In this document: one piece after another, positions 1-64,000 of the stretch
Layout: each line of letters starts with the position of its first letter
Numbering within the stretch: position 1 is the first letter of the stretch
Origin: Haematobacter massiliensis
Lineage (GTDB): Bacteria; Pseudomonadota; Alphaproteobacteria; Rhodobacterales; Rhodobacteraceae
Direction of reading: 5' to 3'
Assembly (NCBI RefSeq): GCF_000740795.1
Contig: NZ_JGYG01000004.1
Coordinates: 62,001-126,000, forward strand
DNA length: 64,000 nucleotides
Position numbers and translations under genes: made by a program
Notes under the pieces: model-generated
What the model was told of the DNA's origin: nothing
The model's database searches: none
Seen by the model: the letters and a program-made list of their open reading frames with translations, nothing else

Positions 1-577
1 GCGCGTCCATCTCGGCATTGGCGCGGTCGGAGACGGCGAAGGGCTCCGCCTGCCAGCCGAAATTCCCCGCCCCGTCGATCAGCGCCTGGCTCCAGAAGAT
101 CATCTCCTCATCCGTCGCCTCGGGAATGCCGAGGATATGGGCGAGGATCCGCGCGGCCAGCGGGCCGGAGACCAGCCTGTGCAGGTCCACGATCTCCCCC
201 TTCGGCAGCCGGTCGAGATAGTCGCCCGCGAACTGCCGGTAAAGCGGCTGCCAGACCTCCTGCACCGTCTTCGGCATCAGCGCGGGGGCCATGGCCATCC
301 GCTCCGCCAGATGCTCCGGCCCGTCCTTGCGCATCAGGGTATGGGCCTGAAAGGCGGGGCGCATCGGCGTGTTCGGATCGTTGGAGGAGAAGATCTCCGG
401 CGTGTCTTTTACGTATTTCGTGTCGCTCGCCCGGGTCAGGAACGTCCGGCCCGCCGCCTTGACGCGCAGCACCGGCGCCTCCGCCCGCAGGCGGCGGTAG
501 ATCGGATAGGGGTCGAGGTGAAGCTGGTCGAGGGTGATCGTCTCATCCAGCGGGGCGAGCGTCGTGTCAGCTTGCAT
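1..577 (-). CDS. cytochrome P450, N-terminal part (runs off the window)
   Basis: The first 192 codons of a P450 monooxygenase; the C-terminal half, with the I helix and the haem-Cys loop, lies beyond base 1. The protein begins MQADTTLAPLDETITLDQ and then has DPYPIYRRLRAEAPV, the usual start of a soluble bacterial P450. HLAERMAMAPALMPK resembles the helix C region that contacts haem, and GPLAARILAHILGIPEAT is also P450-like. The ATG at 577 lies inside the end of livF, an 11-base overlap, so it is the last visible gene of the gntR-livKHMGF operon. It is clearly different from the CYP199-like P450 at 6187-7410. The substrate cannot be told from this fragment; the context suggests an imported aromatic acid. 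Confidence 0.85.
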   Translation of the reverse strand, partial: MQADTTLAPLDETITLDQLHLDPYPIYRRLRAEAPVLRVKAAGRTFLTRASDTKYVKDTPEIFSSNDPNTPMRPAFQAHTLMRKDGPEHLAERMAMAPALMPKTVQEVWQPLYRQFAGDYLDRLPKGEIVDLHRLVSGPLAARILAHILGIPEATDEEMIFWSQALIDGAGNFGWQAEPFAVSDRANAEMDA

Positions 578-1295
578 GGGTGGCTCCCTGTTTGGCGATG
601 ACGCCGAGATGGGTTTCCAGCGCGGCGGGATCGGAAAGGAGCGCGGCGCTCGCCCCCTCATGCACGACCCGTCCCCGGTCCAGGATCACGGCGCGGTCGG
701 TGACGCCCAGGATCTTGCGGGCGTGCTGTTCGACGATGATCGTGGCCATCCCCTCCTCCCGGATGATCCGGCGGATGGAGGCGAGCAGATGCTCCACGAT
801 GATCGGGGCGAGGCCCTCCGTCGGCTCATCGAGGAGCAGCACGCGCGGGTTGAGCATCAGCGCCCGGCCCACGGCCAGCATCTGCTGCTCCCCGCCCGAC
901 AACTGGTTGCCCAGGTTGGCGCGGCGTTCCTCCAGCCGGGGAAACATCTCGTAGACACGGCGGAGCGTCCATTTGCCGGGCCGGGCGGTGGCGGTCAGGT
1001 TTTCCTCCACCGTCAGCGAACGGAAGATGTTGCGCTCCTGCGGCACCCAGCCGATGCCCGCCGCGGCGCGGGCCTCCGGCGCGGCACGGGTGAGATCCGC
1101 GCCGCTGAGCGTGACGGTGCCGCCGAAGCGGCGGGTCACACCGATGATGCTGTCCAGCAGCGTGGTCTTGCCGACGCCGTTGCGGCCTAGCACGGCCAGC
1201 GCCTCCCCCTCCGCCAGCCTGAGCGAGAGGTTGCGGATCACCACCGCATCGCCATAGCCGGTGGTCAGGTCGCGGAGTTCCAGAAGATCAGCCAT
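567..1295 (-). CDS. livF: LIV-type ABC transporter ATP-binding protein LivF
   Basis: Cytoplasmic ATPase of a branched-chain-amino-acid/aromatic-acid type ABC importer, 242 aa, the usual LivF length. Walker A is GRNGVGKTT at residues 37-45, the signature is LSGGEQQ, and Walker B is LLLDEPTEGLAP, with the LivF-typical APIIVEHLL after it. The start is ATG 1295, opening MADLLELRDL; a longer reading to 1325 would overlap livG further and has no ribosome site. It overlaps livG by 8 bases and the downstream P450 by 11, so the genes are translationally coupled. The symbol shows family only: two P450s and a CYP199-like enzyme nearby suggest an aromatic acid rather than leucine as substrate. Confidence 0.93.
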   Translation of the reverse strand: MADLLELRDLTTGYGDAVVIRNLSLRLAEGEALAVLGRNGVGKTTLLDSIIGVTRRFGGTVTLSGADLTRAAPEARAAAGIGWVPQERNIFRSLTVEENLTATARPGKWTLRRVYEMFPRLEERRANLGNQLSGGEQQMLAVGRALMLNPRVLLLDEPTEGLAPIIVEHLLASIRRIIREEGMATIIVEQHARKILGVTDRAVILDRGRVVHEGASAALLSDPAALETHLGVIAKQGATHAS

Positions 1296-2037
1296 GCTCG
1301 CCCCCCAGATAGACATCGCGGACACGCGGATCGGCCATCACCTCGGCCGGCGTGCCATCGGCAAAGAGCGCGCCGTTGACCAGCACGGAGATCCGGTCGG
1401 CGAAGGAGAACACCAGGTCCATGTCATGCTCGATCAGCATGATGGACACGTCCTTCGGCAGCGCGGCCAGCGTGTCCAGCAGCTCCTGCCGCTCCGCCTC
1501 CGGCACGCCTGCGGCGGGTTCGTCGAGCAGCAGGACGCGGGGATTTCCGGCCAGCGCCACAGCGATCTCCAGCAGCCGCTGCTTGCCGTAGGGCAGGCTG
1601 CGCGTCTGGTGATCCATCACATCCGTCAGCCGGAAGCGTTCGCAAAGCTCCACGATCTCCGCCACGATGTCGCGCCGCGTGCCCAGCCCGCGCCAGAAAT
1701 CGCCGCCGCCGCCCATCCGCTCCGACACGGCAAGGCCGATGGATTCCACCGGCGTCATGGCGGGGAAAAGCTGGTTGATCTGGAAGGTCCGGCCCAGACC
1801 GCGCCGCGCGCGGTCCTGTTGCGACAGGCGGGTGACATCGGTGCCGTCGAGCAGCACCTGCCCCTCGTTCGCGGCCAGAACCCCGGTCAGCAGGTTGACG
1901 AAGGTGGTCTTGCCCGCGCCGTTCGGACCGATCAGCGCATGGCGCGCACCGTGGGCCAGCGTGAAGCTCACGTCATCGGTCGCCGTCAGCCCGCCGAAGC
2001 GTTTGCGCAGGTGGATGGTCTGAAGCGCGGCGCTCAT
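1288..2037 (-). CDS. livG: LIV-type ABC transporter ATP-binding protein LivG
   Basis: Second ATPase of the importer, 249 aa. Walker A is GPNGAGKTT at residues 37-45 and Walker B is LLLDEPAAGV. The signature is LPYGKQR, the LivG-type variant of the usual LSGGQ. The start at 2037 gives MSAALQTIHLRKRFGG and overlaps the livM stop by 4 bases (ATGA). A longer in-frame extension upstream exists but runs inside livM and looks like out-of-frame translation. It forms the heterodimeric ATPase with LivF and sits with the LivHM permeases at the inner membrane. The substrate is inferred to be an aromatic acid from context only. Confidence 0.93.
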   Translation of the reverse strand: MSAALQTIHLRKRFGGLTATDDVSFTLAHGARHALIGPNGAGKTTFVNLLTGVLAANEGQVLLDGTDVTRLSQQDRARRGLGRTFQINQLFPAMTPVESIGLAVSERMGGGGDFWRGLGTRRDIVAEIVELCERFRLTDVMDHQTRSLPYGKQRLLEIAVALAGNPRVLLLDEPAAGVPEAERQELLDTLAALPKDVSIMLIEHDMDLVFSFADRISVLVNGALFADGTPAEVMADPRVRDVYLGGEHG

Positions 2038-3077
2038 TTGCCCCCCCGGATGCGGGTCCAGAGGGCGCGGGGCGCGGCATTGATCCGGTCCCGCCCGATC
2101 AGGACGATGACGACGAGGATGAGCCCGATCCAGAACATCCAGTATTGCGGCGTGAGGTTGGAGAGCACGTCCTGCAGCAGCTTGAACACCACCGCCCCGA
2201 TCAGCCCGCCGTAGAGATAGCCGACACCGCCGAGGACCAGCACCAGAAGCACATCCGCCGAGCGGTGGAAGGCCAGCACGTCGAGGGAGACGAACATCGT
2301 CGTCTGCGTCAGCAGCCCGCCCGCGATGCCTGCGATGCCGGCGGAAAGCGCATAGATCGCCACCAGCCGCTTGCCCACGGGAATGCCGATGGTGGCGGAG
2401 CGCAGCGTATTGTCCCGGATCGCGCGGAGCGAAAGGCCATAGGGCGATGTCACCACCCGGCGGGCGATGAGGAACAGCAGGAAGGTCACGATCAGGCAAT
2501 AGGCATAGGCCGTGGTGCCCATCAGGTCGAACTCGAACCGCCCGAAGAGCGGGTCGATCCAGACGCCCTGCAACCCGTCCGCGCCGCCGGTCAGCCAGGC
2601 GGCCTTGTTCGCGGCCTCCAGGAGCAGCATGGCGATGCCGAGCGTCACCATCAGCCGGGTGAGGTCGGAGGCGCGCAGCAGGAGGAGCGGCGCCGTCGCC
2701 GCGCCGAGCACTGCCGCCGCCGCCCCCGCGAGCAGCAGGCCGGTGATCGGCTCCCCCGTCAGATGCACGGAGACCAGCCCCGCCACATAGGCGCCCAGCC
2801 CGAAGAAGGCGCCATGCCCCAGCGACACGATGCCCGCGTAGCCGAGGATCAGGTCCAGCGAGAGCGCAAAAAGCCCGAGGATGGCGATTTCCGTCAGCAG
2901 CAGGTGCTTGTCGGGCAGCAGGAAGAAGGTCGCCGCAGCGAGCGCCCAGAAGGCGAATTCGGCGGGCTTCCAGCGCCCCGTGCGGCCGAGGTTGGAGAGC
3001 GCCCGCGCCTCCAGCGCGACGGCGGTGGGGCGCGCCGCGACGGGCGCGGGCTGGGTGAAGGGAATGTCTGTGGCCAT
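2034..3077 (-). CDS. livM: LIV-type ABC transporter permease LivM
   Basis: Inner-membrane permease, 347 aa. After about 45 mostly polar residues come repeated hydrophobic helices (FWALAAATFFLLP, LGLFALSLDLILGYAG) and the LivM hallmark GIVSLGHGAFFGLGAYVAG. Later segments include VLLVLVLGGVGYLYGGLIGA, matching the conserved loop near the ATPase contact. It pairs with LivH to form the channel. The ATG at 3077 is followed at once by the polar segment; 38 bases separate it from livH upstream, and it overlaps livG by 4 bases downstream. The C terminus ends in a short basic tail. Confidence 0.93.
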   Translation of the reverse strand: MATDIPFTQPAPVAARPTAVALEARALSNLGRTGRWKPAEFAFWALAAATFFLLPDKHLLLTEIAILGLFALSLDLILGYAGIVSLGHGAFFGLGAYVAGLVSVHLTGEPITGLLLAGAAAAVLGAATAPLLLLRASDLTRLMVTLGIAMLLLEAANKAAWLTGGADGLQGVWIDPLFGRFEFDLMGTTAYAYCLIVTFLLFLIARRVVTSPYGLSLRAIRDNTLRSATIGIPVGKRLVAIYALSAGIAGIAGGLLTQTTMFVSLDVLAFHRSADVLLVLVLGGVGYLYGGLIGAVVFKLLQDVLSNLTPQYWMFWIGLILVVIVLIGRDRINAAPRALWTRIRGGK

Positions 3078-3115
3078 GGGGCGTTTCCTTTCAGCGGGCG
3101 CGGATCAGTAGGGGA

Positions 3116-3969
3116 TCAGCGGGAGCGGGCGATGAGCCCCTGCGGGCGCCAGACGAGGATTGCGATCATCAGCAGGTAGATGAGGAAGGCGCCGAGCTGC
3201 GGCACGTAGTATTTCCCCGCCACATCCGCGACGCCGATCAGCAGGGCCGCGATGAAGGGGCCGATCAGCCCCGCCGTGCCGCCGATGGTCACGACGATGA
3301 GGAAATAGATCATGTATTTCAGCGGGAAGGTCGGATCCATTCCGAGGATCTCCACCGACAGCGCCCCGCCCAGACCGGCCAGGCCGGAGCCGAAGGCAAA
3401 GGTGGCGGCGAAGATGGTCGACACCTTGATGCCCAGCCCGCGCGCCACCCGCTGATCGTCCACCGCCGCCCGCAGGCGGGAGCCGAAGCGGCTGCGGGTC
3501 AGCACCAGTTGCAGCCCCACCACCAGCACCGAACAGAGCACGATCAGAAAGGCACGATAGCGGCCCACGGGAATGCCGAAGAAATCGAACCTGCCCTGAA
3601 GCCAGGGCGGCAGGGTGATCAGCTGCTGCTGCGAGCCGATCAGGTAGTCGGTCGCCGCCACGACCATGAAGACGAGGCCGATGGAAAAGAGCACCTGGTC
3701 CAGATGGCTGCGCCGGTAGAGCCGGGCGTAGAGCGTCCTCTCCGCCAGCGCGCCCGCCAGCGCGGGCAGCAGGAAGGCCACCGGCAGGGTGAGCAGGAAC
3801 GGCACCCCCAGCGGTTCATCAGGATCGCCGTGGCATAACCGCCCAGCAGCGCGAAGGCCCCATGCGCGAGGTTGATGAAATTCATCAGCCCGAGCGTGAC
3901 CGAAAGCCCCGCCGCCAGGATGAAGAGCAGCATCCCATAGGCGATGCCGTCGATGAGGATGGTCAGCAT
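3116..3969 (-). pseudogene. livH: LIV-type ABC permease LivH, interrupted by a frameshift
   Basis: The two halves of one permease lie in different frames. The N-terminal frame starts MLTILIDGIAYGMLLF (ATG 3969, with GGAG 10 bases upstream) and contains GLMNFINLAHGAFALLGGY, the LivH hallmark, up to LMNRWG. The C-terminal frame continues with VPFLLTLPVAFLLPALAGAL and runs to 3116 with all remaining helices. The break falls in a run of five C at 3805-3809 (five G on the coding strand). One extra base there would restore a normal permease of about 285 aa. The rest of the gene shows no decay, so this is either a recent inactivating deletion, a phase-variable tract, programmed slippage or a sequencing error. 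If real, the LivHMGF importer is broken. Confidence 0.85.
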
Positions 3970-4022
3970 GGCGAAAGGCTCCATGACAGGACAGGGAGAA
4001 TGACGGGACAGGGAGGGGCAGC

Positions 4023-4043
4023 CCGGCGCCGAATGGGCGCCGG
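4023..4043 (-). other. intercistronic hairpin between binding-protein and permease genes
   Basis: A perfect 8-bp inverted repeat, CCGGCGCC and GGCGCCGG, with a 5-base loop. It lies just after the binding-protein stop and before livH in the direction of transcription. No T-run follows, so it is more likely an mRNA-stabilising or attenuating structure than a full terminator. It would raise binding protein over permease. Confidence 0.5.
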
Positions 4044-4075
4044 AGCGGGGCATCGGAAGCCGTGGTGGCCTCAGG

Positions 4076-5254
4076 TCAGGAGTCGGCCTTGCCGGGATCC
4101 TTCACTGCCTCGAAGGTCTCGAATTCGACGTTCCAGAGCTCACCGTTCACCCGCTCGACCTTGCGCATGTAGACGTTCTGCACGATGTCGCGCGTCTCGG
4201 GGTCGATGGTGATCGGGCCGCGCGGGCTGATCCAGCTCAGGCCCTTCATCGCCTCCATCAGGCTGTCGCCATCCGACTTGCCGCCGGTCTTTTCCAGCGC
4301 GGCATAGATCGCATGCATCCCGTCATAGCCGCCTGCGGCCATGAAGTTCGGGCGCATCCCCGGGTTGGCCTTGGTGAAGGCCTCGACAAAGGCGCGGTTC
4401 TCCGGGCTCGAATGCGCGGCGGAGTAGTGGAAGCCCGTGATCGCGGCCAGCGCCGGATCGCCCATGCCGTTCAGGATGTCGTCATCCGTGATCCCGCCAT
4501 CGGCCAGCAGCCGGACGCCGGACTTGTCCAGCCCGCGTTCCACATATTGCTTCATGAAGGGCGCGCCCACGCCGGAGGGCACGAAGACGAAGATCGCATC
4601 GGGCTTCTGGTCCGCGACCTTCTGCAGGAAGGGCGAGAAGTCCGGGTTCGCCAGCGGCACGCGGAGGGATTCGGAGACCTGACCCCCGGCCTTGCTGAAA
4701 TCCGCCACGAAGGTCTTTTCCGCGTCGATCCCGGGGCCGTAGTCGGAGACGATGGTGACGGCCGACCGGATGCCCTCCTTCGCCGCCCATTCCGCGATCT
4801 TCGAGGTGACCTGCGGCGTGGTGTAGCTGGTGCGCACGATATAGGGCGATTGTTCGGTGATGGAGGAGGTGGCCGCCGCCATGACCACGGCCGGAACCTT
4901 GGCCCGGGTGGCGAGCGGTGCGGTCGCCATGGCCAGCGGCGTCAGGCCGAAGCCTGCCAGCACCGCCACCTTGTCCTTCACGATCAGCTCCTGCGCCAGC
5001 CGTTTGGTGGTGTCGGCGACGCCCGCGTCATCCTTCACCAGCAGTTCGACCTCGCGCCCGGCGACACTCGCGCCATGTTCGGCGATGTAGAGCTTTGCCG
5101 CCGCTTCTATCTGCCGCCCGGTGGAGGCGAAGGGGCCGGTCATCGGCAGGATGAGCCCCACCTTCAGCGGCTCATCCGCCGCCAGCGCCGGAAGCCCGGC
5201 GAGAACCGCGGACACGCCGAGTATGGCGCCCGCAAGCAGGTTGCGTCGTTTCAT
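4076..5254 (-). CDS. LIV-type ABC transporter substrate-binding protein (paralogue A)
   Basis: Periplasmic type I binding protein, 392 aa. The signal peptide MKRRNLLAGAILGVSAVLAG ends at an ALAA site. The mature part opens DEPLKVGLILPMTGPFASTG, typical of the LivK family, and continues with VKDDAGVADTTKRLAQEL and YTTPQVTSKIAEW. The start at ATG 5254 has a clean AGGAGAAAG ribosome site; the 14-residue upstream extension is not needed. It shares long stretches with the second binding protein at 7520-8701 (VRTSYTTPQVTSKIA, VERGLDKSG, RDIVQNVY), so the two arose by duplication. It follows the GntR gene by 57 bases and leads livHMGF. An aromatic-acid ligand is inferred from the neighbouring P450s. 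Confidence 0.92.
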   Translation of the reverse strand: MKRRNLLAGAILGVSAVLAGLPALAADEPLKVGLILPMTGPFASTGRQIEAAAKLYIAEHGASVAGREVELLVKDDAGVADTTKRLAQELIVKDKVAVLAGFGLTPLAMATAPLATRAKVPAVVMAAATSSITEQSPYIVRTSYTTPQVTSKIAEWAAKEGIRSAVTIVSDYGPGIDAEKTFVADFSKAGGQVSESLRVPLANPDFSPFLQKVADQKPDAIFVFVPSGVGAPFMKQYVERGLDKSGVRLLADGGITDDDILNGMGDPALAAITGFHYSAAHSSPENRAFVEAFTKANPGMRPNFMAAGGYDGMHAIYAALEKTGGKSDGDSLMEAMKGLSWISPRGPITIDPETRDIVQNVYMRKVERVNGELWNVEFETFEAVKDPGKADS

Positions 5255-5311
5255 CTTTCTCCTCCCCATTTTCGGATGCAGGCTCCCTTCCCGCACCCGG
5301 ATCGTCCCGGA

Positions 5312-6070
5312 TCAGCCGTAGCGGCGGATCAGGCTCGCCCCCGGCAGACCGTCGAGCGGCTTGTGCAGGCGAAGCGCCCGCATCAGATTGCGATGCGACA
5401 GCCGCGCATGTTCGCGCAGGATCGCCTCCACCCGCGCGCCTTCCCGGGCGCGGATCGCCTCCAGCACCGCGCGGTGCTGGTCCTGCGCGACGATCAGGTG
5501 ACGCCGCGCCTGTTCGGTATTCTCATTCAATTGCACCAGCGCGCTGGCGGAGGCGAAGGGCCGCGCATTGGCCCGTTGCGCCTCCTGCCGGAGCAGTGCC
5601 GATCCGGTGGCCGCCACCAGCCCGGCATGGAATTCCGCGTTCACCGCGGAATAGCGCATGACCTGGGCCGGGCCGAAGACCGGCGCCTCCAGCACCGTGT
5701 CGATACCGTCGAGCACATGGTCGAGGCGGGAGAGCGCGTCCTCCGCCCCGCCCCGCTCTGCCAGAAGGCGGGCGGCAAGCCCCTCGATGGCACCGCGGAT
5801 GTCGATGGCCTCAGCGATTTCCCGTGGCAGAAACCCCCGCACGGTGAAGCCGCCTGAGGTGAGCGGCTCAAGCAGCCCCTCCTCCCGCAACTGCTGGATG
5901 GCCGCGCGGATCGGGGTCCGCGACATGCATAGCCGCTCGGCCAGAAGAACCTCCGTGAACCGCTCGCCCGGCACCATTGCGCCAGTCACGATCAGGTCGC
6001 GCATCCCCATGACGGCGCGCGAGGTCTGTGTACCCGCCTGGGCATCTGCAGGGATGGCTTCCTCGGTCAC
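5312..6070 (-). CDS. GntR-family (FCD domain) transcriptional regulator
   Basis: 252 aa: an N-terminal winged helix-turn-helix (ERLCMSRTPIRAAIQQLREEGLL, here in pieces: CMSRTPIRAAIQQL then EEGLLEPL) and a C-terminal all-helical FCD ligand domain with conserved acidic and His residues (DIRGAIEGLAARLL, NAEFHAGLVAATG, EHARLSHRNLM). I chose the GTG at 6070 because AGGAGGAG lies five bases before it. An ATG at 6100 has no ribosome site and would place a GTATAC palindrome inside the coding region. It is the first gene of the operon with livKHMGF and probably represses it, releasing on an aromatic acid. Two GTATAC sites upstream are likely its operators. Confidence 0.88.
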   Translation of the reverse strand: MTEEAIPADAQAGTQTSRAVMGMRDLIVTGAMVPGERFTEVLLAERLCMSRTPIRAAIQQLREEGLLEPLTSGGFTVRGFLPREIAEAIDIRGAIEGLAARLLAERGGAEDALSRLDHVLDGIDTVLEAPVFGPAQVMRYSAVNAEFHAGLVAATGSALLRQEAQRANARPFASASALVQLNENTEQARRHLIVAQDQHRAVLEAIRAREGARVEAILREHARLSHRNLMRALRLHKPLDGLPGASLIRRYG

Positions 6071-6092
6071 GGTGGCTCCTCCTGCATCAGTG

Positions 6093-6184
6093 GTATACAT
6101 GGAAGACGATTCTCGCAAAGGATTTGCGCGATACTCGCGGTTAACTCCCCCTAAAGTATGAGTGCCGCCAGTATGAGTGTATAC
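6093..6184 (-). promoter_or_regulatory. paired GTATAC palindromes upstream of gntR
   Basis: TGGTATACAT (core 6093-6098) and TGTATACAT (core 6179-6184) bracket the space between the P450 stop and gntR. The cores are 86 bases apart, about eight helical turns. GTATAC-centred palindromes are typical FCD-GntR operators. A direct repeat, AGTATGAGTG at 6155-6164 and 6170-6179, lies next to the distal site. Autoregulation is inferred. Confidence 0.55.
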
Positions 6185-6186
6185 AT

Positions 6187-7410
6187 TTATCCCCCGACGA
6201 GCTGCACTGGCAGAGCGGCCAGGCCGCGAAGCGTATTGTTGTAGCTGCGCTGCGGCTCCCCCGCGAGGTTGATCGCGGAGCAGTGACGGGCCAGGGCGTC
6301 CAGCACCACCTCCCCCTCCAGCCGGGCCAGGAGCTGGCCCACGCACATGTGCACGCCGGAGCCGAAGCCGACATGGCCGGAGGCGCGCCGCCCGATGTCA
6401 TAGCTCTCCGGCGCCTCCCACCGGCGGGGATCGCGGTTGGCGGAGGCGAGGAACATCAGCACCTTCGCGCCCTCCGGCAGGGTGATCCCGCCGACCTCCA
6501 CCTCCCGCGTGGTGGTGCGGAAGAAGGTCTGCACCGGGCTTTCGAACCGGATCCCCTCCTCGAAGGCGGCGCGCGCCAGCGTCCGGTCCGCGCGCAGCCG
6601 CGCGAATTCACCGGGGTTGCGCGCCAGGCAGAAGAGCGCCGCGCCGATGCCGTTCACCGTGGTGTCGAGCCCCGCCGTCAGCAGGGAGCGGCAGAGCAGC
6701 ACCGCCTCCTCCGGGGTGATCTCCCCCGTATCGGCGGCGGCATGGACGGCGGCGCCGAAGCCGTCGGGGGAGAGGTTCTCCCTCCGGCATTGCTCCGTCA
6801 CCCAGGCGACATGCGGCGCGGCGCGTTCCAGCGCCTCCCGGCGCAGGCGGTTGTCCGGCCCGAAGGCGTTGAAGGCGAGCCCGGCATAGGGCAGCAGATG
6901 CTCCCGCCCCTCCTTGCAGAGCCCCACCGCATCGGGGAACACCGACAGCGGAAACGCCTCCGCCAGATCGGCGATGCCGTCGATTGCGCCCCGCGCCGCC
7001 AACCCCGCGACCAATGTGTCGGCGGCGGCGGCAAAATCCTCCTTCAGCCGCCGCATCACTAGGGGAGAGAGCACGCGCTGCAGCACGGCGCGGGCGCGGT
7101 CATGCTCCGGCGGATCGGTCTCCAGCACGAGGCTCGGCGGGCGCCACGGCTTTTCGCGGGCGAAGTCGGACAGTCCCACCCCGCGGGAGGAACAGAAGGT
7201 CTGCCAGTCGTTCAGCACGGCATGGACCTCCGCATAGCGCGCCACGGCATAGATGCCGTAGCGCGACAGCCAGACGACCGGCCCCGCCTCCCGCAGCGCC
7301 TCCTGCGCCGGATAGGGATCGTCGAAATAGGCGATGTCGAAGGGGTCGAGGTCGGAGACGGGCACGCCCGGCGGCGGGGCGGCAAGGGGTCTGAGCGCGG
7401 TGGCGGTCAT
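6187..7410 (-). CDS. CYP199A-like cytochrome P450 (para-substituted benzoate monooxygenase)
   Basis: Complete 407-aa soluble P450. The haem loop FGSGVHMCVG has the ligand Cys near residue 356; the I helix carries AGLDTT; the ExxR region is in FEEGIRFESPV. Long segments match what I recall of Rhodopseudomonas CYP199A2: ARYAEVHAVLND, FCSSRGVGLSDF, KPWRPPSL, FPLSVFPDA, LLPYAGLAFNAFGP and ESPVQTFFRTTTREVE. CYP199A enzymes hydroxylate or O-demethylate para-substituted benzoates such as 4-methoxybenzoate. That activity is inferred from similarity. It follows a binding-protein gene, so uptake and oxidation are coupled. No ferredoxin or reductase gene is adjacent; in R. palustris a ferredoxin gene neighbours CYP199A2, so electron partners here must be encoded elsewhere. 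Confidence 0.9.
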   Translation of the reverse strand: MTATALRPLAAPPPGVPVSDLDPFDIAYFDDPYPAQEALREAGPVVWLSRYGIYAVARYAEVHAVLNDWQTFCSSRGVGLSDFAREKPWRPPSLVLETDPPEHDRARAVLQRVLSPLVMRRLKEDFAAAADTLVAGLAARGAIDGIADLAEAFPLSVFPDAVGLCKEGREHLLPYAGLAFNAFGPDNRLRREALERAAPHVAWVTEQCRRENLSPDGFGAAVHAAADTGEITPEEAVLLCRSLLTAGLDTTVNGIGAALFCLARNPGEFARLRADRTLARAAFEEGIRFESPVQTFFRTTTREVEVGGITLPEGAKVLMFLASANRDPRRWEAPESYDIGRRASGHVGFGSGVHMCVGQLLARLEGEVVLDALARHCSAINLAGEPQRSYNNTLRGLAALPVQLVGG

Positions 7411-7454
7411 GGCTTTCTCCTGGCGGGAAATGGGACTGGCGGGCGCATCCGCGC

Positions 7455-7482
7455 GTCCGGCGCGGAACGGACCGCGCCGGAC
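7455..7482 (-). other. intercistronic hairpin between binding-protein and P450 genes
   Basis: A perfect 11-bp stem, GTCCGGCGCGG with CCGCGCCGGAC, and a 6-base loop (AACGGA). It sits between the binding-protein stop and the P450 start on the transcribed strand. There is no T-run. It probably protects the upstream mRNA or attenuates read-through. Confidence 0.55.
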
Positions 7483-7519
7483 GGGACGCCCGGGGGTGGG
7501 GGCGTCGGGGCAAGGGCGT

Positions 7520-8701
7520 TCAGGCCGCGGATTTCCCCGGGTCGCGCACGGCCTCGTAGGTCTGGAACTCCACGTTCCAGAGTTCGCCGTCGCGGCGTTC
7601 GACCTTGCGGATATAGACGTTCTGCACGATGTCGCGCGTCTCCGGGTCGATGGAGATCGGGCCGCGCGGGCTTTCCCAGGCCATGCCCTTCATCGCGGCG
7701 ATCAGGCTGTCGCCATCCGACATCCCGCCGGTCTTCTTCAGCGCCTCATGGAGCAGGTGCATCCCGTCCCAGGCGGCCACCCCCATGAAGGCCGGGCGCG
7801 TGCCCGCCTTCGCCGCGTAATCGGCGACGAACTTGCGGTTCAGGTCGCTGTCATGCGCGGCGGAATAGTGGAACCCGGTCAGGATCCCTTCGGCGGGCGG
7901 CCCCATCATCGGCAGGGTCTCATCATCCGTCACGCCGCCGTCTGCGATGAGCCGGATGCCGGATTTGTCCAGCCCGCGTTCGACATATTGCTTCAGCAGC
8001 GGCCCGCCCACGCCCGACGGCACGAAGACGAACAGCGTCTGCGGCTTCAGATCCGCGACCTTCTGGAGAAAGGCGGAGAAATCCGGGTTCTGGAGCGGCA
8101 CGCGCAGGCTTTCCAGCACCTTGCCGCCCGCCGCCTCGAACTTCGTCTTGAAGGTCGCCTCCGCATCGACGCCGGGGCCGTAGTCCATGACCAGCGTGAC
8201 CGCGCTGCGGTCGCCCTGTTCCAGCACCCAGTCGGCGATCTTCGAGGTGACCTGTGGCGTGGTGTAGCTGGTGCGCACGATATAGGGCGACTTCTCCGTC
8301 ACCACCGATGTCGCGGCGACCATCACGATCTGCGGCACCTTGGCCCGGGCGGAGATCGGCGCCGCAGCGAGCGCGAGCGGCGTCAGCCCGAAGCCCGCCA
8401 GCGCCTCCACCTTGTCATGCACCACCAGTTCCTGCGCGAGCCGTTTCGTCGCATCGGCGACCGCGCCATCATCCTTCACGACCAGTTCGATCCGCCGCCC
8501 GGCGACCTCCTCGCCATGCTGGGCGAGGTAGAGCCGCATCGCGGTCTCGATCTGCTTGCCATAGGGCGCGAAAGGCCCGGTCATCGGAACGATCACGCCG
8601 ACCTTCAGCGGTTTCGCCTCCGCCCATGCCGGGCGCAGGCCCGCGGTCGCGCTCAACGTTGCACCGGCCGCTGCGGCGGCCAGGAAGCTGCGTCTGTCCA
8701 T
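7520..8701 (-). CDS. LIV-type ABC transporter substrate-binding protein (paralogue B)
   Basis: 393 aa. The N terminus MDRRSFLAAAAAGATLSAT has a twin-arginine-like RRSFL motif and a PAWAEA cleavage region. The mature protein begins KPLKVGVIVPMTGPFAPYGK. Most of its length parallels paralogue A at 4076-5254 (DATKRLAQEL, FVFVPSGVGGP, IDPETRDIVQNVYIRKVER). The start at 8701 follows GGGAGGGAAA; a much longer open frame upstream is a GC-rich artefact that runs through the divergent LysR gene. It is first in a two-gene unit with the CYP199-like P450 and has no permease genes of its own, so it probably shares the LivHMGF channel. The ligand may be a methoxy- or alkyl-benzoate. Confidence 0.9.
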   Translation of the reverse strand: MDRRSFLAAAAAGATLSATAGLRPAWAEAKPLKVGVIVPMTGPFAPYGKQIETAMRLYLAQHGEEVAGRRIELVVKDDGAVADATKRLAQELVVHDKVEALAGFGLTPLALAAAPISARAKVPQIVMVAATSVVTEKSPYIVRTSYTTPQVTSKIADWVLEQGDRSAVTLVMDYGPGVDAEATFKTKFEAAGGKVLESLRVPLQNPDFSAFLQKVADLKPQTLFVFVPSGVGGPLLKQYVERGLDKSGIRLIADGGVTDDETLPMMGPPAEGILTGFHYSAAHDSDLNRKFVADYAAKAGTRPAFMGVAAWDGMHLLHEALKKTGGMSDGDSLIAAMKGMAWESPRGPISIDPETRDIVQNVYIRKVERRDGELWNVEFQTYEAVRDPGKSAA

Positions 8702-8736
8702 TTTCCCTCCCTTGCCGGACCTCCTCCGCCCGACAA

Positions 8737-8758
8737 CAAAACCGTAGCAGCGGTTTTG
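8737..8758. promoter_or_regulatory. inverted repeat in the LysR / binding-protein divergent promoter
   Basis: Perfect 8-bp arms CAAAACCG (8737-8744) and CGGTTTTG (8751-8758) with a 6-base spacer, in the 99-base gap between two divergent genes. The position and dyad symmetry suit the LysR regulator encoded alongside. Binding is inferred. Confidence 0.55.
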
Positions 8759-8800
8759 AAATCTACTTAGCAAATTTATCAAATTATGATTATCTACGGC

Positions 8801-9751
8801 ATGAATTACCGTGACTTGGACCTCAACCTGCTTCTCCTTCTTGAGGCACTTTATGCGGAGGGCAGCGTCACCGCCGCCGCCGCGCGGCTGAAGACCAGCC
8901 AGCCCACGGCCAGCTTTGGCCTGAACAAGCTGCGCGCAGCACTCGGGGACGAGCTTTTCGTGCGCGAGGGGGCGGGGATGCGCCCCACGCCCTTCGCCCA
9001 GCAGATAGAGGAGCCGGTGAGCCGCATCCTCGGCATCGTGCGCCAGGACCTGCTGCGCCAGCGCGGCTTCGACCCGAAGACCTCGCAGCGCAGTTTCGCC
9101 TTCTCCACCTCCGACATCGGGGAACTGGTGTTCCTGCCGGAGATCCTCTCCACCCTGCGAAGGGAGGCGCCCGGCGTCACCTTGCGCTGCCTGTCGCTGC
9201 CGCCGGACGAGTTGCAGCAGGCGCTGGCCGACGGGATCGTGGACATCGCCTTCGGCTATTTCCCCGACCTTCAGGGGGCGCTGATCTATCAGCAGAAGCT
9301 CTTCGTGCATCCGTTCACCTGTGTGGTGCGCGCGGATCACCCCCTGATCGGCGATGGCCTGACGCTGGAACAGTTCGCCTCGCTGGAACATGCCGTGGTG
9401 GAGCAGAAGGGGCGCAGCCAGGAGATCGCGGAACACCGGATGAAGGAGCTGGGGATCGAGCGGCGCATCGTGCTGCGCTCCCCGCATTTCATGTCGGTGC
9501 CGCTCTTGGTGGCGTCGTCGGACCTCATCTCCATCGTGCCGCTTGCCGTCGGGCGCGCCTATGCGCGGATCGCGCCGCTGAAACTGGTGCCGCCGCCCTT
9601 CGACATCCCGCTGATCGAGTTGAAGCAGTTCTGGCACCGCAGGCTTCATGCCGATCCGGGCGTCGTCTGGATGCGCGGGATCATCGCGCGGCTCTATCTC
9701 AACCGCGACCCTTCCGTGGACGCGCGCTCCCCGATCTTCCGCCTGCCGTAA
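8801..9751 (+). CDS. LysR-family transcriptional regulator
   Basis: 316 aa from ATG 8801 (MNYRDLDLNLLLLLEALYAE). An ATG five codons upstream is possible but lies in an AT-rich stretch. The N-terminal helix-turn-helix covers about residues 15-60 (GSVTAAAARLKTSQPTAS, GDELFVREG). The rest is a LysR effector domain with FAFSTSDIGELVFLPEIL and the conserved DIAFGYFPDL turn. The MNYRDLDLNLL start and domain style recall the NodD/PnbR-like branch of regulators that respond to aromatic compounds. It is divergent from the binding-protein/CYP199 pair and probably activates it in the presence of the aromatic substrate. Confidence 0.92.
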   Translation: MNYRDLDLNLLLLLEALYAEGSVTAAAARLKTSQPTASFGLNKLRAALGDELFVREGAGMRPTPFAQQIEEPVSRILGIVRQDLLRQRGFDPKTSQRSFAFSTSDIGELVFLPEILSTLRREAPGVTLRCLSLPPDELQQALADGIVDIAFGYFPDLQGALIYQQKLFVHPFTCVVRADHPLIGDGLTLEQFASLEHAVVEQKGRSQEIAEHRMKELGIERRIVLRSPHFMSVPLLVASSDLISIVPLAVGRAYARIAPLKLVPPPFDIPLIELKQFWHRRLHADPGVVWMRGIIARLYLNRDPSVDARSPIFRLP

Positions 9752-10147
9752 ACGGGAGGGCGGCTGATAGGCGCAAGTTTCGCCCAGGCGCTCCGGACGC
9801 TGCGGCGGGGCATCCGAGGCGGGAAGGCATCTGCAATCCCGCAGTGTTTCGGCGCGCAATCGCAGGCCGGGTGGCCGCGAATACGCAGGTGGGGCAGTGA
9901 GCGGGGAGAACAGCCGCGAATAGCCGTGGCCGTTGCGAGGCCGCCTACACCCGCCGTGACCCGCCGTCCGCCCCACACCATCCGTCATGCCACGAGCCGC
10001 CTGCCGTCTCACCGTCGCAGAGGGCATGACCTGCTCATGCGGATACCCTGGCGGGCCGATGTATTCGCACTCCTCGACATACACGGCCGTCCGCGCCTTT
10101 GCCGCCCTGCGGGGGTGTTGGCGCAGGTCGGGCAGTCGGGGGGAAGA
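9752..10147. other. gene-free convergent spacer
   Basis: 396 bases between the convergent LysR gene and the permease operon. Open frames are present on both strands but have no ribosome site, family motif or plausible codon pattern. I see no clear terminator, tRNA or repeat. Confidence 0.5.
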
Positions 10148-10918
10148 TCAGTGACCGCGTTCGCGCCAGCGCAGAAGGCGCGCTTCGACGAGGCTGACCA
10201 GCAGCGAGGAGAGGTAGCCGATGGCGCCGAGGATGATCACCCCGGCGAACAGGTCGGGAGACCGGTAGAGGCGCGCCGAAACCATGATGTAGTGCCCGAG
10301 CCCTTCCAGCCCGCCGATCATCTCGCAGACGACGGAGAGGATGAGCGCCGCCGTGACGCTGATCCGCATCCCGGCGAGGATGTCGGGCAGGGCAGAGGGC
10401 AGCACGATCTTCCAGATGGTCTCCAACCGGCTGAGATTGAGCGCCCGGGCGATCTCATAGAGCCGTGGCTCCACATTGGCAAAACCATGGATTGTGGAGA
10501 GCAGGATCGGCCAGATCGTCCCGAAGGCGATCACGAAGGTCGCCATCCCGTTCGAAAGGCCGAGGAAGGCGATGGCCAGCGGAATGACGGCGGAGGCGGG
10601 GAGGGGCCGCAGGAACTCCAGCATCGGGGTGGTCGCGGCCCGTGCCGTGCGCGAGATGCCGATGGCGGAGCCCAGCAGAATGGCCAGGACCGAGGCGACG
10701 AGCCAGCCGAAGAACATGTGCCGCAGCGTTCCCAGCGTCTGCGAGACGAGCGCCCCGTTCTGAAATCCCCGAACGAGGGAGGCCCAGGCCTTCTCCGGGC
10801 CGGGCAGGAAGAGGGGCGAGATCACACCGGAAGCCGAGACGAGGTACCACGCCAGCACCACGGCCGCTGCCACGAAGAAGCTCAGCAGCCGCGCGGCTGC
10901 GGGAGACATTGCGCTCAT
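10148..10918 (-). CDS. NitT/TauT-type ABC transporter permease (second subunit)
   Basis: 256-aa inner-membrane permease of the SsuC/TauC/NrtB family, with about six hydrophobic segments (LLSFFVAAAVVLAWYLV, FFGWLVASVLAILLGSAIG, ALILSVVCEMIGG). The cytoplasmic coupling loop is seen in YEIARALNLSRLETIWKIVLPSALPDI, matching the family EAA motif (quoted in part: EIARALNLSR and KIVLPSALP). The start at 10918 overlaps the previous permease stop by 4 bases. It is last in the five-gene operon, which transcribes leftwards. It should form a heterodimeric channel with the permease at 10915-11685. Confidence 0.92.
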   Translation of the reverse strand: MSAMSPAAARLLSFFVAAAVVLAWYLVSASGVISPLFLPGPEKAWASLVRGFQNGALVSQTLGTLRHMFFGWLVASVLAILLGSAIGISRTARAATTPMLEFLRPLPASAVIPLAIAFLGLSNGMATFVIAFGTIWPILLSTIHGFANVEPRLYEIARALNLSRLETIWKIVLPSALPDILAGMRISVTAALILSVVCEMIGGLEGLGHYIMVSARLYRSPDLFAGVIILGAIGYLSSLLVSLVEARLLRWRERGH

Positions 10919-11685
10919 GGTTTCGCCTCCGCCAGCGCGGCGCGGCCGAAAAGCTTCCCCTGCGCCGCCAGAAGCAGGGCGTTCAGCGCAAGTCCTATGA
11001 AGCCGATCCAGAAGAAATAGGCGAGCATCAGATCCGGGCGGAGCGCCTGTTGCGCCGTCATGATCCCGTAGCCGAGGCCCTGAGGGTTGACCGCAATCTC
11101 GATCGTGATGGAGATGACGAGCGCCAGGCTCGCCGCGAGCCGGAAGGCCACGAAAAGCCGGGGCAGGATGGCGGGGAGGATGATCTTGCCCACCGTGGCG
11201 GAGCGCGACAGGCGAAGCGCGCGCGCCACCTCGCGAAGGCGGGGCTCGACCCCGCGCACCGCAGCGCGGGTCAGGATGAGCATGAGGAAGAAGCAGGATT
11301 TTCCCACGATGGCGAATTCCATCCCGTAGCCAAAGCCGAACACCATCAGTGCAACGGGCAGCAGGGCCACGGAAGGAATGGGGCGGAGCGCCTCCACCGT
11401 CACTTCCATCGCACGGTCGATGAGGGGCACCACCGCGAACAGGATCCCCGCCAGCATCCCGAGCACGCCGCCCATCAGCAGCCCCCCGAAGGCCCCGGCC
11501 AGCGTCTGCCCAGTGGCGCGAAGGACCGAACCATCGGCAAGGCCCGTCGCAAGAGCGGCGGCGATGGCGCTCGGCGGGGCGAGGGTATCGCTGACGATGG
11601 CACCGCTGCGGAGCCACAACTCCAGCCCCGCGAGTACGATCAGGGGCAGGACGGCGCCGATCCAGCGCGAGGGCCGGTCGCTCAT
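10915..11685 (-). CDS. NitT/TauT-type ABC transporter permease (first subunit)
   Basis: 256-aa permease paralogous to its neighbour. It opens MSDRPSRWIGAVLPLIVLAG and has a string of hydrophobic helices. The EAA-type loop appears as EVARALRLSRSATVGKIILP, followed by the helix FVAFRLAASLALVISITIEI. The start at 11685 overlaps the ATPase stop by 4 bases and the gene overlaps the next permease by 4, so the operon is translationally coupled. Two different permeases rather than a homodimer is unusual for the SsuABC/TauABC group but known in related systems. Confidence 0.92.
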   Translation of the reverse strand: MSDRPSRWIGAVLPLIVLAGLELWLRSGAIVSDTLAPPSAIAAALATGLADGSVLRATGQTLAGAFGGLLMGGVLGMLAGILFAVVPLIDRAMEVTVEALRPIPSVALLPVALMVFGFGYGMEFAIVGKSCFFLMLILTRAAVRGVEPRLREVARALRLSRSATVGKIILPAILPRLFVAFRLAASLALVISITIEIAVNPQGLGYGIMTAQQALRPDLMLAYFFWIGFIGLALNALLLAAQGKLFGRAALAEAKP

Positions 11686-12458
11686 GCTTCCGATTCCCTG
11701 ATGAAATCGAACAGTTCGCGGCGCAGGCGCAGGAATTCCGGCTCCTCCCGGGTTTCGAGCTGACTGCGGGGCCGGGGAAGGCGTACCGGCACGTCGATGC
11801 CGACGCGCCCCGGATGGGGAAGCAGGCCGATGACCCGGTCGCCCAGATAGATCGCCTCCTCCAGATCATGGGTGACGAAGAGGACCGTGGTCCCGGTCCG
11901 TGCGACGAGATCCAGAACCTCGTCCTGCAGGCCCTGGCGCGTCATGGCGTCGAGCGCACCGAAGGGTTCGTCCATCAGCAGAACGGACGGATTCTGCGCA
12001 AGGCAGCGGGCGATCTGCAACCGCTGCTGCATGCCGCCCGACATCTCGGTGGGATATTTGTCGCCCTGTCCGGGAAGACCCACCAGCGTCAGCAGTTCCT
12101 CGATGCGGGCGGCGCGATCCGCGCGGGGCGTTCCCGCCGCTTCGAGGGCCAGAGAGACATTGCCCGCCGCGGTGCGCCAGGGCAGCAGCGCCTTGCCGTA
12201 ATCCTGAAACACGATGGCCACGTCTGATCGCGGCCCGGTCATCGGCGCGCCGTCAAGGCGCACCGTACCCTTGCTGGGCGCATAAAGGCCGCCGGCCAGC
12301 CGGAGGGCGGTTGTCTTTCCGCATCCCGACGCCCCGATGACGCAGAGGAACTGGCCGGAGGGCACGGCGAAGGAAATGTCACGCAGTATCGTCTTCTGTC
12401 CGAAGGCGAGGGAGACAGTGTCGAAAACAAGCTTGGCGGCTTCGGCCACGCTGAGCAC
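11682..12458 (-). CDS. NitT/TauT-type ABC transporter ATP-binding protein
   Basis: 258-aa ATPase of the SsuB/TauB family. Walker A is GASGCGKTT, the Q-loop is FQDYGKALLPWRT, the signature is MSGGMQQRLQIAR, and Walker B is LLMDEPFGALDAMTR with VLFVTHDLEEA after it. Those motifs place it in the nitrate/sulfonate/taurine importer group. It starts MLSVAEAAKLVFDTV 11 bases after the GntR stop and overlaps the first permease by 4 bases. The substrate is not nitrate or sulfonate by any visible evidence; the neighbouring FAH and cyclase-family hydrolases suggest an organic acid or cyclic amide. Confidence 0.93.
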   Translation of the reverse strand: MLSVAEAAKLVFDTVSLAFGQKTILRDISFAVPSGQFLCVIGASGCGKTTALRLAGGLYAPSKGTVRLDGAPMTGPRSDVAIVFQDYGKALLPWRTAAGNVSLALEAAGTPRADRAARIEELLTLVGLPGQGDKYPTEMSGGMQQRLQIARCLAQNPSVLLMDEPFGALDAMTRQGLQDEVLDLVARTGTTVLFVTHDLEEAIYLGDRVIGLLPHPGRVGIDVPVRLPRPRSQLETREEPEFLRLRRELFDFIRESEA

Positions 12459-12469
12459 CTTCCTGTTTG

Positions 12470-13144
12470 TCAGCCGGGCGCGTCGGGGTAGACGTAGCGC
12501 AGCGTCGTTTCCAGATGCGCCGAAAGCAGCGGCGCGGCGCGGGCGTGGTCGCGCGCCAGCACGACCTCCGCCAGCGTCTCATGCACGGCGACGAAATGAT
12601 CCGGGTCGGTGAGCCGGCGCAGCATCAGCCGGCGATACCGATAGGCCTGGTCGTAGAGGGTGGAGGCGGCCTCCAGCAGACGCGGCGATCCGCAGGCGGC
12701 CAGAAGCGACATGTGGAACGCCTTGTGCAGCACGTCATAGTCCGGTGTCCCTTCCAGCGCCTCCATTCCCGCGCGGCGGACCAGGGATTTGAGCCGGTGG
12801 AGCGAGGCGAGTATCTCCGCCTCCCAGCCGTCCTCGCCGTGCTGGAAGGCGAGGCGCAGGCCCTCCACCTCGACCAAAGCGCGCAGCTGCGTGAGATCGG
12901 CCAGATCGGCCCGGCTGATGTCGCTCACCCGAAAGCCCCGCCGCCCGATCGCGACGACGAGACCCTGCGCGACGAGCCGCGAGAGGCCCTCCCGCACCGG
13001 GGTCGTTCCCATGTCGTACTGACGCGCGATTTCCACGACGCCAAGCCGGTCACCGGGGCGCAATTCGCCGGACAGGATGCCCGACCTCAGGCGGAGCGCC
13101 GCACGCTCGGCCAGGGTCAGATCGAGTTCCTGCCCGGTCTCCAT
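12470..13144 (-). CDS. GntR-family (FCD domain) transcriptional regulator
   Basis: 224 aa starting METGQELDLTLAERAALRLR at 13144; the longer reading to 13222 lies inside the binding-protein gene. The winged helix is seen in VVEIARQYDMGTTPVREGL, followed by GRRGFRVSDIS, the wing. The FCD domain has AFHMSLLAACGSPRLLEA with the expected His. It lies between the binding-protein gene (2-base gap) and the transporter genes, so the repressor is made within the operon it presumably controls. The likely operator is in the divergent promoter at 14077-14193. Confidence 0.9.
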   Translation of the reverse strand: METGQELDLTLAERAALRLRSGILSGELRPGDRLGVVEIARQYDMGTTPVREGLSRLVAQGLVVAIGRRGFRVSDISRADLADLTQLRALVEVEGLRLAFQHGEDGWEAEILASLHRLKSLVRRAGMEALEGTPDYDVLHKAFHMSLLAACGSPRLLEAASTLYDQAYRYRRLMLRRLTDPDHFVAVHETLAEVVLARDHARAAPLLSAHLETTLRYVYPDAPG

Positions 13145-13146
13145 CC

Positions 13147-14076
13147 TCAGTCGGCCGCGATGACGCCGGCCGGATCGACATTCCCCTGCAACAGGCCCTG
13201 CGCCTTCATGAGGTCGAGCCACCAGCCGATATCCTCGGCCGAGAGCGTGGCGTCGTATTTCGACGGTGCCGTCGCCCGGACGAGATCGGGGCTCTGTTCG
13301 GTGAACTTTGCGACCGATGCAATCACAACCTCCCGGTCGGTTGCGGCAAGCTCCGCCGCCTCCGCGATCGCGGCGCGGAACTTCTGCACGGCCTCGGGGT
13401 TCGCCTCCGCCCAGTCGCGGGTCGAGGCATAGAAGATGATGGGCGCGGAACCGCCCAGTTCGGCGATGAAGCGCGGGCCCTCATGCCCATAGCCGGCGGA
13501 GAGGATCCTCTGCACCGTCGGGCCGCCGGAAAGCACCGCATCCACCGCGCCCATCCTCAACACATCGGGCATGGAGGGAAACGTCGTCTCCACCATGTTC
13601 ACCTGCGCGGGATCGACGCCATTGGCCATCAGGTAACGGTTGAACAGGATGTGGATATACGCGCCGAATCCCGGAACGCCGACCTTCTTGCCGACGAAAT
13701 CCTGTGCCTTTTCGATCGTGACGCCGTCCCTCACGATGGCGAGCGTCCCCTCGTTCGTCGCCTCGTGCATACGCGAGGCGCCGGCCAGCGCGACGAGATC
13801 GAGCCCCCCATCCACGGCCTGAAGGAAGACGGAGGATGTGGGCCCCCCGATCTCCAGCGATCGCGACAGGAGGGCGGGCGGAATGTTGGAGTTCAGCGCG
13901 ATGCGCGTCATCTCCACGTCCAGTCCGTGTTTCTCGAAAATCCCCTGATCCACGGCGATCATCGCCGTTCCGCAATCGGCGGATGACGTGCAGCCGACGT
14001 GGATTTTCTGAGCTGCCGCCGGTGCCGCAAGCACTGCGGCAAGCCCTGCCGCCACGATTAGCGCGCGTTGTTTCAT
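13147..14076 (-). CDS. NMT1/SsuA-type ABC transporter substrate-binding protein
   Basis: 309 aa. The signal peptide MKQRALIVAAGLAAVLAAP ends at AAAQ. The mature protein starts KIHVGCTSSADCGTAMIAVD; a periplasmic domain of the NMT1/SsuA type follows, with GIFEKHGLDVEM, GGPTSSVFLQAV and GKKVGVPGFGAYIHIL, the phrases that mark this family. The ATG at 14076 has a GGGGGAGAC ribosome site. It is first in the leftward operon, binding protein, GntR, ATPase, permease, permease. Two Cys residues near the mature N terminus (VGCTSSADC) may form a disulfide. Unlike five other binding-protein genes here it has no downstream hairpin. Confidence 0.9.
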   Translation of the reverse strand: MKQRALIVAAGLAAVLAAPAAAQKIHVGCTSSADCGTAMIAVDQGIFEKHGLDVEMTRIALNSNIPPALLSRSLEIGGPTSSVFLQAVDGGLDLVALAGASRMHEATNEGTLAIVRDGVTIEKAQDFVGKKVGVPGFGAYIHILFNRYLMANGVDPAQVNMVETTFPSMPDVLRMGAVDAVLSGGPTVQRILSAGYGHEGPRFIAELGGSAPIIFYASTRDWAEANPEAVQKFRAAIAEAAELAATDREVVIASVAKFTEQSPDLVRATAPSKYDATLSAEDIGWWLDLMKAQGLLQGNVDPAGVIAAD

Positions 14077-14115
14077 GTCGTCTCCCCCCATGCCGGTTCG
14101 GAACCAACCCTCCCG

Positions 14116-14157
14116 TTGACTCCACCGCATTTTATCGACAATCCTGATTATTGTGCA
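14116..14157. promoter_or_regulatory. divergent promoter with ACAAT-N7-ATTGT inverted repeat
   Basis: TTGACT at 14116-14121 is a good -35 for the rightward FAH/cyclase operon, though the -10 is weak. ACAAT (14138-14142) and ATTGT (14150-14154) form a dyad in the 117-base divergent gap, a plausible site for the GntR protein encoded at 12470-13144. Inferred from position and symmetry only. Confidence 0.4.
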
Positions 14158-14193
14158 TCCTGTCAAGCCGGGTGCGGGGGAGGGGAGACTGCA

Positions 14194-15204
14194 ATGAAGC
14201 TGGCCACTTACCGGTCGGAAGACCGCGTTCGCATTGGTGTCGTGGATACGGAGGCCGGCACCATCTTGGATCTTGCTGCTGTCGCCGAAGGGGAGGGTGA
14301 GCGGCAGATGTTCTCTTCCATGCTGGCGCTCATCGACGCGGGGGAGGCGGGGCTGGATGCGGCGCGCGCACAGGTCGAGCGCCGGACGGGGGATGGCGAA
14401 GTCAGCCGCCCGCTCGCGCAGGCAAGCCTGCTTGCCCCGCTGCCGGAGCCGCGGCAGATGCGCGACGGCATGTCCTTTCCGACCCACATCCTGCAATCCG
14501 GTTCGGGAATGGGGCGGGCGCTGGCGGAGGCGCGCGCGGCGGGAGACGAGCAGGAGGTTGCGCGGATCATGGAACGCGCGTTGCCAGAGCTGCCGGAGAT
14601 CTACAGCCGGATGCCGATCTACTACTTTACCAACCGCCTTGCCGTGACCGGGCCGGAAAGCACCGTGGTCTGGCCACGCTACAGCCGGGTGATGGATTAC
14701 GAACTGGAGTTCGGCATCGTCACGGGCCGGAAGGGGAAGGACATCCGCGCGCAGGACGCGGAGGATCACATCTTCGGCTACACCATCTTCAACGACTTCT
14801 CCGCGCGCGATCAGCAGATGCAGGAGATGCAGGGCCGGCTTGGTCCCTCGAAGGGCAAGAGCTTCGAGAACTCCAACGCCCTTGGCCCGTGGATCGTGAC
14901 GCGGGACGAAATCCCCGATCCCTACGGCCTGCGGATGACCGCGCGCATCAACGGGCGCACCGTCTGCGACAGCACGAGCAAGGGAATGCTGTTCAGCTTT
15001 GAGGAGATCCTCGCCCATGTCAGCCGCGACGAATGGATCCATCCGGGCGAATTCTTCGGCTCCGGCACCGTCGGGAATGGGTGCGGGTTGGAGAACGGCT
15101 GGTTCCTGTCGGACGGCGACACGATCGAACTGGAGGTGGAGGGGATAGGAGTGCTCCGCAACCACGTCGCCACGGCCGCCTCCACCAAGGAGAAAACCCA
15201 ATGA
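14194..15204 (+). CDS. fumarylacetoacetate hydrolase (FAH) family protein
   Basis: 336 aa, MKLATYRSEDRVRIGVVD, start ATG 14194 after GGGGAGGGGAGAC. The C-terminal FAH fold has the metal-binding run DYELEFGIVTGR (Glu ligands) and the active-site region FGYTIFNDFSARDQQ. WIVTRDEIPDP and GSGTVGNGCGLENG complete the family pattern. FAH members hydrolyse or decarboxylate 2-oxo or 1,3-diketo acids, using Mg2+ or Mn2+. About 336 aa with an extended N-terminal segment resembles the longer FAH subgroup rather than short fumarylpyruvate hydrolases. It overlaps the cyclase gene by 4 bases (ATGA). It is divergent from the importer and probably acts on the imported compound. Confidence 0.92.
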   Translation: MKLATYRSEDRVRIGVVDTEAGTILDLAAVAEGEGERQMFSSMLALIDAGEAGLDAARAQVERRTGDGEVSRPLAQASLLAPLPEPRQMRDGMSFPTHILQSGSGMGRALAEARAAGDEQEVARIMERALPELPEIYSRMPIYYFTNRLAVTGPESTVVWPRYSRVMDYELEFGIVTGRKGKDIRAQDAEDHIFGYTIFNDFSARDQQMQEMQGRLGPSKGKSFENSNALGPWIVTRDEIPDPYGLRMTARINGRTVCDSTSKGMLFSFEEILAHVSRDEWIHPGEFFGSGTVGNGCGLENGWFLSDGDTIELEVEGIGVLRNHVATAASTKEKTQ

Positions 15205-15971
15205 CCACGATCATCGATCTTTCCGTCCCGCTGGCGAACGACATTCCGGCCGACCCGCCCGGCAACGATCCCCGGATCGACTACATCGATCACAAGGCCA
15301 GCCTGCCCTCCATGCTCGCGCATTTCCCCGGTCTGACGCCGGATCAGCTGCCGGATGGAGAGGGCTGGGCGGTTGAACGCGTGACGCTTTCCACCCACAA
15401 CGGCACCCATATCGATGCGCCGTGGCACTACCACTCGACGCAGGACCACGGAAAGCCGTCGTTGCGGATCGATGAGATCCCGCTCGATTGGTGTTTTCGC
15501 CCTGGCGTGAAGCTCGATTTTCGCCACCTGCCCGATGGGCATGTCGTCACGGCGGCGGAGGTACAGGCGGAGCTGGCCCGTATCGGTCATGTGCTCGAGC
15601 CCTTCGACATCGTGGTGGTCAATACCTCCGCCGGCAGGAAGTTCGGTCAGGCCGATTACGTCAGCAGCGGCTGCGGCATGGGGTATGAGGCGACGATGTT
15701 CCTGCTCGATCAGGGTGTCCGCGTGACGGGAACCGACGGCTGGAGCTGGGATGCGCCATTCGTCCACACTGCAAGGAAGTTCGCGGAAACCGGTGATGCC
15801 TCGCTGATCTGGGAGGGCCACAAGGCAGGGCGGCACACCGGTTATTGCCACATCGAGAAACTCCATAATCTGGAAGCGCTGCCGGCAACCGGGTTCACGC
15901 TCAGCTGTTTCCCGGTGAAGATCGAACGGGCCTCCGCAGGGTGGTGCCGCGCTGTCGCCATTCTGGACTGA
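15201..15971 (+). CDS. cyclase-family (kynurenine-formamidase-like) metal hydrolase
   Basis: 256 aa of the PF04199 cyclase/kynurenine formamidase family. The signature STHNGTHIDAPWHYHST gives the His/Asp metal ligands, and GCGMGYEATMFLLDQGVRVTG and TDGWSWDAPF follow in the usual order. Members open amide, lactone or isatin-type rings. The start ATG 15201 overlaps the FAH stop by 4 bases. Together with the FAH protein it suggests ring opening followed by C-C bond hydrolysis of an imported cyclic compound. A degraded aldehyde dehydrogenase follows on the same strand and may once have been the third gene of the operon. Confidence 0.92.
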   Translation: MTTIIDLSVPLANDIPADPPGNDPRIDYIDHKASLPSMLAHFPGLTPDQLPDGEGWAVERVTLSTHNGTHIDAPWHYHSTQDHGKPSLRIDEIPLDWCFRPGVKLDFRHLPDGHVVTAAEVQAELARIGHVLEPFDIVVVNTSAGRKFGQADYVSSGCGMGYEATMFLLDQGVRVTGTDGWSWDAPFVHTARKFAETGDASLIWEGHKAGRHTGYCHIEKLHNLEALPATGFTLSCFPVKIERASAGWCRAVAILD

Positions 15972-15989
15972 GGGGACTGGCAGTTGCCC

Positions 15990-16495
15990 GGCATGGCGGC
16001 GGAAATCACCGGGAAGCCGAGGGGGGACCCATTCCTCAGGTTTCCATGGCGGTCCATCCCGCGGGTAGCAGGAGGGGTCTGCTCGGGAGCGGGTCTCCGG
16101 TTTGGGAGACGTTGCTGACCGCCTGGGCCATCGCGCGCTGCCTGCTGGATGCGGGTGTGACGCCGCAGGCGGTCAGCCTGCTCTGGGGGCAGGCGGCCGA
16201 GATCTCGGAGGCGCTGATCGCCGCGCCTGAAATCCACAAGGTCTCGCGGATCGGCTCCACCCGCGTCGGGCGCATCACAGCCGCGGCCGCGGGGCCGGCC
16301 TTGAGGAAATCCACCACGGAACCGGGCGGCCATGGGCCGGTGATCGTGGCCGCGGATGCTGTGGCTGAACCACTTTGCCTTGGCGCAGCCCGGAACGCCC
16401 TTTGGCGGCGTAATGGACAGCGGCTTCTGCGCAGAGGGCGGTATCGCGGCCCTGCAATCCTATTCCATGGCGATGCTCGTGCCGGGACACACCCT
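15990..16495 (+). pseudogene. aldehyde dehydrogenase remnant
   Basis: Three collinear pieces of an NAD(P)-dependent aldehyde dehydrogenase in alternating frames. GMAAEITGK (from 15990) is the region before the cofactor fold. AWAIARCLLDAGVTPQAVS, IGSTRVGRITAAAAGPALRK and TEPGGHGPVIVAADA (about 16097-16364) are the NAD-binding half. LNHFALAQPGTPFGGVMDSG and IAALQSYSMAMLV (16370-16494) are the C terminus. The segment with the catalytic Cys is missing between the second and third pieces, and at least two frame changes are present, so it cannot be active. It sits 18 bases after the cyclase stop, suggesting the operon once encoded an aldehyde-oxidising step. Confidence 0.85.
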
Positions 16496-16557
16496 TGACC
16501 GCCCCGGCAGCGAAAAGGTCACGAGGATCAGAACAGCGCCGGAGAGGGGCAATTCGC

Positions 16558-16968
16558 TCATCGGATACCCGTCCGGAGATCGCCGAGGTCGGACCATTCC
16601 CCGGACGCCTGCCGCGCCAGATCCTCCTGATCGCAGATCAGCACAAGCCTGTTGTGATGGTCGGAATATTGCACGAGGATGTTGATCCCGGCATTGGCGA
16701 GCGCGCGAGAAATCGCGCCAAGCTGGCCCGGGATGCCCTGTTTCAATCTGCGGATCAGAGGTTTGCGGATCGCCACGACCACGATCCCGGCGTCGCGGGC
16801 CGCACGGGCCGCAGCCTCGCCATCGCGGAACAGGAAGTGCGCGATGGCTCGCTCACCTGTGCCGAACACCCCGCCGCCCTCGAACGACACCCCGGCCCGG
16901 CCCATCGTCTCGCCCAGTTCGGCGAGCGCGCCCGGACGGTTTTCCAGATGAAACTCAATGTCGAACAT
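16558..16968 (-). CDS. ACT-domain amino-acid-binding protein
   Basis: 136 aa, MFDIEFHLENRPGALAELGE at 16968. The N-terminal ENRPGALAEL is the classic ACT start, with AGVSFEGGGVFG next. A second ACT-like unit begins PGQLGAISRALANAGINILV and continues with YSDHHNRLVLI. Tandem ACT proteins bind small ligands, often amino acids, as stand-alone sensors. It is third in a leftward operon and overlaps the monooxygenase-like gene by 14 bases. The regulator at 17720 is divergent. Its job in this operon is unknown; an amino-acid-like effector is a fair guess. Confidence 0.85.
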   Translation of the reverse strand: MFDIEFHLENRPGALAELGETMGRAGVSFEGGGVFGTGERAIAHFLFRDGEAAARAARDAGIVVVAIRKPLIRRLKQGIPGQLGAISRALANAGINILVQYSDHHNRLVLICDQEDLARQASGEWSDLGDLRTGIR

Positions 16969-17323
16969 GATCGGGTGTCCCCTTGTGGGTCGCGCGGCTG
17001 TCAGTCGGGGTCTCATTGCAGGCGGTCATACCGTGATCCCGTATCGCCGGTGCGATACGCAGACGGTAGTCGGCAAGGACATGATCCCGTCCGGCGGCCT
17101 GCACGCGCCGGTGTTCATGCGTGTTTCGCCATGCCGCGATCGCCGCTTCGTCGCGCCGGAGAGACAGGGACAGAACCCTGCCGGGGATCGTCAGGCTCCG
17201 GGAACGCTCAATCGAGATGAAGCCGTCAATGGTCGCCAGCAGCGGGCGCAGCTGCTCAGCCAGCTCGGGGTACTCCTCCTGCGCCTCGCCCGAAGCCCCG
17301 GCCTCGAAAATGACGGCGATCAT
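16955..17323 (-). CDS. antibiotic biosynthesis monooxygenase (ABM) domain protein
   Basis: 122 aa, MIAVIFEAGASGEAQEEYPE at 17323, its ATG overlapping the stop of the upstream gene by 4 bases. It has the ferredoxin-like alpha/beta fold of the ABM/YgiN family: LLATIDGFISIERSRS, then SLSLRRDEAAIAAWRNTHEH and the terminal VLADYRLRIAPAIRDHG. The W-x(4)-H pattern is typical. Members include small quinone monooxygenases and haem-degrading enzymes, so function cannot be set from sequence. Strong translational coupling to both neighbours says the three proteins act together. Confidence 0.85.
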   Translation of the reverse strand: MIAVIFEAGASGEAQEEYPELAEQLRPLLATIDGFISIERSRSLTIPGRVLSLSLRRDEAAIAAWRNTHEHRRVQAAGRDHVLADYRLRIAPAIRDHGMTACNETPTDSRATHKGTPDHVRH

Positions 17324-17631
17324 ACATGCATCTCCTGTGGAGCCGAGACCCGCGTGACGAACCGGCGGCTTGCGTGCCGGATGAGCGCCTCGCATCTGGC
17401 AAATCCGCAGTTCTTGCGCTTCGATGGGTCCACCGCCAGTGGGGCGCGACGGTTTTCATATCCGGTAGAACAGACGCGGCAGTCGGCCGATCTTCGCCCC
17501 TCATGCGGCGCGAAATGGCGCATCGAACCGGCTCCGCGACGCAGACTGTATTCCCTGCATCGACTGGCATATTGCGGGACGAGGCCAGGCTGCTTCTGGT
17601 CGATGCGACAGGGCGTAGCGCGGGTAATCAT
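17320..17631 (-). CDS. small Cys/Arg-rich protein, first gene of the coupled operon
   Basis: 103 aa with no family I recognise. Support for a real gene: ATG 17631 has AAGGGAGAA five bases upstream, and its stop overlaps the next gene's start as ATGA. It is very basic, has no membrane segment, and has six cysteines, including a CRVC pair near residue 60 and Cys near 83 and 88, spacing that could bind zinc or a metal. It is divergent from the ArsR-type regulator. The composition is unusual enough that a frameshifted remnant of a longer gene is also possible. Confidence 0.45.
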   Translation of the reverse strand: MITRATPCRIDQKQPGLVPQYASRCREYSLRRGAGSMRHFAPHEGRRSADCRVCSTGYENRRAPLAVDPSKRKNCGFARCEALIRHASRRFVTRVSAPQEMHV

Positions 17632-17662
17632 GGGTTCTCCCTTTCTTGTGGGCCCCTGAATG

Positions 17663-17691
17663 AGCCGATTGGAGACTTAGCCGATTGGAGA
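17663..17691. repeat. 13-bp direct repeat upstream of arsR-like gene
   Basis: AGCCGATTGGAGA occurs at 17663-17675 and again at 17679-17691, a 16-base period, inside the 88-base divergent promoter. It could be a duplicated operator half or a simple slippage product. Confidence 0.6.
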
Positions 17692-17698
17692 TCCGGAA

Positions 17699-17720
17699 TG
17701 GTTCGGTTAAGATCGAACCA
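17699..17720. promoter_or_regulatory. inverted repeat abutting the ArsR-type start codon
   Basis: TGGTTCG (17699-17705) and CGAACCA (17714-17720) are perfect 7-bp arms with an 8-base spacer, ending on the A of the start codon. A repressor bound here would block its own transcript and probably the divergent operon. Autoregulation is inferred. Confidence 0.55.
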
Positions 17721-18385
17721 TGAGAGAAGGCCCGGATATCGCGCGTATCGCCGCCCTGGTGGCTGATCCTGCTCGCAGTGCGATGCTGATCGCGCTGATG
17801 GATGGGCGTGCGCTGACCGCGACGGAGTTGGCGGGCCTCGGCGGAATTACGAAGCAGACCGCCAGTTCCCATCTTGCCAAGCTGGTGGATGGGGAGTTGC
17901 TGATTGTGGAGGCGCAGGGGCGACACCGCTACTTCCGTCTGGCCGGTTCCCACGTCGGCAGCCTGCTCGAAGCCTTGATGGTCTTTTCCAGAGATGCGGT
18001 GCGACCCCTGCGCACCGGTCCGCGCGATCCGGCGCTGCGCAAGGCCCGCATCTGCTACGATCATCTGGCGGGGGAGATGGGGGTTCGGCTTTTCGAGCGG
18101 ATGCAGGGGGATCAATGGTTGGCGGAGGATCTGACCGTGACCGAGCGCGGCAGCACCAAGCTGACCGAGATCGGGCTGGACCTCAGGGATTTTCCGCCAA
18201 GCAACCGCCCGCTCTGCCGCGCCTGCCTTGACTGGAGTCAGCGGCGACAGCATCTCGCCGGACGGCTGGGCAAGGCGATACTGGACCATTTCATCGCCCG
18301 ATCCTGGGCACAGCGATTACCAAACTCCCGCGTCATCAGCTTTACCGCCGAAGGCGAGCGGGTCTTCAACGGGTGGCTGCGCTGA
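17720..18385 (+). CDS. ArsR-family winged-helix transcriptional regulator
   Basis: 221 aa. The N-terminal winged helix is DPARSAMLIALMDGRALTAT, then ELAGLGGITKQTASSHLAKL and a wing in GRHRYFRLAGSHVG. The C-terminal half (CYDHLAGEMGVRLFERM, CRACLDWSQRRQHLAGRLGK) is an extra domain found in the long ArsR group that senses organic ligands rather than metals. The C-terminal CRAC pair could still bind metal. The leaderless-looking arrangement, with an operator touching the ATG at 17720, leaves little room for a ribosome site. It is divergent from the Cys-protein/ABM/ACT operon and is its likely repressor. Confidence 0.9.
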   Translation: MREGPDIARIAALVADPARSAMLIALMDGRALTATELAGLGGITKQTASSHLAKLVDGELLIVEAQGRHRYFRLAGSHVGSLLEALMVFSRDAVRPLRTGPRDPALRKARICYDHLAGEMGVRLFERMQGDQWLAEDLTVTERGSTKLTEIGLDLRDFPPSNRPLCRACLDWSQRRQHLAGRLGKAILDHFIARSWAQRLPNSRVISFTAEGERVFNGWLR

Positions 18386-18654
18386 CCGGCGGAGCCGCCC
18401 GGAGCGAGGCCAATGGGGACGCGCTGTTGGTCCTGTGCCCCTCGGGTGGCGGCTTTAGGGGATGGGCAGTGGATTTCCCGATCAGCTTGTGCGCGCGGCG
18501 TCACCCCGACTGTCGCAAGAAACATGCCTGTCTTGCCTGCAATGCGCCGAAACTCTGATCTTCCGCGACTGCGGTATGAGGGGGACGGCGATGCTGGGAG
18601 AGGTGTTCCGACACGCATGCGCCGTCATCCCCAAGATCCGGGACTCAAGGCCGA

Positions 18655-19356
18655 TCACCTGTGGGACAGCCGATAGCCAACCCCCGGCTCGGTGAAGATC
18701 CAACGCGGATCGGCGGCGTCGTCGCCCAGCTTGACGCGTAACTGGCGGATGTAGACGCGCAGATACTGACTGTCCTCGGCATGGGCGGGGCCCCAGATCG
18801 CCTTCAGGATCATGTCCTGCGTAACCAACCGCCCGGCGTGGCTGGCAAGAAGCCAGAGAAGATCGAATTCCTTGCGGGTCAGCTTCAGGTCCTCTCCCGC
18901 AAGGCTGGCCCGGTGATCGGCCGCATCAATCACCAAGGGGCCCAGTTCAAGAACCGCCGGAGCGGCATCCCTCGCCCGGTCGCGCAGGAGGCCCCGCAGT
19001 CGGGCCAGCAATTCACCCGTGGAAAAGGGCTTGGTCACGTAATCCTGCGCTCCGGCGTCAAGGGCTGCGATCTTGCCGGCCTCGTCGCTGCGCACCGACA
19101 GAACCAGAACCGGCAGTTGCGACCATTCCCGCACCGTCTTCAGCACAGAAATTCCATCTGCATCCGGGAGGCCGAGATCGAGAATGATCGCGGCGGGCGC
19201 CTCCCGCGCGGCCAGTGCGATCCCTTCGCGCGCCGTGCCCGCCTCTGACACCACATGCCCCTCGGTTTCCAGCGCCACACGCAGGAAGCGGCGGATCGGC
19301 GCCTCGTCCTCGATGATGAGGATGCGGGCGGGTGGGCTGTTTGCAGGGTCGCTCAC
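18655..19356 (-). CDS. kdpE: KdpE, response regulator of potassium transport
   Basis: 233 aa OmpR-type regulator. The receiver domain has IIEDE near the N terminus, the phosphoacceptor Asp in ILDLGLPDADG, and the Lys of YVTKPFSTGE. The C-terminal winged helix has LTRKEFDLLWLLASHAG and VYIRQLRVKLGDD. I chose the GTG at 19356 (VSDPANSPPARIL), which has GGAGG upstream and overlaps the kdpD stop as GTGA; an ATG seven codons earlier has no ribosome site. It is last in the kdp operon and, once phosphorylated by KdpD at low K+ or turgor, should activate the kdpFABC promoter. Confidence 0.95.
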   Translation of the reverse strand: MSDPANSPPARILIIEDEAPIRRFLRVALETEGHVVSEAGTAREGIALAAREAPAAIILDLGLPDADGISVLKTVREWSQLPVLVLSVRSDEAGKIAALDAGAQDYVTKPFSTGELLARLRGLLRDRARDAAPAVLELGPLVIDAADHRASLAGEDLKLTRKEFDLLWLLASHAGRLVTQDMILKAIWGPAHAEDSQYLRVYIRQLRVKLGDDAADPRWIFTEPGVGYRLSHR

Positions 19357-22043
19357 GCGGAGACCTCCGGGTTCCACATCGGCAATTCGATCACGATCCT
19401 CGTGCCGCGCCCATCGGGATGCACGGCTTCGGCGAGGATGGTGCCGCCATGGGCTTCGACGATGCCCTTGCAGATGGCAAGACCCAAACCCGTGCCCGCC
19501 TGTCCGCCGTCCCCCTGCTCGGCCCGCCAGAACATGTCGAAGACCTTGTCCGCGGCCCCGGGCATAAGGCCAGGTCCGTCATCCTCGACCGTCAGGATCG
19601 CACGGGCCTTCGATTGATACGCGGCAATGCGGATCGGTCTGCCGGGACCGGCATATTTGCAGGCATTGTCGAGGATGTTGACCAGCACCTGCTCGATCAG
19701 CACGGGTTCGACCTGAACGGGGGCCATGTCGGCAGGGATCGCCACCGTAACCGGATGCCCGCGGAGCGGCCCCCGGAGCCGGTTTCGTGCGCCCCCGGCC
19801 AGTTCTCGCAGATCGCTGGCCATCGTGCGCGGCTTCAGCGCGCCATGGCCAAGCCGCGTCATGTCGAGCAGGTTCTGGATGTAGCGGTCGAGGCGCTCCC
19901 CTTCTTCCCGAATCGTCTCGACCAGCATCTGTGACCCTTCCGCGCTCAGACCCGGTTGCCCCAGCCCCTCGGCCGCGCCGAGGATCGAGACCAGCGGCGT
20001 GCGCAGATCATGGCTCACAGAGGAGAGCAGCGTCGTGCGCAGGCGCTCGGTCTCGCTCGTCACGCGGGCATGTCCCAGGTCGTCGGCAAGCTTCACCCGC
20101 TCCAACGCCAGCGCCACCTGATCGGCCAGTGCTTCGACCAACCGCCGGTCGCCCGGTGCCGGTTCACGCCCGTCCTCATAGGCCAGACCCAGAACCCCGA
20201 TCCGTCGGTCCGAAGCGACCAAGGGAAGGAACAGCCAGCGCGAGGCGGGCAGGGTGGCAGTGCCCTTGCCCGCCGGTTCGCCATGTTCAAAGGCATAGGC
20301 GGCGGCAGAGATTTCACGCGGCTCCATCCGGTCTTCGGGCGGAAAGGCCCCCGCGATCGCCAGGGGCCGGCCTTCCTGCGGCAACAGCACAATCGACTGG
20401 CATTCGAGCACCGCCGCGACATGGCTGACCGCCGCCCAGACCACATCGTCGACCGAGGCCGCGGCGGCCGCCTTGCGCGAGAAGTCGTAAAGCTTGCGCG
20501 TCCGGTCAGAGATTGCGCGTTGGGCAACGGCCCGGTCCCGCAGACGCGCGGTGAGATTGCCGGTCAGGATGGAGGCGGCCAGAAACAGCAACAGCGTCAG
20601 AAACTGCCCCTGGTTCCAGATATGAAGGGTCAAACGTGGATCGGTGAACAGCAGGTTGTAGGCGAGGAAGCTCAGCAGCGCCGCCGCGACCGACGGCCAG
20701 CGTCCAAGTTTTGCCGCCACGGCCACGACGGCTGTCATATAGAGCAGCGACAGGCTGAGTACCGGGATCCACCTGTCCGCCGCGAAGGCCAGCAGCGTCG
20801 TCGCCGCGACCACCAGCGTCACCACACCGAAGATGCGCAGGGCGTTGCGGATATTTGTCGGCGCCGGACGCTGGCGCTGGCGGGCGGGGCGTTCCTCGTC
20901 AGTGACAAGGGTGAGTTCGAACTGCGTCGCCCCGCGCAGCAGCCCTGCGACAACCAGATCATGAGAGCTGGGCACCAGCCAGCGAAGCAAGCGCGATCTT
21001 GGGGCGGGACGCGGCAGGACGATGCGGCGGACGTTGCGCTTCTGCGCGAAGTCGAGAATGTCCTGCGCGGCATCGCCCTCGCATTGCAGCACCGTCACCT
21101 CGGCCCCCAGCCGTTCGGCAAGACGAAGGGAGCCGGTTCCGGGGTCTTCGGCCCCGCCCCGCCGCGTCTCCGCCCGCAGGCTGGTCATCGCCACAGCCAG
21201 CCATTCGACCCGCGCCCTGTCGGCCGAGCGTTTGGCGATGCGCACGGCATCGCGCCCCACCGCCTGTTCCGGCAGGACAACAAGGATGCGCTCCTGCGTG
21301 GGCCAGGGGCCTTCGATCGCATTGACCGCCATATGCTGCTTGAGTTGCGCATCGACCCGGTCCGCCGCCGTGCGCATCGCCAGTTCGCGCAACGCGGTCA
21401 GATTGCCCTTGGCAAAGAAGTTCGATACCGCCCGCGCCGCCTGATCCTGCATATAGACCTTGCCCGCCCGCAGACGCGCGATCAGCTCGTCCGGGGGCAG
21501 GTCGATCAGCTCGATCTCGTCGGCCAGCTCCAGCACCTGATCGGGCACCGTCTCGCGCACGCGGATGCCGGTGATGCGGGCCACCGTATCGTTCAACGTC
21601 TCGACATGCTGGACGTTCAGCGTGGTGTAGACATCGATCCCGGCGGCCAGAACATCCTCGACATCCTGCCAGCGTTTTTCATGACGGCTGCCAGAGAGGT
21701 TGGAATGCGCCAACTCGTCGATCAGGGCGAGGCCGGGGCGGCGGGCGATCAGCGCATCGACATCCATCTCCTGCAGAATATGGTTCTGATGATAGACCGC
21801 GCGGCGCGGAAGGACTTCGAATCCGCGCAGCATAGCTTCGGTTTCGGGCCGTCCATGGGTTTCGACCACCGCAGCCAGGACTTTGACGCCTTCGGCCGCG
21901 CGATCCCGCGCGGCCTGCAACATGGCAAAGGTCTTGCCCACCCCGGGCGCGGCGCCGAGAAATATCTTCAGCCGTCCCCGCCCGTCGCGGCGGGCCTCCA
22001 TCAGCAGGGCATCCGGTTGGGGACGCGACGGTTCTGACGACAT
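19353..22043 (-). CDS. kdpD: KdpD, potassium-sensing histidine kinase
   Basis: About 896 aa, normal full length. The N-terminal KdpD domain has Walker A GAAPGVGKT near residue 35 and LIDELAHSN, followed by a Usp domain (RILVVLPEQAVGRDAVRIAK region). Four membrane helices fall at about residues 395-490 (VVAATTLLAFAADRW, LLYMTAVVAVAAKLG, AALLSFLAYNLLF, LLLFLAASILTGNL). A GAF-like domain and the kinase core follow: H-box SVSHDLRTPLVSILGA, N-box near LDNACKYAG, and DDGPGLMPG with GTGLGLAICKG. ATG 22043 has GAGAGG upstream; a TTG at 22055 is the alternative. It starts 9 bases after the kdpC stop. Confidence 0.96.
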   Translation of the reverse strand: MSSEPSRPQPDALLMEARRDGRGRLKIFLGAAPGVGKTFAMLQAARDRAAEGVKVLAAVVETHGRPETEAMLRGFEVLPRRAVYHQNHILQEMDVDALIARRPGLALIDELAHSNLSGSRHEKRWQDVEDVLAAGIDVYTTLNVQHVETLNDTVARITGIRVRETVPDQVLELADEIELIDLPPDELIARLRAGKVYMQDQAARAVSNFFAKGNLTALRELAMRTAADRVDAQLKQHMAVNAIEGPWPTQERILVVLPEQAVGRDAVRIAKRSADRARVEWLAVAMTSLRAETRRGGAEDPGTGSLRLAERLGAEVTVLQCEGDAAQDILDFAQKRNVRRIVLPRPAPRSRLLRWLVPSSHDLVVAGLLRGATQFELTLVTDEERPARQRQRPAPTNIRNALRIFGVVTLVVAATTLLAFAADRWIPVLSLSLLYMTAVVAVAAKLGRWPSVAAALLSFLAYNLLFTDPRLTLHIWNQGQFLTLLLFLAASILTGNLTARLRDRAVAQRAISDRTRKLYDFSRKAAAAASVDDVVWAAVSHVAAVLECQSIVLLPQEGRPLAIAGAFPPEDRMEPREISAAAYAFEHGEPAGKGTATLPASRWLFLPLVASDRRIGVLGLAYEDGREPAPGDRRLVEALADQVALALERVKLADDLGHARVTSETERLRTTLLSSVSHDLRTPLVSILGAAEGLGQPGLSAEGSQMLVETIREEGERLDRYIQNLLDMTRLGHGALKPRTMASDLRELAGGARNRLRGPLRGHPVTVAIPADMAPVQVEPVLIEQVLVNILDNACKYAGPGRPIRIAAYQSKARAILTVEDDGPGLMPGAADKVFDMFWRAEQGDGGQAGTGLGLAICKGIVEAHGGTILAEAVHPDGRGTRIVIELPMWNPEVSA

Positions 22044-22051
22044 CTGACCTC

Positions 22052-22630
22052 TCAATCATTGCCAGCAGGTGGTAGCGGCAGCGCCTCGTCAAGCGCAAGG
22101 TTGGTCAGCAGCACATTGACGCGTGGCTGTCCATAGAGGCCAAGCCAGCGGGATTCGGCGTGGACGGAGATGATCCGCGTCACCTCGCTCACCGGGACGC
22201 CACGTGCCACGGCGATGCGCGCGGCCTGCCCATGGGCGTTTTCGAGCGAGATATCGGGGTCGAGGCCGGAACCCGACGCGGTCACCGCGTCCGTGGGGGC
22301 GGGGACGCCATTCTCCCTCTCCCATGCGATGCGGCGATTGGCGATCTCCTGCTGCAGGCTCGCCGAAGTCGGGCCGAGGTTGGAGGCGCCAGAGGGCATG
22401 GCGCTATAGGCCGCCGCCGAGGGGCGCGGATGCAGATAGGTGTCGCCCGTGAAATCCTGCGCGATCAGACGCGAGCCGACCGGGGTGCCTCCCCGTTCGA
22501 TCAGGCTGCCGTTGGCGGCATCGGGCACCAGCCCTTGGGCGATGCCGGTCATCGCCAGGGGATAGGCAAACCCCGTCAGCGCGGTCATGGCCGCCAGGGT
22601 GACAAGGGCGGGGCGAAGCTGGTTCAGCAT
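22052..22630 (-). CDS. kdpC: KdpC, potassium-transporting ATPase subunit C
   Basis: 192 aa, single N-terminal membrane helix (LVTLAAMTALTGFAYPLAMT) and a periplasmic domain with the family motifs GSRLIAQDFTGDTYLHPRPS and NLGPTSASL. The C-terminal block SGSGLDPDISLENAHGQAAR and ARVNVLLTNLALDEA-like ending are KdpC-specific. It bridges KdpA and KdpB and helps K+ access. It lies 10 bases downstream of kdpB and just ahead of kdpD on the same transcript. Confidence 0.96.
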   Translation of the reverse strand: MLNQLRPALVTLAAMTALTGFAYPLAMTGIAQGLVPDAANGSLIERGGTPVGSRLIAQDFTGDTYLHPRPSAAAYSAMPSGASNLGPTSASLQQEIANRRIAWERENGVPAPTDAVTASGSGLDPDISLENAHGQAARIAVARGVPVSEVTRIISVHAESRWLGLYGQPRVNVLLTNLALDEALPLPPAGND

Positions 22631-22640
22631 GGCAGGCTCC

Positions 22641-24665
22641 TTATGCGAGGCCGAGCGCGGTGACGGCCATGTCGATGGCCTTGATCCCGAGGAAGGGCAC
22701 GATCAGCCCGCCCAACCCGTAGATCGACAGGTTGCGCCTGAGCAGGGCCGCGGCACTTGCGGGCTGATACTTCACCCCGCGCAACGCCAGCGGGATCAGC
22801 GCGATGATGATCAGTGCGTTGAAGATCACGGCCGAGAGGATCGCGCTCTGCGGCGAACTCAGGCCCATGACGTTCAGCACCGCCAGCCCCGGAAAGGCCG
22901 CGACAAAGATCGCGGGCAGGATGGCGAAATACTTCGCCACATCATTGGCGATGGAAAAGGTCGTCAGCGCCCCGCGGCTGATCAGCAACTGCTTTCCCAC
23001 CATGACCACTTCGATCAGTTTGGTCGGATCACTGTCGAGGTCGATCAGGTTCGCAGCCTCTTTCGCCGCCGGAGTGCCGGAGTTCATCGCCACGCCCACA
23101 TCGGCCTGCGCCAGCGCCGGGGCGTCGTTCGAGCCATCCCCGCACATCGCGACGAGCCGCCCGCCCGCCTGTTCGCGCCGGATGTAGTCGAGTTTCATCT
23201 CGGGCGTCGCTTCGGCAAGGAAATCGTCCACACCGGCCTCGGCAGCGATGGCGGCAGCGGTCAGGGGGTTGTCGCCGGTAATCATCACCGTGCGGATGCC
23301 CATGGCGCGCAGTTCGGCAAAGCGGTCGCGCACCCCCGGCTTGATTATGTCCTTCAGGTGGATCGCCCCAAGGATGCGCTCGTCTTCCGCCACCAGAAGC
23401 GGTGTGCCGCCGGACCGGGCAATGTCCTCGAGCCGGGCCTTCAGCGCGGGATCGGCCCGGCTTCCGGTGAACCGCTCGACGGCATCGACCGCGCCCTTGC
23501 GCAACTTGCGATCTGGCAGATCGACACCCGACAGCCGGGTCCGGGCCGAAAAGGTCACGGCCTCGCCGCCAGCGGAAGGCTGCCTCGACAGCCCGGCGAC
23601 CAGCCTTTGCGCGAGGTCGACGATGGATTTTCCCTCGGGCGTCTCATCCGCCAGCGAGGCGAGATATGCCGCTTGCACCAGGTCCGTCTCGCTTACCCCC
23701 TGCGCCGGCAGGAAGGCCTCGGCCATGCGGTTGCCGAAGGTGATGGTGCCGGTCTTGTCCAGCAGCAGCGTATCGACATCGCCTGCCGCCTCGACCGCGC
23801 GGCCGGATTTGGCGATGACCTTGGCCCGCACGAGCCGATCCATCCCCGCAATGCCGATGGCGGAAAGCAGCCCGCCGATGGTGGTGGGGATGAGCGTCAC
23901 GAACAGGGCCGCCAGCGTGATGACCGGAATCACGATCCCCGAATAGCGGGCGAATGGTTCCAGCGTTACGACGACGAGCAGGAAGATCAAGGTCAGGCCC
24001 GCCAGCAAGATGTTCAAGGCGATCTCGTTCGGGGTCTTTTGCCGCTCGGCCCCCTCGACGAGAGCGATCATCCGATCGAGAAAGCTCTTGCCGGGTTCGG
24101 CCGTTATCCTCAGGAGCAGACTGTCCGAAACGACACGCGTGCCACCGGTGACCGAAGAGCGGTCACCGCCGGATTCGCGTATGACGGGAGCGCTTTCGCC
24201 GGTGATGGCGCTCTCATCGACCGACGCGACCCCACGGATCACCTCGGCATCGGTCGGGATCAGATCGCCCGCCTGGACCAATACCAGCTGCCCCGGGCGC
24301 AGCTGCGAGGAGGGCACCACTTTCGGCGCGGGATCGTTCTCATGCGCCAGCAGTTTCACCATGGTTTCGGCTTTGGTGGCGCGCAAGCTGTCGGCGCGGG
24401 CGCGACCCCGGCCTTCGGCCAGCGCCTCCGCGAAATTGGCGAAGAGCACGCAGACCCAGAGCCAGAACGCGATCTGAAGGCTCACGCCCCAGCCTGTCAC
24501 GCCAAGGGCGAGGTCGCGGAGAGCTAGCACCGTGGTCAGCGCCGCAGTGCTGGCGGTGACGAAGATCACCGCATTTCCCATCAGCGCCCGCGGACGCAGC
24601 TTGGTGAAGGCGGCCTTCAGCGCCGCCGAGTAAAGGCCCCTAAGGGCGGAGGAAGAGGTGGACAT
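22641..24665 (-). CDS. kdpB: KdpB, P-type ATPase subunit of the K+ importer
   Basis: 674 aa. The phosphorylation motif [13 protein letters not shown] lies near residue 305, the actuator motif is [15 protein letters not shown], the nucleotide-binding domain has [12 protein letters not shown], and [14 protein letters not shown] plus [20 protein letters not shown] complete the P-domain. Seven or so membrane helices include [20 protein letters not shown]. All catalytic residues are present. The ATG at 24665 is followed by the usual short N-terminal tail. It sits between kdpA and kdpC, with 57 and 10 bases of spacing. Confidence 0.97.
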
Positions 24666-24722
24666 CGCTGTAGTGCCTGAACTGGTTGGGGAAGACGCGG
24701 CCCCTGACGGGCCGCACAGGAG

Positions 24723-26408
24723 TCAAAAGCTCTGCCCGGAGGTCAGTGCCGTCTGCTCGGCAATCGGGCCAAGCGCCAGCACCGGAAAGAAGGTCAGCGC
24801 CCCGAGGATCGTCACGGTCAGGACCAGCAGCGTCACGAACAGCGGCCCATGCGTCGGGAATGTCCCCGAGGTGACGGCTGCGCGCTTCTTCGCCGCCAGC
24901 GATCCGGCAATCGCCAGCATCGGCACGATGATCGCATAGCGACCAAGGAGCATGAGCAGCCCAAGGGCCGTGGTCTGCCATTGCGCCGCCGCCCCGAAGC
25001 CCCCGAAGGCCGAGCCGTTGTTGCCGACGGCAGAGCTGTAGGCATAGAGGATCTCGCTCAGCCCGTGCGGCCCCGGCTCCTGCACCGAGGCCACCGCCGC
25101 GGGCACGGTGGCGGAGATCGCCCCGCCCACAAGGATCCCGAGCGGCATCGACAGGAAGGCGAGCATCGCCAGCGTGACCTCACGCGCCTCGATCTTGCGG
25201 CCAAGATACTCCGGGGTGCGCCCGACCATCAGCCCGGCCAGAAAGACAGCGAGGACGACGTAGAGCAACATCCCGTAAAGCCCGGCGCCGACACCCCCGA
25301 AGATGACCTCGCCGATCATCATGTTGACCATCTGCACAAGGCCCGACAGCGGCATGAAGCTGTCATGCATGGCATTGACCGACCCGTTCGAGGCCGCCGT
25401 GGTCACTTCCGCCCAGAGCGCCGACAGGCCCGCGCCGAAGCGCTGCTCCTTGCCCTCCATGTTGGTGCCGAGGCCAAGCGCCGCGTTGCCGCCCGTCTCG
25501 CCCCACCAGATCACGATCAGGCCGATCAGGAACATGACACCCATGGCGGCATAGATCGCCCATCCCTGACGCGCGTCCTTCGCCATCCGACCAAAGAGAA
25601 AGCAGAACGCCACCGGGATCAGAAGGATCGACAGGCATTGCGCCATGTTCGACAGGATCGTGGGATTCTCGAAGGGATGGGCCGAGTTCACGCCAAAGAA
25701 ACCGCCGCCATTGGTGCCGAGTTGCTTGATCGCGATCTGTGCCGCCGCTGGACCGCGGGCGATCAACTGATCCGCGCCCTCCAGGGTGGTCACATGCGCG
25801 GCGCCAAGAAGGGTCTGTGGTACGCCCTGCAGGATCAGCGCCAAGCCCAGCAGGATGGAGAGCGGCAGCAGCACATAAAGGACCGAGCGTGTCATATCGG
25901 CCCAGAAATTACCCAGGACCGCGCCTGTTTCGCCGGTGAAGCCGCGGATCACGGCGAGACCCACCGCCATCCCTGTCGCGGCCGAGGTGAAGTTCTGCAC
26001 CGTCAGTCCGGCCATCTGCGCGAAGTAGCTCAACTGCGCCTCGCCGGAATAGGCCTGCCAGTTGGTGTTGGTGACAAAGCTGATCGCGGTGTTGAAGGCC
26101 AGGTCGGGGGACATGGGCCCGATACCGTCGGGATTCAGCGGCAGAACGCCCTGCAATCGCAGGATCGCGTAAAGCAGCAGGAAGCCCGCGAGATTGAAGA
26201 CCAGCACCGCCAGCGCATAGGTCTTCCACCCATGCGTAACCTCGGTGCGAATGCCTGCCAGCCGGTAGACCGCCCGTTCGACCGGTCTGAGCACCGGCGA
26301 GAGCAGCACCCGATCTCCCGCATAGAGGCGCGCCATGAACCCGGCCAGAAGCCAGCCCGCAGCGGTCAGCACCGCGCAAAAGAGAACGTATCCGAGAAGG
26401 TCTTGCAT
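24723..26408 (-). CDS. kdpA: KdpA, potassium-binding and translocating subunit
   Basis: 561 aa membrane protein with ten or more hydrophobic segments. The selectivity-filter-like loops are visible as [33 protein letters not shown] and [19 protein letters not shown], in the canonical KdpA order. It opens [20 protein letters not shown]. With KdpB, KdpC and KdpF it forms the high-affinity K+ uptake ATPase used when external K+ is very low. The start at 26408 follows the kdpF stop by 10 bases. Confidence 0.97.
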
Positions 26409-26418
26409 GAGCGTCCCC

Positions 26419-26505
26419 TCAGAACCGGCCCGGGCGGATCAGCGCCAGGAGGAGGAAGCCGAAAATCCCCGCAGAGACTGCGAGGCCAAGGATGATGTCG
26501 AACAT
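26419..26505 (-). CDS. kdpF: KdpF, small stabilising subunit
   Basis: 28 aa, [20 protein letters not shown] followed by ALIRPGRF, a single membrane helix with a basic C terminus ending in the typical KPERF/RPGRF. It lies directly upstream of kdpA on the same strand, the normal place for kdpF, and is too short for most gene finders. KdpF stabilises the KdpABC complex in the membrane. Confidence 0.9.
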
Positions 26506-26512
26506 TCCGCTC

Positions 26513-26596
26513 TCACATCCGCTCAATGAGGCGCGCGGCGCTGGCGAAAAGGCCGAAGCCCGCCAGTCCGAGCGCGAGATAGATCAGGTCTGCCAT
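26513..26596 (-). CDS. 27-aa membrane peptide leading the kdp operon
   Basis: MADLIYLALGLAGFGLFASA then ARLIERM, one predicted membrane helix with a charged tail. GGGAG lies eight bases before the ATG, and the stop is seven bases before kdpF, so it is likely translated from the kdp message. Similar short helices are found before kdpF in other proteobacteria by my recollection, but usually unnamed. It may be a second KdpF-like accessory subunit. Confidence 0.65.
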   Translation of the reverse strand: MADLIYLALGLAGFGLFASAARLIERM

Positions 26597-26686
26597 CGCA
26601 GTCTCCCGCAGTTGTCATTGCGGGGTGATCGCTCTGAACAGCGTGAAGGCGATATGTGGAAGGCGGCGGGGAAGCATAAAGATCGC

Positions 26687-26714
26687 GTAAAGTCGAACAC
26701 CGCCGGGACTTTAC
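26687..26714. promoter_or_regulatory. inverted repeat upstream of the kdp operon, candidate KdpE site
   Basis: GTAAAGTC (26687-26694) and GACTTTAC (26707-26714) are perfect 8-bp arms with a 12-base spacer, about 90-120 bases upstream of the first kdp start. The TTTAC cores recall the T-rich KdpE box of enterobacteria. Binding is inferred. Confidence 0.45.
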
Positions 26715-26842
26715 TCGCGTGCGATTTAACGCGTCGCCTCGCTGCAGTATGCATGAGAACCCGTTACGGGGAGATCGGCGCCGGTGCGGGATGAAGGCCC
26801 CGCGGCGCTGCCGGGAATCACCCCCCCTCGCCATGTGAAGCG

Positions 26843-26879
26843 GCGGTCTGCCCGCGCATCCTGTCGGCGGGCAGACCGC
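26843..26879. terminator. strong GC-rich hairpin, possible terminator
   Basis: GCGGTCTGCCCGC (26843-26855) and GCGGGCAGACCGC (26867-26879), a perfect 13-bp stem with an 11-base loop. Neither side has a T-run and no gene ends nearby, so what it terminates is unclear. It may be a relic of a lost gene or part of a small RNA. Confidence 0.45.
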
Positions 26880-27217
26880 GGGGCGATCCCGCCCGCAAGA
26901 GCCTCGTCAGATGGGCACGCGGGGAGAGGTGCTGCAAGAGATGATCGTCTGTCACCCTCCGACCGAGTGTCATGAGGGCAAGGTCACGCCATGGCCCGCC
27001 ATCCCCTCCACGCCGGAGGGCGGCAGCTGATTGGATGCGTGGAACGCCTTCGCTTGCCAGAGCGTATCGCAAAGCGCAGCATTGGCTTGGGAGGAACCTC
27101 GACCATCATCCGCTTCGAAACGCTGACAGAGCGCCAACATGAGAGCCACGCTTTCAGGCTTCGTCGCCGCTATCTTTTGATCAACATCTGGCGCAGCCAG
27201 CGAAAGTAACGTTGGAA

Positions 27218-27248
27218 ATTTTCGAAAAAATAACTAAATTCCGATAAT
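27218..27248. promoter_or_regulatory. TTTTCGAAAA element upstream of gntR
   Basis: ATTTTCGAAAA at 27218-27228, then an A/T-rich spacer and CGATAAT at 27242-27248. The same layout, one base shorter, occurs at 28020-28049 before the next gene. The paired occurrence around the GntR gene suggests its operator. Confidence 0.55.
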
Positions 27249-27321
27249 ACTCGCGTTTTTCTTGCAAATGCGGGGCGGATGAACAAGAACGGCTCAAGTG
27301 GATGTTCGAGGAAGCAAGGCG

Positions 27322-28020
27322 ATGACCGTAACCAAAACCGTCGAGGGAAACAGCAAGTCTCTGATGGCATCGGTATATGAGCGGCTCAGAGCCGACATCG
27401 TCGACGGCATCCGCCGGCCGGGCGACAAGATGCGCTTCGAGGAACTGCGCGAGACCTATGGGGTCGGGCTCAGTCCGCTGCGCGAAGCGCTGACCCGGCT
27501 CGCCGCCGAGAAACTGGTGGTGCTGGAGGAGCACAAGGGATTTCGCGTGGCGCCGATCTCGCGGCGTGACTTGGACGATCTGCTGTTCATGCGCCAGGAG
27601 GTGGAAGCCATGGCAATTCGCCGCTCGATCGAGCGGGGCGACGATCAATGGGAAGCGGGGATCGTTGCCGCGATCCATGCCCTTTCGAAACGGCACAGCC
27701 TGACGCCGGACGGCCATATCGACCCGGAATGGGAAATCCGGCACCGCAATTTTCACGATAGCCTGGTCGCCGCCTGCGATTCGCCGCGTCTGCTGCTGTT
27801 GCGCCAGCAGCTTACCGACCACGCCGACCGCTATCGCCGCCTGTCTCATCACTATCCCAGCGCTGGCCGCGACCATCTGAGCGAGCATCAGGCCATCGCC
27901 GATGCTGTGGTCTCACGCCGCATCGACGAGGCTGACAAGATGATCCGCGCCCATCTGGCCCGGACGGTCGACATCATTCTCTCAGGGGATGATCTACAGG
28001 GAAGCGGATTCGATGATTGA
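27322..28020 (+). CDS. GntR-family (FCD domain) transcriptional regulator
   Basis: 232 aa from ATG 27322 (MTVTKTVEGNSKSLMASVYE), ribosome site AGGAAGCAAGG; a GTG eight codons earlier is the alternative. The winged helix is RFEELRETYGVGLSPLREAL with the wing HKGFRVAPISRRDLDD. The FCD domain has RNFHDSLVAACDSPRL and HLSEHQAIADAVVSRR with the metal or ligand His residues. It belongs to the same subgroup as the two regulators at 37453-38789. Its stop touches the second TTTTCGAAAA element. It probably represses the following five-gene catabolic operon and itself. Confidence 0.92.
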   Translation: MTVTKTVEGNSKSLMASVYERLRADIVDGIRRPGDKMRFEELRETYGVGLSPLREALTRLAAEKLVVLEEHKGFRVAPISRRDLDDLLFMRQEVEAMAIRRSIERGDDQWEAGIVAAIHALSKRHSLTPDGHIDPEWEIRHRNFHDSLVAACDSPRLLLLRQQLTDHADRYRRLSHHYPSAGRDHLSEHQAIADAVVSRRIDEADKMIRAHLARTVDIILSGDDLQGSGFDD

Positions 28021-28049
28021 TTTTCGAAAATATATTGATTTGCGATAAT
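28020..28049. promoter_or_regulatory. TTTTCGAAAA element before the FAH/VOC operon
   Basis: ATTTTCGAAAA at 28020-28030 followed by a TATATTGATT stretch and CGATAAT at 28043-28049. It repeats the element before gntR and lies about 55-80 bases before the FAH start, where a repressor would block the promoter. Confidence 0.6.
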
Positions 28050-28102
28050 TGTTGTGGCATCAAGTTGATAACGAATGATTCACCCATGCCGGGAGGAAAA
28101 AC

Positions 28103-28930
28103 ATGAAGCTCATGACCTATGAGAAGGCGGGGACGCAGGGTGTGGCCGCGATGCGCGGGGCGGAGTGGGTCGATTTGGGGCCGATGGACCTGCTTGGTGC
28201 CATCGATGCGCCCGACCTGGATCAGCGGGTGAGCGCCGCGCCAGTGCTGGATATGAGCGGCGTCAAGCTGCTGCCGCCGCTGCCGAAGCCCGGCAAGATC
28301 ATCTGCGTCGGCCTGAACTATGCCGACCACGCCGCCGAAAGCCCTTACGACGCGCCGGACTATCCAACGCTGTTCCCGCGCTTCACCACCAGCCTGATCG
28401 CCGATGGCGACCCCATCGTGCGGCCGCGCATCTCGCATGAGCTGGATTTCGAGGGTGAGCTGGTCGCCATCATCGGCACCACTGGCCGCAACATCCCCAA
28501 AGCCAAAGCGACCAGCCATGTCGCCGCCTACTCCATCTTCAATGACGGTTCGGTGCGTGACTACCAGTTCAAGGCGCCGCAATGGACGGTTGGCAAGAAC
28601 TTCGACGACACCGGCGCTTTCGGGCCCTATGCCGTGACGGCGGATGAACTGCCGGATGGTGCCAAGGGGCTGAGGCTGCAAACCCGCCTGAACGGCGAGG
28701 TGGTGCAGAGCGCCTCGACCGATGACCTGCTGTTTCCCGTGGCCGATCTGATTTCGATCATCAGCGAAGCGATCACGCTTGAGGCAGGCGACATCATCGT
28801 CACTGGTACGCCGGCCGGGATCGGCTGGGCGCGTACGCCGAAGCTCTTCATGAAACCCGGCGACGTGGTCGAGGTGGAGATCGAGGGCATCGGCACGCTG
28901 CGCAATCCGGTCGTGGACGAGGCGGCCTGA
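28103..28930 (+). CDS. fumarylacetoacetate hydrolase (FAH) family protein
   Basis: 275 aa, typical length. The metal site is in the stretch LDFEGELVAIIGTTGRNIP (acidic ligands) and continues with AAYSIFNDGSVRDYQ. PGKIICVGLNYADHAAES is the canonical FAH beginning and IIVTGTPAGIGWA the canonical end. Members hydrate or hydrolyse 2-hydroxy-dienoates or acylpyruvates after ring cleavage. It starts MKLMTYEKAG with GGGAGGAAAAAC before it. It is first in the operon, and the ring-cleavage-like VOC proteins two genes later fit a meta-cleavage role. Confidence 0.94.
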   Translation: MKLMTYEKAGTQGVAAMRGAEWVDLGPMDLLGAIDAPDLDQRVSAAPVLDMSGVKLLPPLPKPGKIICVGLNYADHAAESPYDAPDYPTLFPRFTTSLIADGDPIVRPRISHELDFEGELVAIIGTTGRNIPKAKATSHVAAYSIFNDGSVRDYQFKAPQWTVGKNFDDTGAFGPYAVTADELPDGAKGLRLQTRLNGEVVQSASTDDLLFPVADLISIISEAITLEAGDIIVTGTPAGIGWARTPKLFMKPGDVVEVEIEGIGTLRNPVVDEAA

Positions 28931-28973
28931 CAGGCACAACCGGGCGGCGTAACCCTTTGGGAGGAGGGGCAAG

Positions 28974-29543
28974 ATGCTGAACCTGCAGATCATTATCGGC
29001 AGCGTACGTCAGGGGCGGGGCGGGCTTTCGGTCGCCGAATGGTTCGAGGGCGTCGCCCGAAGTGACCGCCGCTTCACCGTCGAGCGCGTCGACCTGGCCG
29101 AAATCGCGCTGCCGATCATGGATGAGCCGAACCACCCCCGGCTGCAGCAATACACCCACGAACACACCCGCGCCTTCAGCCGTCTGATCCAGCGCGCAGA
29201 CGCCTATGTCTTTGTCACCACAGAATATAACTATTCCCTGCCCGGCGCGCTGAAGAACGCGCTGGACTACCTTGGCCCGGAATGGGCGGGCAAGCCGATG
29301 GCCGCGGTCGGCTATGGCGGCATCTCGGGCGCTGCCCGCGCCGTCGAGGACCTCCGCCGCGTTGCCATCGCGCTGCGCATGGTGCCGCTGGTGCAGGGTG
29401 TGGTCTGCCCGCTCTATGCCCAGCAGCGCGACGAGGAAGGTCGCTTCCACGCCAACCCTACCCAGACAACCGCCACCACCGAGACGCTGGATGCGCTGGC
29501 CGATCTCGGCGGCATTCTGAAGGCCCGTCGCGCGGCAGCCTGA
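28974..29543 (+). CDS. NAD(P)H-dependent FMN reductase
   Basis: 189 aa flavodoxin-like fold. IIGSVRQGRGGLSVAEW is the FMN phosphate-binding loop and FVTTEYNYSLPGALKNALDY the conserved family motif. GKPMAAVGYGGISGAARAVE follows. Such enzymes make FMNH2 for partner monooxygenases or reduce quinones. The start at 28974 has GGGAGGAGGGGCAAG before it. No flavin-dependent monooxygenase gene is in this operon, so either the partner is elsewhere or the enzyme reduces a quinone made from the aromatic substrate. Confidence 0.93.
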   Translation: MLNLQIIIGSVRQGRGGLSVAEWFEGVARSDRRFTVERVDLAEIALPIMDEPNHPRLQQYTHEHTRAFSRLIQRADAYVFVTTEYNYSLPGALKNALDYLGPEWAGKPMAAVGYGGISGAARAVEDLRRVAIALRMVPLVQGVVCPLYAQQRDEEGRFHANPTQTTATTETLDALADLGGILKARRAAA

Positions 29544-29616
29544 CCACGCCGCGACCGGTTCATTTTTGACCGAGGCCATGCGCGGGCACCTTCCCGCATG
29601 GAAAGGAGGGGGAAAG

Positions 29617-30579
29617 ATGACCGCTATCACCGGAAGGATTGCCGCCACCAAGCGACCGGGAGAACTGGGCGTCCATTCGATGGATACCTTTACCATGCGC
29701 GTGCCCGACCTGAGGGTCGCCGACGATTTCTATCGCGCCTTCGGGTTGGACATACGCGAGGAAGGCAACACGCTTGGCCTGTATACCTTCGGCTCGGATC
29801 ACCGTTGGCTCAGCCTGACAGAAGGGCCGAGAAAGCAGCTCAATCACCTGTCTCTAGCCGTGTTCGAGGAGGATTTCGAACCGCTGCGCCAACGGATCGA
29901 GCAGATGGGCGTGCGGCTGATGGATGCGCCGCGCGGCTTCGACAGTAACGGGTTCTGGTTTCACGACCCGTTCGGCGTGCTGATCGAGGTCAAGATCGCC
30001 GAAAAGACCTCGCCCGATGCAAAGACCCCGTTCTCGCTGAGCTCGACACCCGGCGGGGTGGCGGCGGCACCGATGCGCTCGAAGGCACCCATCGTGCGGC
30101 CGCGCCGGCTGGCGCATGTGCTGCTGTTCACGCCGGACGTGCCGAAAGCCATCGCGTTCTACACTCGGGCGCTGGGGCTGCGGCTCTCGGACCGCTCGGG
30201 CGATGTGATCTGCTTCATGCACGGCATCCACGGCTCGGACCACCATCTGCTGGCCTTTGCGAAGTCATCCGCCCCGGGGCTGCACCATTGCAGCTGGGAC
30301 ATGGGCGGCATCAATGAAATCGGCAAGGGCGCGATGCAGATGGCCGACAAGGGCTATTCGCACGGCTGGGGCATGGGGCGGCATGTCCTCGGCTCGAACT
30401 ACTTCCATTATGTGCGCGATCCCTGGGGCAGCTATTCCGAATATTCCGCCGACATCGACTATATCCCGCACGACTGCGACTGGCAGGCCGGAGACTATCC
30501 GGGCGAGGATTCCATCTATCTCTGGGGGCCCGAAATGCCCGCCGATTTCGTCCATAACTACGAATCCGACGCGGACTAG
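29617..30579 (+). CDS. two-domain VOC / extradiol ring-cleavage dioxygenase-like protein
   Basis: 320 aa, two vicinal-oxygen-chelate domains. In the C-terminal domain the 2-His-1-Glu iron site can be read: RRLAHVLLFTPDV, LHHCSWDMGG and GSYSEYSADIDYI. The N-terminal domain (MDTFTMRVPDLRVADDFYRA, LNHLSLAV, LIEVKIAE) lacks the first His and is probably structural, as in type I extradiol dioxygenases. The start MTAITGRIAATKRPG at 29617 has GAAAGGAGGGGAAAG. It is likely to cut a substituted catechol or hydroquinone. Confidence 0.9.
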   Translation: MTAITGRIAATKRPGELGVHSMDTFTMRVPDLRVADDFYRAFGLDIREEGNTLGLYTFGSDHRWLSLTEGPRKQLNHLSLAVFEEDFEPLRQRIEQMGVRLMDAPRGFDSNGFWFHDPFGVLIEVKIAEKTSPDAKTPFSLSSTPGGVAAAPMRSKAPIVRPRRLAHVLLFTPDVPKAIAFYTRALGLRLSDRSGDVICFMHGIHGSDHHLLAFAKSSAPGLHHCSWDMGGINEIGKGAMQMADKGYSHGWGMGRHVLGSNYFHYVRDPWGSYSEYSADIDYIPHDCDWQAGDYPGEDSIYLWGPEMPADFVHNYESDAD

Positions 30580-30613
30580 AACGCCGGATTCGCCATGGGA
30601 AGAGGAGGAGCCC

Positions 30614-31540
30614 ATGCCTGCACCACTGGTTTTCCGTCTTGGCTATGTCGCCCTGAACGTCACCGATCCCGAGGCTGCGGCCAAGGACACCTGCAACATC
30701 GCCGGTGCACGCATCAGCGCGCGCGAGGGCGAGCGGATCATGCTGACGTCGAACCAGCGACGGGCCGAGATGATCCTGTATCCTGCGGCCACCAACACCC
30801 TGCGCCGCGTCGGCCTGGAAGCCGTCACGCCCGAAGCGGTGGATGAGGTCGCTGTCCGGGCCCGCAAGGCCGGGCTGAAAATCCTGACCGATCGGCCTTC
30901 GTTGGACTGTATCAGCAAGGGCGTGACCTTCCTGACCAGCGAAGGCCATGCCATCGAGGTCCATACCCCGATGCCTCTGGATCAGCCCTTGCGCTATCAT
31001 GGGCCCGGCGTGCATCCGCGTTTCCTCGACCATGTCAATTTCGCGGCCAGGGATCCGGTGACCTTTTCGCAAGAATTGCACGCCGCGACCGGGATGCTGC
31101 TGACCGAACGCACATCGGGCTATGAGATCATGTGGATGCGCGCGGCCGATGGCCGCCATCACACGCTCGCTGCGGTCAAGGGAAACACCGGGGTCCATCA
31201 CATCAGCTGGGAGTTCAAGAATTTCGACGGCCTCAAGGGCATTGCAGATGAACTCGGCGTCGAGAACCGCCGGCTGCTCTGGGGGCCGGGCAGGCATGGT
31301 GCGGGCGACAACCTGTTCCTGTATTACGTCGACCGTTCCGGCTTCCTCATCGAATGCATCGCGGAAATGGAGGTGATTCAGGATCTGGATCTGCCCACCC
31401 GCGTCGCCGATCCCGGGGAGAATTTGTCGAACTGGCGCGTGGTCAACCAGTGGGGTGCCTTGCCCTCGTTGGAATGGATCCAGCACTTCACCGCCTGCTG
31501 CGGAGTGGACGAGCATGACGATCTTCTCCTCCTCGCCTGA
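30614..31540 (+). CDS. second two-domain VOC dioxygenase-like protein
   Basis: 308 aa starting MPAPLVFRLGYVALNV, ribosome site GAGGAGGAG. Again two VOC domains. The C-terminal one has FLDHVNFAARDPVTFSQ, VHHISWEFKNFDGLKG and GFLIECIAEME, giving His, His and Glu ligands; the N-terminal one has Tyr where the first His would be. It resembles its neighbour in layout but not closely in sequence. Two such proteins side by side may form a heteromer or act on successive intermediates. It overlaps the next gene by 26 bases. Confidence 0.88.
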   Translation: MPAPLVFRLGYVALNVTDPEAAAKDTCNIAGARISAREGERIMLTSNQRRAEMILYPAATNTLRRVGLEAVTPEAVDEVAVRARKAGLKILTDRPSLDCISKGVTFLTSEGHAIEVHTPMPLDQPLRYHGPGVHPRFLDHVNFAARDPVTFSQELHAATGMLLTERTSGYEIMWMRAADGRHHTLAAVKGNTGVHHISWEFKNFDGLKGIADELGVENRRLLWGPGRHGAGDNLFLYYVDRSGFLIECIAEMEVIQDLDLPTRVADPGENLSNWRVVNQWGALPSLEWIQHFTACCGVDEHDDLLLLA

Positions 31541-31907
31541 GGATCGGGCGCTGGCCGACGAGCTGGAAGCACGGCGCTATCGCGCCATGCAGGCCGGCGA
31601 CGCTACTGCGCTGGACGCAATGTTGGACGATGATCTGTCCTACACGCATTCCTTCGGCGACCGAGACAGCAAGGCCAGCTACCTGGACAAGCTGCGCGCG
31701 GGGTTTTTCCAGTATCACGAACTGCGACCGGTGACAGAGCAGGTGATCCGCCGTGGAGATGTGCTCGTTCTGGTGGGGTCGATGTGGGCACGCGCCACGG
31801 TGAATGGTCAAGACCGCGTCATCGACAATGTCTGCACCAGTGTCTGGGCAATGCGCGCGGATGAATGGCGATTCCTTGCCTTCTCACCGACCCCTCTGAA
31901 ACGCTGA
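31515..31907 (+). CDS. NTF2/SnoaL-like protein
   Basis: 130 aa, MTIFSSSPEDRALADELEAR. The cone-shaped NTF2-like fold is recognisable: RRYRAMQAGDATALDAMLDD, DDLSYTHSFGD and the final WRFLAFSPTPLKR strand. Members are small isomerases, dehydratases or ring-hydroxylase beta subunits. The start ATG 31515 lies within the VOC gene, showing coupling. It is the last gene of the operon before the IS remnants. Exact role unknown. Confidence 0.82.
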   Translation: MTIFSSSPEDRALADELEARRYRAMQAGDATALDAMLDDDLSYTHSFGDRDSKASYLDKLRAGFFQYHELRPVTEQVIRRGDVLVLVGSMWARATVNGQDRVIDNVCTSVWAMRADEWRFLAFSPTPLKR

Positions 31908-32089
31908 GCGGTTCGCGCTACAGGCTCGCCAACTCTGAAATCTGGCATGGTCAAAGATCGCCGCAGCAGGGCAGGGAAAAAGCCAATGCCGTCATTGAAG
32001 GCGTGTTTGCCCCTCGTCCGGAAGTCCAACAGGTTGATGGGATCTCGTGGGCAGTTGAACCGCATTGGACTGGATGGTCGCGTGCCGCC

Positions 32090-32780
32090 TTAAATGGGTT
32101 GCACTTCCACGGTCTGGACCCGTCCGGGCCGGAGCTTTCGGCGGTCGCTATGGCGGGCAAGCCAACAGCGCGGCTTCAGCCCCGATATCTTCCATATCGA
32201 TGGTTGGACCGCTATAACCGGCTGATCAAACCATCGCGCGAGGGGGGTGCCCTTATTCGGATGGCCCATTGCCCGGTGAAAGCTGACGAGGCCTTCGACC
32301 GCGATGGTTCGGAGATTGCCGCGCGGGCCTGCGCCAGATTGCCGAAGTACATGCCGTCGAAGCAAACATCCGCAGTATCTTGCCCGGCCAGCGCCTCCTG
32401 GCCCGCCAGACTCGCACTGCACCACTGGTTGCCGCCTTCGGTGACTGGCAGCGGGCGCCGCGCCGGAAAATCTCCGCCAAATCCCGGCGGGGCGAAAAGT
32501 TGACACGCCTCCACAACCGATGGGGCGGGTTGCAGACTTTCCTGACCGACGGCCGCATCGAGATCGGCTCCAGCTGGATCGCAAATCTGAAGCGACCTAT
32601 CGCCCCTAATCGAAAGAATGCGTTCTCCGCCGATCACAAAGCAGGCGGCATCGCCTGTATCGCCTTCCTGCTAGAGACCTGGAAGATCAACGGTGCCAAA
32701 CTATCGCCCATCTGAAAACAACCCTCGTAGCCGTCGCTAACGGCCATTCACGAAGCTGCCTCGACGACCTCCTGCGCGGT
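32090..32780 (+). mobile_element. IS66-family transposase remnant
   Basis: Pieces of the IS66 TnpC catalytic and C-terminal regions in several frames: DRYNRLIKPSREGGALI, DEAFDRDGSEIAARACARL, LPGQRLLARQTRTAPLVAAF, then WGGLQTFLTDGRIEIGSSWI and IAPNRKNAFSADHKAGG, and finally HLKTTLVAVANGHSRSCLDD near 32710-32776. The N-terminal half, tnpA/tnpB and the terminal repeats are not visible. Multiple frame breaks make it inactive. Confidence 0.85.
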
Positions 32781-33009
32781 CAGGCCGATCTGACGGCGCT
32801 GCCCGAGACCCCTTACGATACGAATGGGGGAAGCATCCACGGAATGGGTAATCCCGGAAAATATGCAACTGTTAGGAGCGGTGGAGTGACGGCCGCGTCT
32901 TTGCTCGGGTCTTCCGAAGACGGGAATGATCAACACGAGTTCAGAGATACCTTAAGCGGAGGTAAGAACATGTATCCTCGACACAAAGTCTCGCGAAAAA
33001 TCTATAAAG

Positions 33010-33162
33010 CATGACCAATTCCGCTACAAACGGCGCAACAGGATCAAGATCATAATCGGGCGTCTGAAGGAATGGTGCCGCGCTGCCACCCGCTACGACC
33101 GAGGCGCGACGGTGTTACTTTTCCCTATAGTCTTCGCGGCTACCGTCTGGTTCTGGCTATGA
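33010..33162 (+). mobile_element. IS5-family transposase C-terminal remnant
   Basis: HDQFRYKRRNRIKIIIGRLK, EWCRAATRYDRGATVLLFP and FAATVWFWL then stop: the unmistakable C-terminal end of an IS5-type transposase (YKRRNRIE...LKDWRRIATRYDR in intact copies). The bases just upstream carry decayed transposase sequence. No terminal inverted repeat could be defined. Confidence 0.82.
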
Positions 33163-33181
33163 TGCAAGAGGTGCCCTCGCT

Positions 33182-34831
33182 CTAGAGCATTGCGCGCAAT
33201 TGATTCAACGTGGCTTTGTGAGTCTCCTGCATCTCGTTTTCTGGAAAGACCTGGATAATCGCATCAATGGCAGCTTGAGCGGCATCGCGGTAACTTTCTT
33301 CCCCAGTCAGGCGATAAATTGCCGCCAGCGATCTTGCATCCCCGAAAAGACTTAGAAATAATAGTGCGTTCTTACTTTGAGACTGAGTTTTTGCTATACG
33401 CTTGTAAGAGAGTGATGCCATTTGCAGATTTTTGGTGTCACTGTCAATGCGGCCGACATTCTCCAGCGCTGAGGTAAAATAATACATGTGCCATGAACTC
33501 AGGCCAATCAGCGCCTTTTCCTCCGCAAGGTCCATCCAAGCTCGATAGGCGTTTCGTATCTTCTTCATGTCGTCAGTATTTATGGATTCTCTTGTCATTA
33601 GCCCAGCTTGAGCTATCCGCAAGGGCATCTCAACCCCATGCGAATTTGCTTTCTGCCGCAAGCCTTCAACAAGCTCTATCATCTCATTTTCTTTTCCATA
33701 AGAACTTGCCAGAAGACGTTCAGTAGCCTCGGACAAGTCCTTAATGATAATAGAGATCGCAGCATCATCTCCTGCCGCTTTGAAATGCTCTGCGGCTTCC
33801 ACATATGCTGTGATCTCTCTATAGATATTATCAGAATCACGTGTAAAAGCGGATCTCTTTGAAATACCTAAGCCCATCGATCGGCGTGCATCCCCCCGAA
33901 CTGTTTCATCAAGGGCTAAGCCTTCAGATCCAAGATAACCAAGAAGGATATTCTGACGTTCGTAGTTTTCAGCGTTGTATCGAGTATTGTTCCGCGACAA
34001 GTTCAAATTGTCGATCACGGCGTGAGCGAGAGAGGTTCGGAATACATCATCTCCCTTCCACAACAAGAAAGCTGAGAGTGCATGATCGGAAGCCCCGGCA
34101 TAATTTCCTGTTGCAAAATTGATCCACCGAAGATCAGAATATAATAGTGCCCGGTCGTTTAAATTCTTGCCTCTATCCCGAGTTATCAAGCCGCTTATCT
34201 CTGTAAATGCCTTCTCGTAATCCGCAGTCTTGATATTCTCAAGCAAAGAGGTTCTTACGTCCTGCAATGCAGGGTCAGATGCCTTCGGGCTAGCTTCCAA
34301 GCCTCGGACAGCGATCGCATTATGGATGATGTACGCGGATACCAGATCTTGAAATCCCGGAGCGGAATTCCTGCCGGACAAGCGTTCCGCGGCCTGAAGA
34401 AGCCGTTTTCTGCCATTCATGCTCCATTCTCTAAGAGCAGGAATATACTGACCTAAGTCGGTATTCTTGCTGGCCGGGGCCGCAAGTGCTTCTTTTAACC
34501 GCTCCATATCGGCATTGCCCATGGAGCAAACCGCTGCCGCTTTCTCAGGTATCGGTGTCTTAAGCACTTTACCGGAGAGTATATCAGCGCATGTTTCCGC
34601 ATCTGCCGGCAGGTTGAATTCTGTGTATTCTTGGGTCACTACTCCGAAAAACGCCTGGGCGGTCTGAGGAAGTGCGTTGGAGACCGAAAGCACTGCGCAG
34701 AAGATAATGAAGTTGGATTTTTGAAACTTTGAACTGATACTCTCTCCTTTCCTTCCTGAAATCTGCGAAGTCGAATGCACCGGAGTGCGGTCGCCGGAAA
34801 CCGGCAGACGAAACAAGGTCAACGCGTCCAT
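33182..34831 (-). CDS. secreted helical-repeat protein of unknown function
   Basis: I do not recognise a family. The frame from the first ATG is 549 aa. A clear signal peptide begins only near residue 32 (ISSKFQKSNFIIFCAVLSVS, cleavage near TAQA), and a strong site AAAGGAGAG lies five bases before that ATC codon, while the ATG at 34831 has a poor one. The body is alpha-helical with TPR-like pairs (ALLYSDLRWINFATGNYAGA, DNIYREITAYVEAAEHFKAA, ARSLAAIYRLTGEESYRDAA), suggesting a periplasmic solenoid. Base composition is far more AT-rich than its neighbours and codon use differs, and IS remnants lie at one end. It was probably acquired by transfer. Confidence 0.7.
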   Translation of the reverse strand: MDALTLFRLPVSGDRTPVHSTSQISGRKGESISSKFQKSNFIIFCAVLSVSNALPQTAQAFFGVVTQEYTEFNLPADAETCADILSGKVLKTPIPEKAAAVCSMGNADMERLKEALAAPASKNTDLGQYIPALREWSMNGRKRLLQAAERLSGRNSAPGFQDLVSAYIIHNAIAVRGLEASPKASDPALQDVRTSLLENIKTADYEKAFTEISGLITRDRGKNLNDRALLYSDLRWINFATGNYAGASDHALSAFLLWKGDDVFRTSLAHAVIDNLNLSRNNTRYNAENYERQNILLGYLGSEGLALDETVRGDARRSMGLGISKRSAFTRDSDNIYREITAYVEAAEHFKAAGDDAAISIIIKDLSEATERLLASSYGKENEMIELVEGLRQKANSHGVEMPLRIAQAGLMTRESINTDDMKKIRNAYRAWMDLAEEKALIGLSSWHMYYFTSALENVGRIDSDTKNLQMASLSYKRIAKTQSQSKNALLFLSLFGDARSLAAIYRLTGEESYRDAAQAAIDAIIQVFPENEMQETHKATLNQLRAML

Positions 34832-35547
34832 GCCTGCACCTGGAATACATAAAAGAGTCTTTAATAGGATGACCTCCCTGAAATGATTCGATCAAGAGGA
34901 TTATCGGGGTAGGTAATCGGTCCTACACTGGTTGTCTGGCGTTGTATTGTTGCGGGCTGGGGGATTCCTCATGGTGCATTTTTTTGAAGCGCAACAATGC
35001 TTTAATGCTGCCCGGAAAGATTCAAGATGCCCGAATGCTCGACATCGACAAGCTCCCTCGCGGCGTCGGAGACGGGATCTTGGCAAGCCGATGACCATTT
35101 TTTGGAGGTAACGGACCGACTACGGGCCCTATTCCTGATTTGGAGGAGCGCGCGCGGGTTCAGGCGCTATCGCTTAGGCACAGGACGCTTTGATTTCCGG
35201 TTGTGCATCATCAATCAAGCTCCATGAGGAGACGTTCCCGATGAGCAAACTTCACTGGTTGCCCGAATAGCTGCCTCCACGCCTCTCCATACTGGTTCGC
35301 CTGCCGATGCGAGCTGTATCATGAGGAGAATAATTTTTTAATTACAATGTATTAATATACTGCTCCGCGCCGAAGAATACCGTCTAACGAAGACCCCACG
35401 TCGGCGCCGTCGCTTCCCAATGATTGCTGAATGTCAGAGCACCGTTCGGCCATGTTGCGTAGCGTGTGGATGGCCTTGCCGTCCGTTTCGCGACCGTTGT
35501 GCGGATCGTGGATCGGCTGCACATCCAATGCATTCTGTCAGCGTCAC
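34832..35547. other. gene-poor AT-rich flank of the island
   Basis: 716 bases with no convincing gene. Composition rises and falls sharply, with an A/T-only stretch near 35327-35360. A short open frame at 35241 (MSKLHWLPE then stop) faintly resembles an IS5 transposase start, but too short to call. The right edge meets the 3' end of quiC. Confidence 0.45.
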
Positions 35548-37428
35548 CTAGAGTTCCGGTACGGCAAGCGGCCGCAGGTGACGCTTCTGCGCGGCAATTC
35601 GGAACGGCGCGTTCGGAGCTCCGTAGCCCTGGTAGCCGCCTTGGCGCTGAACGACCTCAAGGAAAAGTTCCCCAGCCTGACCGGTACTGTAGAACTGATA
35701 GAAGCAACCCTCGCCGTCTTCATCATACATGATGTTCAGCCGCCGTAGCCTATCGACGAAGTCCGGCCTCAGATCGAAGCGAGCGGCGAGATCTGAATAG
35801 TAGTTGGCGCCGATGCCAAGAAACGGAAAGCCGCGCGCCTCCATTTGCTGGGCGGTTGCGAAGATGTCATTCGTTGCGAAAGCAATGTGCTGCACCGAAG
35901 CGCCGAACGTATCGTCGATGAACCTTCGTGCGAGGGTGCGCCGTGCTTCCGCGCCGTTCAGCGTGATGCGTAGCCCACCCGAGAGAATGGCCTGGCTGCG
36001 CACCAGCCCATCCGGGTCGACGACGTCCAGCATGGGCATGCGCTCCGCCTCGAACAGAGTGCTGTAGAACAGGGAGGCGCTCAGCATTTCCTCGTAAGCC
36101 ATTGTCTGGGCGATGTGATCCGTGCGGGTGATGCCGCTTCCCGATGCGATACCGGTAGGGATGAACTCGTGCTCCCAAAGGCTTTGCAGTTCGGGGCCGT
36201 CATCGACAAAGCGAAGAACGGTGCCGCCTATCCCCCGGACCGCGGGCACGACTGGATCGTCGGGGGAAATCCTGTCGCCATGCGGCTCCGCCATGAGAGC
36301 GACAGCGCGGGTGACAGCCTCTGCCGCATCAGGGACGCGAATGCCGATCTCTGACACCGCTGTACCGTGTGTGACCCAGGAACTGTAGTTGAACCCGTCC
36401 GTCCCGGTGTTGAGCACGATGTTCACCTCGCCCTGCTGCCATCGCGTGACCGGTTTGGTCCGGTGACGGCCAACCTCAGCAAAACCGGCGCTTGCCAGGA
36501 AGCCGGCGAGGGCGGGGCGTGTCGCTTCATCCGTCGCGATCTCGATATACTCGATGCCTTCCGGCTGGACCGGTCGGGGAAGTCGGTTCTCTCCGGACAA
36601 GCAAAGATCAGGCTCCTCGCGGCCCATCTGGTCCATCAGTCCTATGAGGCTCCGCTTGCCGTCATGGGCGACAAGGCGAGGCAGGCCGGAGCGGAACTGA
36701 TCGTTGAAGATCTCCAGGCTGATAGGACCGGCATAGCCCGTCGCCATCACCGCACGCATGAAGGCGGGGACATCCAGATCGCCCTCACCCGGCATGTTGC
36801 GGAAGTGACGCGACCAGTAGAGCAAATCCATCTCTATCCGGGGGGCGTCTGCAAGTTGCACGAAGAAGATGCGGTCGCCCGGTATCTCACGGATTGTCGC
36901 GGGAGCTATCCGCGGGCCAAGAGTGTGAAAACTGTCGAGGATCAGCCCGACGTTCGGATGGTCGGCGCGGCGCACGATCTCCCATGCATCCCGATGGTCG
37001 CGAACAAACCGGCCCCAGCAGAGCGCCTCATACCCGACGCGGATCCCGCGCGGCTGGGCGATTTCGCCGAGCGCTCGCAAATCGGCGGCCGCCCGATCGA
37101 CGCCACCAAGCGCGGCAGGATGAACGGAGGAGCAGACAAGCAGCAGATCAACGCCCAGCTCCGCCATCAGGTCGAACTTCCGCTCCGCCCTCGCAAAGGC
37201 GCGCCGCCGGAGCGGTTCCGGGAGGGTCTCGAAATCCCGGAACGGCTGGAACAGCATGATTTCCAACCCGTGATCGCGCACCATCCTTCCAACCTCTCGC
37301 GGGCTGAAATCCGAGGCGATGAAATCCTGCTCGAATATCTCGATGCCGTCGAAGCCGGCGCTGGCGATGGCGCGCAGCTTTTCAGGAAGCATCCCGGCGA
37401 TGGAGACAGTGGCAATGGCTGTTTTCAT
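35548..37428 (-). CDS. quiC: 3-dehydroshikimate dehydratase, TIM-barrel/VOC fusion
   Basis: 626 aa, converting 3-dehydroshikimate to protocatechuate. The N-terminal 280 residues are a xylose-isomerase-like barrel with metal ligands readable as VGYEALCWG, LILDSFHT, FVQLADAPR and ISLEIFNDQ. The C-terminal half is HPPD-like with an intact 2-His-1-Glu pattern: TRTDHIAQTM, VQHIAFATND and GELFLEVVQR. The fused architecture is that of QuiC1 and Corynebacterium QsuB. I prefer ATG 37428 (MKTAIATVSIAGML), with GGGG at good spacing, over an ATG two codons earlier. The pathway genes aroQ and qsuD lie across the GntR pair at 41793-43087. Confidence 0.93.
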   Translation of the reverse strand: MKTAIATVSIAGMLPEKLRAIASAGFDGIEIFEQDFIASDFSPREVGRMVRDHGLEIMLFQPFRDFETLPEPLRRRAFARAERKFDLMAELGVDLLLVCSSVHPAALGGVDRAAADLRALGEIAQPRGIRVGYEALCWGRFVRDHRDAWEIVRRADHPNVGLILDSFHTLGPRIAPATIREIPGDRIFFVQLADAPRIEMDLLYWSRHFRNMPGEGDLDVPAFMRAVMATGYAGPISLEIFNDQFRSGLPRLVAHDGKRSLIGLMDQMGREEPDLCLSGENRLPRPVQPEGIEYIEIATDEATRPALAGFLASAGFAEVGRHRTKPVTRWQQGEVNIVLNTGTDGFNYSSWVTHGTAVSEIGIRVPDAAEAVTRAVALMAEPHGDRISPDDPVVPAVRGIGGTVLRFVDDGPELQSLWEHEFIPTGIASGSGITRTDHIAQTMAYEEMLSASLFYSTLFEAERMPMLDVVDPDGLVRSQAILSGGLRITLNGAEARRTLARRFIDDTFGASVQHIAFATNDIFATAQQMEARGFPFLGIGANYYSDLAARFDLRPDFVDRLRRLNIMYDEDGEGCFYQFYSTGQAGELFLEVVQRQGGYQGYGAPNAPFRIAAQKRHLRPLAVPEL

Positions 37429-37452
37429 GGGCATCCCCGGCTTTGTCTGCGG

Positions 37453-38112
37453 CTACGGCGTTAGCGCTTGCATATGCTCCGTGGCGTGCGCGACACCCGC
37501 GTTGATATGCTCCCGCAGAATGGTGACTGCGGCAGCGCTGTCGTGGCGCAAGGCCGCATCCCGCAGTGCCCGGTGTTCCTGCCGAGACGCTTCCGGGCGA
37601 AAGGTCAATGCGATCATCTGATAGCGCAGATATTTGTCGAAGATCTCCGCATGTGTCTGCATCAGCACCCGCGAACCGCATGCGGAGATAAGTGTCTGGT
37701 GAAAGGTCCAGTCGCTTCGCCGCCATGCGGGAATATCCGCCGCATCCCCCGCTTCCAGCCGTTCCTCATGCGCATCGAGCTTGTGATGCGCGGAAAGCAC
37801 CGCGGCCTCCCAGTCCAGCCCGCCCGTCGCAAAGGAGCGAGCGAGCGCATGCTCCTCCAGCAGCAGTCGCAGCGCGGCGATTTCATGCAGGCCGGCACGG
37901 GAAATCGGCGCCACTTCAAAGCCCCGCTGGCCTTCCGCCAGCACGAAACCGTCGGAAGCAAGCCGGGTCAGTGCTTCACGGAGGCTGCTGGTCGCCACAT
38001 CGTAACTCTCCCGCAGTGTCTCCAGCCGGAGCTTCCGCCCCGGCGCCAGCTTGCCCATGATGATTTCGGACCGGAGCCGCGCATAGAGCGTGGGATGGGC
38101 ATCCTCCGTCAT
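37453..38112 (-). CDS. GntR-family (FCD) regulator, tandem copy 1
   Basis: 219 aa. HTH and wing: LETLRESYDVATSSLREALT and EGQRGFEVAPISRAGLHE. The FCD domain has WTFHQTLISACGSRVLMQTH. It overlaps the other GntR gene by 4 bases (ATGA) and lies 24 bases before quiC. Much of its sequence parallels copy 2 at 38109 (IIMGKLAPGRKLRLE against IIFGKLAPGRRLRLE), so the two are a tandem duplication. They may form a heterodimer or sense different intermediates such as quinate and protocatechuate. Confidence 0.92.
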   Translation of the reverse strand: MTEDAHPTLYARLRSEIIMGKLAPGRKLRLETLRESYDVATSSLREALTRLASDGFVLAEGQRGFEVAPISRAGLHEIAALRLLLEEHALARSFATGGLDWEAAVLSAHHKLDAHEERLEAGDAADIPAWRRSDWTFHQTLISACGSRVLMQTHAEIFDKYLRYQMIALTFRPEASRQEHRALRDAALRHDSAAAVTILREHINAGVAHATEHMQALTP

Positions 38113-38789
38113 GCCGCATCTCCCCGCAGCAGGTCATGCTCGACTGTGTAGTCGATACAGGCGCCGATATGCCGGGCGAGGAGCCTCTGCGCCGCGGGCA
38201 CGTCCCTGTCGAGGGCGGCGCGGAGCAACGCGTGATGCTCCTCTGCCGCCACTGCGCCCCGGAACATCACCAGCAGGACCTGATAGCGCAGGAAACGGTC
38301 AAATATCCGGTCATGAGTCGCCAGAAGCTCGCTAGACCCGCATGCTGAGATCAGCGCAACATGGAATTCGCGATCATATCGCTTCCATGTCTCGCTAACG
38401 GTGTGATCCCCGCGCAGCATCCTCTCCTCCATGCGGGAAAGCTTGTGATGCGCTGCCACCACCGAGGCCTCCCACTCCAGATCGCCGTTGGCAAAGGACT
38501 GGGCGACCGCGTGGCACTCCAGCAGGAGACGCATTTCTGCAATGTCTCTCAGATCCGAGATGGAGATGGGCGCAACCTCGAACCCCCGCTGGTTCTCGGC
38601 GACGATCAGCCCCTCCGGCACGAGCCGTGTCAATATCTCACGCAGTGTCGCGATGCTCACCTCGTAGCGCGCGCGCAACTGCTCAAGCCGCAGCCGGCGC
38701 CCAGGTGCCAGCTTTCCGAAGATGATGTCGCTCCGCAGGCGGCGATAGGCGCTTTCCCCTGCGGTCTCTTCCCGGACTCCCGTAGCCAT
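38109..38789 (-). CDS. GntR-family (FCD) regulator, tandem copy 2
   Basis: 226 aa from ATG 38789 (MATGVREETAGESAYRRLRS), chosen because GGGAGAGG precedes it; an ATG six codons upstream has none. HTH and wing: LEQLRARYEVSIATLREILT and ENQRGFEVAPISISDLRD. The FCD domain has REFHVALISACGSSELLATH. First gene of the leftward unit gntR-gntR-quiC, divergent from the TRAP operon, so one or both proteins probably control both directions from the 137-base gap. Confidence 0.91.
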   Translation of the reverse strand: MATGVREETAGESAYRRLRSDIIFGKLAPGRRLRLEQLRARYEVSIATLREILTRLVPEGLIVAENQRGFEVAPISISDLRDIAEMRLLLECHAVAQSFANGDLEWEASVVAAHHKLSRMEERMLRGDHTVSETWKRYDREFHVALISACGSSELLATHDRIFDRFLRYQVLLVMFRGAVAAEEHHALLRAALDRDVPAAQRLLARHIGACIDYTVEHDLLRGDAA

Positions 38790-38887
38790 CCGCCTCTCCC
38801 GCGACATCAGTTAAAACACAAAATATCATATGAAACGAAAATCTCTAGTTGAAAACTGAAATTCCCGATGACATCCTCAGCGCAGGA

Positions 38888-38910
38888 CGAAGCACGGAGG
38901 GGGTGCTTCG
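38888..38910 (+). promoter_or_regulatory. stem-loop just upstream of the TRAP operon ribosome site
   Basis: CGAAGCAC (38888-38895) and GTGCTTCG (38903-38910), a perfect 8-bp stem whose 7-base loop reads GGAGGGG. The true Shine-Dalgarno, AAAGGGAGG, starts three bases later. The loop is itself SD-like, so the structure could tune ribosome access or message stability. Confidence 0.45.
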
Positions 38911-38926
38911 CCAAAGGGAGGACACC

Positions 38927-39916
38927 ATGACCAAAGTGACCCGGCGCGGCTTTGCCGCGCTCGGCGGGGCCATGCTTGCCACGCCATTTCTCGCACGCCT
39001 CAGCCATGCCGCCGAGCAGAGCCGCATCCGCTTTTCCGCCGTGTTCTCCGAGCAGGACATCCGAGCGGGAATGATGAAGCAATTCGCCGAAGGCATCGGC
39101 CCGGACTTCAAGTACGAAGGCTTCTACGGCGGGACATTGTTCAAGCAGGGGACTGAGCTTGTCGCCCTCCAGCGCGGCAACCTGGAGATGTCGAATATCG
39201 CGCCCCAGGACATCTCCAACCAGATCCCGGCATGGTCCATTCTGACCTCCGGTTATCTGTTCCGCGATCCCGACCACTTGCGCAGCTTCTTCACCTCCGA
39301 TGTCGGCGCGGAGACGAAGGCGCTGGCTGAGGGGCAGCTCGGTATCAAGATCCTTGGGCCTACCTTCTATGGCACGCGTCAGGTCGGTCTTCGCGGCAAT
39401 CGCAAGATCGCCACCCCAGCCGACATGGCCGGTGTGAAGCTGCGTATGCCGGGCGGGGAGGCGTGGCAATTCCTGGGGCGTGCGCTTGGCGCAAATCCGA
39501 CCCCCATGGCCTATGCGGAAGTCTATACCGGCCTGCAGACCGGTGCGATCGACGGGCAGGACAATCCATTGCCCAACGTGGACAACATGAAGTTCTACGA
39601 GGTGATGGACCAGATCGTCCTGACGTCGCATCTGGTCGCCTTTGACCTTCTGACCGTCTCTGGCCGGTTCTGGGAGAAGCTGACGGAGGAACAGCGCGCG
39701 GCGTTTCAGACGGCGGCCGACGGTGCCATCGGCTGGAGCACGGAGCAGCACGTCACGCGGGAGGCCGAGATCGCCAAGTCCTTCGCGGAGCGCGGCCTTG
39801 ACGTCTACGCGCCTGATCTGGCCGCCTTCCGCAGCCATGTTCAGAAAGCCTATCTGGAATCCGATCTGGCGAAGGAATGGCCGGCCGGCATGATCGAGCG
39901 GATAGCCGCGGCCTGA
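38927..39916 (+). CDS. dctP: TRAP transporter substrate-binding protein (DctP type)
   Basis: 329 aa from ATG 38927 (MTKVTRRGFAALGGAMLATP). The N terminus is a plausible twin-arginine signal ending SHAAEQ. The mature domain has GGTLFKQGTELVALQRGNLE, the conserved TRAP arginine region LRMPGGEAWQFLGRALGANP, and VYTGLQTGAIDGQDNPLPN, a near-invariant family stretch. It captures an organic acid in the periplasm and hands it to the DctQM membrane proteins. With quinate/shikimate genes on both sides, quinate or shikimate is the likely ligand. Confidence 0.94.
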   Translation: MTKVTRRGFAALGGAMLATPFLARLSHAAEQSRIRFSAVFSEQDIRAGMMKQFAEGIGPDFKYEGFYGGTLFKQGTELVALQRGNLEMSNIAPQDISNQIPAWSILTSGYLFRDPDHLRSFFTSDVGAETKALAEGQLGIKILGPTFYGTRQVGLRGNRKIATPADMAGVKLRMPGGEAWQFLGRALGANPTPMAYAEVYTGLQTGAIDGQDNPLPNVDNMKFYEVMDQIVLTSHLVAFDLLTVSGRFWEKLTEEQRAAFQTAADGAIGWSTEQHVTREAEIAKSFAERGLDVYAPDLAAFRSHVQKAYLESDLAKEWPAGMIERIAAA

Positions 39917-39923
39917 TGCAAAC

Positions 39924-39945
39924 GGCGGCCCCGGGAAGGGCCGCC
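39924..39945 (+). other. intercistronic hairpin between dctP and dctQ
   Basis: GGCGGCCC (39924-39931) and GGGCCGCC (39938-39945), a perfect 8-bp stem with a 6-base loop, right after the binding-protein stop. It is followed by CACTTCCCTTC rather than a T-run, so partial termination or protection of the dctP message is more likely than full termination. Confidence 0.55.
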
Positions 39946-39969
39946 ACTTCCCTTCATCGGAGAATGCCC

Positions 39970-40479
39970 ATGCCGATCCGGCTTCTTCCCTGGCTCCAGC
40001 GCCGTTGCGAGGACATCCTCGTCTTCATGCTCGCGGCGATGTTCATCGTGTTTCTCATTCAGATCGTCTCCCGATATGTCCTCAACATGCCGATGGGCTG
40101 GACGCATGAAACCAGTGTCATTCTATGGATCTGGCTCGTGCTCTTCGGTGCTTCCTTCGTCATCCGTGACAGGGAGGAAATGCGGTTCGACCTCATCTAC
40201 GGAGCAGCTGGCGAGAGAACCCGGCGCTGGATGGCGGCGGTGACCGGAGCGGCGTTGATCGCGATCTTCACGCTCTCGCTGCCCGCGACGTGGGACTATG
40301 TAACCTTCATGAAAGTGGAGCGTACGGCGTATCTGCGGCTCCGCTTCGACTGGCTCTATTCCATCTACATCGTTTTCATGATCGCGATGATTGTCCGTCA
40401 TCTGTGGGTCGGCTGGAGGGCTGTCTTCGGACGGGCGCCGGAAGCTTATGACCCCACGACAGCGAGTTCCGGCGTATGA
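39970..40479 (+). CDS. dctQ: TRAP transporter small permease (DctQ type)
   Basis: 169 aa, MPIRLLPWLQRRCEDILVFM, with four membrane helices: ILVFMLAAMFIVFLIQIVSR, ILWIWLVLFGASFVI, WMAAVTGAALIAIFTLSLPA and YSIYIVFMIAMIVRHLWVG. The family motif RYVLNMPMGWTHE is present. The start at 39970 has GGAGA eight bases upstream; the ATG two codons earlier is too close to it. Its stop overlaps the large permease start by 4 bases. Confidence 0.92.
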   Translation: MPIRLLPWLQRRCEDILVFMLAAMFIVFLIQIVSRYVLNMPMGWTHETSVILWIWLVLFGASFVIRDREEMRFDLIYGAAGERTRRWMAAVTGAALIAIFTLSLPATWDYVTFMKVERTAYLRLRFDWLYSIYIVFMIAMIVRHLWVGWRAVFGRAPEAYDPTTASSGV

Positions 40480-41777
40480 CTTTTGCAAGCCCCTTTTCCC
40501 TCGCCATCACCACGATGACGGCGCTGGCCCTGCTTGGCCTGCCGATCGGCCTGTCGATGATCTGCGGCTCCGTTCTCTATCTCTGGATAACGGGGATGGA
40601 CATGGGCACGGCCGCGGAGCAGTTCCTGAACGGGATGTATTCGAACTACATCATCCTTGCTGTCCCGCTTTTCATCCTTGCCGCGGAAATCATGAATTCC
40701 GGTTCCATGACGGAGCGGCTGCTGCGGTTCTGCAACGTGCTCGTCGGCCATATGCGCGGCGGGCTGGCGCAGATCAACGTCGTGCAGAGCCTGATCTTCG
40801 CCGGCATGTCGGGCTCCGCCATCGCCGATGCCGCCGGATCGGGACGGATGATGCAGAACATGATGACAAGGGAGGGCCGCTATACACCGAGCTACGCGGC
40901 GGCGTTGACCGCGGTGACCGCCGTCATCGGGCCTATCCTGCCGCCGTCCATTCCGATGGTCGTCTATGCGCTCGTCTCCGATGTCTCCATCGGCTACCTG
41001 TTCCTTGCGGGCGTGGTGCCAGGCCTGCTGATGACGGGAATGCAGATGCTTCAGGTCGCCTGGGATGCGAGGCGGCACAACTTTCCCGTGGAGCCGCGCG
41101 TTTCGCTTCGAGAGGTTCCGCGTGTCACCTGGCGGGCGCTGCCCACGCTGCTGATGCCGGTCATCCTGCTCGGCTGTATCTACACAGGCGTGACGACGCC
41201 CACCGAAGCCGCCGCTCTGGCCGCCGCCTATGCGGTGCTGGTCTCCGTGATCCTCTACCGCAGTCTGAGCTGGCGCGAGGGGTACAACGCGGTACTGATC
41301 AGCGCCAAGACTTCCGCCTCCATCGGCATGATGATCGGCGGCGCCCTGGTGTTCAACTACGTGGTGACGATTGAGAACATCCCGGAAACCCTTCGCGCGG
41401 TCCTGACGGGGTGGGAGCTGTCGCCCATCCAGTTCCTGCTCCTCGTCAACGTGCTCCTGCTGCTGCTGGGGTGCGTGCTGGAGGGTACGGCGATCCTCCT
41501 CATCATCGTGCCGGTGTTCATTCCCGCGGCCCAGGCGCTGGGGATCGACCTCGTGCACTTTGGGGTAGTGGTGGTGGTCAATATCATGCTCGGACTCGTG
41601 ACCCCGCCCTATGGCCTGTTGCTCTTCATCATGACCAACATTTCCGGCTCGCCGATGAAGGACATCATCCGCGACTGCCTGCCATTCCTTGGGTGGATGC
41701 TGCTCTGCCTGGCAATCATAACCTTCTTCCCCGACCTCGTGCTGTGGCTGCCGCGTCTCGCGGGCTACGCCGGCTGA
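40476..41777 (+). CDS. dctM: TRAP transporter large permease (DctM type)
   Basis: 433 aa with about twelve hydrophobic segments. Conserved DctM features include FVPLFILAAEIMNSG-like IILAVPLFILAAEIMNSGSM, VVQSLIFAGMSGSAIADAAG, YAAALTAVTAVIGPILPPSI and VGVTTPTEAAALAAAYAV-like TGVTTPTEAAALAAAYAVLV. It carries the Na+-coupled transport path. It starts at 40476 inside the dctQ stop (ATGA) and lies 15 bases before aroQ, so uptake and the first catabolic steps share a message. Confidence 0.94.
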   Translation: MTFASPFSLAITTMTALALLGLPIGLSMICGSVLYLWITGMDMGTAAEQFLNGMYSNYIILAVPLFILAAEIMNSGSMTERLLRFCNVLVGHMRGGLAQINVVQSLIFAGMSGSAIADAAGSGRMMQNMMTREGRYTPSYAAALTAVTAVIGPILPPSIPMVVYALVSDVSIGYLFLAGVVPGLLMTGMQMLQVAWDARRHNFPVEPRVSLREVPRVTWRALPTLLMPVILLGCIYTGVTTPTEAAALAAAYAVLVSVILYRSLSWREGYNAVLISAKTSASIGMMIGGALVFNYVVTIENIPETLRAVLTGWELSPIQFLLLVNVLLLLLGCVLEGTAILLIIVPVFIPAAQALGIDLVHFGVVVVVNIMLGLVTPPYGLLLFIMTNISGSPMKDIIRDCLPFLGWMLLCLAIITFFPDLVLWLPRLAGYAG

Positions 41778-41792
41778 ACCGAGAGTTTCTCC

Positions 41793-42233
41793 ATGACCAT
41801 CTGGATACTGAACGGACCCAACCTCAACCGGCTGGGAAAGCGCGAGCCGGAGATTTACGGCCGCACGACCTTGGCGGAAGTGGAAACCTGGGCGCGAGAG
41901 GCGGCCGGCGACACGCCCCTTCGGTTCCATCAGTCGAATGCCGAATACGAGATCATCGACTGGATTCATGAGGCCATCGACACGGGCGGACGCGGGATTG
42001 TCATCAATCCCGCAGGGCTCACCTTTACATCCGTGCCCGTGATGGATGCGCTGAAGATGTTCCCCGGCCCGATCATCGAGCTCCACATCTCCAACATTCA
42101 CCGGCGCGAAGCCATCTATCACCGATCGCTGGTTTCACCGGTTGCGACGGCGGTCGTCGCGGGGCTTGGCGCGCGCGGTTATGTCCACGCTGTCCATGCG
42201 CTTGCAGAGATGATCGGGCAGGATGCGCCATGA
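41793..42233 (+). CDS. aroQ: type II 3-dehydroquinate dehydratase
   Basis: 146 aa, normal size. It interconverts 3-dehydroquinate and 3-dehydroshikimate. NGPNLNRLGKREPEIYG carries the catalytic Tyr and Arg of the flexible lid; HQSNAEYEIIDWIHEA and GIVINPAGLTFTSV are family motifs, and ELHISNIHRRE has the catalytic His. The placement between a TRAP transporter and a quinate/shikimate dehydrogenase indicates a catabolic copy rather than the biosynthetic one, equivalent to QuiB/QsuC. It overlaps the next gene by 4 bases. Confidence 0.95.
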   Translation: MTIWILNGPNLNRLGKREPEIYGRTTLAEVETWAREAAGDTPLRFHQSNAEYEIIDWIHEAIDTGGRGIVINPAGLTFTSVPVMDALKMFPGPIIELHISNIHRREAIYHRSLVSPVATAVVAGLGARGYVHAVHALAEMIGQDAP

Positions 42234-43087
42234 CCACACCGATCCGGGTGGGGCTGATCGGTGCCGGCATCGGCAGATCCCGCACACCCCTTTTGCATAT
42301 GGCGGAGGCGGCGGCGCAGGGTTTCCGGCTCCGGTATGATCTCCTCGATATCGAGACGCAGACCGGTGACAAACCCTCGTTGGAGCGCCTCATCGCCGAG
42401 GCGGAGGCGCAGGGCTTTGCCGGGCTCAACATCACCCATCCGTTCAAGCAGGCGGTATTGCCCCTGCTGAACGAGCTGTCCGAAGACGCTGCGGCGCTTG
42501 GTGCGGTCAACACCGTGGTGTTCGGGGAGAGAGGGAGAACAGGCCACAACACCGACTGGTCGGGATTTCTTGAGGGGTTTCGCCAGGCGCTGCCCGACGT
42601 GCCGCGCACCGTCGTTCTGCAACTGGGTGCCGGCGGCGCGGGTGCCGCGGTCGCCTATGCGGCGCAGTCGTTGAAAGTGGAGCGGCTTCTCCTCTCCGAC
42701 ATGGATATCGGGAGGGCGGAGGCTTTGGCCGCGCGCATGAATGCCGTCGCCGGTCGGCCCTATGTCCACGTCGTGACCGACCTCCCGGCGGCGATGCAGG
42801 ATGCGGAAGGACTGATCAACACCACGCCGATGGGGATGGCGGCGCATCCCGGCCTGCCGCTGCCCGCCGAGCTGCTAGCGCCGCGTCACTGGGTGGCGGA
42901 TGTCGTGTATTTCCCGCTCGTTACTCCGCTGCTCGCCCTTGCTCGCGAGCGGGGCTGCCGGACCATGGATGGGAGTGGCATGGCCGTGTTTCAGGCGGTC
43001 GGCGCCTTCCGGTTGTTCACGGGAGAGGACGCCGATCCGCAGCGGATGCACGATACCTTTCAGGCCGCGACCCGAGTCACTGCCTGA
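42230..43087 (+). CDS. quinate/shikimate dehydrogenase, QsuD-like
   Basis: 285 aa, shikimate dehydrogenase fold. The substrate domain has GRSRTPLLHMAEAAAQGFRL, LNITHPFKQAVLPLLNELSE (catalytic Lys) and AVNTVVFG, then HNTDWSGF. The Rossmann motif is QLGAGGAGAAVAYA, followed by an acidic DMDIGRA at the strand end, which favours NAD over NADP. The closest relative I recognise is Corynebacterium QsuD (LSRTPAMHEAEG, TGHNTDVSGF), which oxidises quinate and shikimate with NAD. With AroQ and QuiC it completes quinate to protocatechuate. Confidence 0.92.
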   Translation: MTTPIRVGLIGAGIGRSRTPLLHMAEAAAQGFRLRYDLLDIETQTGDKPSLERLIAEAEAQGFAGLNITHPFKQAVLPLLNELSEDAAALGAVNTVVFGERGRTGHNTDWSGFLEGFRQALPDVPRTVVLQLGAGGAGAAVAYAAQSLKVERLLLSDMDIGRAEALAARMNAVAGRPYVHVVTDLPAAMQDAEGLINTTPMGMAAHPGLPLPAELLAPRHWVADVVYFPLVTPLLALARERGCRTMDGSGMAVFQAVGAFRLFTGEDADPQRMHDTFQAATRVTA

Positions 43088-43098
43088 GAGGCGTGCCG

Positions 43099-44112
43099 TC
43101 AGATCGTCGCGACGGGCGTCACGGGCGAGCCTACTGCGCCTGGCATGTAGAGCGGCGGCGCAGTCAGAAAGACCGCATGCCGACCGCGCTCTGCCAATGC
43201 GGTCGCCAGATCGCGCAGATACCATAGTTCCGCCAGAGGCAGGCCGATCTTGAACAGGCAGTGATGGTGAAGGGGCAGCCGCAGGCAGCAGTTCTCCCGG
43301 TCTGCATGGGCGTCCTCGACCGCGTAGTTGTCGGCGGCGATGGCCGAGATGCGGCTTTCCGTGATCCAGTCGTGAAGCGTCTCGTCCGCACCGTCCAGAA
43401 CCGCGCCCGTCCGCTCCAGTCGCGCCGGATCCGGGCTGGCCTGCATGTCCAGAAGCGCTTCTGCAAAGCCGGTCCGCAGCAGGAGAATATCGCCTTCACG
43501 CACCTCCACCCCCTGCGCCCGCATCGCGTCATGAAGGGCGGCGCGCCCTACGACAGTGCGTTCCATGCCGAAGTGGCGGGCGAGATCAATCAGCACGCCG
43601 CGCCCCTGGACCGGGGTCTTTGCCATCTCCGTCACCGATAGCCGGTTTGCAAAGGAGGTGTTCGGGCCGTGCGCATCCGGCCCAAGGATGTCCCGCCCGG
43701 CAAGGTGGCCGTTGTAATAACAGCGCTCGGCGACACCGTCGCCGTCTGCGTCAAACAGCGCGCCGACATGCGCAAGCGAGTCCCATTGGGTCGAGAACTG
43801 CATGGACATCAGAACCTGATCGTCGCTGATCACGTCCTGCAGCAGCGGATCGACATTGCTTAGCGGGAAATTGACATATGGCGTGTCGCCCGAACATGTC
43901 GGGCCGAGACGCGGCGGTTTGCGGCGGGGGTTGAGAGAGATCGGCCCGGGCACATCCAGCGGCAGCGACAGACAATAGGCCCGGCCCTCGCGAATTTCGG
44001 CAGCCGCAGCGATACGATGCGCGTCCGTGATGTAATTCAGCGTTCCCAACTGATCGTCGGGTCCGAAATCTCCCCAGTTGGATTTCTCCGGTCGATTCAC
44101 CCAATTCGGCAT
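43099..44112 (-). CDS. cyclase-family metal hydrolase
   Basis: 337 aa, MPNWVNRPEKSNWGDFGPDD at 44112, with GGAGGAGTGACT before it; the long upstream extension is untranslated. It is the long subgroup of PF04199 with the metal motif STQWDSLAHVGALFD in place of the HxGTHxD of the shorter protein at 15201. Then come GRGVLIDLARHFG, EGDILLLRTGF and SAIAADNYAVED. These enzymes hydrolyse cyclic amides, lactones or isatin-like rings. It is convergent with the QsuD-like gene (11-base gap) and divergent from the AtoE-like transporter operon. Confidence 0.9.
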   Translation of the reverse strand: MPNWVNRPEKSNWGDFGPDDQLGTLNYITDAHRIAAAAEIREGRAYCLSLPLDVPGPISLNPRRKPPRLGPTCSGDTPYVNFPLSNVDPLLQDVISDDQVLMSMQFSTQWDSLAHVGALFDADGDGVAERCYYNGHLAGRDILGPDAHGPNTSFANRLSVTEMAKTPVQGRGVLIDLARHFGMERTVVGRAALHDAMRAQGVEVREGDILLLRTGFAEALLDMQASPDPARLERTGAVLDGADETLHDWITESRISAIAADNYAVEDAHADRENCCLRLPLHHHCLFKIGLPLAELWYLRDLATALAERGRHAVFLTAPPLYMPGAVGSPVTPVATI

Positions 44113-44227
44113 AGTCACTCCTCCGTCTGACGATCCCTGATGGCCATCTGGCAACGCGATCGCAAGGGGAAGACTTCTCGGCCCCGGATCGCTTCCTCCG
44201 CCCAGAAAGACATCTGAAACTTTCGCA

Positions 44228-44239
44228 AACATATATGTT
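44228..44239. promoter_or_regulatory. 12-bp palindrome in the cyclase / atoE divergent promoter
   Basis: AACATATATGTT, a perfect palindrome in the 213-base gap between divergent genes, about 90 bases before the transporter start. It is a likely operator; the nearby GntR pair or the LysR at 47797 are candidates. AT-rich surroundings suit promoters for both directions. Confidence 0.5.
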
Positions 44240-44325
44240 GACATCATAACTGACAATGACTGATTAGCTTTGAGCATCATTGGAGAAGCCTGGCGCCCCT
44301 ACCCGGTGCCTGGGAGGAGGGAAAA

Positions 44326-45663
44326 TTGACAGCAGTCGCCAACTTTTTCACGCGTATCGTCAACCGCTACATGCCGGACCCACTGGTGGTAGCGATTATC
44401 CTCACCGGACTGACGCTCGTCTTTGCGATGATCTGGGAGGGAACGAATTTCGTCGATGCCACGCGCTACTGGGGCGACGGATTCTGGAACCTGCTGGCCT
44501 TCACGATGCAGATGACCGTCATTCTGCTCGCAGGCTACATCCTCGCCAAGACGCCGCTGGTGGACCGGCTGATGGATCGGGTCGTCGCCGGCATCCACAC
44601 ACCTCAGGCAGCCGTCATCGCCGCCACGCTTTTCGGCGGGATCGGCAGCTGGCTCAACTGGGGTTTCGGTCTGGTGCTGGGCACGCTGATTGCCCAGAAG
44701 TTGGGCCAGAAGGTCAAGGGCCTTCACTATCCGCTCGTGATTGCTGCCGGTTACTCCGGCTTTGCCGTCTATGGTGTGGGGCTTTCGGGTTCGGTGCCGT
44801 TGCTCATCAACACGCCCGGTCATTTCCTTGAAAGCTCGATCGGGCTGATCCCGCTCAGCGAGACGATCTTTTCCCCCTATCTCATCGTGATGAACCTCAT
44901 CATCATCGTCACGCTGCCGCTGTTCAACGCCATGCTGCATCCGAAGCCCGGTGAGAAGGTCATCGAGGCAAAGCGCATCGCCCCCGCCGCGACCGAGAAC
45001 TTGGAACAGCCCCAGAAATACGACACCCTCGCCGACCGGCTCAACAATTCGCCGGTGATCGGCATCGGGATGGGAGTGTTCGGTCTGATCTACGCCGTGC
45101 TCTACCTGCTTGAAGGCGGCGGCATCACGCTGAACTTCGTGAACCTGCTGTTCCTGTTCCTCGGGATCGCACTCTTCGTCACGCCCAACCGCTTTCTCGC
45201 CGCCGTGAATGACGGGGTGCGCGTCGTGGGGGGCATCATCATCCAGTATCCGTTCTATGCCGGTATTCTGGCAATTCTCGCCGGGTCCGGGCTGGTTGTC
45301 ACCTTCTCGAACTGGTTCGTGTCCTTCTCCAGTGCAGAAACGCTGCCATTGTGGTCGTTCATCTCGGCGGGGCTGATCAACATCTTCGTGCCCTCGGGCG
45401 GTGGGCAGTGGGTCATCCAGGGGCCGGTGATGACGGAGGCCGCACTTCAGCTTGGCGCTTCCATCCCCGCAACCGCCCTCGCCGTCCAGATCGGGGACCA
45501 ATGGACCAACATGGTGCAACCCTTCTGGCTTCTTCCTGCGCTGGCGATTTCCGGGCTGAAGCTCAAGGATATCATGGGCTACATGGTGCTGATCCTGTTC
45601 TACCTCGGTGTGATTTTCGGCGTCACCTGCGGCATCTGGGGCGTCATGGGGGCGGCTGCCTGA
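44326..45663 (+). CDS. atoE: AtoE-type short-chain fatty acid transporter
   Basis: 445 aa. The start is a TTG at 44326, directed by GGGAGGAGGG four bases upstream, giving LTAVANFFTRIVNRYMPDPL (initiator read as Met). About eleven membrane helices; family motifs include NLLAFTMQMTVILLAGY, GGIGSWLNWGFGLVLGT, AGYSGFAVYGVGLSGSVPL and FVPSGGGQWVIQGPV. AtoE proteins import short-chain carboxylates such as acetoacetate or butyrate. Here it leads an operon with YciI-like, isomerase-like and SDR genes, so the substrate may be a ring-derived acid. Confidence 0.9.
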   Translation: MTAVANFFTRIVNRYMPDPLVVAIILTGLTLVFAMIWEGTNFVDATRYWGDGFWNLLAFTMQMTVILLAGYILAKTPLVDRLMDRVVAGIHTPQAAVIAATLFGGIGSWLNWGFGLVLGTLIAQKLGQKVKGLHYPLVIAAGYSGFAVYGVGLSGSVPLLINTPGHFLESSIGLIPLSETIFSPYLIVMNLIIIVTLPLFNAMLHPKPGEKVIEAKRIAPAATENLEQPQKYDTLADRLNNSPVIGIGMGVFGLIYAVLYLLEGGGITLNFVNLLFLFLGIALFVTPNRFLAAVNDGVRVVGGIIIQYPFYAGILAILAGSGLVVTFSNWFVSFSSAETLPLWSFISAGLINIFVPSGGGQWVIQGPVMTEAALQLGASIPATALAVQIGDQWTNMVQPFWLLPALAISGLKLKDIMGYMVLILFYLGVIFGVTCGIWGVMGAAA

Positions 45664-45968
45664 TGCCGTGGATGGTAGAAACCTACGACAGGCCGGGCGC
45701 GGGGGATCTGCGCCTCCGCCTCCGGCCCGAACACCTCGCCTATCTGGAGGAGAACAAGGCTCTTCTCCTTGCCTGCGGCGCCAAACTCGATGACGCGGGC
45801 GAGGCTGCGAGCGGCGGCGTCTATCTGCTAGATGTGGAAAGCCGCGATGCCGCAGAAGCCTTCATCGCCGCCGATCCCTTCTTTTGGGGCGGGCTGTTCG
45901 AGACCGTCTTCGTCACCCGCTGGCGCAAGGCCTATCTCGACGGACGGAACACATTGCAGGAGGGCTGA
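45663..45968 (+). CDS. YciI-like (YCII-related) protein
   Basis: 101 aa, MPWMVETYDRPGAGDLRLRL. The alpha/beta dimeric-barrel fold is seen in HLAYLEENKALLLACGAKLD, VYLLDVESRDAAEAFIAADP, FFWGGLFETVFVTRWRKAYL, with the family His and Asp. YCII relatives include dechlorinases and small hydrolases, most uncharacterised. The ATG at 45663 shares a base with the transporter stop. Its close packing implies a role in processing whatever that transporter brings in. Confidence 0.85.
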   Translation: MPWMVETYDRPGAGDLRLRLRPEHLAYLEENKALLLACGAKLDDAGEAASGGVYLLDVESRDAAEAFIAADPFFWGGLFETVFVTRWRKAYLDGRNTLQEG

Positions 45969-45969
45969 C

Positions 45970-46260
45970 ATGCTCTATCAGGTCGAAATGACGGTGAACA
46001 TTCCCCAGGATATGGAGGAGGACACCGTTGCCGGCATCAAGGCGAGAGAGAAGGCCTATTCTCAGGATCTGCAGCGGCAGGGTATCTGGAGGCATATCTG
46101 GCGCGTCGCCGGAAGCTATGCAAATGTCAGCATCCTTGATTGCCGCGACAATGCCCATCTGCACGAGGTGCTGACGGCGCTGCCGCTCTATCCCTACATG
46201 GATATCTCCGTAACCCCGCTTTGCCGGCATCCCTCCTCCGTCCGGGAGGGCGATCTGTGA
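45970..46260 (+). CDS. muconolactone delta-isomerase family protein
   Basis: 96 aa, the normal size of CatC. MLYQVEMTVNIPQDM then GIKAREKAYSQDLQRQGIWR and WRVAGSYANVSILDCRDNAH; LHEVLTALPLYPYMDISVTP ends the domain. The family moves the double bond of muconolactone to give the enol-lactone. No catA or catB accompanies it, so it probably acts on another lactone. It starts 1 base after the YciI-like gene and overlaps the SDR start by one base. Confidence 0.88.
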   Translation: MLYQVEMTVNIPQDMEEDTVAGIKAREKAYSQDLQRQGIWRHIWRVAGSYANVSILDCRDNAHLHEVLTALPLYPYMDISVTPLCRHPSSVREGDL

Positions 46261-46973
46261 TGGGGTTCCAACGCCGTGCTGCCGTCATAACCGGCGGAAG
46301 CGGGGGCATCGGCGCGGCAATCACCGCGAGGCTGAAGCACGACGGTTTTCAGACGGTCGTCCTCGACGTCACGGAGCCGGAGGCGACCGTGGATGCCTTC
46401 GTTCGGGTGGACCTTTCCGATCTGGACGCGGCCCGTTCGGCCGCCGCAGAGATCGCGAACCGCTTTGCCGTCACCTGCCTTGTCAACAACGTGGGCGTGG
46501 TCATGCCAGCCCCGCTGGAGGCGGTGCGGGCAGAGGATATGGACCGGCTGATGAACATCAACCTGCGCCCCTCCATCGTCTGCGCGCAGGCTTTTCTTCC
46601 GGGGATGAAAGCGGCGGGCGGCGGGCGCATCGTGATGAACACAAGCCGGGTGACGCTCGGCAAGGAGCTTCGCACGCTCTATTCCGCGACCAAAGGGGCA
46701 GCACAGTCCATGGCGCGGACATGGGCGCTGGAGCTCGGCCCGCATGGCATCACGGTCAACTGCGTCGCTCCGGGCCCTATCGGCACCGACGCCTTCTGGC
46801 GGAACAATCCCCCCGACGCGCCGCGAACGCAGGAGATCGTCAATCACATCCCGGTCCGCCGCATCGGCACGGGGGAGGATGTGGCAAACGCCGTCTCCTT
46901 CTTCTGCGCGCCGGACGCAGGGTTCGTCACCGGACAGACGCTGTTCGTCTGTGGCGGCGTGACCGTCGGTTAG
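46260..46973 (+). CDS. short-chain dehydrogenase/reductase (SDR)
   Basis: 237 aa. The cofactor motif is TGGSGGIGAA, with LVNNVGVVMPAP (NNxG-type) and catalytic YSATK near residue 143; the Ser is in MNTSRVTLG. The end VTGQTLFVCGGVTVG is the usual SDR tail. The acidic VLDVTEPEA after the second strand suggests NAD. The ATG at 46260 overlaps the previous stop by one base. It is the last gene of the operon, followed by a bidirectional terminator. It probably oxidises a hydroxyl of the pathway intermediate. Confidence 0.92.
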   Translation: MGFQRRAAVITGGSGGIGAAITARLKHDGFQTVVLDVTEPEATVDAFVRVDLSDLDAARSAAAEIANRFAVTCLVNNVGVVMPAPLEAVRAEDMDRLMNINLRPSIVCAQAFLPGMKAAGGGRIVMNTSRVTLGKELRTLYSATKGAAQSMARTWALELGPHGITVNCVAPGPIGTDAFWRNNPPDAPRTQEIVNHIPVRRIGTGEDVANAVSFFCAPDAGFVTGQTLFVCGGVTVG

Positions 46974-46993
46974 GTGGAAGGGGCAGTGGGGTG

Positions 46994-47016
46994 AAAGGGG
47001 CCGTAAGGCCCCTTTT
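46994..47016. terminator. bidirectional terminator
   Basis: AAAGGGGCC (46994-47002), GTAA loop, GGCCCCTTT (47007-47015) then one more T. A 9-bp stem with a GNRA tetraloop, A-tract on one side and T-tract on the other, between the convergent SDR and pcaD genes. It should stop transcription both ways. Confidence 0.85.
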
Positions 47017-47018
47017 CC

Positions 47019-47795
47019 TCAGGCCAGATGCTTTTGCAGCAGCGCGGCGACTTCGGCGGGCTGCTCGACGCAGGGCAGGTGTCCCGCGCGCGCGATTTCC
47101 ACATAGGTCGCGTTTGGGATCGCTTCAGCCATTCCCTTGACCAAAGCGGGCGGTGTGGAGGCGTCATCCGCTCCGGCGATTACCAGCGTGGGCTGGGTGA
47201 TACGCGCGAGATCGGCGGTATAATCGGCATCGCGGATCGCCTCGGAGACCTGGCAATAGCCGTCGGCGGGTGTCCGCTCCAGCATGGCCCGCCACATGGC
47301 GAAATCCTCGGTCGCCTCATAACCGGGAGCGAACCAGCGTTGCAGGATGGCAGCGCTCACGGAGGGAATGCCATTGGCTCGGATCGCTTCGATCCGGGGG
47401 TTCCAGATGTCCGGCGAGCCGATCTTCGCGGCGGTATCGGACAGCACGAGATGGCTCATGCCCTCCGGCCGCCGAACGGCGAGCCGCTGCATGATCAGCC
47501 CCCCGACCGACAGGCCGACGCCCGCGAAACGCCGGATGCCATGGTGGTCGAGCAACGTCTCCGTATCATCCGCCATCGTCTCGATGGTAAGCACCGGACG
47601 CGCCACGCTCAGCCCATGACCACGCTTGTCCTGCCGCAACAAGCCCCAGCTTTCCGGAAGCAGGGCAACGACCCGGTCCCAGACTCGCAGATCGGTACCA
47701 AGCGAATTGGCAAAGACAACCGTCGGTGCATCGCCCTGAGGCGCGCGCCAGCCGTGGTGGATGCCATCGACAGCGGTAAAGAACTCTTGGCGCAA
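47019..47795 (-). CDS. pcaD: 3-oxoadipate enol-lactonase
   Basis: 258 aa, hydrolysing the enol-lactone to 3-oxoadipate in the beta-ketoadipate pathway. The alpha/beta-hydrolase features are HGWRAPQGDAPTVVFANSLG, the oxyanion-side VVFANSLGTDLRVWD, nucleophile elbow GVGLSVGGLI, acid ADDASTPPA and catalytic His in ARAGHLPCVEQP. The start is a TTG at 47795 with AAGGAGA five bases before; upstream residues lie inside the LysR gene. It follows the LysR stop by one base. No other pca gene is in view. Confidence 0.9.
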   Translation of the reverse strand: MRQEFFTAVDGIHHGWRAPQGDAPTVVFANSLGTDLRVWDRVVALLPESWGLLRQDKRGHGLSVARPVLTIETMADDTETLLDHHGIRRFAGVGLSVGGLIMQRLAVRRPEGMSHLVLSDTAAKIGSPDIWNPRIEAIRANGIPSVSAAILQRWFAPGYEATEDFAMWRAMLERTPADGYCQVSEAIRDADYTADLARITQPTLVIAGADDASTPPALVKGMAEAIPNATYVEIARAGHLPCVEQPAEVAALLQKHLA

Positions 47796-47796
47796 A

Positions 47797-48702
47797 TCAG
47801 TCTCCTTCAGCGGGATCGCTCCCGTCCAGACAGGACAGGAGCAGGTGCAGCGGGCGGCTTTCGCTGTCCGCACGATAGACGAGCGAGATATTGGCAGTAA
47901 CGCCGGTCTCCGTCAGCGGGCGGTAAACGACCCCGCTCATCTGGATGTTGCGGATGGCTTCGGGCACGATGGCCACGCCCAACCCCGCCGCGACGAGGCT
48001 GACGATGGAGGCAAACTGCGGCGAGCGCTGCACGATGTTCGGCGTGATCCCCGCGACAGCGCAAGCCGCGTGCATCGCCGCCGAAAACCCCGTCTGCGGC
48101 GGAAGATGCGTGGCGATGAATGGATCGCGCGACAACTCGGCCAGCGCGACGCATTGTTCTGTCGCGAGGCGGTGGTCGGAGGGCAGGGCAATCCACAAGT
48201 TTTCTTCGCAGAGCGTCCTGCTCGCCACATTTTCCGGCATGTCGGCATAGGGCAACCGCACGATACCCGCATCGAGATTTCCTGCGGCGATCTCCGGGAT
48301 CTGCTGGTCGAGGTCCATGAGGCGCAGCGTCAGCACCGTTTCGGGCGCACATGCGCGATAGTTACGGACAAGCTGCGTCAGCACCCCGTTGAAGGCCGCC
48401 GCGCCGATATAGCCAAGCGCCAGTTCCCCCATCATGCCGCGCCCGGCGCGAAGTGCGATGTCTTCCGCTCGCCGGGCCTGTCGCAGAACGGCGCGCGCTT
48501 CGGGCAGGATCAGCGCACCGGCCGGCGCAAGACGCACCCGTCGGCGGTTCCGATCAAAGAGCACGGCGCCGACGACTTCTTCCATCTGCTGCAGTTGAAG
48601 CGTGAGCTGCGGCTGCGAGATGTTCAGCCGCACCGCCGCATGGCCAAAGTGCAGTTCCTCTGCCAGAACGACAAGAAGTTCGTAGTGTTTGAGCGTGAGC
48701 AC
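47797..48702 (-). CDS. LysR-family transcriptional regulator
   Basis: 301 aa. The helix-turn-helix is HFGHAAVRLNISQPQLTLQL followed by LFDRNRRRVRLAPAGALILP. The effector domain has GELALGYIGAAAFNGVLTQL, DAGIVRLPYADMPEN and GLGVAIVPEAIRN, like BenM/CatR-type regulators that sense muconate or aromatic acids. The start is a GTG at 48702 with a poor ribosome site. It is upstream of, and nearly touches, pcaD, an unusual co-directional arrangement for LysR genes, so it probably controls its own operon. Confidence 0.88.
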   Translation of the reverse strand: MLTLKHYELLVVLAEELHFGHAAVRLNISQPQLTLQLQQMEEVVGAVLFDRNRRRVRLAPAGALILPEARAVLRQARRAEDIALRAGRGMMGELALGYIGAAAFNGVLTQLVRNYRACAPETVLTLRLMDLDQQIPEIAAGNLDAGIVRLPYADMPENVASRTLCEENLWIALPSDHRLATEQCVALAELSRDPFIATHLPPQTGFSAAMHAACAVAGITPNIVQRSPQFASIVSLVAAGLGVAIVPEAIRNIQMSGVVYRPLTETGVTANISLVYRADSESRPLHLLLSCLDGSDPAEGD

Positions 48703-48717
48703 GTATCATTCAGCCGC

Positions 48718-48740
48718 TGTTATCAGAAAGACAGATAACA
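48718..48740. promoter_or_regulatory. inverted repeat in the lysR-pcaD promoter
   Basis: TGTTATC (48718-48724) and GATAACA (48734-48740), perfect 7-bp arms with 9 bases between, 16 bases from the LysR start. T-N-A dyads of this size suit LysR binding, so self-regulation of lysR-pcaD is likely. Confidence 0.55.
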
Positions 48741-48800
48741 AAATTCGCCGGAAGGGCAACGGCAGCTTTTACCAGCGCGCATGACACGCTTCACGCGGCA

Positions 48801-50411
48801 TTAGCCCTCCGTGATGGACCGAAGGCTCCGCGCCACATCCTGAAGCGCAAGAAAAGCTGCGTATCGCCTGCTGTGAAGAGCCGCGATATCGTCACCCGCT
48901 GGCCAGAACGTCTCTCCGGTTGCGGAAAGCCGCGACATGCCGTCCCGCATGTCGTGGACCAGACCGCCCGCCATGGCGCCGAGGATTGCGGAGCCGAGCA
49001 GCACCGGTTCATCCGATTTCGCGGAAAGCACCGGCAGGCCCGTCGTATCGGCGAGAAGCTGACGCACGAGCGGAAGTTGTCCCGCGCCGCCGGAGATCGT
49101 GATCCGCTCCACATGTGCGCCGGCCTGCTCCTGTGTCTCGATGATCTGCCGCAGCCCGTAGCCGATGCCGCACAGCCCCGCGATATAAAGTGCCGCGAGG
49201 CTGTCGATATCCCTGTCCATGCCCAGACCGGCGATGACCGCCCGCGCATGGGGATCGGCGAAGGGTGCGCGGTTCCCGAGGAACTCCGGAACCACATGCA
49301 GACCATCAGCCAGCAGGACGGCCTCAGAGGAAGAAGCCGCCCGGCGCATAGCTCTTCCTGCGAGGAAAGCGGGCAGGCTCTCTCCCTCTGCCCGGGCCAT
49401 CTCCGCTGCCTCCTGCGTGGCGGGATGGGAAGCGATCAGCTGCTCGATAGCGGCGCCGGCTGCGGATTGCCCGCCTTCGTTCAACCACATGCCCGGGACC
49501 ATCGCAGAGAAGTATGGCCCCCAGACACCGGGTACGAAAACGGGTTTCGCCGTGGTCGTCATGGTGCAGGATGAAGTCCCAAACACATAGCCGAGATTGG
49601 CCACAGGGTCGCCCTCGGCCCCGACAGTGCCTATGCCGCCCGCATGGGCGTCGATCAGGCCAGCGCCCACCGGCGTCCCGGGAAGAAGGCCAAGTTCCGA
49701 CGCCGCCCTCTCCGTCAGGCCTTCGCCGAGTGCGGTGCCCGGCTCCAGGATCCGGGTGCCTATGCGGACGAACTGCTCCTCTGCCAACTGGCCCAATCCG
49801 ATCTGGTGGAAGTAGCTCGCATCCCAGCGGCCCTCATGCGCGAGATATGTCCATTTGCATGTCACCGTGCAGGTGGAGCGGGCGATGTCCCCGGTCGCGC
49901 GCCATGTGAGGAAATCGGCGAGATCGAAGAACGCCCACGCGGCGCCGAACACTTCCGGCCGGTTCTCTCGCAGCCAGAGGAGTTTCGGCGTCTCCATCTC
50001 CGGCGAGATGCGACCGCCGACATAGTCAAGAACCGGATGGCCTTCGGCATTTATGCGTTCGGCCTGACCGATGGCCCGGTGATCCATCCAGACGATGATG
50101 TCGCGGGCAGGATCTTCGGAGGGCCCGACAGGCAGGGATGCGCCGCTTTCACCCAGAACGACAAGCGAGCATGTCGCGTCGAACCCGATGCCGAGCACGT
50201 CCTGCGGTACAAGAGCCGCGCGCCGCATCGCTTCCCGCACGGAAAGGCAGACGGCGTTCCAGATATCCGCGCTCGACTGCTCCACGATGCCGCCCGGCTC
50301 TCGCCACAGGCGTATGGGGTGGCTCGCCGAGGCGAGTGCCCGCCCGGTAAGATCGAAAAGCCCCGCCCGTGCGCTCCCCGTGCCGACATCGATACCGAGC
50401 ACCGCCTGCAT
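48801..50411 (-). CDS. FGGY-family pentulose kinase, probable D-ribulokinase
   Basis: 536 aa, ATP-dependent kinase phosphorylating a ketopentose. The N-terminal GIDVGTGSARAGLFDLTGRA is the phosphate loop; GIGFDATCSLVVLGE, IIVWMDHRAIGQAERIN, YVGGRISPEMETPKLLWLRE and CTVTCKWTYLAHEGRWD are features of the FGGY/ribulokinase (YpCarbK-like) group. The catalytic Asp lies in GAGLIDAHAGGIGTVG and the ATP loop in TISGGAGQLPLVRQLLA. It lies one base after the ribitol dehydrogenase gene, so D-ribulose is the natural substrate, giving D-ribulose 5-phosphate. Confidence 0.9.
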   Translation of the reverse strand: MQAVLGIDVGTGSARAGLFDLTGRALASASHPIRLWREPGGIVEQSSADIWNAVCLSVREAMRRAALVPQDVLGIGFDATCSLVVLGESGASLPVGPSEDPARDIIVWMDHRAIGQAERINAEGHPVLDYVGGRISPEMETPKLLWLRENRPEVFGAAWAFFDLADFLTWRATGDIARSTCTVTCKWTYLAHEGRWDASYFHQIGLGQLAEEQFVRIGTRILEPGTALGEGLTERAASELGLLPGTPVGAGLIDAHAGGIGTVGAEGDPVANLGYVFGTSSCTMTTTAKPVFVPGVWGPYFSAMVPGMWLNEGGQSAAGAAIEQLIASHPATQEAAEMARAEGESLPAFLAGRAMRRAASSSEAVLLADGLHVVPEFLGNRAPFADPHARAVIAGLGMDRDIDSLAALYIAGLCGIGYGLRQIIETQEQAGAHVERITISGGAGQLPLVRQLLADTTGLPVLSAKSDEPVLLGSAILGAMAGGLVHDMRDGMSRLSATGETFWPAGDDIAALHSRRYAAFLALQDVARSLRSITEG

Positions 50412-50412
50412 G

Positions 50413-51141
50413 TTACAGATCCACGCTGTTGGGCAGGATTACAAGATCGCGCACCACCACTCCCCGCGGGCGGGTGAGCATGAAGACGACGGCCTCCGCC
50501 ACCTCTTTGGGCTGCATGAGAGAGCCGTTGGCCAGCGCCTCCTCCATCTTCGCCTTCGGCCAGTCATCCAGAAGAGCGGTGACGACTGGGCCGGGCAGCA
50601 CCGCGCCGACCCGAATTCCATGCGGCGCAACCTGGCGACGAGTTGTGTGGACGAATGCCTGAACAGCAAATTTTGATGCGGTGTAGATCGGTTCCCACAC
50701 GACCGGCACGACACCTGCGACGGAAGATGTGAAGAGGATATCGCCGGTTCTGCGCTCGATCATATAGGGCAGCACCGCGTGAACGGAACGGAAGGCTGCA
50801 TTGATGTTGAGGTTCAGCATCCGGTCCCAGACATCCGGATCTCCCTCCGCCACGGGACCGCCGACATAGGCACCGGCATTGGCGTGAAAGATGTCAAGCG
50901 AACCCGCGAGGTCGAGGATCCGCGGAAGCAGGCCCGAGACCTGTGGGCCGTCCAGAAGATCGACGGTAAGGGGCAATGCCGCTGGCCCGATCTCGGCACA
51001 GAGCGTTTTCAGCCGCTCCTCCGCCCGGTCGATCAGCACCACTGTCGCCCCTTGGGCCACCAGCGTCCGGGCGCATTCCAGCCCGATCCCAGAGGCCGCA
51101 CCGGTGATTGCGGCAACCTTGCCGTTGAGCGATTCCGCCAT
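50413..51141 (-). CDS. rbtD: ribitol 2-dehydrogenase
   Basis: 242-aa SDR oxidising ribitol to D-ribulose with NAD. It matches remembered Klebsiella RbtD phrase for phrase: [60 protein letters not shown] and [20 protein letters not shown], with [12 protein letters not shown] and VILPNSVDL at the end. The catalytic triad is the Ser of [10 protein letters not shown] and YTASK. The start at 51141 follows the permease stop by 12 bases. This identifies the whole cassette as ribitol use. Confidence 0.94.
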
Positions 51142-51153
51142 GTTTCCGTCCCC

Positions 51154-52407
51154 TTACGCGCGGCCGTGGCTGACGCGCGACTGCCGCGCGAGACTGTCCA
51201 CGATAACCGCGATGGCCAGCACGCCGCCCGTGATCATGTAACGCAGCGAAGAACTGAGGTTGAGAAGTGTCAGGCCGTTGGAGATCGCCTGGATGACGAT
51301 GATCCCCAGAAGCGCCGAATAGGCGCTCCCCCGTCCGCCAAAGAGAGAGGTCCCGCCGATTACCGCCGCAGCGATCGCGTTGAGGTTGACGTCGCCGGTG
51401 CCCGCCTGCTGGCTTGCCGAGGCGAGCCGCGCGGCCGAAAGGACACCCCCCAGCGCTGCCAGCGTGGAACAGAGAACGAAGGCCGAAATGGTGATCCGCC
51501 GGACATCAATGCCCGCCCGCCGCGCGGCCTCCGCATTCCCGCCCGTCGCGAACATGGACCGCCCCCATTTCGTACGGGTGAGCGCGTAATCCATCACCAC
51601 GACGAGAGCGACGAACAACACGAACATGTAGGGAATGCCGCGGCCCTGATTGAGGTACCACACCGCGAACTCGATCCCGAGGGTCAGCGCCGCAGCCTTG
51701 AGGATCAGGACGCTGAGGCCGGGATAGGAGAGGTTCGCGGCCGCGCGACGCTGCATCGTCCTGAGGCCGAGCAGAAGTACAGCCAGCCCCGGGAGCGCGC
51801 CCAGTATGTAGGAGAGCCAGTCCGGCATCACGAGGATCTGGCCAAAGCGCACGAGGGGCGACGCATAGGGCAGGTTGATCGACCCGCTCGGACCCAGAAT
51901 GTAGAGCTGCAACCCGAGCAGTGCCAGCAGTCCGGCGAGAGTGGAGACGAAGCTCGGCATCCCGAAGCGGTTGAGCAGCACGCCGTAGATCAGACCCACC
52001 AGCGCCCCGAAGGCCAGAGCGGCCAGAATGGCAAGCGGCAATGAGACGCCCATGTTCACCCAGAGCACGCCGACGATGGCGGAGGCCAGCCCGCTCATCG
52101 ACCCGACGGACAGGTCGATCTGCCCGAGCATCAGGACAGCCACGATACCGAGTGAAATGAACCCGACCGTCGCACAGTCGAAGAGCAGGTTCACGAGATT
52201 GTTGGGGGCCAGGAAGACCGGGTTCAGCACACTGAACACGATCGAGATCACGATCAGGCCGACGATGACGGGGAGCATGCCGAGATCACCCGAGCGCACC
52301 CGGTCGATAAATCCGGTGAAGGCGCCACCCAACCCCTCGTCCCGGCGCAAACGGCTGTCGGAGCGGTCAAGACGCGCGGCGTCGGTTTTGCTGTCGGGAA
52401 GGGTCAT
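51154..52407 (-). CDS. sugar/polyol ABC transporter permease (XylH/RbsC type)
   Basis: 417 aa, long like XylH rather than RbsC. About 55 soluble N-terminal residues precede the first helix. Membrane segments include VIVGLIVISIVFSVLNPVFL, TVGFISLGIVAVLMLGQIDL (with the family LSVGSM turn) and ALGGVLSAARLASASQQAGT. GGTSLFGGRGSAYSALLGII is the conserved loop near the ATPase. It overlaps the ATPase gene by 4 bases. It should import ribitol with its ATPase and binding protein. Confidence 0.92.
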   Translation of the reverse strand: MTLPDSKTDAARLDRSDSRLRRDEGLGGAFTGFIDRVRSGDLGMLPVIVGLIVISIVFSVLNPVFLAPNNLVNLLFDCATVGFISLGIVAVLMLGQIDLSVGSMSGLASAIVGVLWVNMGVSLPLAILAALAFGALVGLIYGVLLNRFGMPSFVSTLAGLLALLGLQLYILGPSGSINLPYASPLVRFGQILVMPDWLSYILGALPGLAVLLLGLRTMQRRAAANLSYPGLSVLILKAAALTLGIEFAVWYLNQGRGIPYMFVLFVALVVVMDYALTRTKWGRSMFATGGNAEAARRAGIDVRRITISAFVLCSTLAALGGVLSAARLASASQQAGTGDVNLNAIAAAVIGGTSLFGGRGSAYSALLGIIVIQAISNGLTLLNLSSSLRYMITGGVLAIAVIVDSLARQSRVSHGRA

Positions 52408-53249
52408 TGTCGAAGTTCCTGCTCCTTGCGGGCCCGGCGGCGAGAGACGGCATTCTCGGTCGCCCCGGTGATCGCGGCGATCAGTTCGGCATGCGGCACA
52501 TCGGCATCGAATGTGCCGCTGTTCCGCCCGAGCCTCAGCACCGCGATGCGATCGGCGACGGCGCGGACGTCTTCCATGTTATGGCTGATGATGATGACGC
52601 CCAGCCCCCGGTCCCGCACCCGCTCTATCAGGTTCAGAACTTCGGCTGTCTGGGCGACGCCGAGCGCGGCCGTTGGTTCATCCAGCATGATGATGCGCGG
52701 GTTGAGCAGGAGCGAGCGCGCGATGGCCACCGTCTGCCGCTGCCCGCCGGAAAGCGAGGCAATGGGTTCCCGGACCGAAGGAATGCGCGCGGCCAGTTCG
52801 CTCAGCAGCGTCCAGGCGCGTACTTCCATGGCCACCTCGTCAAGCCGGAATGGGGAAATCTCCTGCCCGAGGAAAAGGTTTGCTACGACGTCCAGGTTCT
52901 CGCACAGCGCGAGATCCTGAAAGACGGTGGCGATGCCCATTTCCAGCGCCTTGCGCGGGCTGTCGAGTGTAACGGGCTTTCCCATGAACTCTATAGTGCC
53001 CGAAGTGGGCTGGTGAACCCCGGCCAGAACCTTGACGAGCGTCGATTTTCCCGCGCCGTTATCTCCGACCAGCGCCACGACCTCTCCCGCCCGAACATCG
53101 AGCGAAATGTCGGTGAGAGCGGAGACCGCGCCGAACTGTTTGGAGATGCCTTTGAGCCGCAGGATGGGCGTGTCGCTGGAGGTGATCGTGCCGCTCTCCG
53201 GCCCCGCCGCTGCGCCGGCGCCGCCGTTGATGCCTTGCTCCGCCGTCAT
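52404..53249 (-). CDS. sugar/polyol ABC transporter ATP-binding protein, single domain
   Basis: 281 aa, one nucleotide-binding domain; RbsA and XylG have two fused domains of about 500 aa, so this is the half-length type that works as a homodimer. Walker A is GDNGAGKST, the signature SLSGGQRQTVAIAR, Walker B IIMDEPTAALG-like RIIMLDEPTAALGVAQ, then ISHNMEDVRAVADRIAVLR. The first 25 residues are a low-complexity Gly/Ala tail. It overlaps the permease by 4 bases and follows the binding-protein gene after a hairpin. Confidence 0.92.
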   Translation of the reverse strand: MTAEQGINGGAGAAAGPESGTITSSDTPILRLKGISKQFGAVSALTDISLDVRAGEVVALVGDNGAGKSTLVKVLAGVHQPTSGTIEFMGKPVTLDSPRKALEMGIATVFQDLALCENLDVVANLFLGQEISPFRLDEVAMEVRAWTLLSELAARIPSVREPIASLSGGQRQTVAIARSLLLNPRIIMLDEPTAALGVAQTAEVLNLIERVRDRGLGVIIISHNMEDVRAVADRIAVLRLGRNSGTFDADVPHAELIAAITGATENAVSRRRARKEQELRQ

Positions 53250-53277
53250 GTGAGATTACCCTTTCCTGTAAGCTGCT

Positions 53278-53301
53278 CCCGTCCCGTCATCGCGGGACGG
53301 G
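53278..53301 (-). other. intercistronic hairpin after the ribitol binding-protein gene
   Basis: CCCGTCCCG (53278-53286) and CGGGACGGG (53293-53301), a perfect 9-bp stem with a 6-base loop, in the 61-base gap before the ATPase gene. No T-run, so read-through or 3'-end protection is likely. Confidence 0.55.
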
Positions 53302-53310
53302 GGCGAGCCA

Positions 53311-54375
53311 TCACTGGATACCGAGCTTCGCGCAGGCGGCGGCATATTCGCCGGTGCAGACCTCCGACGCCTTCTGGATGCCCTTGTCGAAGATCTCAGC
53401 CTTGATGTTCTCCGCAGTCACCACGGCGGGAACGAAAAGGCGCGAGGGCGTATCATAGAGCGTAGCCTCTGCCTTCGGGGTTTCGCCCTTCAGGAAAACT
53501 GCCACCACATCGGCCGCTGCTGCCGCGACCACCTCCGACGGTTTCGAGATTGTATTGTACTGGTCCCCGGCGATGATGAGTTGCAGCGCCGCGATCGTCG
53601 CGTCGTTGCCGGTGACGGGCGGAACCGGGTTTACTCCGGCGGCCTTGAACGCAGCAATCGCACCGCCAGCCGTGCCATCGTTCGCGGCGACCACGCCCTT
53701 GATATCCGCGCCGAAGCGGGTGATCTGACCCGCTGCCCATTCCTGCGCCTTGGGAGGTGCCCATTCCGGCGTATCGAATTCCGAGAGCGTCTTGTAATCC
53801 GATGCCTGCAGCGCCGCATGAATGCCGTCCCGGATCAGACCGGCTGCCGCGTCAGTGGGAGAGCCGTTGATCTGCAGCACTCCGGCACCAGCCGGCACGC
53901 CCGACGCTTTCATATGATCCACGAGCGACTGCGCGATGGCCTGTCCGATCGCCTTGTTGTCGAAGGAGACGTAGTAATCGGCAGGCTTGTCGGGGATCGG
54001 GCGGTCATAGGCGATGACCTTCACATCCTGCGATTGGGCAATCTCCACCAGCGCGGCGGCGGCGGCGCTGTCCACCGGGTCCAGCACGATGACTTTCGCA
54101 CCTTGCGTGATGACCGAGTTGAATTGCTGCTGCTGCAGCGCCGCATTCCCGTTGGCATTCTGATAGATCACGGTGCAGCCCGCACAATGTTTCGCCATGG
54201 CCGCTTTGAAGCCGGGGAAGTCGTGCTGCTCATAGCGGGTCGATGCCTGATCCGGCATTAGGAAGGCGACGGTGGCATTGTCTTGCGCCATGGCAGCCGT
54301 CGCGACCGTCAGGCCCATCGCGACGCCAGCCGCAAGACGCGGGCCAAGTGCACCGGAAAAACGTGTGGATGTCAT
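53311..54375 (-). CDS. sugar/polyol ABC transporter substrate-binding protein
   Basis: 354 aa, MTSTRFSGALGPRLAAGVAM, signal peptide ending AAMAQ. The periplasmic binding fold (PF13407 type) shows VAFLMPDQASTRYEQHDFPG, GAKVIVLDPVDSAAAAALVE, VKVIAYDRPIPDKPADYYVS and VAANDGTAGGAIAAFKAAG, the XylF-like pattern. The Cys pairs (HCAGC and EVCTGEYAAAC) could form disulfides. The start at 54375 has a GGGAGGAAAG site. It leads the ribitol operon, divergent from lacI; the predicted ligand is ribitol or a similar pentitol. Confidence 0.92.
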   Translation of the reverse strand: MTSTRFSGALGPRLAAGVAMGLTVATAAMAQDNATVAFLMPDQASTRYEQHDFPGFKAAMAKHCAGCTVIYQNANGNAALQQQQFNSVITQGAKVIVLDPVDSAAAAALVEIAQSQDVKVIAYDRPIPDKPADYYVSFDNKAIGQAIAQSLVDHMKASGVPAGAGVLQINGSPTDAAAGLIRDGIHAALQASDYKTLSEFDTPEWAPPKAQEWAAGQITRFGADIKGVVAANDGTAGGAIAAFKAAGVNPVPPVTGNDATIAALQLIIAGDQYNTISKPSEVVAAAAADVVAVFLKGETPKAEATLYDTPSRLFVPAVVTAENIKAEIFDKGIQKASEVCTGEYAAACAKLGIQ

Positions 54376-54445
54376 CTCTTTCCTCCCAGCGAGATGTCGT
54401 AGCTGCTCCGGCATCGCAACTCACCGCGTGCCTGATTCTCCATCA

Positions 54446-54483
54446 GCTACACCGATTGTGCAAGTTGGCTCAATCGGTGTAGC
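54446..54483. promoter_or_regulatory. 13-bp inverted repeat in the lacI / ribitol divergent promoter
   Basis: GCTACACCGATTG (54446-54458) and CAATCGGTGTAGC (54471-54483), perfect 13-bp arms with a 12-base spacer. It lies between the divergent lacI and binding-protein starts. The likely role is the operator bound by the LacI protein, with each arm carrying one contact site. It could also fold as a hairpin. Confidence 0.65.
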
Positions 54484-54546
54484 ATGATTGAAAAACATGA
54501 AGCAGGATGTCAAGAGCATCCGGCGGAAGGCCAGGGGGAGGCGTCG

Positions 54547-55581
54547 ATGAAAAGATTGGATGGCGACAGCTTCCCCGGAGAAGAGGTGGCTCAGCGGCGG
54601 CGGCCCACGATCTATGACCTCGCCTCGCTTGCCGGAACTTCGCCGAGTGCCGTGAGCGCGGTACTCAACGGCAGCTGGAAGAAACGGCGGATCAGCAAGG
54701 GGCTCGCTGACCGGATCAACCGTGTCGCGGAGGAGCAGGGCTACGCGGTGAACCGGCAGGCCAGCGCGCTGCGCTCCGCGCGCTCGGGTATCGTCGGCAT
54801 GATCGTACCGAAATACGACAACCGCTATTTCGGCGCGATTGCCGAACAATTTGAGGCGGGGGCGCGACAGCGGGGGCTTTTCCCCGTCATCACCTGCACC
54901 CAGCGTGACCCGGAACTGGAGCTGGAGGCTGCGCGGGAGCTGCTGTCCTATCAGGTGGATTGCCTCGTCGCGACAGGCGCCACCGATCCTGACCGGATTG
55001 CCGAACTCTGTGCCGCATCGGGGGTGCGCACGGTCAATCTCGACCTGCCGGGGCTGGCGGCGCCCTCCGTGGTTTCGGATAATTTCGGCGGTGCGCGCGA
55101 TCTGACCCATCTTATCCTCAGACGCACGGAGACGGTTTCCGGGCGCAGAAGGCCGCTGATGTTTCTTGGTGGCAGACGGAGCGACCACAATACGCTGGAA
55201 CGCATCCGGGGGTTTCGCGCAGCACATGAGGCGGCCGGAATTCCCTTGCAGGAGGCGCATATCCTTCCCTGCGGCTATGCCGCCGACAAGGTGGAACGCG
55301 CCCTGGATGTGCTGGAAGGGCCGCTTGCTGACGGGATTTTTGTCAATTCCACGATCGCGCTGGAAGGGGTCGTGCGCTGGCTGAAAAAGCGGGGGACCGA
55401 TCCCGAGGCATGCCTGTTCGGCTGTTTCGACTGGGATCCCTTCGCCGCCCTGCTGAAAGGTAATGTCGGCATGGTTCGTCAGGATGTCCCCGCAATGCTG
55501 ACGGCGCTGTTTGCCCTGCTCGACGGCAAGGCAAAAGCGCCGCAGATCGTCGTCCCCGTGCTGATGGAGCCCGTCGGCTAG
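54547..55581 (+). CDS. LacI-family transcriptional regulator
   Basis: 344 aa from ATG 54547 (MKRLDGDSFPGEEVAQRRRP) with AGGGGGAGG before it; a longer reading from 54484 would start in the inverted repeat. The helix-turn-helix is TIYDLASLAGTSPSAVSAVL with the hinge helix NRQASALRSARSG. The effector domain begins IVGMIVPKYDNRYFGAIAEQ and resembles sugar-binding proteins. It probably represses the divergent ribitol operon and is released by ribitol or D-ribulose. The helix-turn-helix begins about 20 residues in, slightly later than usual. Confidence 0.92.
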   Translation: MKRLDGDSFPGEEVAQRRRPTIYDLASLAGTSPSAVSAVLNGSWKKRRISKGLADRINRVAEEQGYAVNRQASALRSARSGIVGMIVPKYDNRYFGAIAEQFEAGARQRGLFPVITCTQRDPELELEAARELLSYQVDCLVATGATDPDRIAELCAASGVRTVNLDLPGLAAPSVVSDNFGGARDLTHLILRRTETVSGRRRPLMFLGGRRSDHNTLERIRGFRAAHEAAGIPLQEAHILPCGYAADKVERALDVLEGPLADGIFVNSTIALEGVVRWLKKRGTDPEACLFGCFDWDPFAALLKGNVGMVRQDVPAMLTALFALLDGKAKAPQIVVPVLMEPVG

Positions 55582-55587
55582 ATAGAC

Positions 55588-56289
55588 TTAGATCCCCAGA
55601 TATGCCTCGCGTATCCGCGGGTCTGCGATCAGGGCCTCCGCCGGACCCGCAATGCTGATGCCGCCCGTTTCCATGACATAACCGCGATCCGCGATCTTCA
55701 AGGCACCGAAGGCGTTCTGCTCCACCAGCAGCACCGTGACGCCCCTGTTCTTCAGGCTCTTCACCACCTCGAAGATCTGTTGCACGATGATCGGAGCCAA
55801 TCCCATGGACGGTTCATCGAGCAGCAAGCACGACGGACGCCCCATCAACGCACGCGCCATGGCCAGCATCTGTTGCTGGCCACCCGAGAGACCGCCGGCG
55901 GCCAGGTTCCGCTTCTCTCGCAGGATCGGGAACATGCCGAATGCGTCCTGCATGTCCGTCTCCACCTGCGCGTCGGAATAGGGATAGGCCCCCAGCCGCA
56001 GATTCTCCTCGACCGTGAGGTTCGTGAAAATCTGCCGCCCCTCCGGCGATTGGGTCAGCCCTCGCGAGGGCCGCCGATACGCGGGTAAGGTGGTGATCTC
56101 CTCCCCTCGGAAGGTGATCGAACCCGCGCTCACCGGCTGAACGCCGGACAGACATCGGAGCAGGGTTGTCTTGCCGGCGCCATTCGCGCCGACCACTGTC
56201 ACGATTTCGCCCGCATCGACGTGAAGATCCACGCCATGCAGCACCTCTATCCGTCCGTAACGCGAGCGCAGCCCTTCAACCTTCAGCAT
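55588..56289 (-). CDS. livF: LIV-type ABC transporter ATP-binding protein LivF (paa-linked)
   Basis: 233 aa, MLKVEGLRSRYGRIEVLHGV at 56289. Walker A GANGAGKTT, signature GLSGGQQQMLAMARALM, Walker B LLLDEPSMGLAPIIVQQIFE. SPEGRQIFTNLTVEENL is the LivF Q-loop region. It is last of a five-gene leftward transporter operon and overlaps livG by 14 bases. The divergent phenylacetate genes suggest that the transporter imports phenylacetate or a related aromatic acid. Confidence 0.93.
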   Translation of the reverse strand: MLKVEGLRSRYGRIEVLHGVDLHVDAGEIVTVVGANGAGKTTLLRCLSGVQPVSAGSITFRGEEITTLPAYRRPSRGLTQSPEGRQIFTNLTVEENLRLGAYPYSDAQVETDMQDAFGMFPILREKRNLAAGGLSGGQQQMLAMARALMGRPSCLLLDEPSMGLAPIIVQQIFEVVKSLKNRGVTVLLVEQNAFGALKIADRGYVMETGGISIAGPAEALIADPRIREAYLGI

Positions 56290-57061
56290 GTTCAGCCCCG
56301 AGATATGCGGCGATGACCGATGGATTGCGGCTGACCGTGGCCGGGTCGCCTTCGGCAATTTTCTCGCCATGATCCAGCACGACAATATGGCTGGAGATCC
56401 GCATCACCATCTTCATGTCATGTTCGACCAACAGTATGGCGACCCCCGAGGCGGCCACTGCGGCGATAAGGTGGTCGATCTCCTCCGTCTCCACGGCATT
56501 GCACCCCGCTGCCGGTTCGTCGAGCAGCAGAATTTTCGGTTGCAGGGCAAGGGCGCGGGCGATCTCCAGCCGTTTGAGCGAACCGTAGGACAGGCTGCCC
56601 GCCTCTTTCCCCGCCGCACCTTCGAGACCGACACGCGCGAGCAGGTCCATGGCACCCACCTCGGCCTCCCGCGCGCGGCGACGCGCGGAGGGCAGGGCCA
56701 GCATATCGGCCAGGACCGTCCCCCGTTCTTGCAGGTGGTAGCCGGTCACCACATTCTCCAACACGGTCATCGACTGGAAAATCTGCAGGTTCTGGAATGT
56801 CCGGCTCATTCCACGACGGGCGAGAAGATGCGGGGCAAAACCCGTCACGTCCTCTCCCGCCAGCATGACCCGCCCCGAACCCGGCTGGTAAAGGCCCGAT
56901 ATCATGTTGAACAGCGTGGTCTTGCCCGCTCCGTTCGGCCCGATGACGGAGACGATCTCTCCGGGGCGGACGGCGAAACTCACGTCGCTCACAGCCTTCA
57001 GCCCGCCAAAGGCGATGCCCAACCCCTCAATCGAGAGAAGCGGGTTGCGGTCGCTCATCAT
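56276..57061 (-). CDS. livG: LIV-type ABC transporter ATP-binding protein LivG (paa-linked)
   Basis: 261 aa, MMSDRNPLLSIEGLGIAFGG. Walker A GPNGAGKTTLFNMISG, signature LSYGSLKRLEIARALALQ, Walker B LLLDEPAAGCNAVETEEI, followed by ILLVEHDMKMVMRIS. The LSYGSLKR variant is typical of LivG. The start overlaps the livM stop by 4 bases; two adjacent ATGs at 57061 and 57058 are both possible. Confidence 0.93.
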   Translation of the reverse strand: MMSDRNPLLSIEGLGIAFGGLKAVSDVSFAVRPGEIVSVIGPNGAGKTTLFNMISGLYQPGSGRVMLAGEDVTGFAPHLLARRGMSRTFQNLQIFQSMTVLENVVTGYHLQERGTVLADMLALPSARRRAREAEVGAMDLLARVGLEGAAGKEAGSLSYGSLKRLEIARALALQPKILLLDEPAAGCNAVETEEIDHLIAAVAASGVAILLVEHDMKMVMRISSHIVVLDHGEKIAEGDPATVSRNPSVIAAYLGAEHAEG

Positions 57062-58014
57062 TCTCCGTTCCTCCTCAGCTTGCGCAGGAGGGAGGGCAGA
57101 AGCCCCTGCGGCAGGAAGATCATCACCAGAACCATCACCAGACCCAGAACCATCTGCTCGTATTCGGCAAATACCGTCAGAACCTGCGGAAGAACCGTGA
57201 GAAGTGCGGTGCCGAAGATCGCGCCCAGAACTGAGCCGACACCGCCAAGGACCGCCATCGTCACCATCTCTATGGAATGCATGAAACCTGCGACATCCGG
57301 GGTGATGAACTTGTTCTGGAGCGCGAGCAGCGAACCAGAAACGGAGGCATATACCGCGGAGATCACGAAGGCCTTGAGCTTCATTTGCGATACGTCGATG
57401 CCGACCGTGCTTGCTGCGACCTCCGATCCGTGAACCGCGCGGAGCGCCCGCCCCGTCGGACTGTCATACAGATTGAGGGCCAGCCACGCGCCAACAACCA
57501 TGCAAATGCCGCAGAAGAAGTACCAGAACTCACCATTCGACAGATCAAGCCCGATGCTTTTGAGAACCGCCCGCAGGCCGAGCTCCGGAACCGCCATCCC
57601 ATCCGGCCCGCCGGTGAGGGCGCGTTCATTGTTCAACACCATGGAGACGAGGATGCCGAAGCCCAGCGTGGCGACCCCCAGATAATAGCCCTTCAGCCGC
57701 AGGATCGGGCGTCCGACCAGATAGGCGAGCGCCGCAGAAACCGCGGCCCCCAGCAGGATGGAAAGTGCAGGCGACAGCCCCAGATGCACCGGCGCCAACG
57801 CACAGGCATAGGCACCGATCCCGGCGAAACCGGCATGCCCGAGACTGATCTGCCCGGCATAACCGATCAGGATGACGATGCCCGTCACCGCGATTGCATT
57901 GACAAAGACCAGAGCCCCGACCCGGTAGTAGAAGCTCGACGGAAACAGCAGGGGAGACAATGTCACCAGCGCGATCAGCACTGCCAGAGTGGCGGTTTTC
58001 GTATCAAACCTCAT
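57058..58014 (-). CDS. livM: LIV-type ABC transporter permease LivM (paa-linked)
   Basis: 318 aa from ATG 58014 (MRFDTKTATLAVLIALVTLS). The LivM hallmark LIGYAGQISLGHAGFAGIGA is intact, as are GRALRAVHGSEVAASTVGID and VLGGVGSVLGAIFGTALLTV. About nine helices. It begins 4 bases after the livH stop. It forms the channel with LivH. Confidence 0.93.
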   Translation of the reverse strand: MRFDTKTATLAVLIALVTLSPLLFPSSFYYRVGALVFVNAIAVTGIVILIGYAGQISLGHAGFAGIGAYACALAPVHLGLSPALSILLGAAVSAALAYLVGRPILRLKGYYLGVATLGFGILVSMVLNNERALTGGPDGMAVPELGLRAVLKSIGLDLSNGEFWYFFCGICMVVGAWLALNLYDSPTGRALRAVHGSEVAASTVGIDVSQMKLKAFVISAVYASVSGSLLALQNKFITPDVAGFMHSIEMVTMAVLGGVGSVLGAIFGTALLTVLPQVLTVFAEYEQMVLGLVMVLVMIFLPQGLLPSLLRKLRRNGE

Positions 58015-58018
58015 GGCA

Positions 58019-58891
58019 CTACACCCGTTCTGTCGATTTGCGGCCGAACAGCCCCTGTGGCCGGACAAAGAGAACGAGCAGGATCATCACGAAGGCGACC
58101 GCGTCCTTGTACTGGGAGGAGAGATAACCAGCAGTGAGCGCCTCTATCAGTCCGAGCAGGAACCCCCCCACCAGAGCGCCTTTGGGATTGCCCATGCCGC
58201 CCAGCATCGCGGCCGCAAAGCCTTTCAGCGCGAACCCGATCCCCACGCTATAGGCCGTTAGGGTAATGGGTGTCGCCAATACGCCGGCGAGCGCACCGAT
58301 GGCGGCGGACAGCGCGAAGGACAGGGTCATGACGAAGGTCGTGTTGATGCCCACCAGCTGGGCCGCCAATCGGTTGTTGGAGGTGGCAAGTACCGCTCGC
58401 CCCAGCAGCGTTCGGGTAAAGAACACCCACAGGCCGACGAAAACCGCAATCGCGCCGCAGATGACCCAGAGACTTTGCGGCAGGATCGTGGCGCCGCCTA
58501 TGCGAAGCGGTGCATCGCCGGAGAACGCGGGAAAGCTGTGGATCTGCTTGTCGAACACCACCTGCGCGCCACCCTGAATGAAGATCGACACCCCGATGGT
58601 GATGATGATGATCGACACCACAGGCGCGCCGCGGGCGGGTTCGATGGCAAGCTTGTTGATCGCGACGCCCACCGCCGCCGTCACCACGATGGCAATCAGT
58701 GCGGCCAGCGGCAGCGGTACGCCCGCCGCATGAGCGAACCACGTGATCATCCCGCCCAGCATGACAAATTCACCCTGTGCGAAATTGACCACGTCGGACG
58801 CGTTGTAGATGATCGTGAACCCGAGCGCGACGAGCGCGTAAACCGCGCCGACCGTCACGCCGGAAAAGATGAATTGCAGGAATTCCGGCAT
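58019..58891 (-). CDS. livH: LIV-type ABC transporter permease LivH (paa-linked)
   Basis: 290 aa, MPEFLQFIFSGVTVGAVYAL at 58891. The LivH motif NASDVVNFAQGEFVMLGGM is complete, and GFALKGFAAAMLGGMGNPKG is the conserved cytoplasmic loop. Eight or so helices. Unlike the frameshifted livH at 3116-3969 this copy is intact. It is separated from the binding-protein gene by a hairpin-containing 102-base gap. Confidence 0.93.
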   Translation of the reverse strand: MPEFLQFIFSGVTVGAVYALVALGFTIIYNASDVVNFAQGEFVMLGGMITWFAHAAGVPLPLAALIAIVVTAAVGVAINKLAIEPARGAPVVSIIIITIGVSIFIQGGAQVVFDKQIHSFPAFSGDAPLRIGGATILPQSLWVICGAIAVFVGLWVFFTRTLLGRAVLATSNNRLAAQLVGINTTFVMTLSFALSAAIGALAGVLATPITLTAYSVGIGFALKGFAAAMLGGMGNPKGALVGGFLLGLIEALTAGYLSSQYKDAVAFVMILLVLFVRPQGLFGRKSTERV

Positions 58892-58926
58892 CTGGGCTGC
58901 TCCAATGGGCGGTGACCCCGAGGATC

Positions 58927-58946
58927 GCCCCGCCGTGAAGCGGGGC
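58927..58946 (-). other. intercistronic hairpin after the paa-linked binding-protein gene
   Basis: GCCCCGC (58927-58933) and GCGGGGC (58940-58946), a perfect 7-bp stem with a 6-base loop, between the binding-protein stop and the livH start. It has the same position as the other binding-protein hairpins in this window. Confidence 0.5.
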
Positions 58947-58993
58947 ACTGGTTGTCGTCCGAGGCCGGGGATTTGTCGGCCAGCGCGATCAGG

Positions 58994-60148
58994 TCAATCG
59001 ACCGGCACCCAGTTGCCGTCCCTGATTTCGAGCATACGGAACGCCGACAGATCGAGGCCGAGATGATCCTCCGGGCCGAACGTGTAGATCCCTGTCGTGC
59101 CCGCAAGGCCGGAGGTCGCCTCGATCGCATCGCGGATATCGCCCGGTTCGGTGGACCCGGCACGACCGATTGCATCGGTGAGGATCAGGAAGGCATCATG
59201 CGCATAGCCGCCGAATGTGCCGACAGGGGTCTTGGTCGCCGCCTCATAGGCCGTCTTGTAGCTCGTGACCGGTGCCTTCTGCGGATCGCCGTCGGCCAGC
59301 AGATCTGCAACGAGCAGCGCGGTTCCCGGCAGGCGGACCCCCTCCGCCGCGTCCGGGCCGGCCAGTTCGATGAAGCCCGCCGAGGCGACGCCATGCGACT
59401 GGTAGAAGGGCAGACCGATTGCCAACTGCTTGTAGTTCCGTGTGACGATCGACGGCCCCTGCCCGAAGCCGGGGTTCAGGACGGCCTGCACACCGGGCGT
59501 GCCCTTGATCTTGGTCAATTGCGCGGTCATGTCGGAATCGCGGGGATCGTAGGTTTCGTCGGCCACTATCTCGATACCGTAATCGCCCACGACCGTCTTG
59601 CACTGCGCCTGCATGGAGGCGCCGAAGCCATCCGTCCCGGAGATCATGCCGATCTTCGTATAGCCCTGCTTCTTCATGTCATCGAAGATTTTCTGGCACG
59701 CCATCCGGTCGGTATGGGGCGTCTTGAAGGTGAAGGGCTTCACCGGCTGAATGATGTCGATGGCCCCGGCGAGCGAGATGAACGGCACCTCCGCATCTTC
59801 CGCCACCGCAAGGATCGACATCGACGTACCCGTGGTCGTGCCGCCGATGATTGCCACAACCTCATCATCCTCGATCAGCCGGGTCGCGAAGGTGCGGGCC
59901 TTGTTGGGGTCGCCGCCGTCGTCATAGAACACCAGCGTGATCGGCTCGCCGTCCAGCCCGCCCGCCGCATTCGCCTTCTCGACAAGCATGTGCAGCGTCT
60001 TGGCCTCAGGGTCGCCAAGAAAGGCCGCAGGCCCCGTCGCGGAGATGCTCGCACCGATCTTGATCTCCGCAGATGCCCCGGATGGCAGCAGCGCCGCAGT
60101 GCCAAGAGCCAGGCCAGCCAGCGCGGTGGTGGTGATTGCCTTCTTCAT
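58994..60148 (-). CDS. LIV-type ABC transporter substrate-binding protein (paa-linked)
   Basis: 384 aa, MKKAITTTALAGLALGTAAL, signal ending ASAE. The mature part starts IKIGASISATGPAAFLGDPE with the family KTLHMLVEKANAAGGLDGEP, and later GYTKIGMISGTDGFGASMQA and GGYAHDAFLILTDAIGRAG. It belongs to a different branch from the paralogues at 4076 and 7520. It leads livHMGF and is divergent from paaG across a promoter with a TetR-type palindrome. Phenylacetate is the probable ligand. Confidence 0.92.
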   Translation of the reverse strand: MKKAITTTALAGLALGTAALLPSGASAEIKIGASISATGPAAFLGDPEAKTLHMLVEKANAAGGLDGEPITLVFYDDGGDPNKARTFATRLIEDDEVVAIIGGTTTGTSMSILAVAEDAEVPFISLAGAIDIIQPVKPFTFKTPHTDRMACQKIFDDMKKQGYTKIGMISGTDGFGASMQAQCKTVVGDYGIEIVADETYDPRDSDMTAQLTKIKGTPGVQAVLNPGFGQGPSIVTRNYKQLAIGLPFYQSHGVASAGFIELAGPDAAEGVRLPGTALLVADLLADGDPQKAPVTSYKTAYEAATKTPVGTFGGYAHDAFLILTDAIGRAGSTEPGDIRDAIEATSGLAGTTGIYTFGPEDHLGLDLSAFRMLEIRDGNWVPVD

Positions 60149-60317
60149 CGGTCTCTCCTCCCAGAAACAGTGTTATCAGGTGATGATTTACGGGGTGGCC
60201 GATCTTCCGCGCCATGAAACGACGGCACCAACCCGTGCACGGGCTGGCCGTTCGCTGGCGAACAGGTCTGTCATGGCAACTCCCCCAAGGCGTCTCCCTC
60301 GCCTTGCTTTATCATTG

Positions 60318-60331
60318 ACCGACCGGTCGGT
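60318..60331. promoter_or_regulatory. ACCGACCGGTCGGT palindrome, candidate PaaR operator
   Basis: A perfect 14-bp palindrome in the 236-base gap between the divergent transporter and paaG operons, 54 bases before the paaG start. GACCGACCGGTCGG-type palindromes are typical of TetR-family operators, and a TetR gene lies at the end of the rightward operon. Dual control of uptake and breakdown is inferred. Confidence 0.7.
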
Positions 60332-60384
60332 GTATGCAACATGATTCTTGGAGGGCCCGTCAGATATTGGGCTGGGAGGCGAAA

Positions 60385-61173
60385 ATGACATCGACAGTAG
60401 GCTCGGCACTGGCCGAAGGCGTCCTGACGCTCACGCTGAATCGTCCCGAAAAACTGAACTCCTTCAATGAGGAAATGCACGCAGCGCTCCGCGCGGGGTT
60501 TCTGCGGGCCACGGATGATCCCGCGATCCGGGCGGTGCTTCTGACCGGCGCGGGCAGGGGGTTCTGCGCCGGTCAGGATCTGGGCGATCGGGATCCGCGC
60601 AAATCGGAAGCTCCCCCCGATCTCGGCAACACGCTTGAGACATGGTACAATCCCACCCTTCGCCTGATACGCGCGTTGGAAAAGCCCGTTATCTGCGCTG
60701 TAAACGGGGTCGCCGCAGGGGCGGGAGCAAACATTGCGCTGGCCTGCGATATCGTGATCGCGGCCCGCTCGGCGAAGTTCATTCAAGCCTTCTCCCGCAT
60801 CGGCCTTGTTCCTGACGCGGGGGGGAGTTGGAGTCTCACGCGGATAGTGGGCGAGCCGCGGGCCAAGGCGCTCGCGCTGACCGCGGAACCCCTGATGGCG
60901 CAGACGGCGGCTGACTGGGGTCTCATCTGGCAGGCTGTCGAGGATGCGGAGCTTATGCCAACCGCCACCGCTCTTGCGAGGAAACTTGCCGCAGGCCCGA
61001 CCCTGGGTCTCGGCCTCACAAAGCGTCTCATTCAGGCGGCTGCGACCAACGATCTGGATGCGCAGCTCGACCTAGAACGCGATTGTCAGCGGGAGGCCGG
61101 ACGGAGCGCCGACTATGCCGAAGGCGTCGCCGCCTTTCTGGAAAAACGCGCTCCGGTCTTCCTGGGGAAATGA
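60385..61173 (+). CDS. paaG: ring-1,2-epoxyphenylacetyl-CoA isomerase
   Basis: 262 aa, crotonase fold. It isomerises the ring epoxide of phenylacetyl-CoA to oxepin-CoA. TLNRPEKLNSFNEEMHAAL, GRGFCAGQDLGDRD and NGVAAGAGANIALACDIVIA (oxyanion hole) lead to FIQAFSRIGLVPDAGGSW, carrying the conserved acidic residue. The start MTSTVGSALAEGVLT at 60385 has GGGAGGCGAAA. It overlaps paaI by 4 bases. The multicomponent epoxidase genes paaABCDE are not in the window. Confidence 0.93.
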   Translation: MTSTVGSALAEGVLTLTLNRPEKLNSFNEEMHAALRAGFLRATDDPAIRAVLLTGAGRGFCAGQDLGDRDPRKSEAPPDLGNTLETWYNPTLRLIRALEKPVICAVNGVAAGAGANIALACDIVIAARSAKFIQAFSRIGLVPDAGGSWSLTRIVGEPRAKALALTAEPLMAQTAADWGLIWQAVEDAELMPTATALARKLAAGPTLGLGLTKRLIQAAATNDLDAQLDLERDCQREAGRSADYAEGVAAFLEKRAPVFLGK

Positions 61174-61631
61174 GCTTCGGTATGAAACCTGTCCACGAGA
61201 TGACCCCGGAAGAAGTGGCAAAGGCATCCGCCGCCGCGATGTGGGAGGAAGATACGGCGAGCCGGGGGCTCGGTATGCAGCTTCAACATGTGGCGCCGGG
61301 AGAGGCGACCATGGTGATGACGGTGACCCCGGCAATGTCGAACGGCCATGGCAATTGCCATGGTGGGTTCATGTTCGCCCTTGCCGACAGCGCCTTCGCC
61401 TTCGCCTGCAACAGCTACAACCAGGCAGTCGTCGCGCAGCACTGTTCCATTACCTACATCGCGCCCGGTCATGTGGGCGATGTGCTCACGGCGGAGGCGC
61501 GGGAGGTTTCACGCCGCGGCCGGTCGGGCATCTACGATATTCGCATCACCAATCAGCGCGGCGAGCATATTGCCGAGTTCCGCGGCCATTCCCGCAGCGT
61601 GAAAGGCACCCACCTGCCCGTCGAAGGCTGA
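61170..61631 (+). CDS. paaI: hotdog-fold phenylacetyl-CoA thioesterase
   Basis: 153 aa, MSFGMKPVHEMTPEEVAKAS. The PaaI signature NGHGNCHGGFMFALADSAFA includes the catalytic-site Asn/His/Gly and Asp (in HGGFMFALADSAFAFACNS). The end GRSGIYDIRITNQRGEHIAE, then FRGHSRSVKG, is typical. It rescues CoA from dead-end thioesters during phenylacetate breakdown. The ATG at 61170 overlaps the paaG stop as ATGA; MKPVHEM four codons later is an alternative. Confidence 0.93.
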   Translation: MSFGMKPVHEMTPEEVAKASAAAMWEEDTASRGLGMQLQHVAPGEATMVMTVTPAMSNGHGNCHGGFMFALADSAFAFACNSYNQAVVAQHCSITYIAPGHVGDVLTAEAREVSRRGRSGIYDIRITNQRGEHIAEFRGHSRSVKGTHLPVEG

Positions 61632-61671
61632 CGGGCTCCGCTGCGTTCAGACACTCCAAGGGAGGAGCACC

Positions 61672-62982
61672 ATGGAAGACCTGACCCCTCGCAAAGAGGA
61701 TCTGGATCCGATCGAAATCGCCTCGCGGGATGAGATCGAGGCCCTTCAGCTCGACCGCATGAAGCGGTCGCTGGCCCATGCCTATGCCAACTCGGCCTTT
61801 TACCGTCGCCGGTTCGACGAGGCGGGCGTACATCCGGATGATCTGCAGTCGTTAAAGGATCTCGCAAAGTTCCCGTTCACGGTGAAGCAGGATCTCCGCG
61901 ATACCTATCCCTTCGGGATGTTCGCGGTCCCGCGGGAGAGGCTTGCACGGATACACGGCTCCTCCGGCACCACCGGCAAGCCCACGGTTGTAGGATACAC
62001 CCAGAACGACATCGACATCTGGGCAGGGCTGATCGCGCGCTCTATCCGGGCCGGTGGGGGGCGACCGGGCGATATCCTGCACAACGCCTACGGTTATGGG
62101 CTGTTCACCGGGGGGCTGGGGGCACATTACGGTGCGGAGAAGCTGGGATGCACCGTCGTTCCTATGTCCGGCGGCATGACCGAACGTCAGGTCACGCTCA
62201 TCAACGATTTCGAACCGCGCGTCATCATGGTGACGCCGAGCTACATGCTCTCGATCCTGGATGAGTTTCGCAAGCAGGGCGTCGATCCGCGCAAATCATC
62301 GCTCGCCGTGGGCATCTTCGGCGCTGAGCCATGGACGAACGCCATGCGGAAGGAGATCGAGGATGCCTTCGACATGCATGCCGTGGACATCTACGGCCTG
62401 TCGGAGATCATGGGTCCGGGTGTCGCCATGGAGTGCGTCGAAACGAAAGACGGGCTGCATTTCTGGGAAGACCACTTCTATCCCGAGATCATTGACCCTG
62501 TCACCGGAGAGCCGCTGCCGGACGGTGAAATGGGGGAGCTTGTCATCACCACCCTGACCAAGGAAGGGCTGCCCATGGTGCGGTATCGCACACGCGATCT
62601 CACCCGGCTTCTCCCCGGCACGGCGCGGAGCATGCGGCGCATCGAGAAGATCACCGGGCGGTCGGATGACATGATCATCCTGCGCGGGGTCAATGTCTTT
62701 CCGACGCAGATCGAGGAGCAGGTGCTGAAATGCCGGGGGCTTGCGCCACATTTTCAGATCGAACTTTCCCGCTCGGGCCGGATGGACAATCTTACTGTCC
62801 ATGTGGAATGCGCACCCGATCACACCGCAGATGATGCGCGTACGAAATCCGCCAGGGAGCTTGCGCATCATATCAAGTCGATCGTCGGCGTCTCCACCCG
62901 GATCGAAGTGCATGACTGCGAGGGCATCTCGCGCTCCGAGGGCAAGGCGAAGCGGGTCATCGACAACCGGCCGAAAAGCTGA
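61672..62982 (+). CDS. paaK: phenylacetate-CoA ligase
   Basis: 436 aa, expected length. It activates phenylacetate with ATP and CoA. The nucleotide motif is IHGSSGTTGKPTVVGYTQND; YGYGLFTGGLGAHYGAEKLG and YGLSEIMGPGVAMEC are PaaK-specific. The C-terminal hinge has TGRSDDMIILRGVNVFPTQI and the family Lys lies in the SEGKAKRVIDNRP end. The start has GGGAGGAGCACC. 40 bases follow paaI. It is the first enzyme of the pathway. Confidence 0.95.
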   Translation: MEDLTPRKEDLDPIEIASRDEIEALQLDRMKRSLAHAYANSAFYRRRFDEAGVHPDDLQSLKDLAKFPFTVKQDLRDTYPFGMFAVPRERLARIHGSSGTTGKPTVVGYTQNDIDIWAGLIARSIRAGGGRPGDILHNAYGYGLFTGGLGAHYGAEKLGCTVVPMSGGMTERQVTLINDFEPRVIMVTPSYMLSILDEFRKQGVDPRKSSLAVGIFGAEPWTNAMRKEIEDAFDMHAVDIYGLSEIMGPGVAMECVETKDGLHFWEDHFYPEIIDPVTGEPLPDGEMGELVITTLTKEGLPMVRYRTRDLTRLLPGTARSMRRIEKITGRSDDMIILRGVNVFPTQIEEQVLKCRGLAPHFQIELSRSGRMDNLTVHVECAPDHTADDARTKSARELAHHIKSIVGVSTRIEVHDCEGISRSEGKAKRVIDNRPKS

Positions 62983-63048
62983 AATCAGTCCGCCGGCGCT
63001 GGGTCGGCGAACTGCTCCGCCTCAGGGCGATGTCAGGAGGGGCGACCC

Positions 63049-63648
63049 ATGGCGCGAACGCGGGCGCAGGATTTTGAGGAAAAGCGGCGCGTGATCCTGG
63101 ATTGCGCGGCGCAGGTCTTTGCCGAGCAAGGCATGGACAAGGCCTCCATGTCTCAGATTGCGGCCCAGGCGCAGGTGTCCAAGGCCCTCCTCTATCACTA
63201 CTATCCCGGCAAGGGCGCGCTGATCTTTGCGATCATCATCACCCATCTGACCGAGGTGGACAGCGTTGTGGCGGAGTCGGACGATCCTGCTCTCTCCCCC
63301 GATCAGCGCCTCCGCCAGCTTGTCGGTGCGGTGCTGGAGGCCTATCGCGGGGCAGATAACGAACACAAGGTGCAGCTCAATGCCGCCTCCACCCTCTCCG
63401 AAGCGCAGCGGGAGGAAATTCTGACGATCGAGCGTCGCATCGTCCGGCGTTTCTCAACGGTTCTCGACCAGTTGAACCCGGAGCTGAAGGACAGGGAACG
63501 ACCACTGCTCACCCCTGTCACCATGTCGCTCTTCGGCATGATGAACTGGATGTACATGTGGTTCCGGGAGGGCGGGCGCATCAGTCGGGAGGATTACGCC
63601 GACGTGGCGACAACGCTGATCCTCGAAGGAATACGCGCCGTCCGCTGA
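63049..63648 (+). CDS. paaR: TetR-family regulator of phenylacetate genes
   Basis: 199 aa. The N-terminal helix-turn-helix is FAEQGMDKASMSQIAAQAQV followed by SKALLYHYYPGKGALI. The helical C-terminal domain has LFGMMNWMYMWFREGGRIS, seen in PaaR-type TetR proteins. The ATG at 63049 has AGGAGGGGCGACCC. It ends the paaG-paaI-paaK message and is convergent with paaZ. It probably binds the palindrome at 60318 and is released by phenylacetyl-CoA. Confidence 0.9.
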   Translation: MARTRAQDFEEKRRVILDCAAQVFAEQGMDKASMSQIAAQAQVSKALLYHYYPGKGALIFAIIITHLTEVDSVVAESDDPALSPDQRLRQLVGAVLEAYRGADNEHKVQLNAASTLSEAQREEILTIERRIVRRFSTVLDQLNPELKDRERPLLTPVTMSLFGMMNWMYMWFREGGRISREDYADVATTLILEGIRAVR

Positions 63649-63708
63649 CAGCCGTGTATCCCTTGGACAGGGGGTTGAGCAGGGGCCCGTCGCCGGACCC
63701 CCCTCTCG

Positions 63709-64000
63709 TCACTCCGCCGCATGTGCGGCTGCCGTCGGCCAGCTTTTTGCCACCATCGTCAGCACGTCGTATTGGGCGACGACCTCACCCTTCTGGTTGG
63801 TGACGCGGCAGTCCCAGCGAACCTCACCATGGTCGGCATTGGCGCGGGGATTGATCTCCTTGCATGTCAGCCGCACCTGAAGCGTGTCGCCGAAATAGAC
63901 CGGCGTCAGGAAGCGGAGATTGTCGACGCCGTAGTTGGCGAGCACAGGCCCGGGGTTCGGCTCCACGAAAAGCCCGGCCGCAAAGGACGCGATGAGATAG
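63709..64000 (-). CDS. paaZ: PaaZ, C-terminal MaoC domain (runs off the window)
   Basis: The last 96 codons of the bifunctional oxepin-CoA hydrolase/aldehyde dehydrogenase. YLIASFAAGLFVEPNPGPVL then ANYGVDNLRFLTPVYFGDTL is the distinctive MaoC-like end of PaaZ, followed by CKEINPRANADHGEVRWDCR. The gene continues beyond 64000, where the catalytic hydratase and dehydrogenase parts lie. It is convergent with paaR. PaaZ opens the oxepin-CoA ring and oxidises the resulting aldehyde, completing the ring-cleavage step started by paaG. Confidence 0.9.
   Translation of the reverse strand, partial: YLIASFAAGLFVEPNPGPVLANYGVDNLRFLTPVYFGDTLQVRLTCKEINPRANADHGEVRWDCRVTNQKGEVVAQYDVLTMVAKSWPTAAAHAAE

Follow-up and report, generated by a model that had tools for sequence, protein, structure and literature searches.

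Gene content of the locus

The window analyzed is a 64,000-nucleotide stretch of the Haematobacter massiliensis genome, to which all positions refer. Four genes form an operon on its forward strand (44326–46973). They encode an AtoE-type short-chain fatty acid transporter (SCFA_trans; 44326..45663) with a TTG start, a YciI family protein (45663..45968), a muconolactone delta-isomerase (CatC, PF02426; hereafter MIase; 45970..46260) and an SDR oxidoreductase (46260..46973). The gene for a PF04199 cyclase-family hydrolase (43099..44112, reverse strand; 56.1 bits vs. 23.1 for Pfam) diverges from this operon, and a promoter-like site (TTGACA, 17 bases, TGATTA) precedes atoE at 44238..44266 on the forward strand. 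All five genes lie where the earlier note had placed them, and identical gene calls, TTG start of atoE included, are annotated on plasmid pOT1-1 of H. massiliensis. The one-base overlaps that had been reported are real for AtoE/YciI (base 45663) and MIase/SDR (base 46260), but the YciI and MIase genes are one base apart.

The interval described earlier ended 45 bases before two neighbors that place the set and had been missed. The SDR and pcaD genes converge on an inverted repeat flanked by A and T runs (46994..47015), read from the sequence and likely a shared terminator. PcaD, a 3-oxoadipate enol-lactonase with a GLSVG nucleophile motif, is encoded on the reverse strand (47019..47795), as is a LysR-type protein (47797..48702; LysR domains) that may regulate the cluster.

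MIase and PcaD in a genome lacking catA and catB

Both MIase (TIGR03221; 149.2 vs. 130.6 bits) and PcaD (TIGR02427; 289.8 vs. 255.85 bits) scored above the cut-offs of their NCBI equivalog families, and MIase aligned with the solved muconolactone isomerase 1mli over residues 1–95. According to the earlier note, the set could not be placed in any known pathway. This part of its interpretation does not stand, whereas there is good support for the lactone or cyclic keto-acid pathway that it considered possible. Because PcaD adjoins the operon, pcaIJ-pcaF or acetyltransferase genes lie in or beside the clusters of some relatives, and MIase passes its equivalog cut-off, the gene set is assigned by sequence to the lower β-ketoadipate pathway.

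MIase occurs once in the H. massiliensis genome (G000). No muconate/chloromuconate cycloisomerase gene (catB) was found there at the TIGR02534 cut-off (best match 61.8 vs. 334.95 bits). PF00775 intradiol dioxygenases matched two genes only, which were assigned to pcaHG because they are adjacent on contig C7 and set among genes reading as pcaC, BKACE and pcaB. With that assignment by context, no catechol 1,2-dioxygenase gene (catA) was found in G000. The lack of catA and catB noted earlier therefore holds for the whole genome, beyond the locus. BKACE (3-oxoadipate:acetyl-CoA acetyltransferase, NF053568) follows pcaHG.

The module PcaD as the genome's sole PcaD, serving the protocatechuate route, was ruled out by a second PcaD over the cut-off on contig C12 and by at least two in 11 of 17 genome handles; one copy is close to pcaHG in G001, G002, G048 (=G300), G096 and G305. 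These additional PcaD genes would suit an overflow-repair function, in which muconolactone arising inside the cell as a by-product of the protocatechuate branch, a dead end without catC, is rescued by MIase and the extra PcaD, and the cyclase, the SDR and a 3-hydroxyacyl-CoA-dehydrogenase-like protein (HAD) of related loci clear related by-products. The protocatechuate branch (pcaHG) exists in Haematobacter, all 17 module genomes searched contain PF00775 genes, and muconolactone production via the protocatechuate 3,4-pathway is the subject of a title cited in PMC6063337. We nevertheless consider overflow repair unlikely: each of the 23 loci has a dedicated transporter, and G680/G524 have pcaIJ-pcaF in one run with the module, both of which speak for uptake of the substrate from outside. 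Moreover, the module lies apart from the pca operon in Haematobacter.

Conservation of the module

Of the best 80 MIases nearest to the query, 63 are encoded with catA and catB, 14 in the module, 3 on cut contigs and none in both contexts. In a phylum sample, 34 MIase places were viewed: 28 were beside a catB-like gene, five in the module, one (a 23-bit match) in neither and none in both. We tabulated 23 module loci from alpha-, beta- and gammaproteobacteria. The cyclase and AtoE were present in all 23, YciI and MIase in 22 each, and the SDR and PcaD in 19 each (PcaD was not seen in four loci, nor was the SDR in four); catA/catB was near none of them. Since the same genes recur together in three proteobacterial classes and in several gene orders, their clustering exceeds chance. 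The earlier note had raised loose co-occurrence in relatives as the contrary outcome; when looseness was tested, the neighborhood proved to be conserved.

Absence of catA and catB from Haematobacter would also be expected of a cat operon that had lost both genes and left the remainder behind. The set, however, is kept in many lineages and several orders (23 loci), and catB over the cut-off lies outside the module in 6 of 17 module genomes; decay of a cat operon is therefore an exceedingly improbable source.

In G680 and G524, pcaIJ-pcaF-pcaD form one run with the module, and the G524 genes pass their cut-offs. A pcaJ-type gene and a thiolase over the pcaF cut-off lie beside it in Stappia, and the S. 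indolifex cluster (one of the 23 tabulated loci) carries a BKACE that passes the 3-oxoadipate:acetyl-CoA acetyltransferase cut-off (468.4 vs. 350). Taken with the MIase and PcaD equivalogs and the catA/catB-free context, the presence of pcaIJ-pcaF-pcaD or an acetyltransferase in some loci indicates that the end product is very probably 3-oxoadipate.

HAD is encoded in 14 of 23 loci and is missing from Haematobacter. Its relocation elsewhere in that genus found no support in a search of four of the 17 genomes, with best matches of 35% identity (G000) and 36% (G001) vs. 45–67% between most module HADs. MIase and YciI are absent from the 15-kb locus of B. stagnalis (L107), which holds the cyclase, SDR, HAD and AtoE. 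An association with the quinate/shikimate-type genes immediately upstream (35548–43087) was set aside: the adjacency was seen in Haematobacter only (L016, L096), and aroE, aroQ and quiC were unmatched in the other module loci listed.

Cyclase, transporter, YciI and SDR

The cyclase carries QFSTQWDSLAH at residue 105, a variant metal motif (QxxxQxDxxxH) that excerpts of PMC5341072 give as the motif of trans-dienelactone hydrolase from Pseudomonas reinekei MT1. The MT1 enzyme belongs to the same family (PF04199), but its gene context differs, and the two proteins are likened by motif, not by MT1 sequence. The motif was present in 24 of 24 module cyclases. It is also common to 9 of 11 cyclase rows labeled 'other' (one of them duplicates a module row). 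Cyclase relatives at ∼45–55%, some with the same motif, are encoded in clusters that lack the other module genes. The nearest solved relative is 5ibz (E 9.6e-47). Module cyclases did not form one clade in the tree, and those of G680/G524 were sister (97/95) to a Caballeronia cyclase encoded between a dioxygenase and a cycloisomerase. By its motif the cyclase is trans-dienelactone-hydrolase-like, and it is a putative lactonase.

AtoE is a monocarboxylate-type carrier. The Haematobacter protein matched PF02667 over its full length (430.9 vs. 27 bits), but it remained below the TIGR00366 cut-off (427.7 vs. 575.75 bits), and its context is lactone rather than acetoacetate catabolism.

If the cyclase replaced CatB, to which it is unrelated, imported cis,cis-muconate (or an isomer) would be converted to muconolactone, the operon would be a complete muconate pathway and a second, independently evolved entry to the β-ketoadipate pathway, and the AtoE carrier and YciI would have dedicated muconate/muconolactone functions. 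Muconate cycloisomerization is the missing step, and 22 of 23 loci encode both the cyclase and MIase, with only AtoE, YciI and PcaD beside them in Cupriavidus and G551. In contrast, the cyclase carries a lactone-hydrolase motif, AtoE carriers are of the monocarboxylate type, and the B. stagnalis locus combines the cyclase with SDR and HAD without MIase. Known PF04199 members are described, in the excerpts available, as metal-dependent hydrolases. Such a replacement appears quite improbable.

YciI exceeded the Pfam YCII gathering score (PF03795; 70 vs. 24 bits), narrowly missed NF009503 (140.9 vs. 145 bits) and was below all seven NCBIfam YciI cut-offs among the matches listed. Among solved structures, the dehydrochlorinase TftG of the same family is its closest relative, and YciI may be a small isomerase or lyase. 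It was rejected as a module marker, the family being broad: relatives in 17 other class-sample genomes had no module genes in the fetched flanks, and a figure legend of PMC6063337 also places a YciI gene in hydroquinone/maleylacetate clusters. The SDR met the Pfam adh_short_C2 score (PF13561; 151.1 vs. 27 bits), has a YxxxK motif (YSATK) and was below the cut-offs of 25 NCBIfam families among the matches listed; it is a putative hydroxy-acid dehydrogenase.

The relatedness of YciI to TftG raises the possibility of a halogenated-muconolactone pathway, with halide eliminated by YciI and MIase and the cyclase acting on dienelactones. MIase does match 5-chloromuconolactone dehalogenases, ranked after 1mli, and a Caballeronia relative of the cyclase belongs to a dioxygenase/cycloisomerase/maleylacetate reductase cluster. 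However, MIase fits muconolactone isomerase better (E 2.9e-30 with 1mli vs. 2e-26 with the dehalogenase), no maleylacetate reductase is annotated in the module regions whose annotations were examined, and PcaD and PcaIJF suit unhalogenated 3-oxoadipate. We regard this pathway as very improbable.

A proposed route from lactones to 3-oxoadipate

We favor, with moderate confidence, a LysR-regulated catabolic module that would convert muconolactone-type γ-lactone acids to 3-oxoadipate and enter the β-ketoadipate pathway below catA/catB. AtoE would import the lactone as a monocarboxylate. MIase is predicted to convert muconolactone to 3-oxoadipate enol-lactone, and PcaD to convert the latter to 3-oxoadipate, two steps that the sequences support. 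The cyclase may be a metal-dependent lactonase for related lactones that MIase cannot use (the other enantiomer, a dienelactone or saturated 3-hydroxyadipate lactone); the SDR, with HAD in 14 of 23 loci, could oxidize the 3-hydroxy acid so formed, giving 3-oxoadipate or its unsaturated analog, and YciI might provide a second small isomerase or lyase. Further use of 3-oxoadipate would fall to PcaIJ/PcaF or to 3-oxoadipate:acetyl-CoA acetyltransferase (BKACE), an alternative exit from 3-oxoadipate. The genes for these enzymes lie outside the cluster in Haematobacter, and some relatives have them within it or next to it. No upstream enzyme in the module names its starting substrate.

The cat branch (catBCA, catD/pcaD, pcaIJF) shares with the module the MIase and PcaD steps, the 3-oxoadipate end product and LysR regulation. 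Module MIases are ∼70% identical to those of cat operons, and the two groups interleave in the tree. In contrast to the cat branch, the Haematobacter module has no catA/catB in its genome and adds AtoE, YciI, the cyclase and the SDR; both contexts are combined in none of the best 80 MIase loci.

No characterized operon with the same five genes was found in open-licence papers. That literature yielded nothing that names muconolactone or its isomerase alongside BKACE, a 'cyclase family protein' or AtoE, and nothing on 3-hydroxyadipate lactone degradation in bacteria. Available passages give muconolactone and short-chain fatty acid transporter genes separately, not as a cluster; those of two papers naming both muconolactone and YciI do not describe the cluster, and excerpts of a paper on aromatics in C. 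metallidurans CH34 name catC in a figure legend only. The gene set is conserved and apparently undescribed.

Muconolactone is usually regarded merely as an intermediate within catechol-cleaving cells. Here, the last steps of a known aromatic breakdown route seem to be used without its first steps, turning small ring-shaped acids (lactones) into cell fuel. A conserved module of this kind in bacteria without catA/catB, with its own transporter, regulator and enzymes as far as 3-oxoadipate, would imply that, in nature, lactone acids of the muconolactone type are traded or scavenged. AtoE-type carriers, YciI and cyclase-like hydrolases, three poorly assigned families, acquire testable roles, and a 'catC' annotation by itself is no proof of catechol degradation. 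The module is also relevant to muconate/muconolactone producers, for which importers and sinks of both compounds are needed.

Regulatory features

The LysR-type protein might sense the substrate or a product. Its best NCBIfam scores were with AlsR and other LysR regulators, including CatM and BenM, all below cut-off. Counting the window, 15 of 23 module loci have an orthologue at 40% or more, and TTGAC(A/G)-17-TGAT was found upstream of atoE in 11 of 11 loci compared.

Gene content of the module

The cyclase-family hydrolase (PF04199; 43099-44112, minus strand), the AtoE-type transporter with its TTG start (44326-45663, plus strand), the YciI protein (45663-45968, plus), the muconolactone isomerase (MIase; 45970-46260, plus) and the SDR (46260-46973, plus) were all found where the earlier note had placed them. 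The one-base overlaps that it described exist at 45663 (AtoE/YciI) and 46260 (MIase/SDR), but YciI and MIase lie 1 base apart. PcaD (47019-47795, minus strand) and a LysR regulator (47797-48702, minus strand), both beyond the 43099-46973 interval considered then, belong to the same gene set. Read on the sequence, a 45-base gap with an inverted repeat inside separates the convergent SDR and PcaD genes. A promoter-like site, TTGAC(A/G)-17-TGAT, is present 5' of atoE in 11 of 11 loci compared. The Haematobacter massiliensis plasmid pOT1-1 encodes a cyclase 100% identical to this one and has the same gene order.

The MIase scored 149.2 bits against a cut-off of 130.6 (TIGR03221, muconolactone isomerase), and its residues 1-95 align to the solved enzyme 1mli. 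PcaD scored 289.8 bits (cut-off 255.85). AtoE is a clear SCFA_trans member and is under the narrower TIGR00366 cut-off; the closest solved relative of YciI is the TftG dehydrochlorinase; and the SDR, which carries a YSATK motif, is under the cut-offs of all 25 NCBIfam families shown. The sole solved relative of the cyclase at E <= 0.01 is 5ibz, the MGS0169 protein of PMC5341072. According to that paper, MGS0169 and the Pseudomonas reinekei MT1 trans-dienelactone hydrolase have a variant metal motif (Q-x3-Q-x-D-x3-H) in common. Like the latter enzyme, the window cyclase has this variant motif (QFSTQWDSLAH). The motif was present in 24 of 24 module-labelled cyclase rows compared and also in 9 of 11 other rows (one of the 9 a copy of a module row), and thus marks a subfamily rather than the module.

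The module is distinct from catechol operons

The earlier note had described the isomerase as lacking catA and catB, and this is true genome-wide. The MIase is a single copy in the window's own genome. A whole-genome profile search there found no gene at the muconate cycloisomerase cut-off, and the only two PF00775 matches, adjacent on contig C7, are pcaHG, as judged from their neighbours pcaC, pcaB and a 3-oxoadipate:acetyl-CoA acetyltransferase (BKACE) gene (pcaC and pcaB being named by translation and position). The pca operon order is pcaC-pcaH-pcaG-BKACE-pcaB (locus L165, 8580-12561). No PcaD over the cut-off was found on contig C7; in contrast, one adjoins pcaHG in genomes G001 and G002. 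A less probable role for the module would be overflow repair, in which it would deal with muconolactone leaking from the protocatechuate branch. Among 17 module genome handles, catB was over the cut-off in 6 and not in 11; G048 and G300 have the same coordinates and are evidently one assembly, which makes it 10 of 16 genomes without catB. Sulfitobacter D7 grows on benzoate with every catechol-branch gene but catC, according to the authors of PMC9873259.

In a collection of one genome per species (84,980 species), we kept the best 80 of 505 stretches with an MIase relative. Within the fetched flanks, 63 of these 80 had catA- and catB-like genes, 14 were in the AtoE/YciI/cyclase set, 3 were on cut contigs with a catA-like or catB-like gene but not both, and none was in both contexts. 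In an even phylum sample of 398 genomes, MIase matched in 33 genomes at 36 places; at the 34 places viewed, 28 adjoined a catB-like gene, 5 were in the module (the window's own counted), one weak 23-bit match was in neither context, and none was in both. The MIase matched in 11 of 295 genomes of the family sample, 5 of them with the module and 2 with a catA/catB context. These genome samples are thin.

The conserved-neighbourhood survey that the earlier note proposed found the module genes together across 23 loci, tabulated with wide flanks at identity limits that we chose: cyclase and AtoE in 23 of 23, YciI and MIase in 22, SDR and PcaD in 19, LysR in 15, a 3-hydroxyacyl-CoA-dehydrogenase-like enzyme (HAD) in 14, pcaIJ plus pcaF in 4 and BKACE in 1. 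Neither catA nor catB was found in any of the 23. Cyclase relatives ~45-55% identical are found in clusters that lack the other module genes. YciI belongs to a broad family: 18 of 385 genomes of the class sample matched, and in 17 of these the flanks retrieved contained none of the module genes.

A rearranged form of the module lies on a 97-kb plasmid of Roseomonas mucosa AD1 with IS21-type istA/istB on either side, which suggests transfer; one gene of this locus, annotated as an FAD-dependent oxidoreductase, shares 61-67% identity with the HADs of other module loci.

The predicted product is 3-oxoadipate

Genomes G680 and G524 share a single same-strand run, pcaIJ-pcaF-pcaD-cyclase-yciI-SDR-atoE-MIase; in G524, the one scanned, the pcaI-, pcaJ-, pcaF- and pcaD-type genes are above their own cut-offs. 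A pcaJ-type gene and a thiolase, each above cut-off, adjoin the Stappia cyclase, and pcaIJ- and pcaF-like genes lie close to the Celeribacter module. The Sulfitobacter indolifex cluster has a BKACE (468.4 against 350). In Haematobacter, the BKACE gene is directly 3' of pcaHG and pcaF is on a different contig. Across 17 module genomes, this acetyltransferase was present in 13 and pcaF over cut-off in 16. With such genes in or beside the clusters and the enzymes elsewhere in the genomes, the module product is very probably 3-oxoadipate, and module genomes encode predicted routes that would carry it on into central metabolism. From this end product, and from AtoE, which we take to be a monocarboxylate-type carrier, we infer the starting compound.

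Two sub-sets of the module recur. AtoE-YciI-cyclase-MIase-PcaD without SDR or HAD is found in two Cupriavidus loci and in genome G551; a 15-kb Burkholderia stagnalis locus has cyclase-SDR-HAD-AtoE without MIase or YciI; and in Caballeronia SBC1 and most Rhodobacterales loci both are joined. The simplest reading would be two arms converging on 3-oxoadipate: (i) MIase and PcaD would convert muconolactone to 3-oxoadipate; and (ii) cyclase and SDR/HAD would open lactones to a 3-hydroxy acid and yield 3-oxoadipate. Haematobacter has no HAD, so arm (ii) would there rest on the SDR. The HADs are unlike: that of Caballeronia is above the PRK06129 cut-off, and that of Qingshengfaniella above none of the cut-offs listed. 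A Sulfitobacter dubius plasmid (L099, 8123-11560) carries a BKACE-HAD-SDR-LysR group alone, without MIase or cyclase, perhaps a separate 3-hydroxy-acid module; its SDR is 61% identical to that of the window.

The module label switches 3 times in the MIase tree, at least 2 of them forced by well-supported branches, in an alignment of 95 columns with many weak forks. The Vreelandella and S. indolifex module MIases grouped (91/81) with cat-operon enzymes, including Halomonas ones. This suggests that MIases may have been exchanged between module and cat operons, and hence that they would catalyze the same reaction. Among the cyclases, the tree shows 4 switches of label; at least 3 of them are forced, and one is due to the copied row. 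The G680/G524 cyclases are sisters (97/95) of a Caballeronia cyclase whose cluster also comprises genes annotated as dioxygenase, enolase-like protein and maleylacetate reductase (the reductase named from annotation); the cycloisomerase there scored 332.6 against 334.95, and the dioxygenase is under its cut-offs. This kinship fits a lactonase role for the cyclase, but is not proof.

The component families are known, as is the terminus, the beta-ketoadipate pathway; the novelty lies in the point of entry into that pathway and in the accessory gene set. Open-licence papers on muconolactone or its isomerase together with BKACE, cyclase-family proteins, AtoE, short-chain fatty acid transporters or YciI yielded no description of this cluster.

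Neighbouring regions

A quinate/shikimate-type set (35548-43087) adjoins the module, an adjacency met in Haematobacter only. It comprises a QuiC-like protein (under its NCBIfam cut-off), two GntR-type regulators, a TRAP transporter, a type II dehydroquinate dehydratase and a shikimate dehydrogenase, and would supply the protocatechuate branch. G+C dips to ~0.53 at 32001-36000, against 0.60-0.69 in the remaining 2-kb windows. A 549-aa ORF (33182-34831), annotated 'hypothetical' in pOT1-1, had no match in Pfam or NCBIfam under the thresholds applied. On the other side, 48801-54414 (FGGY pentulose kinase, SDR and sugar ABC transporter) resembles a sugar or polyol operon unrelated to the module; a LacI regulator is annotated past this region on the matching plasmid pOT1-1.
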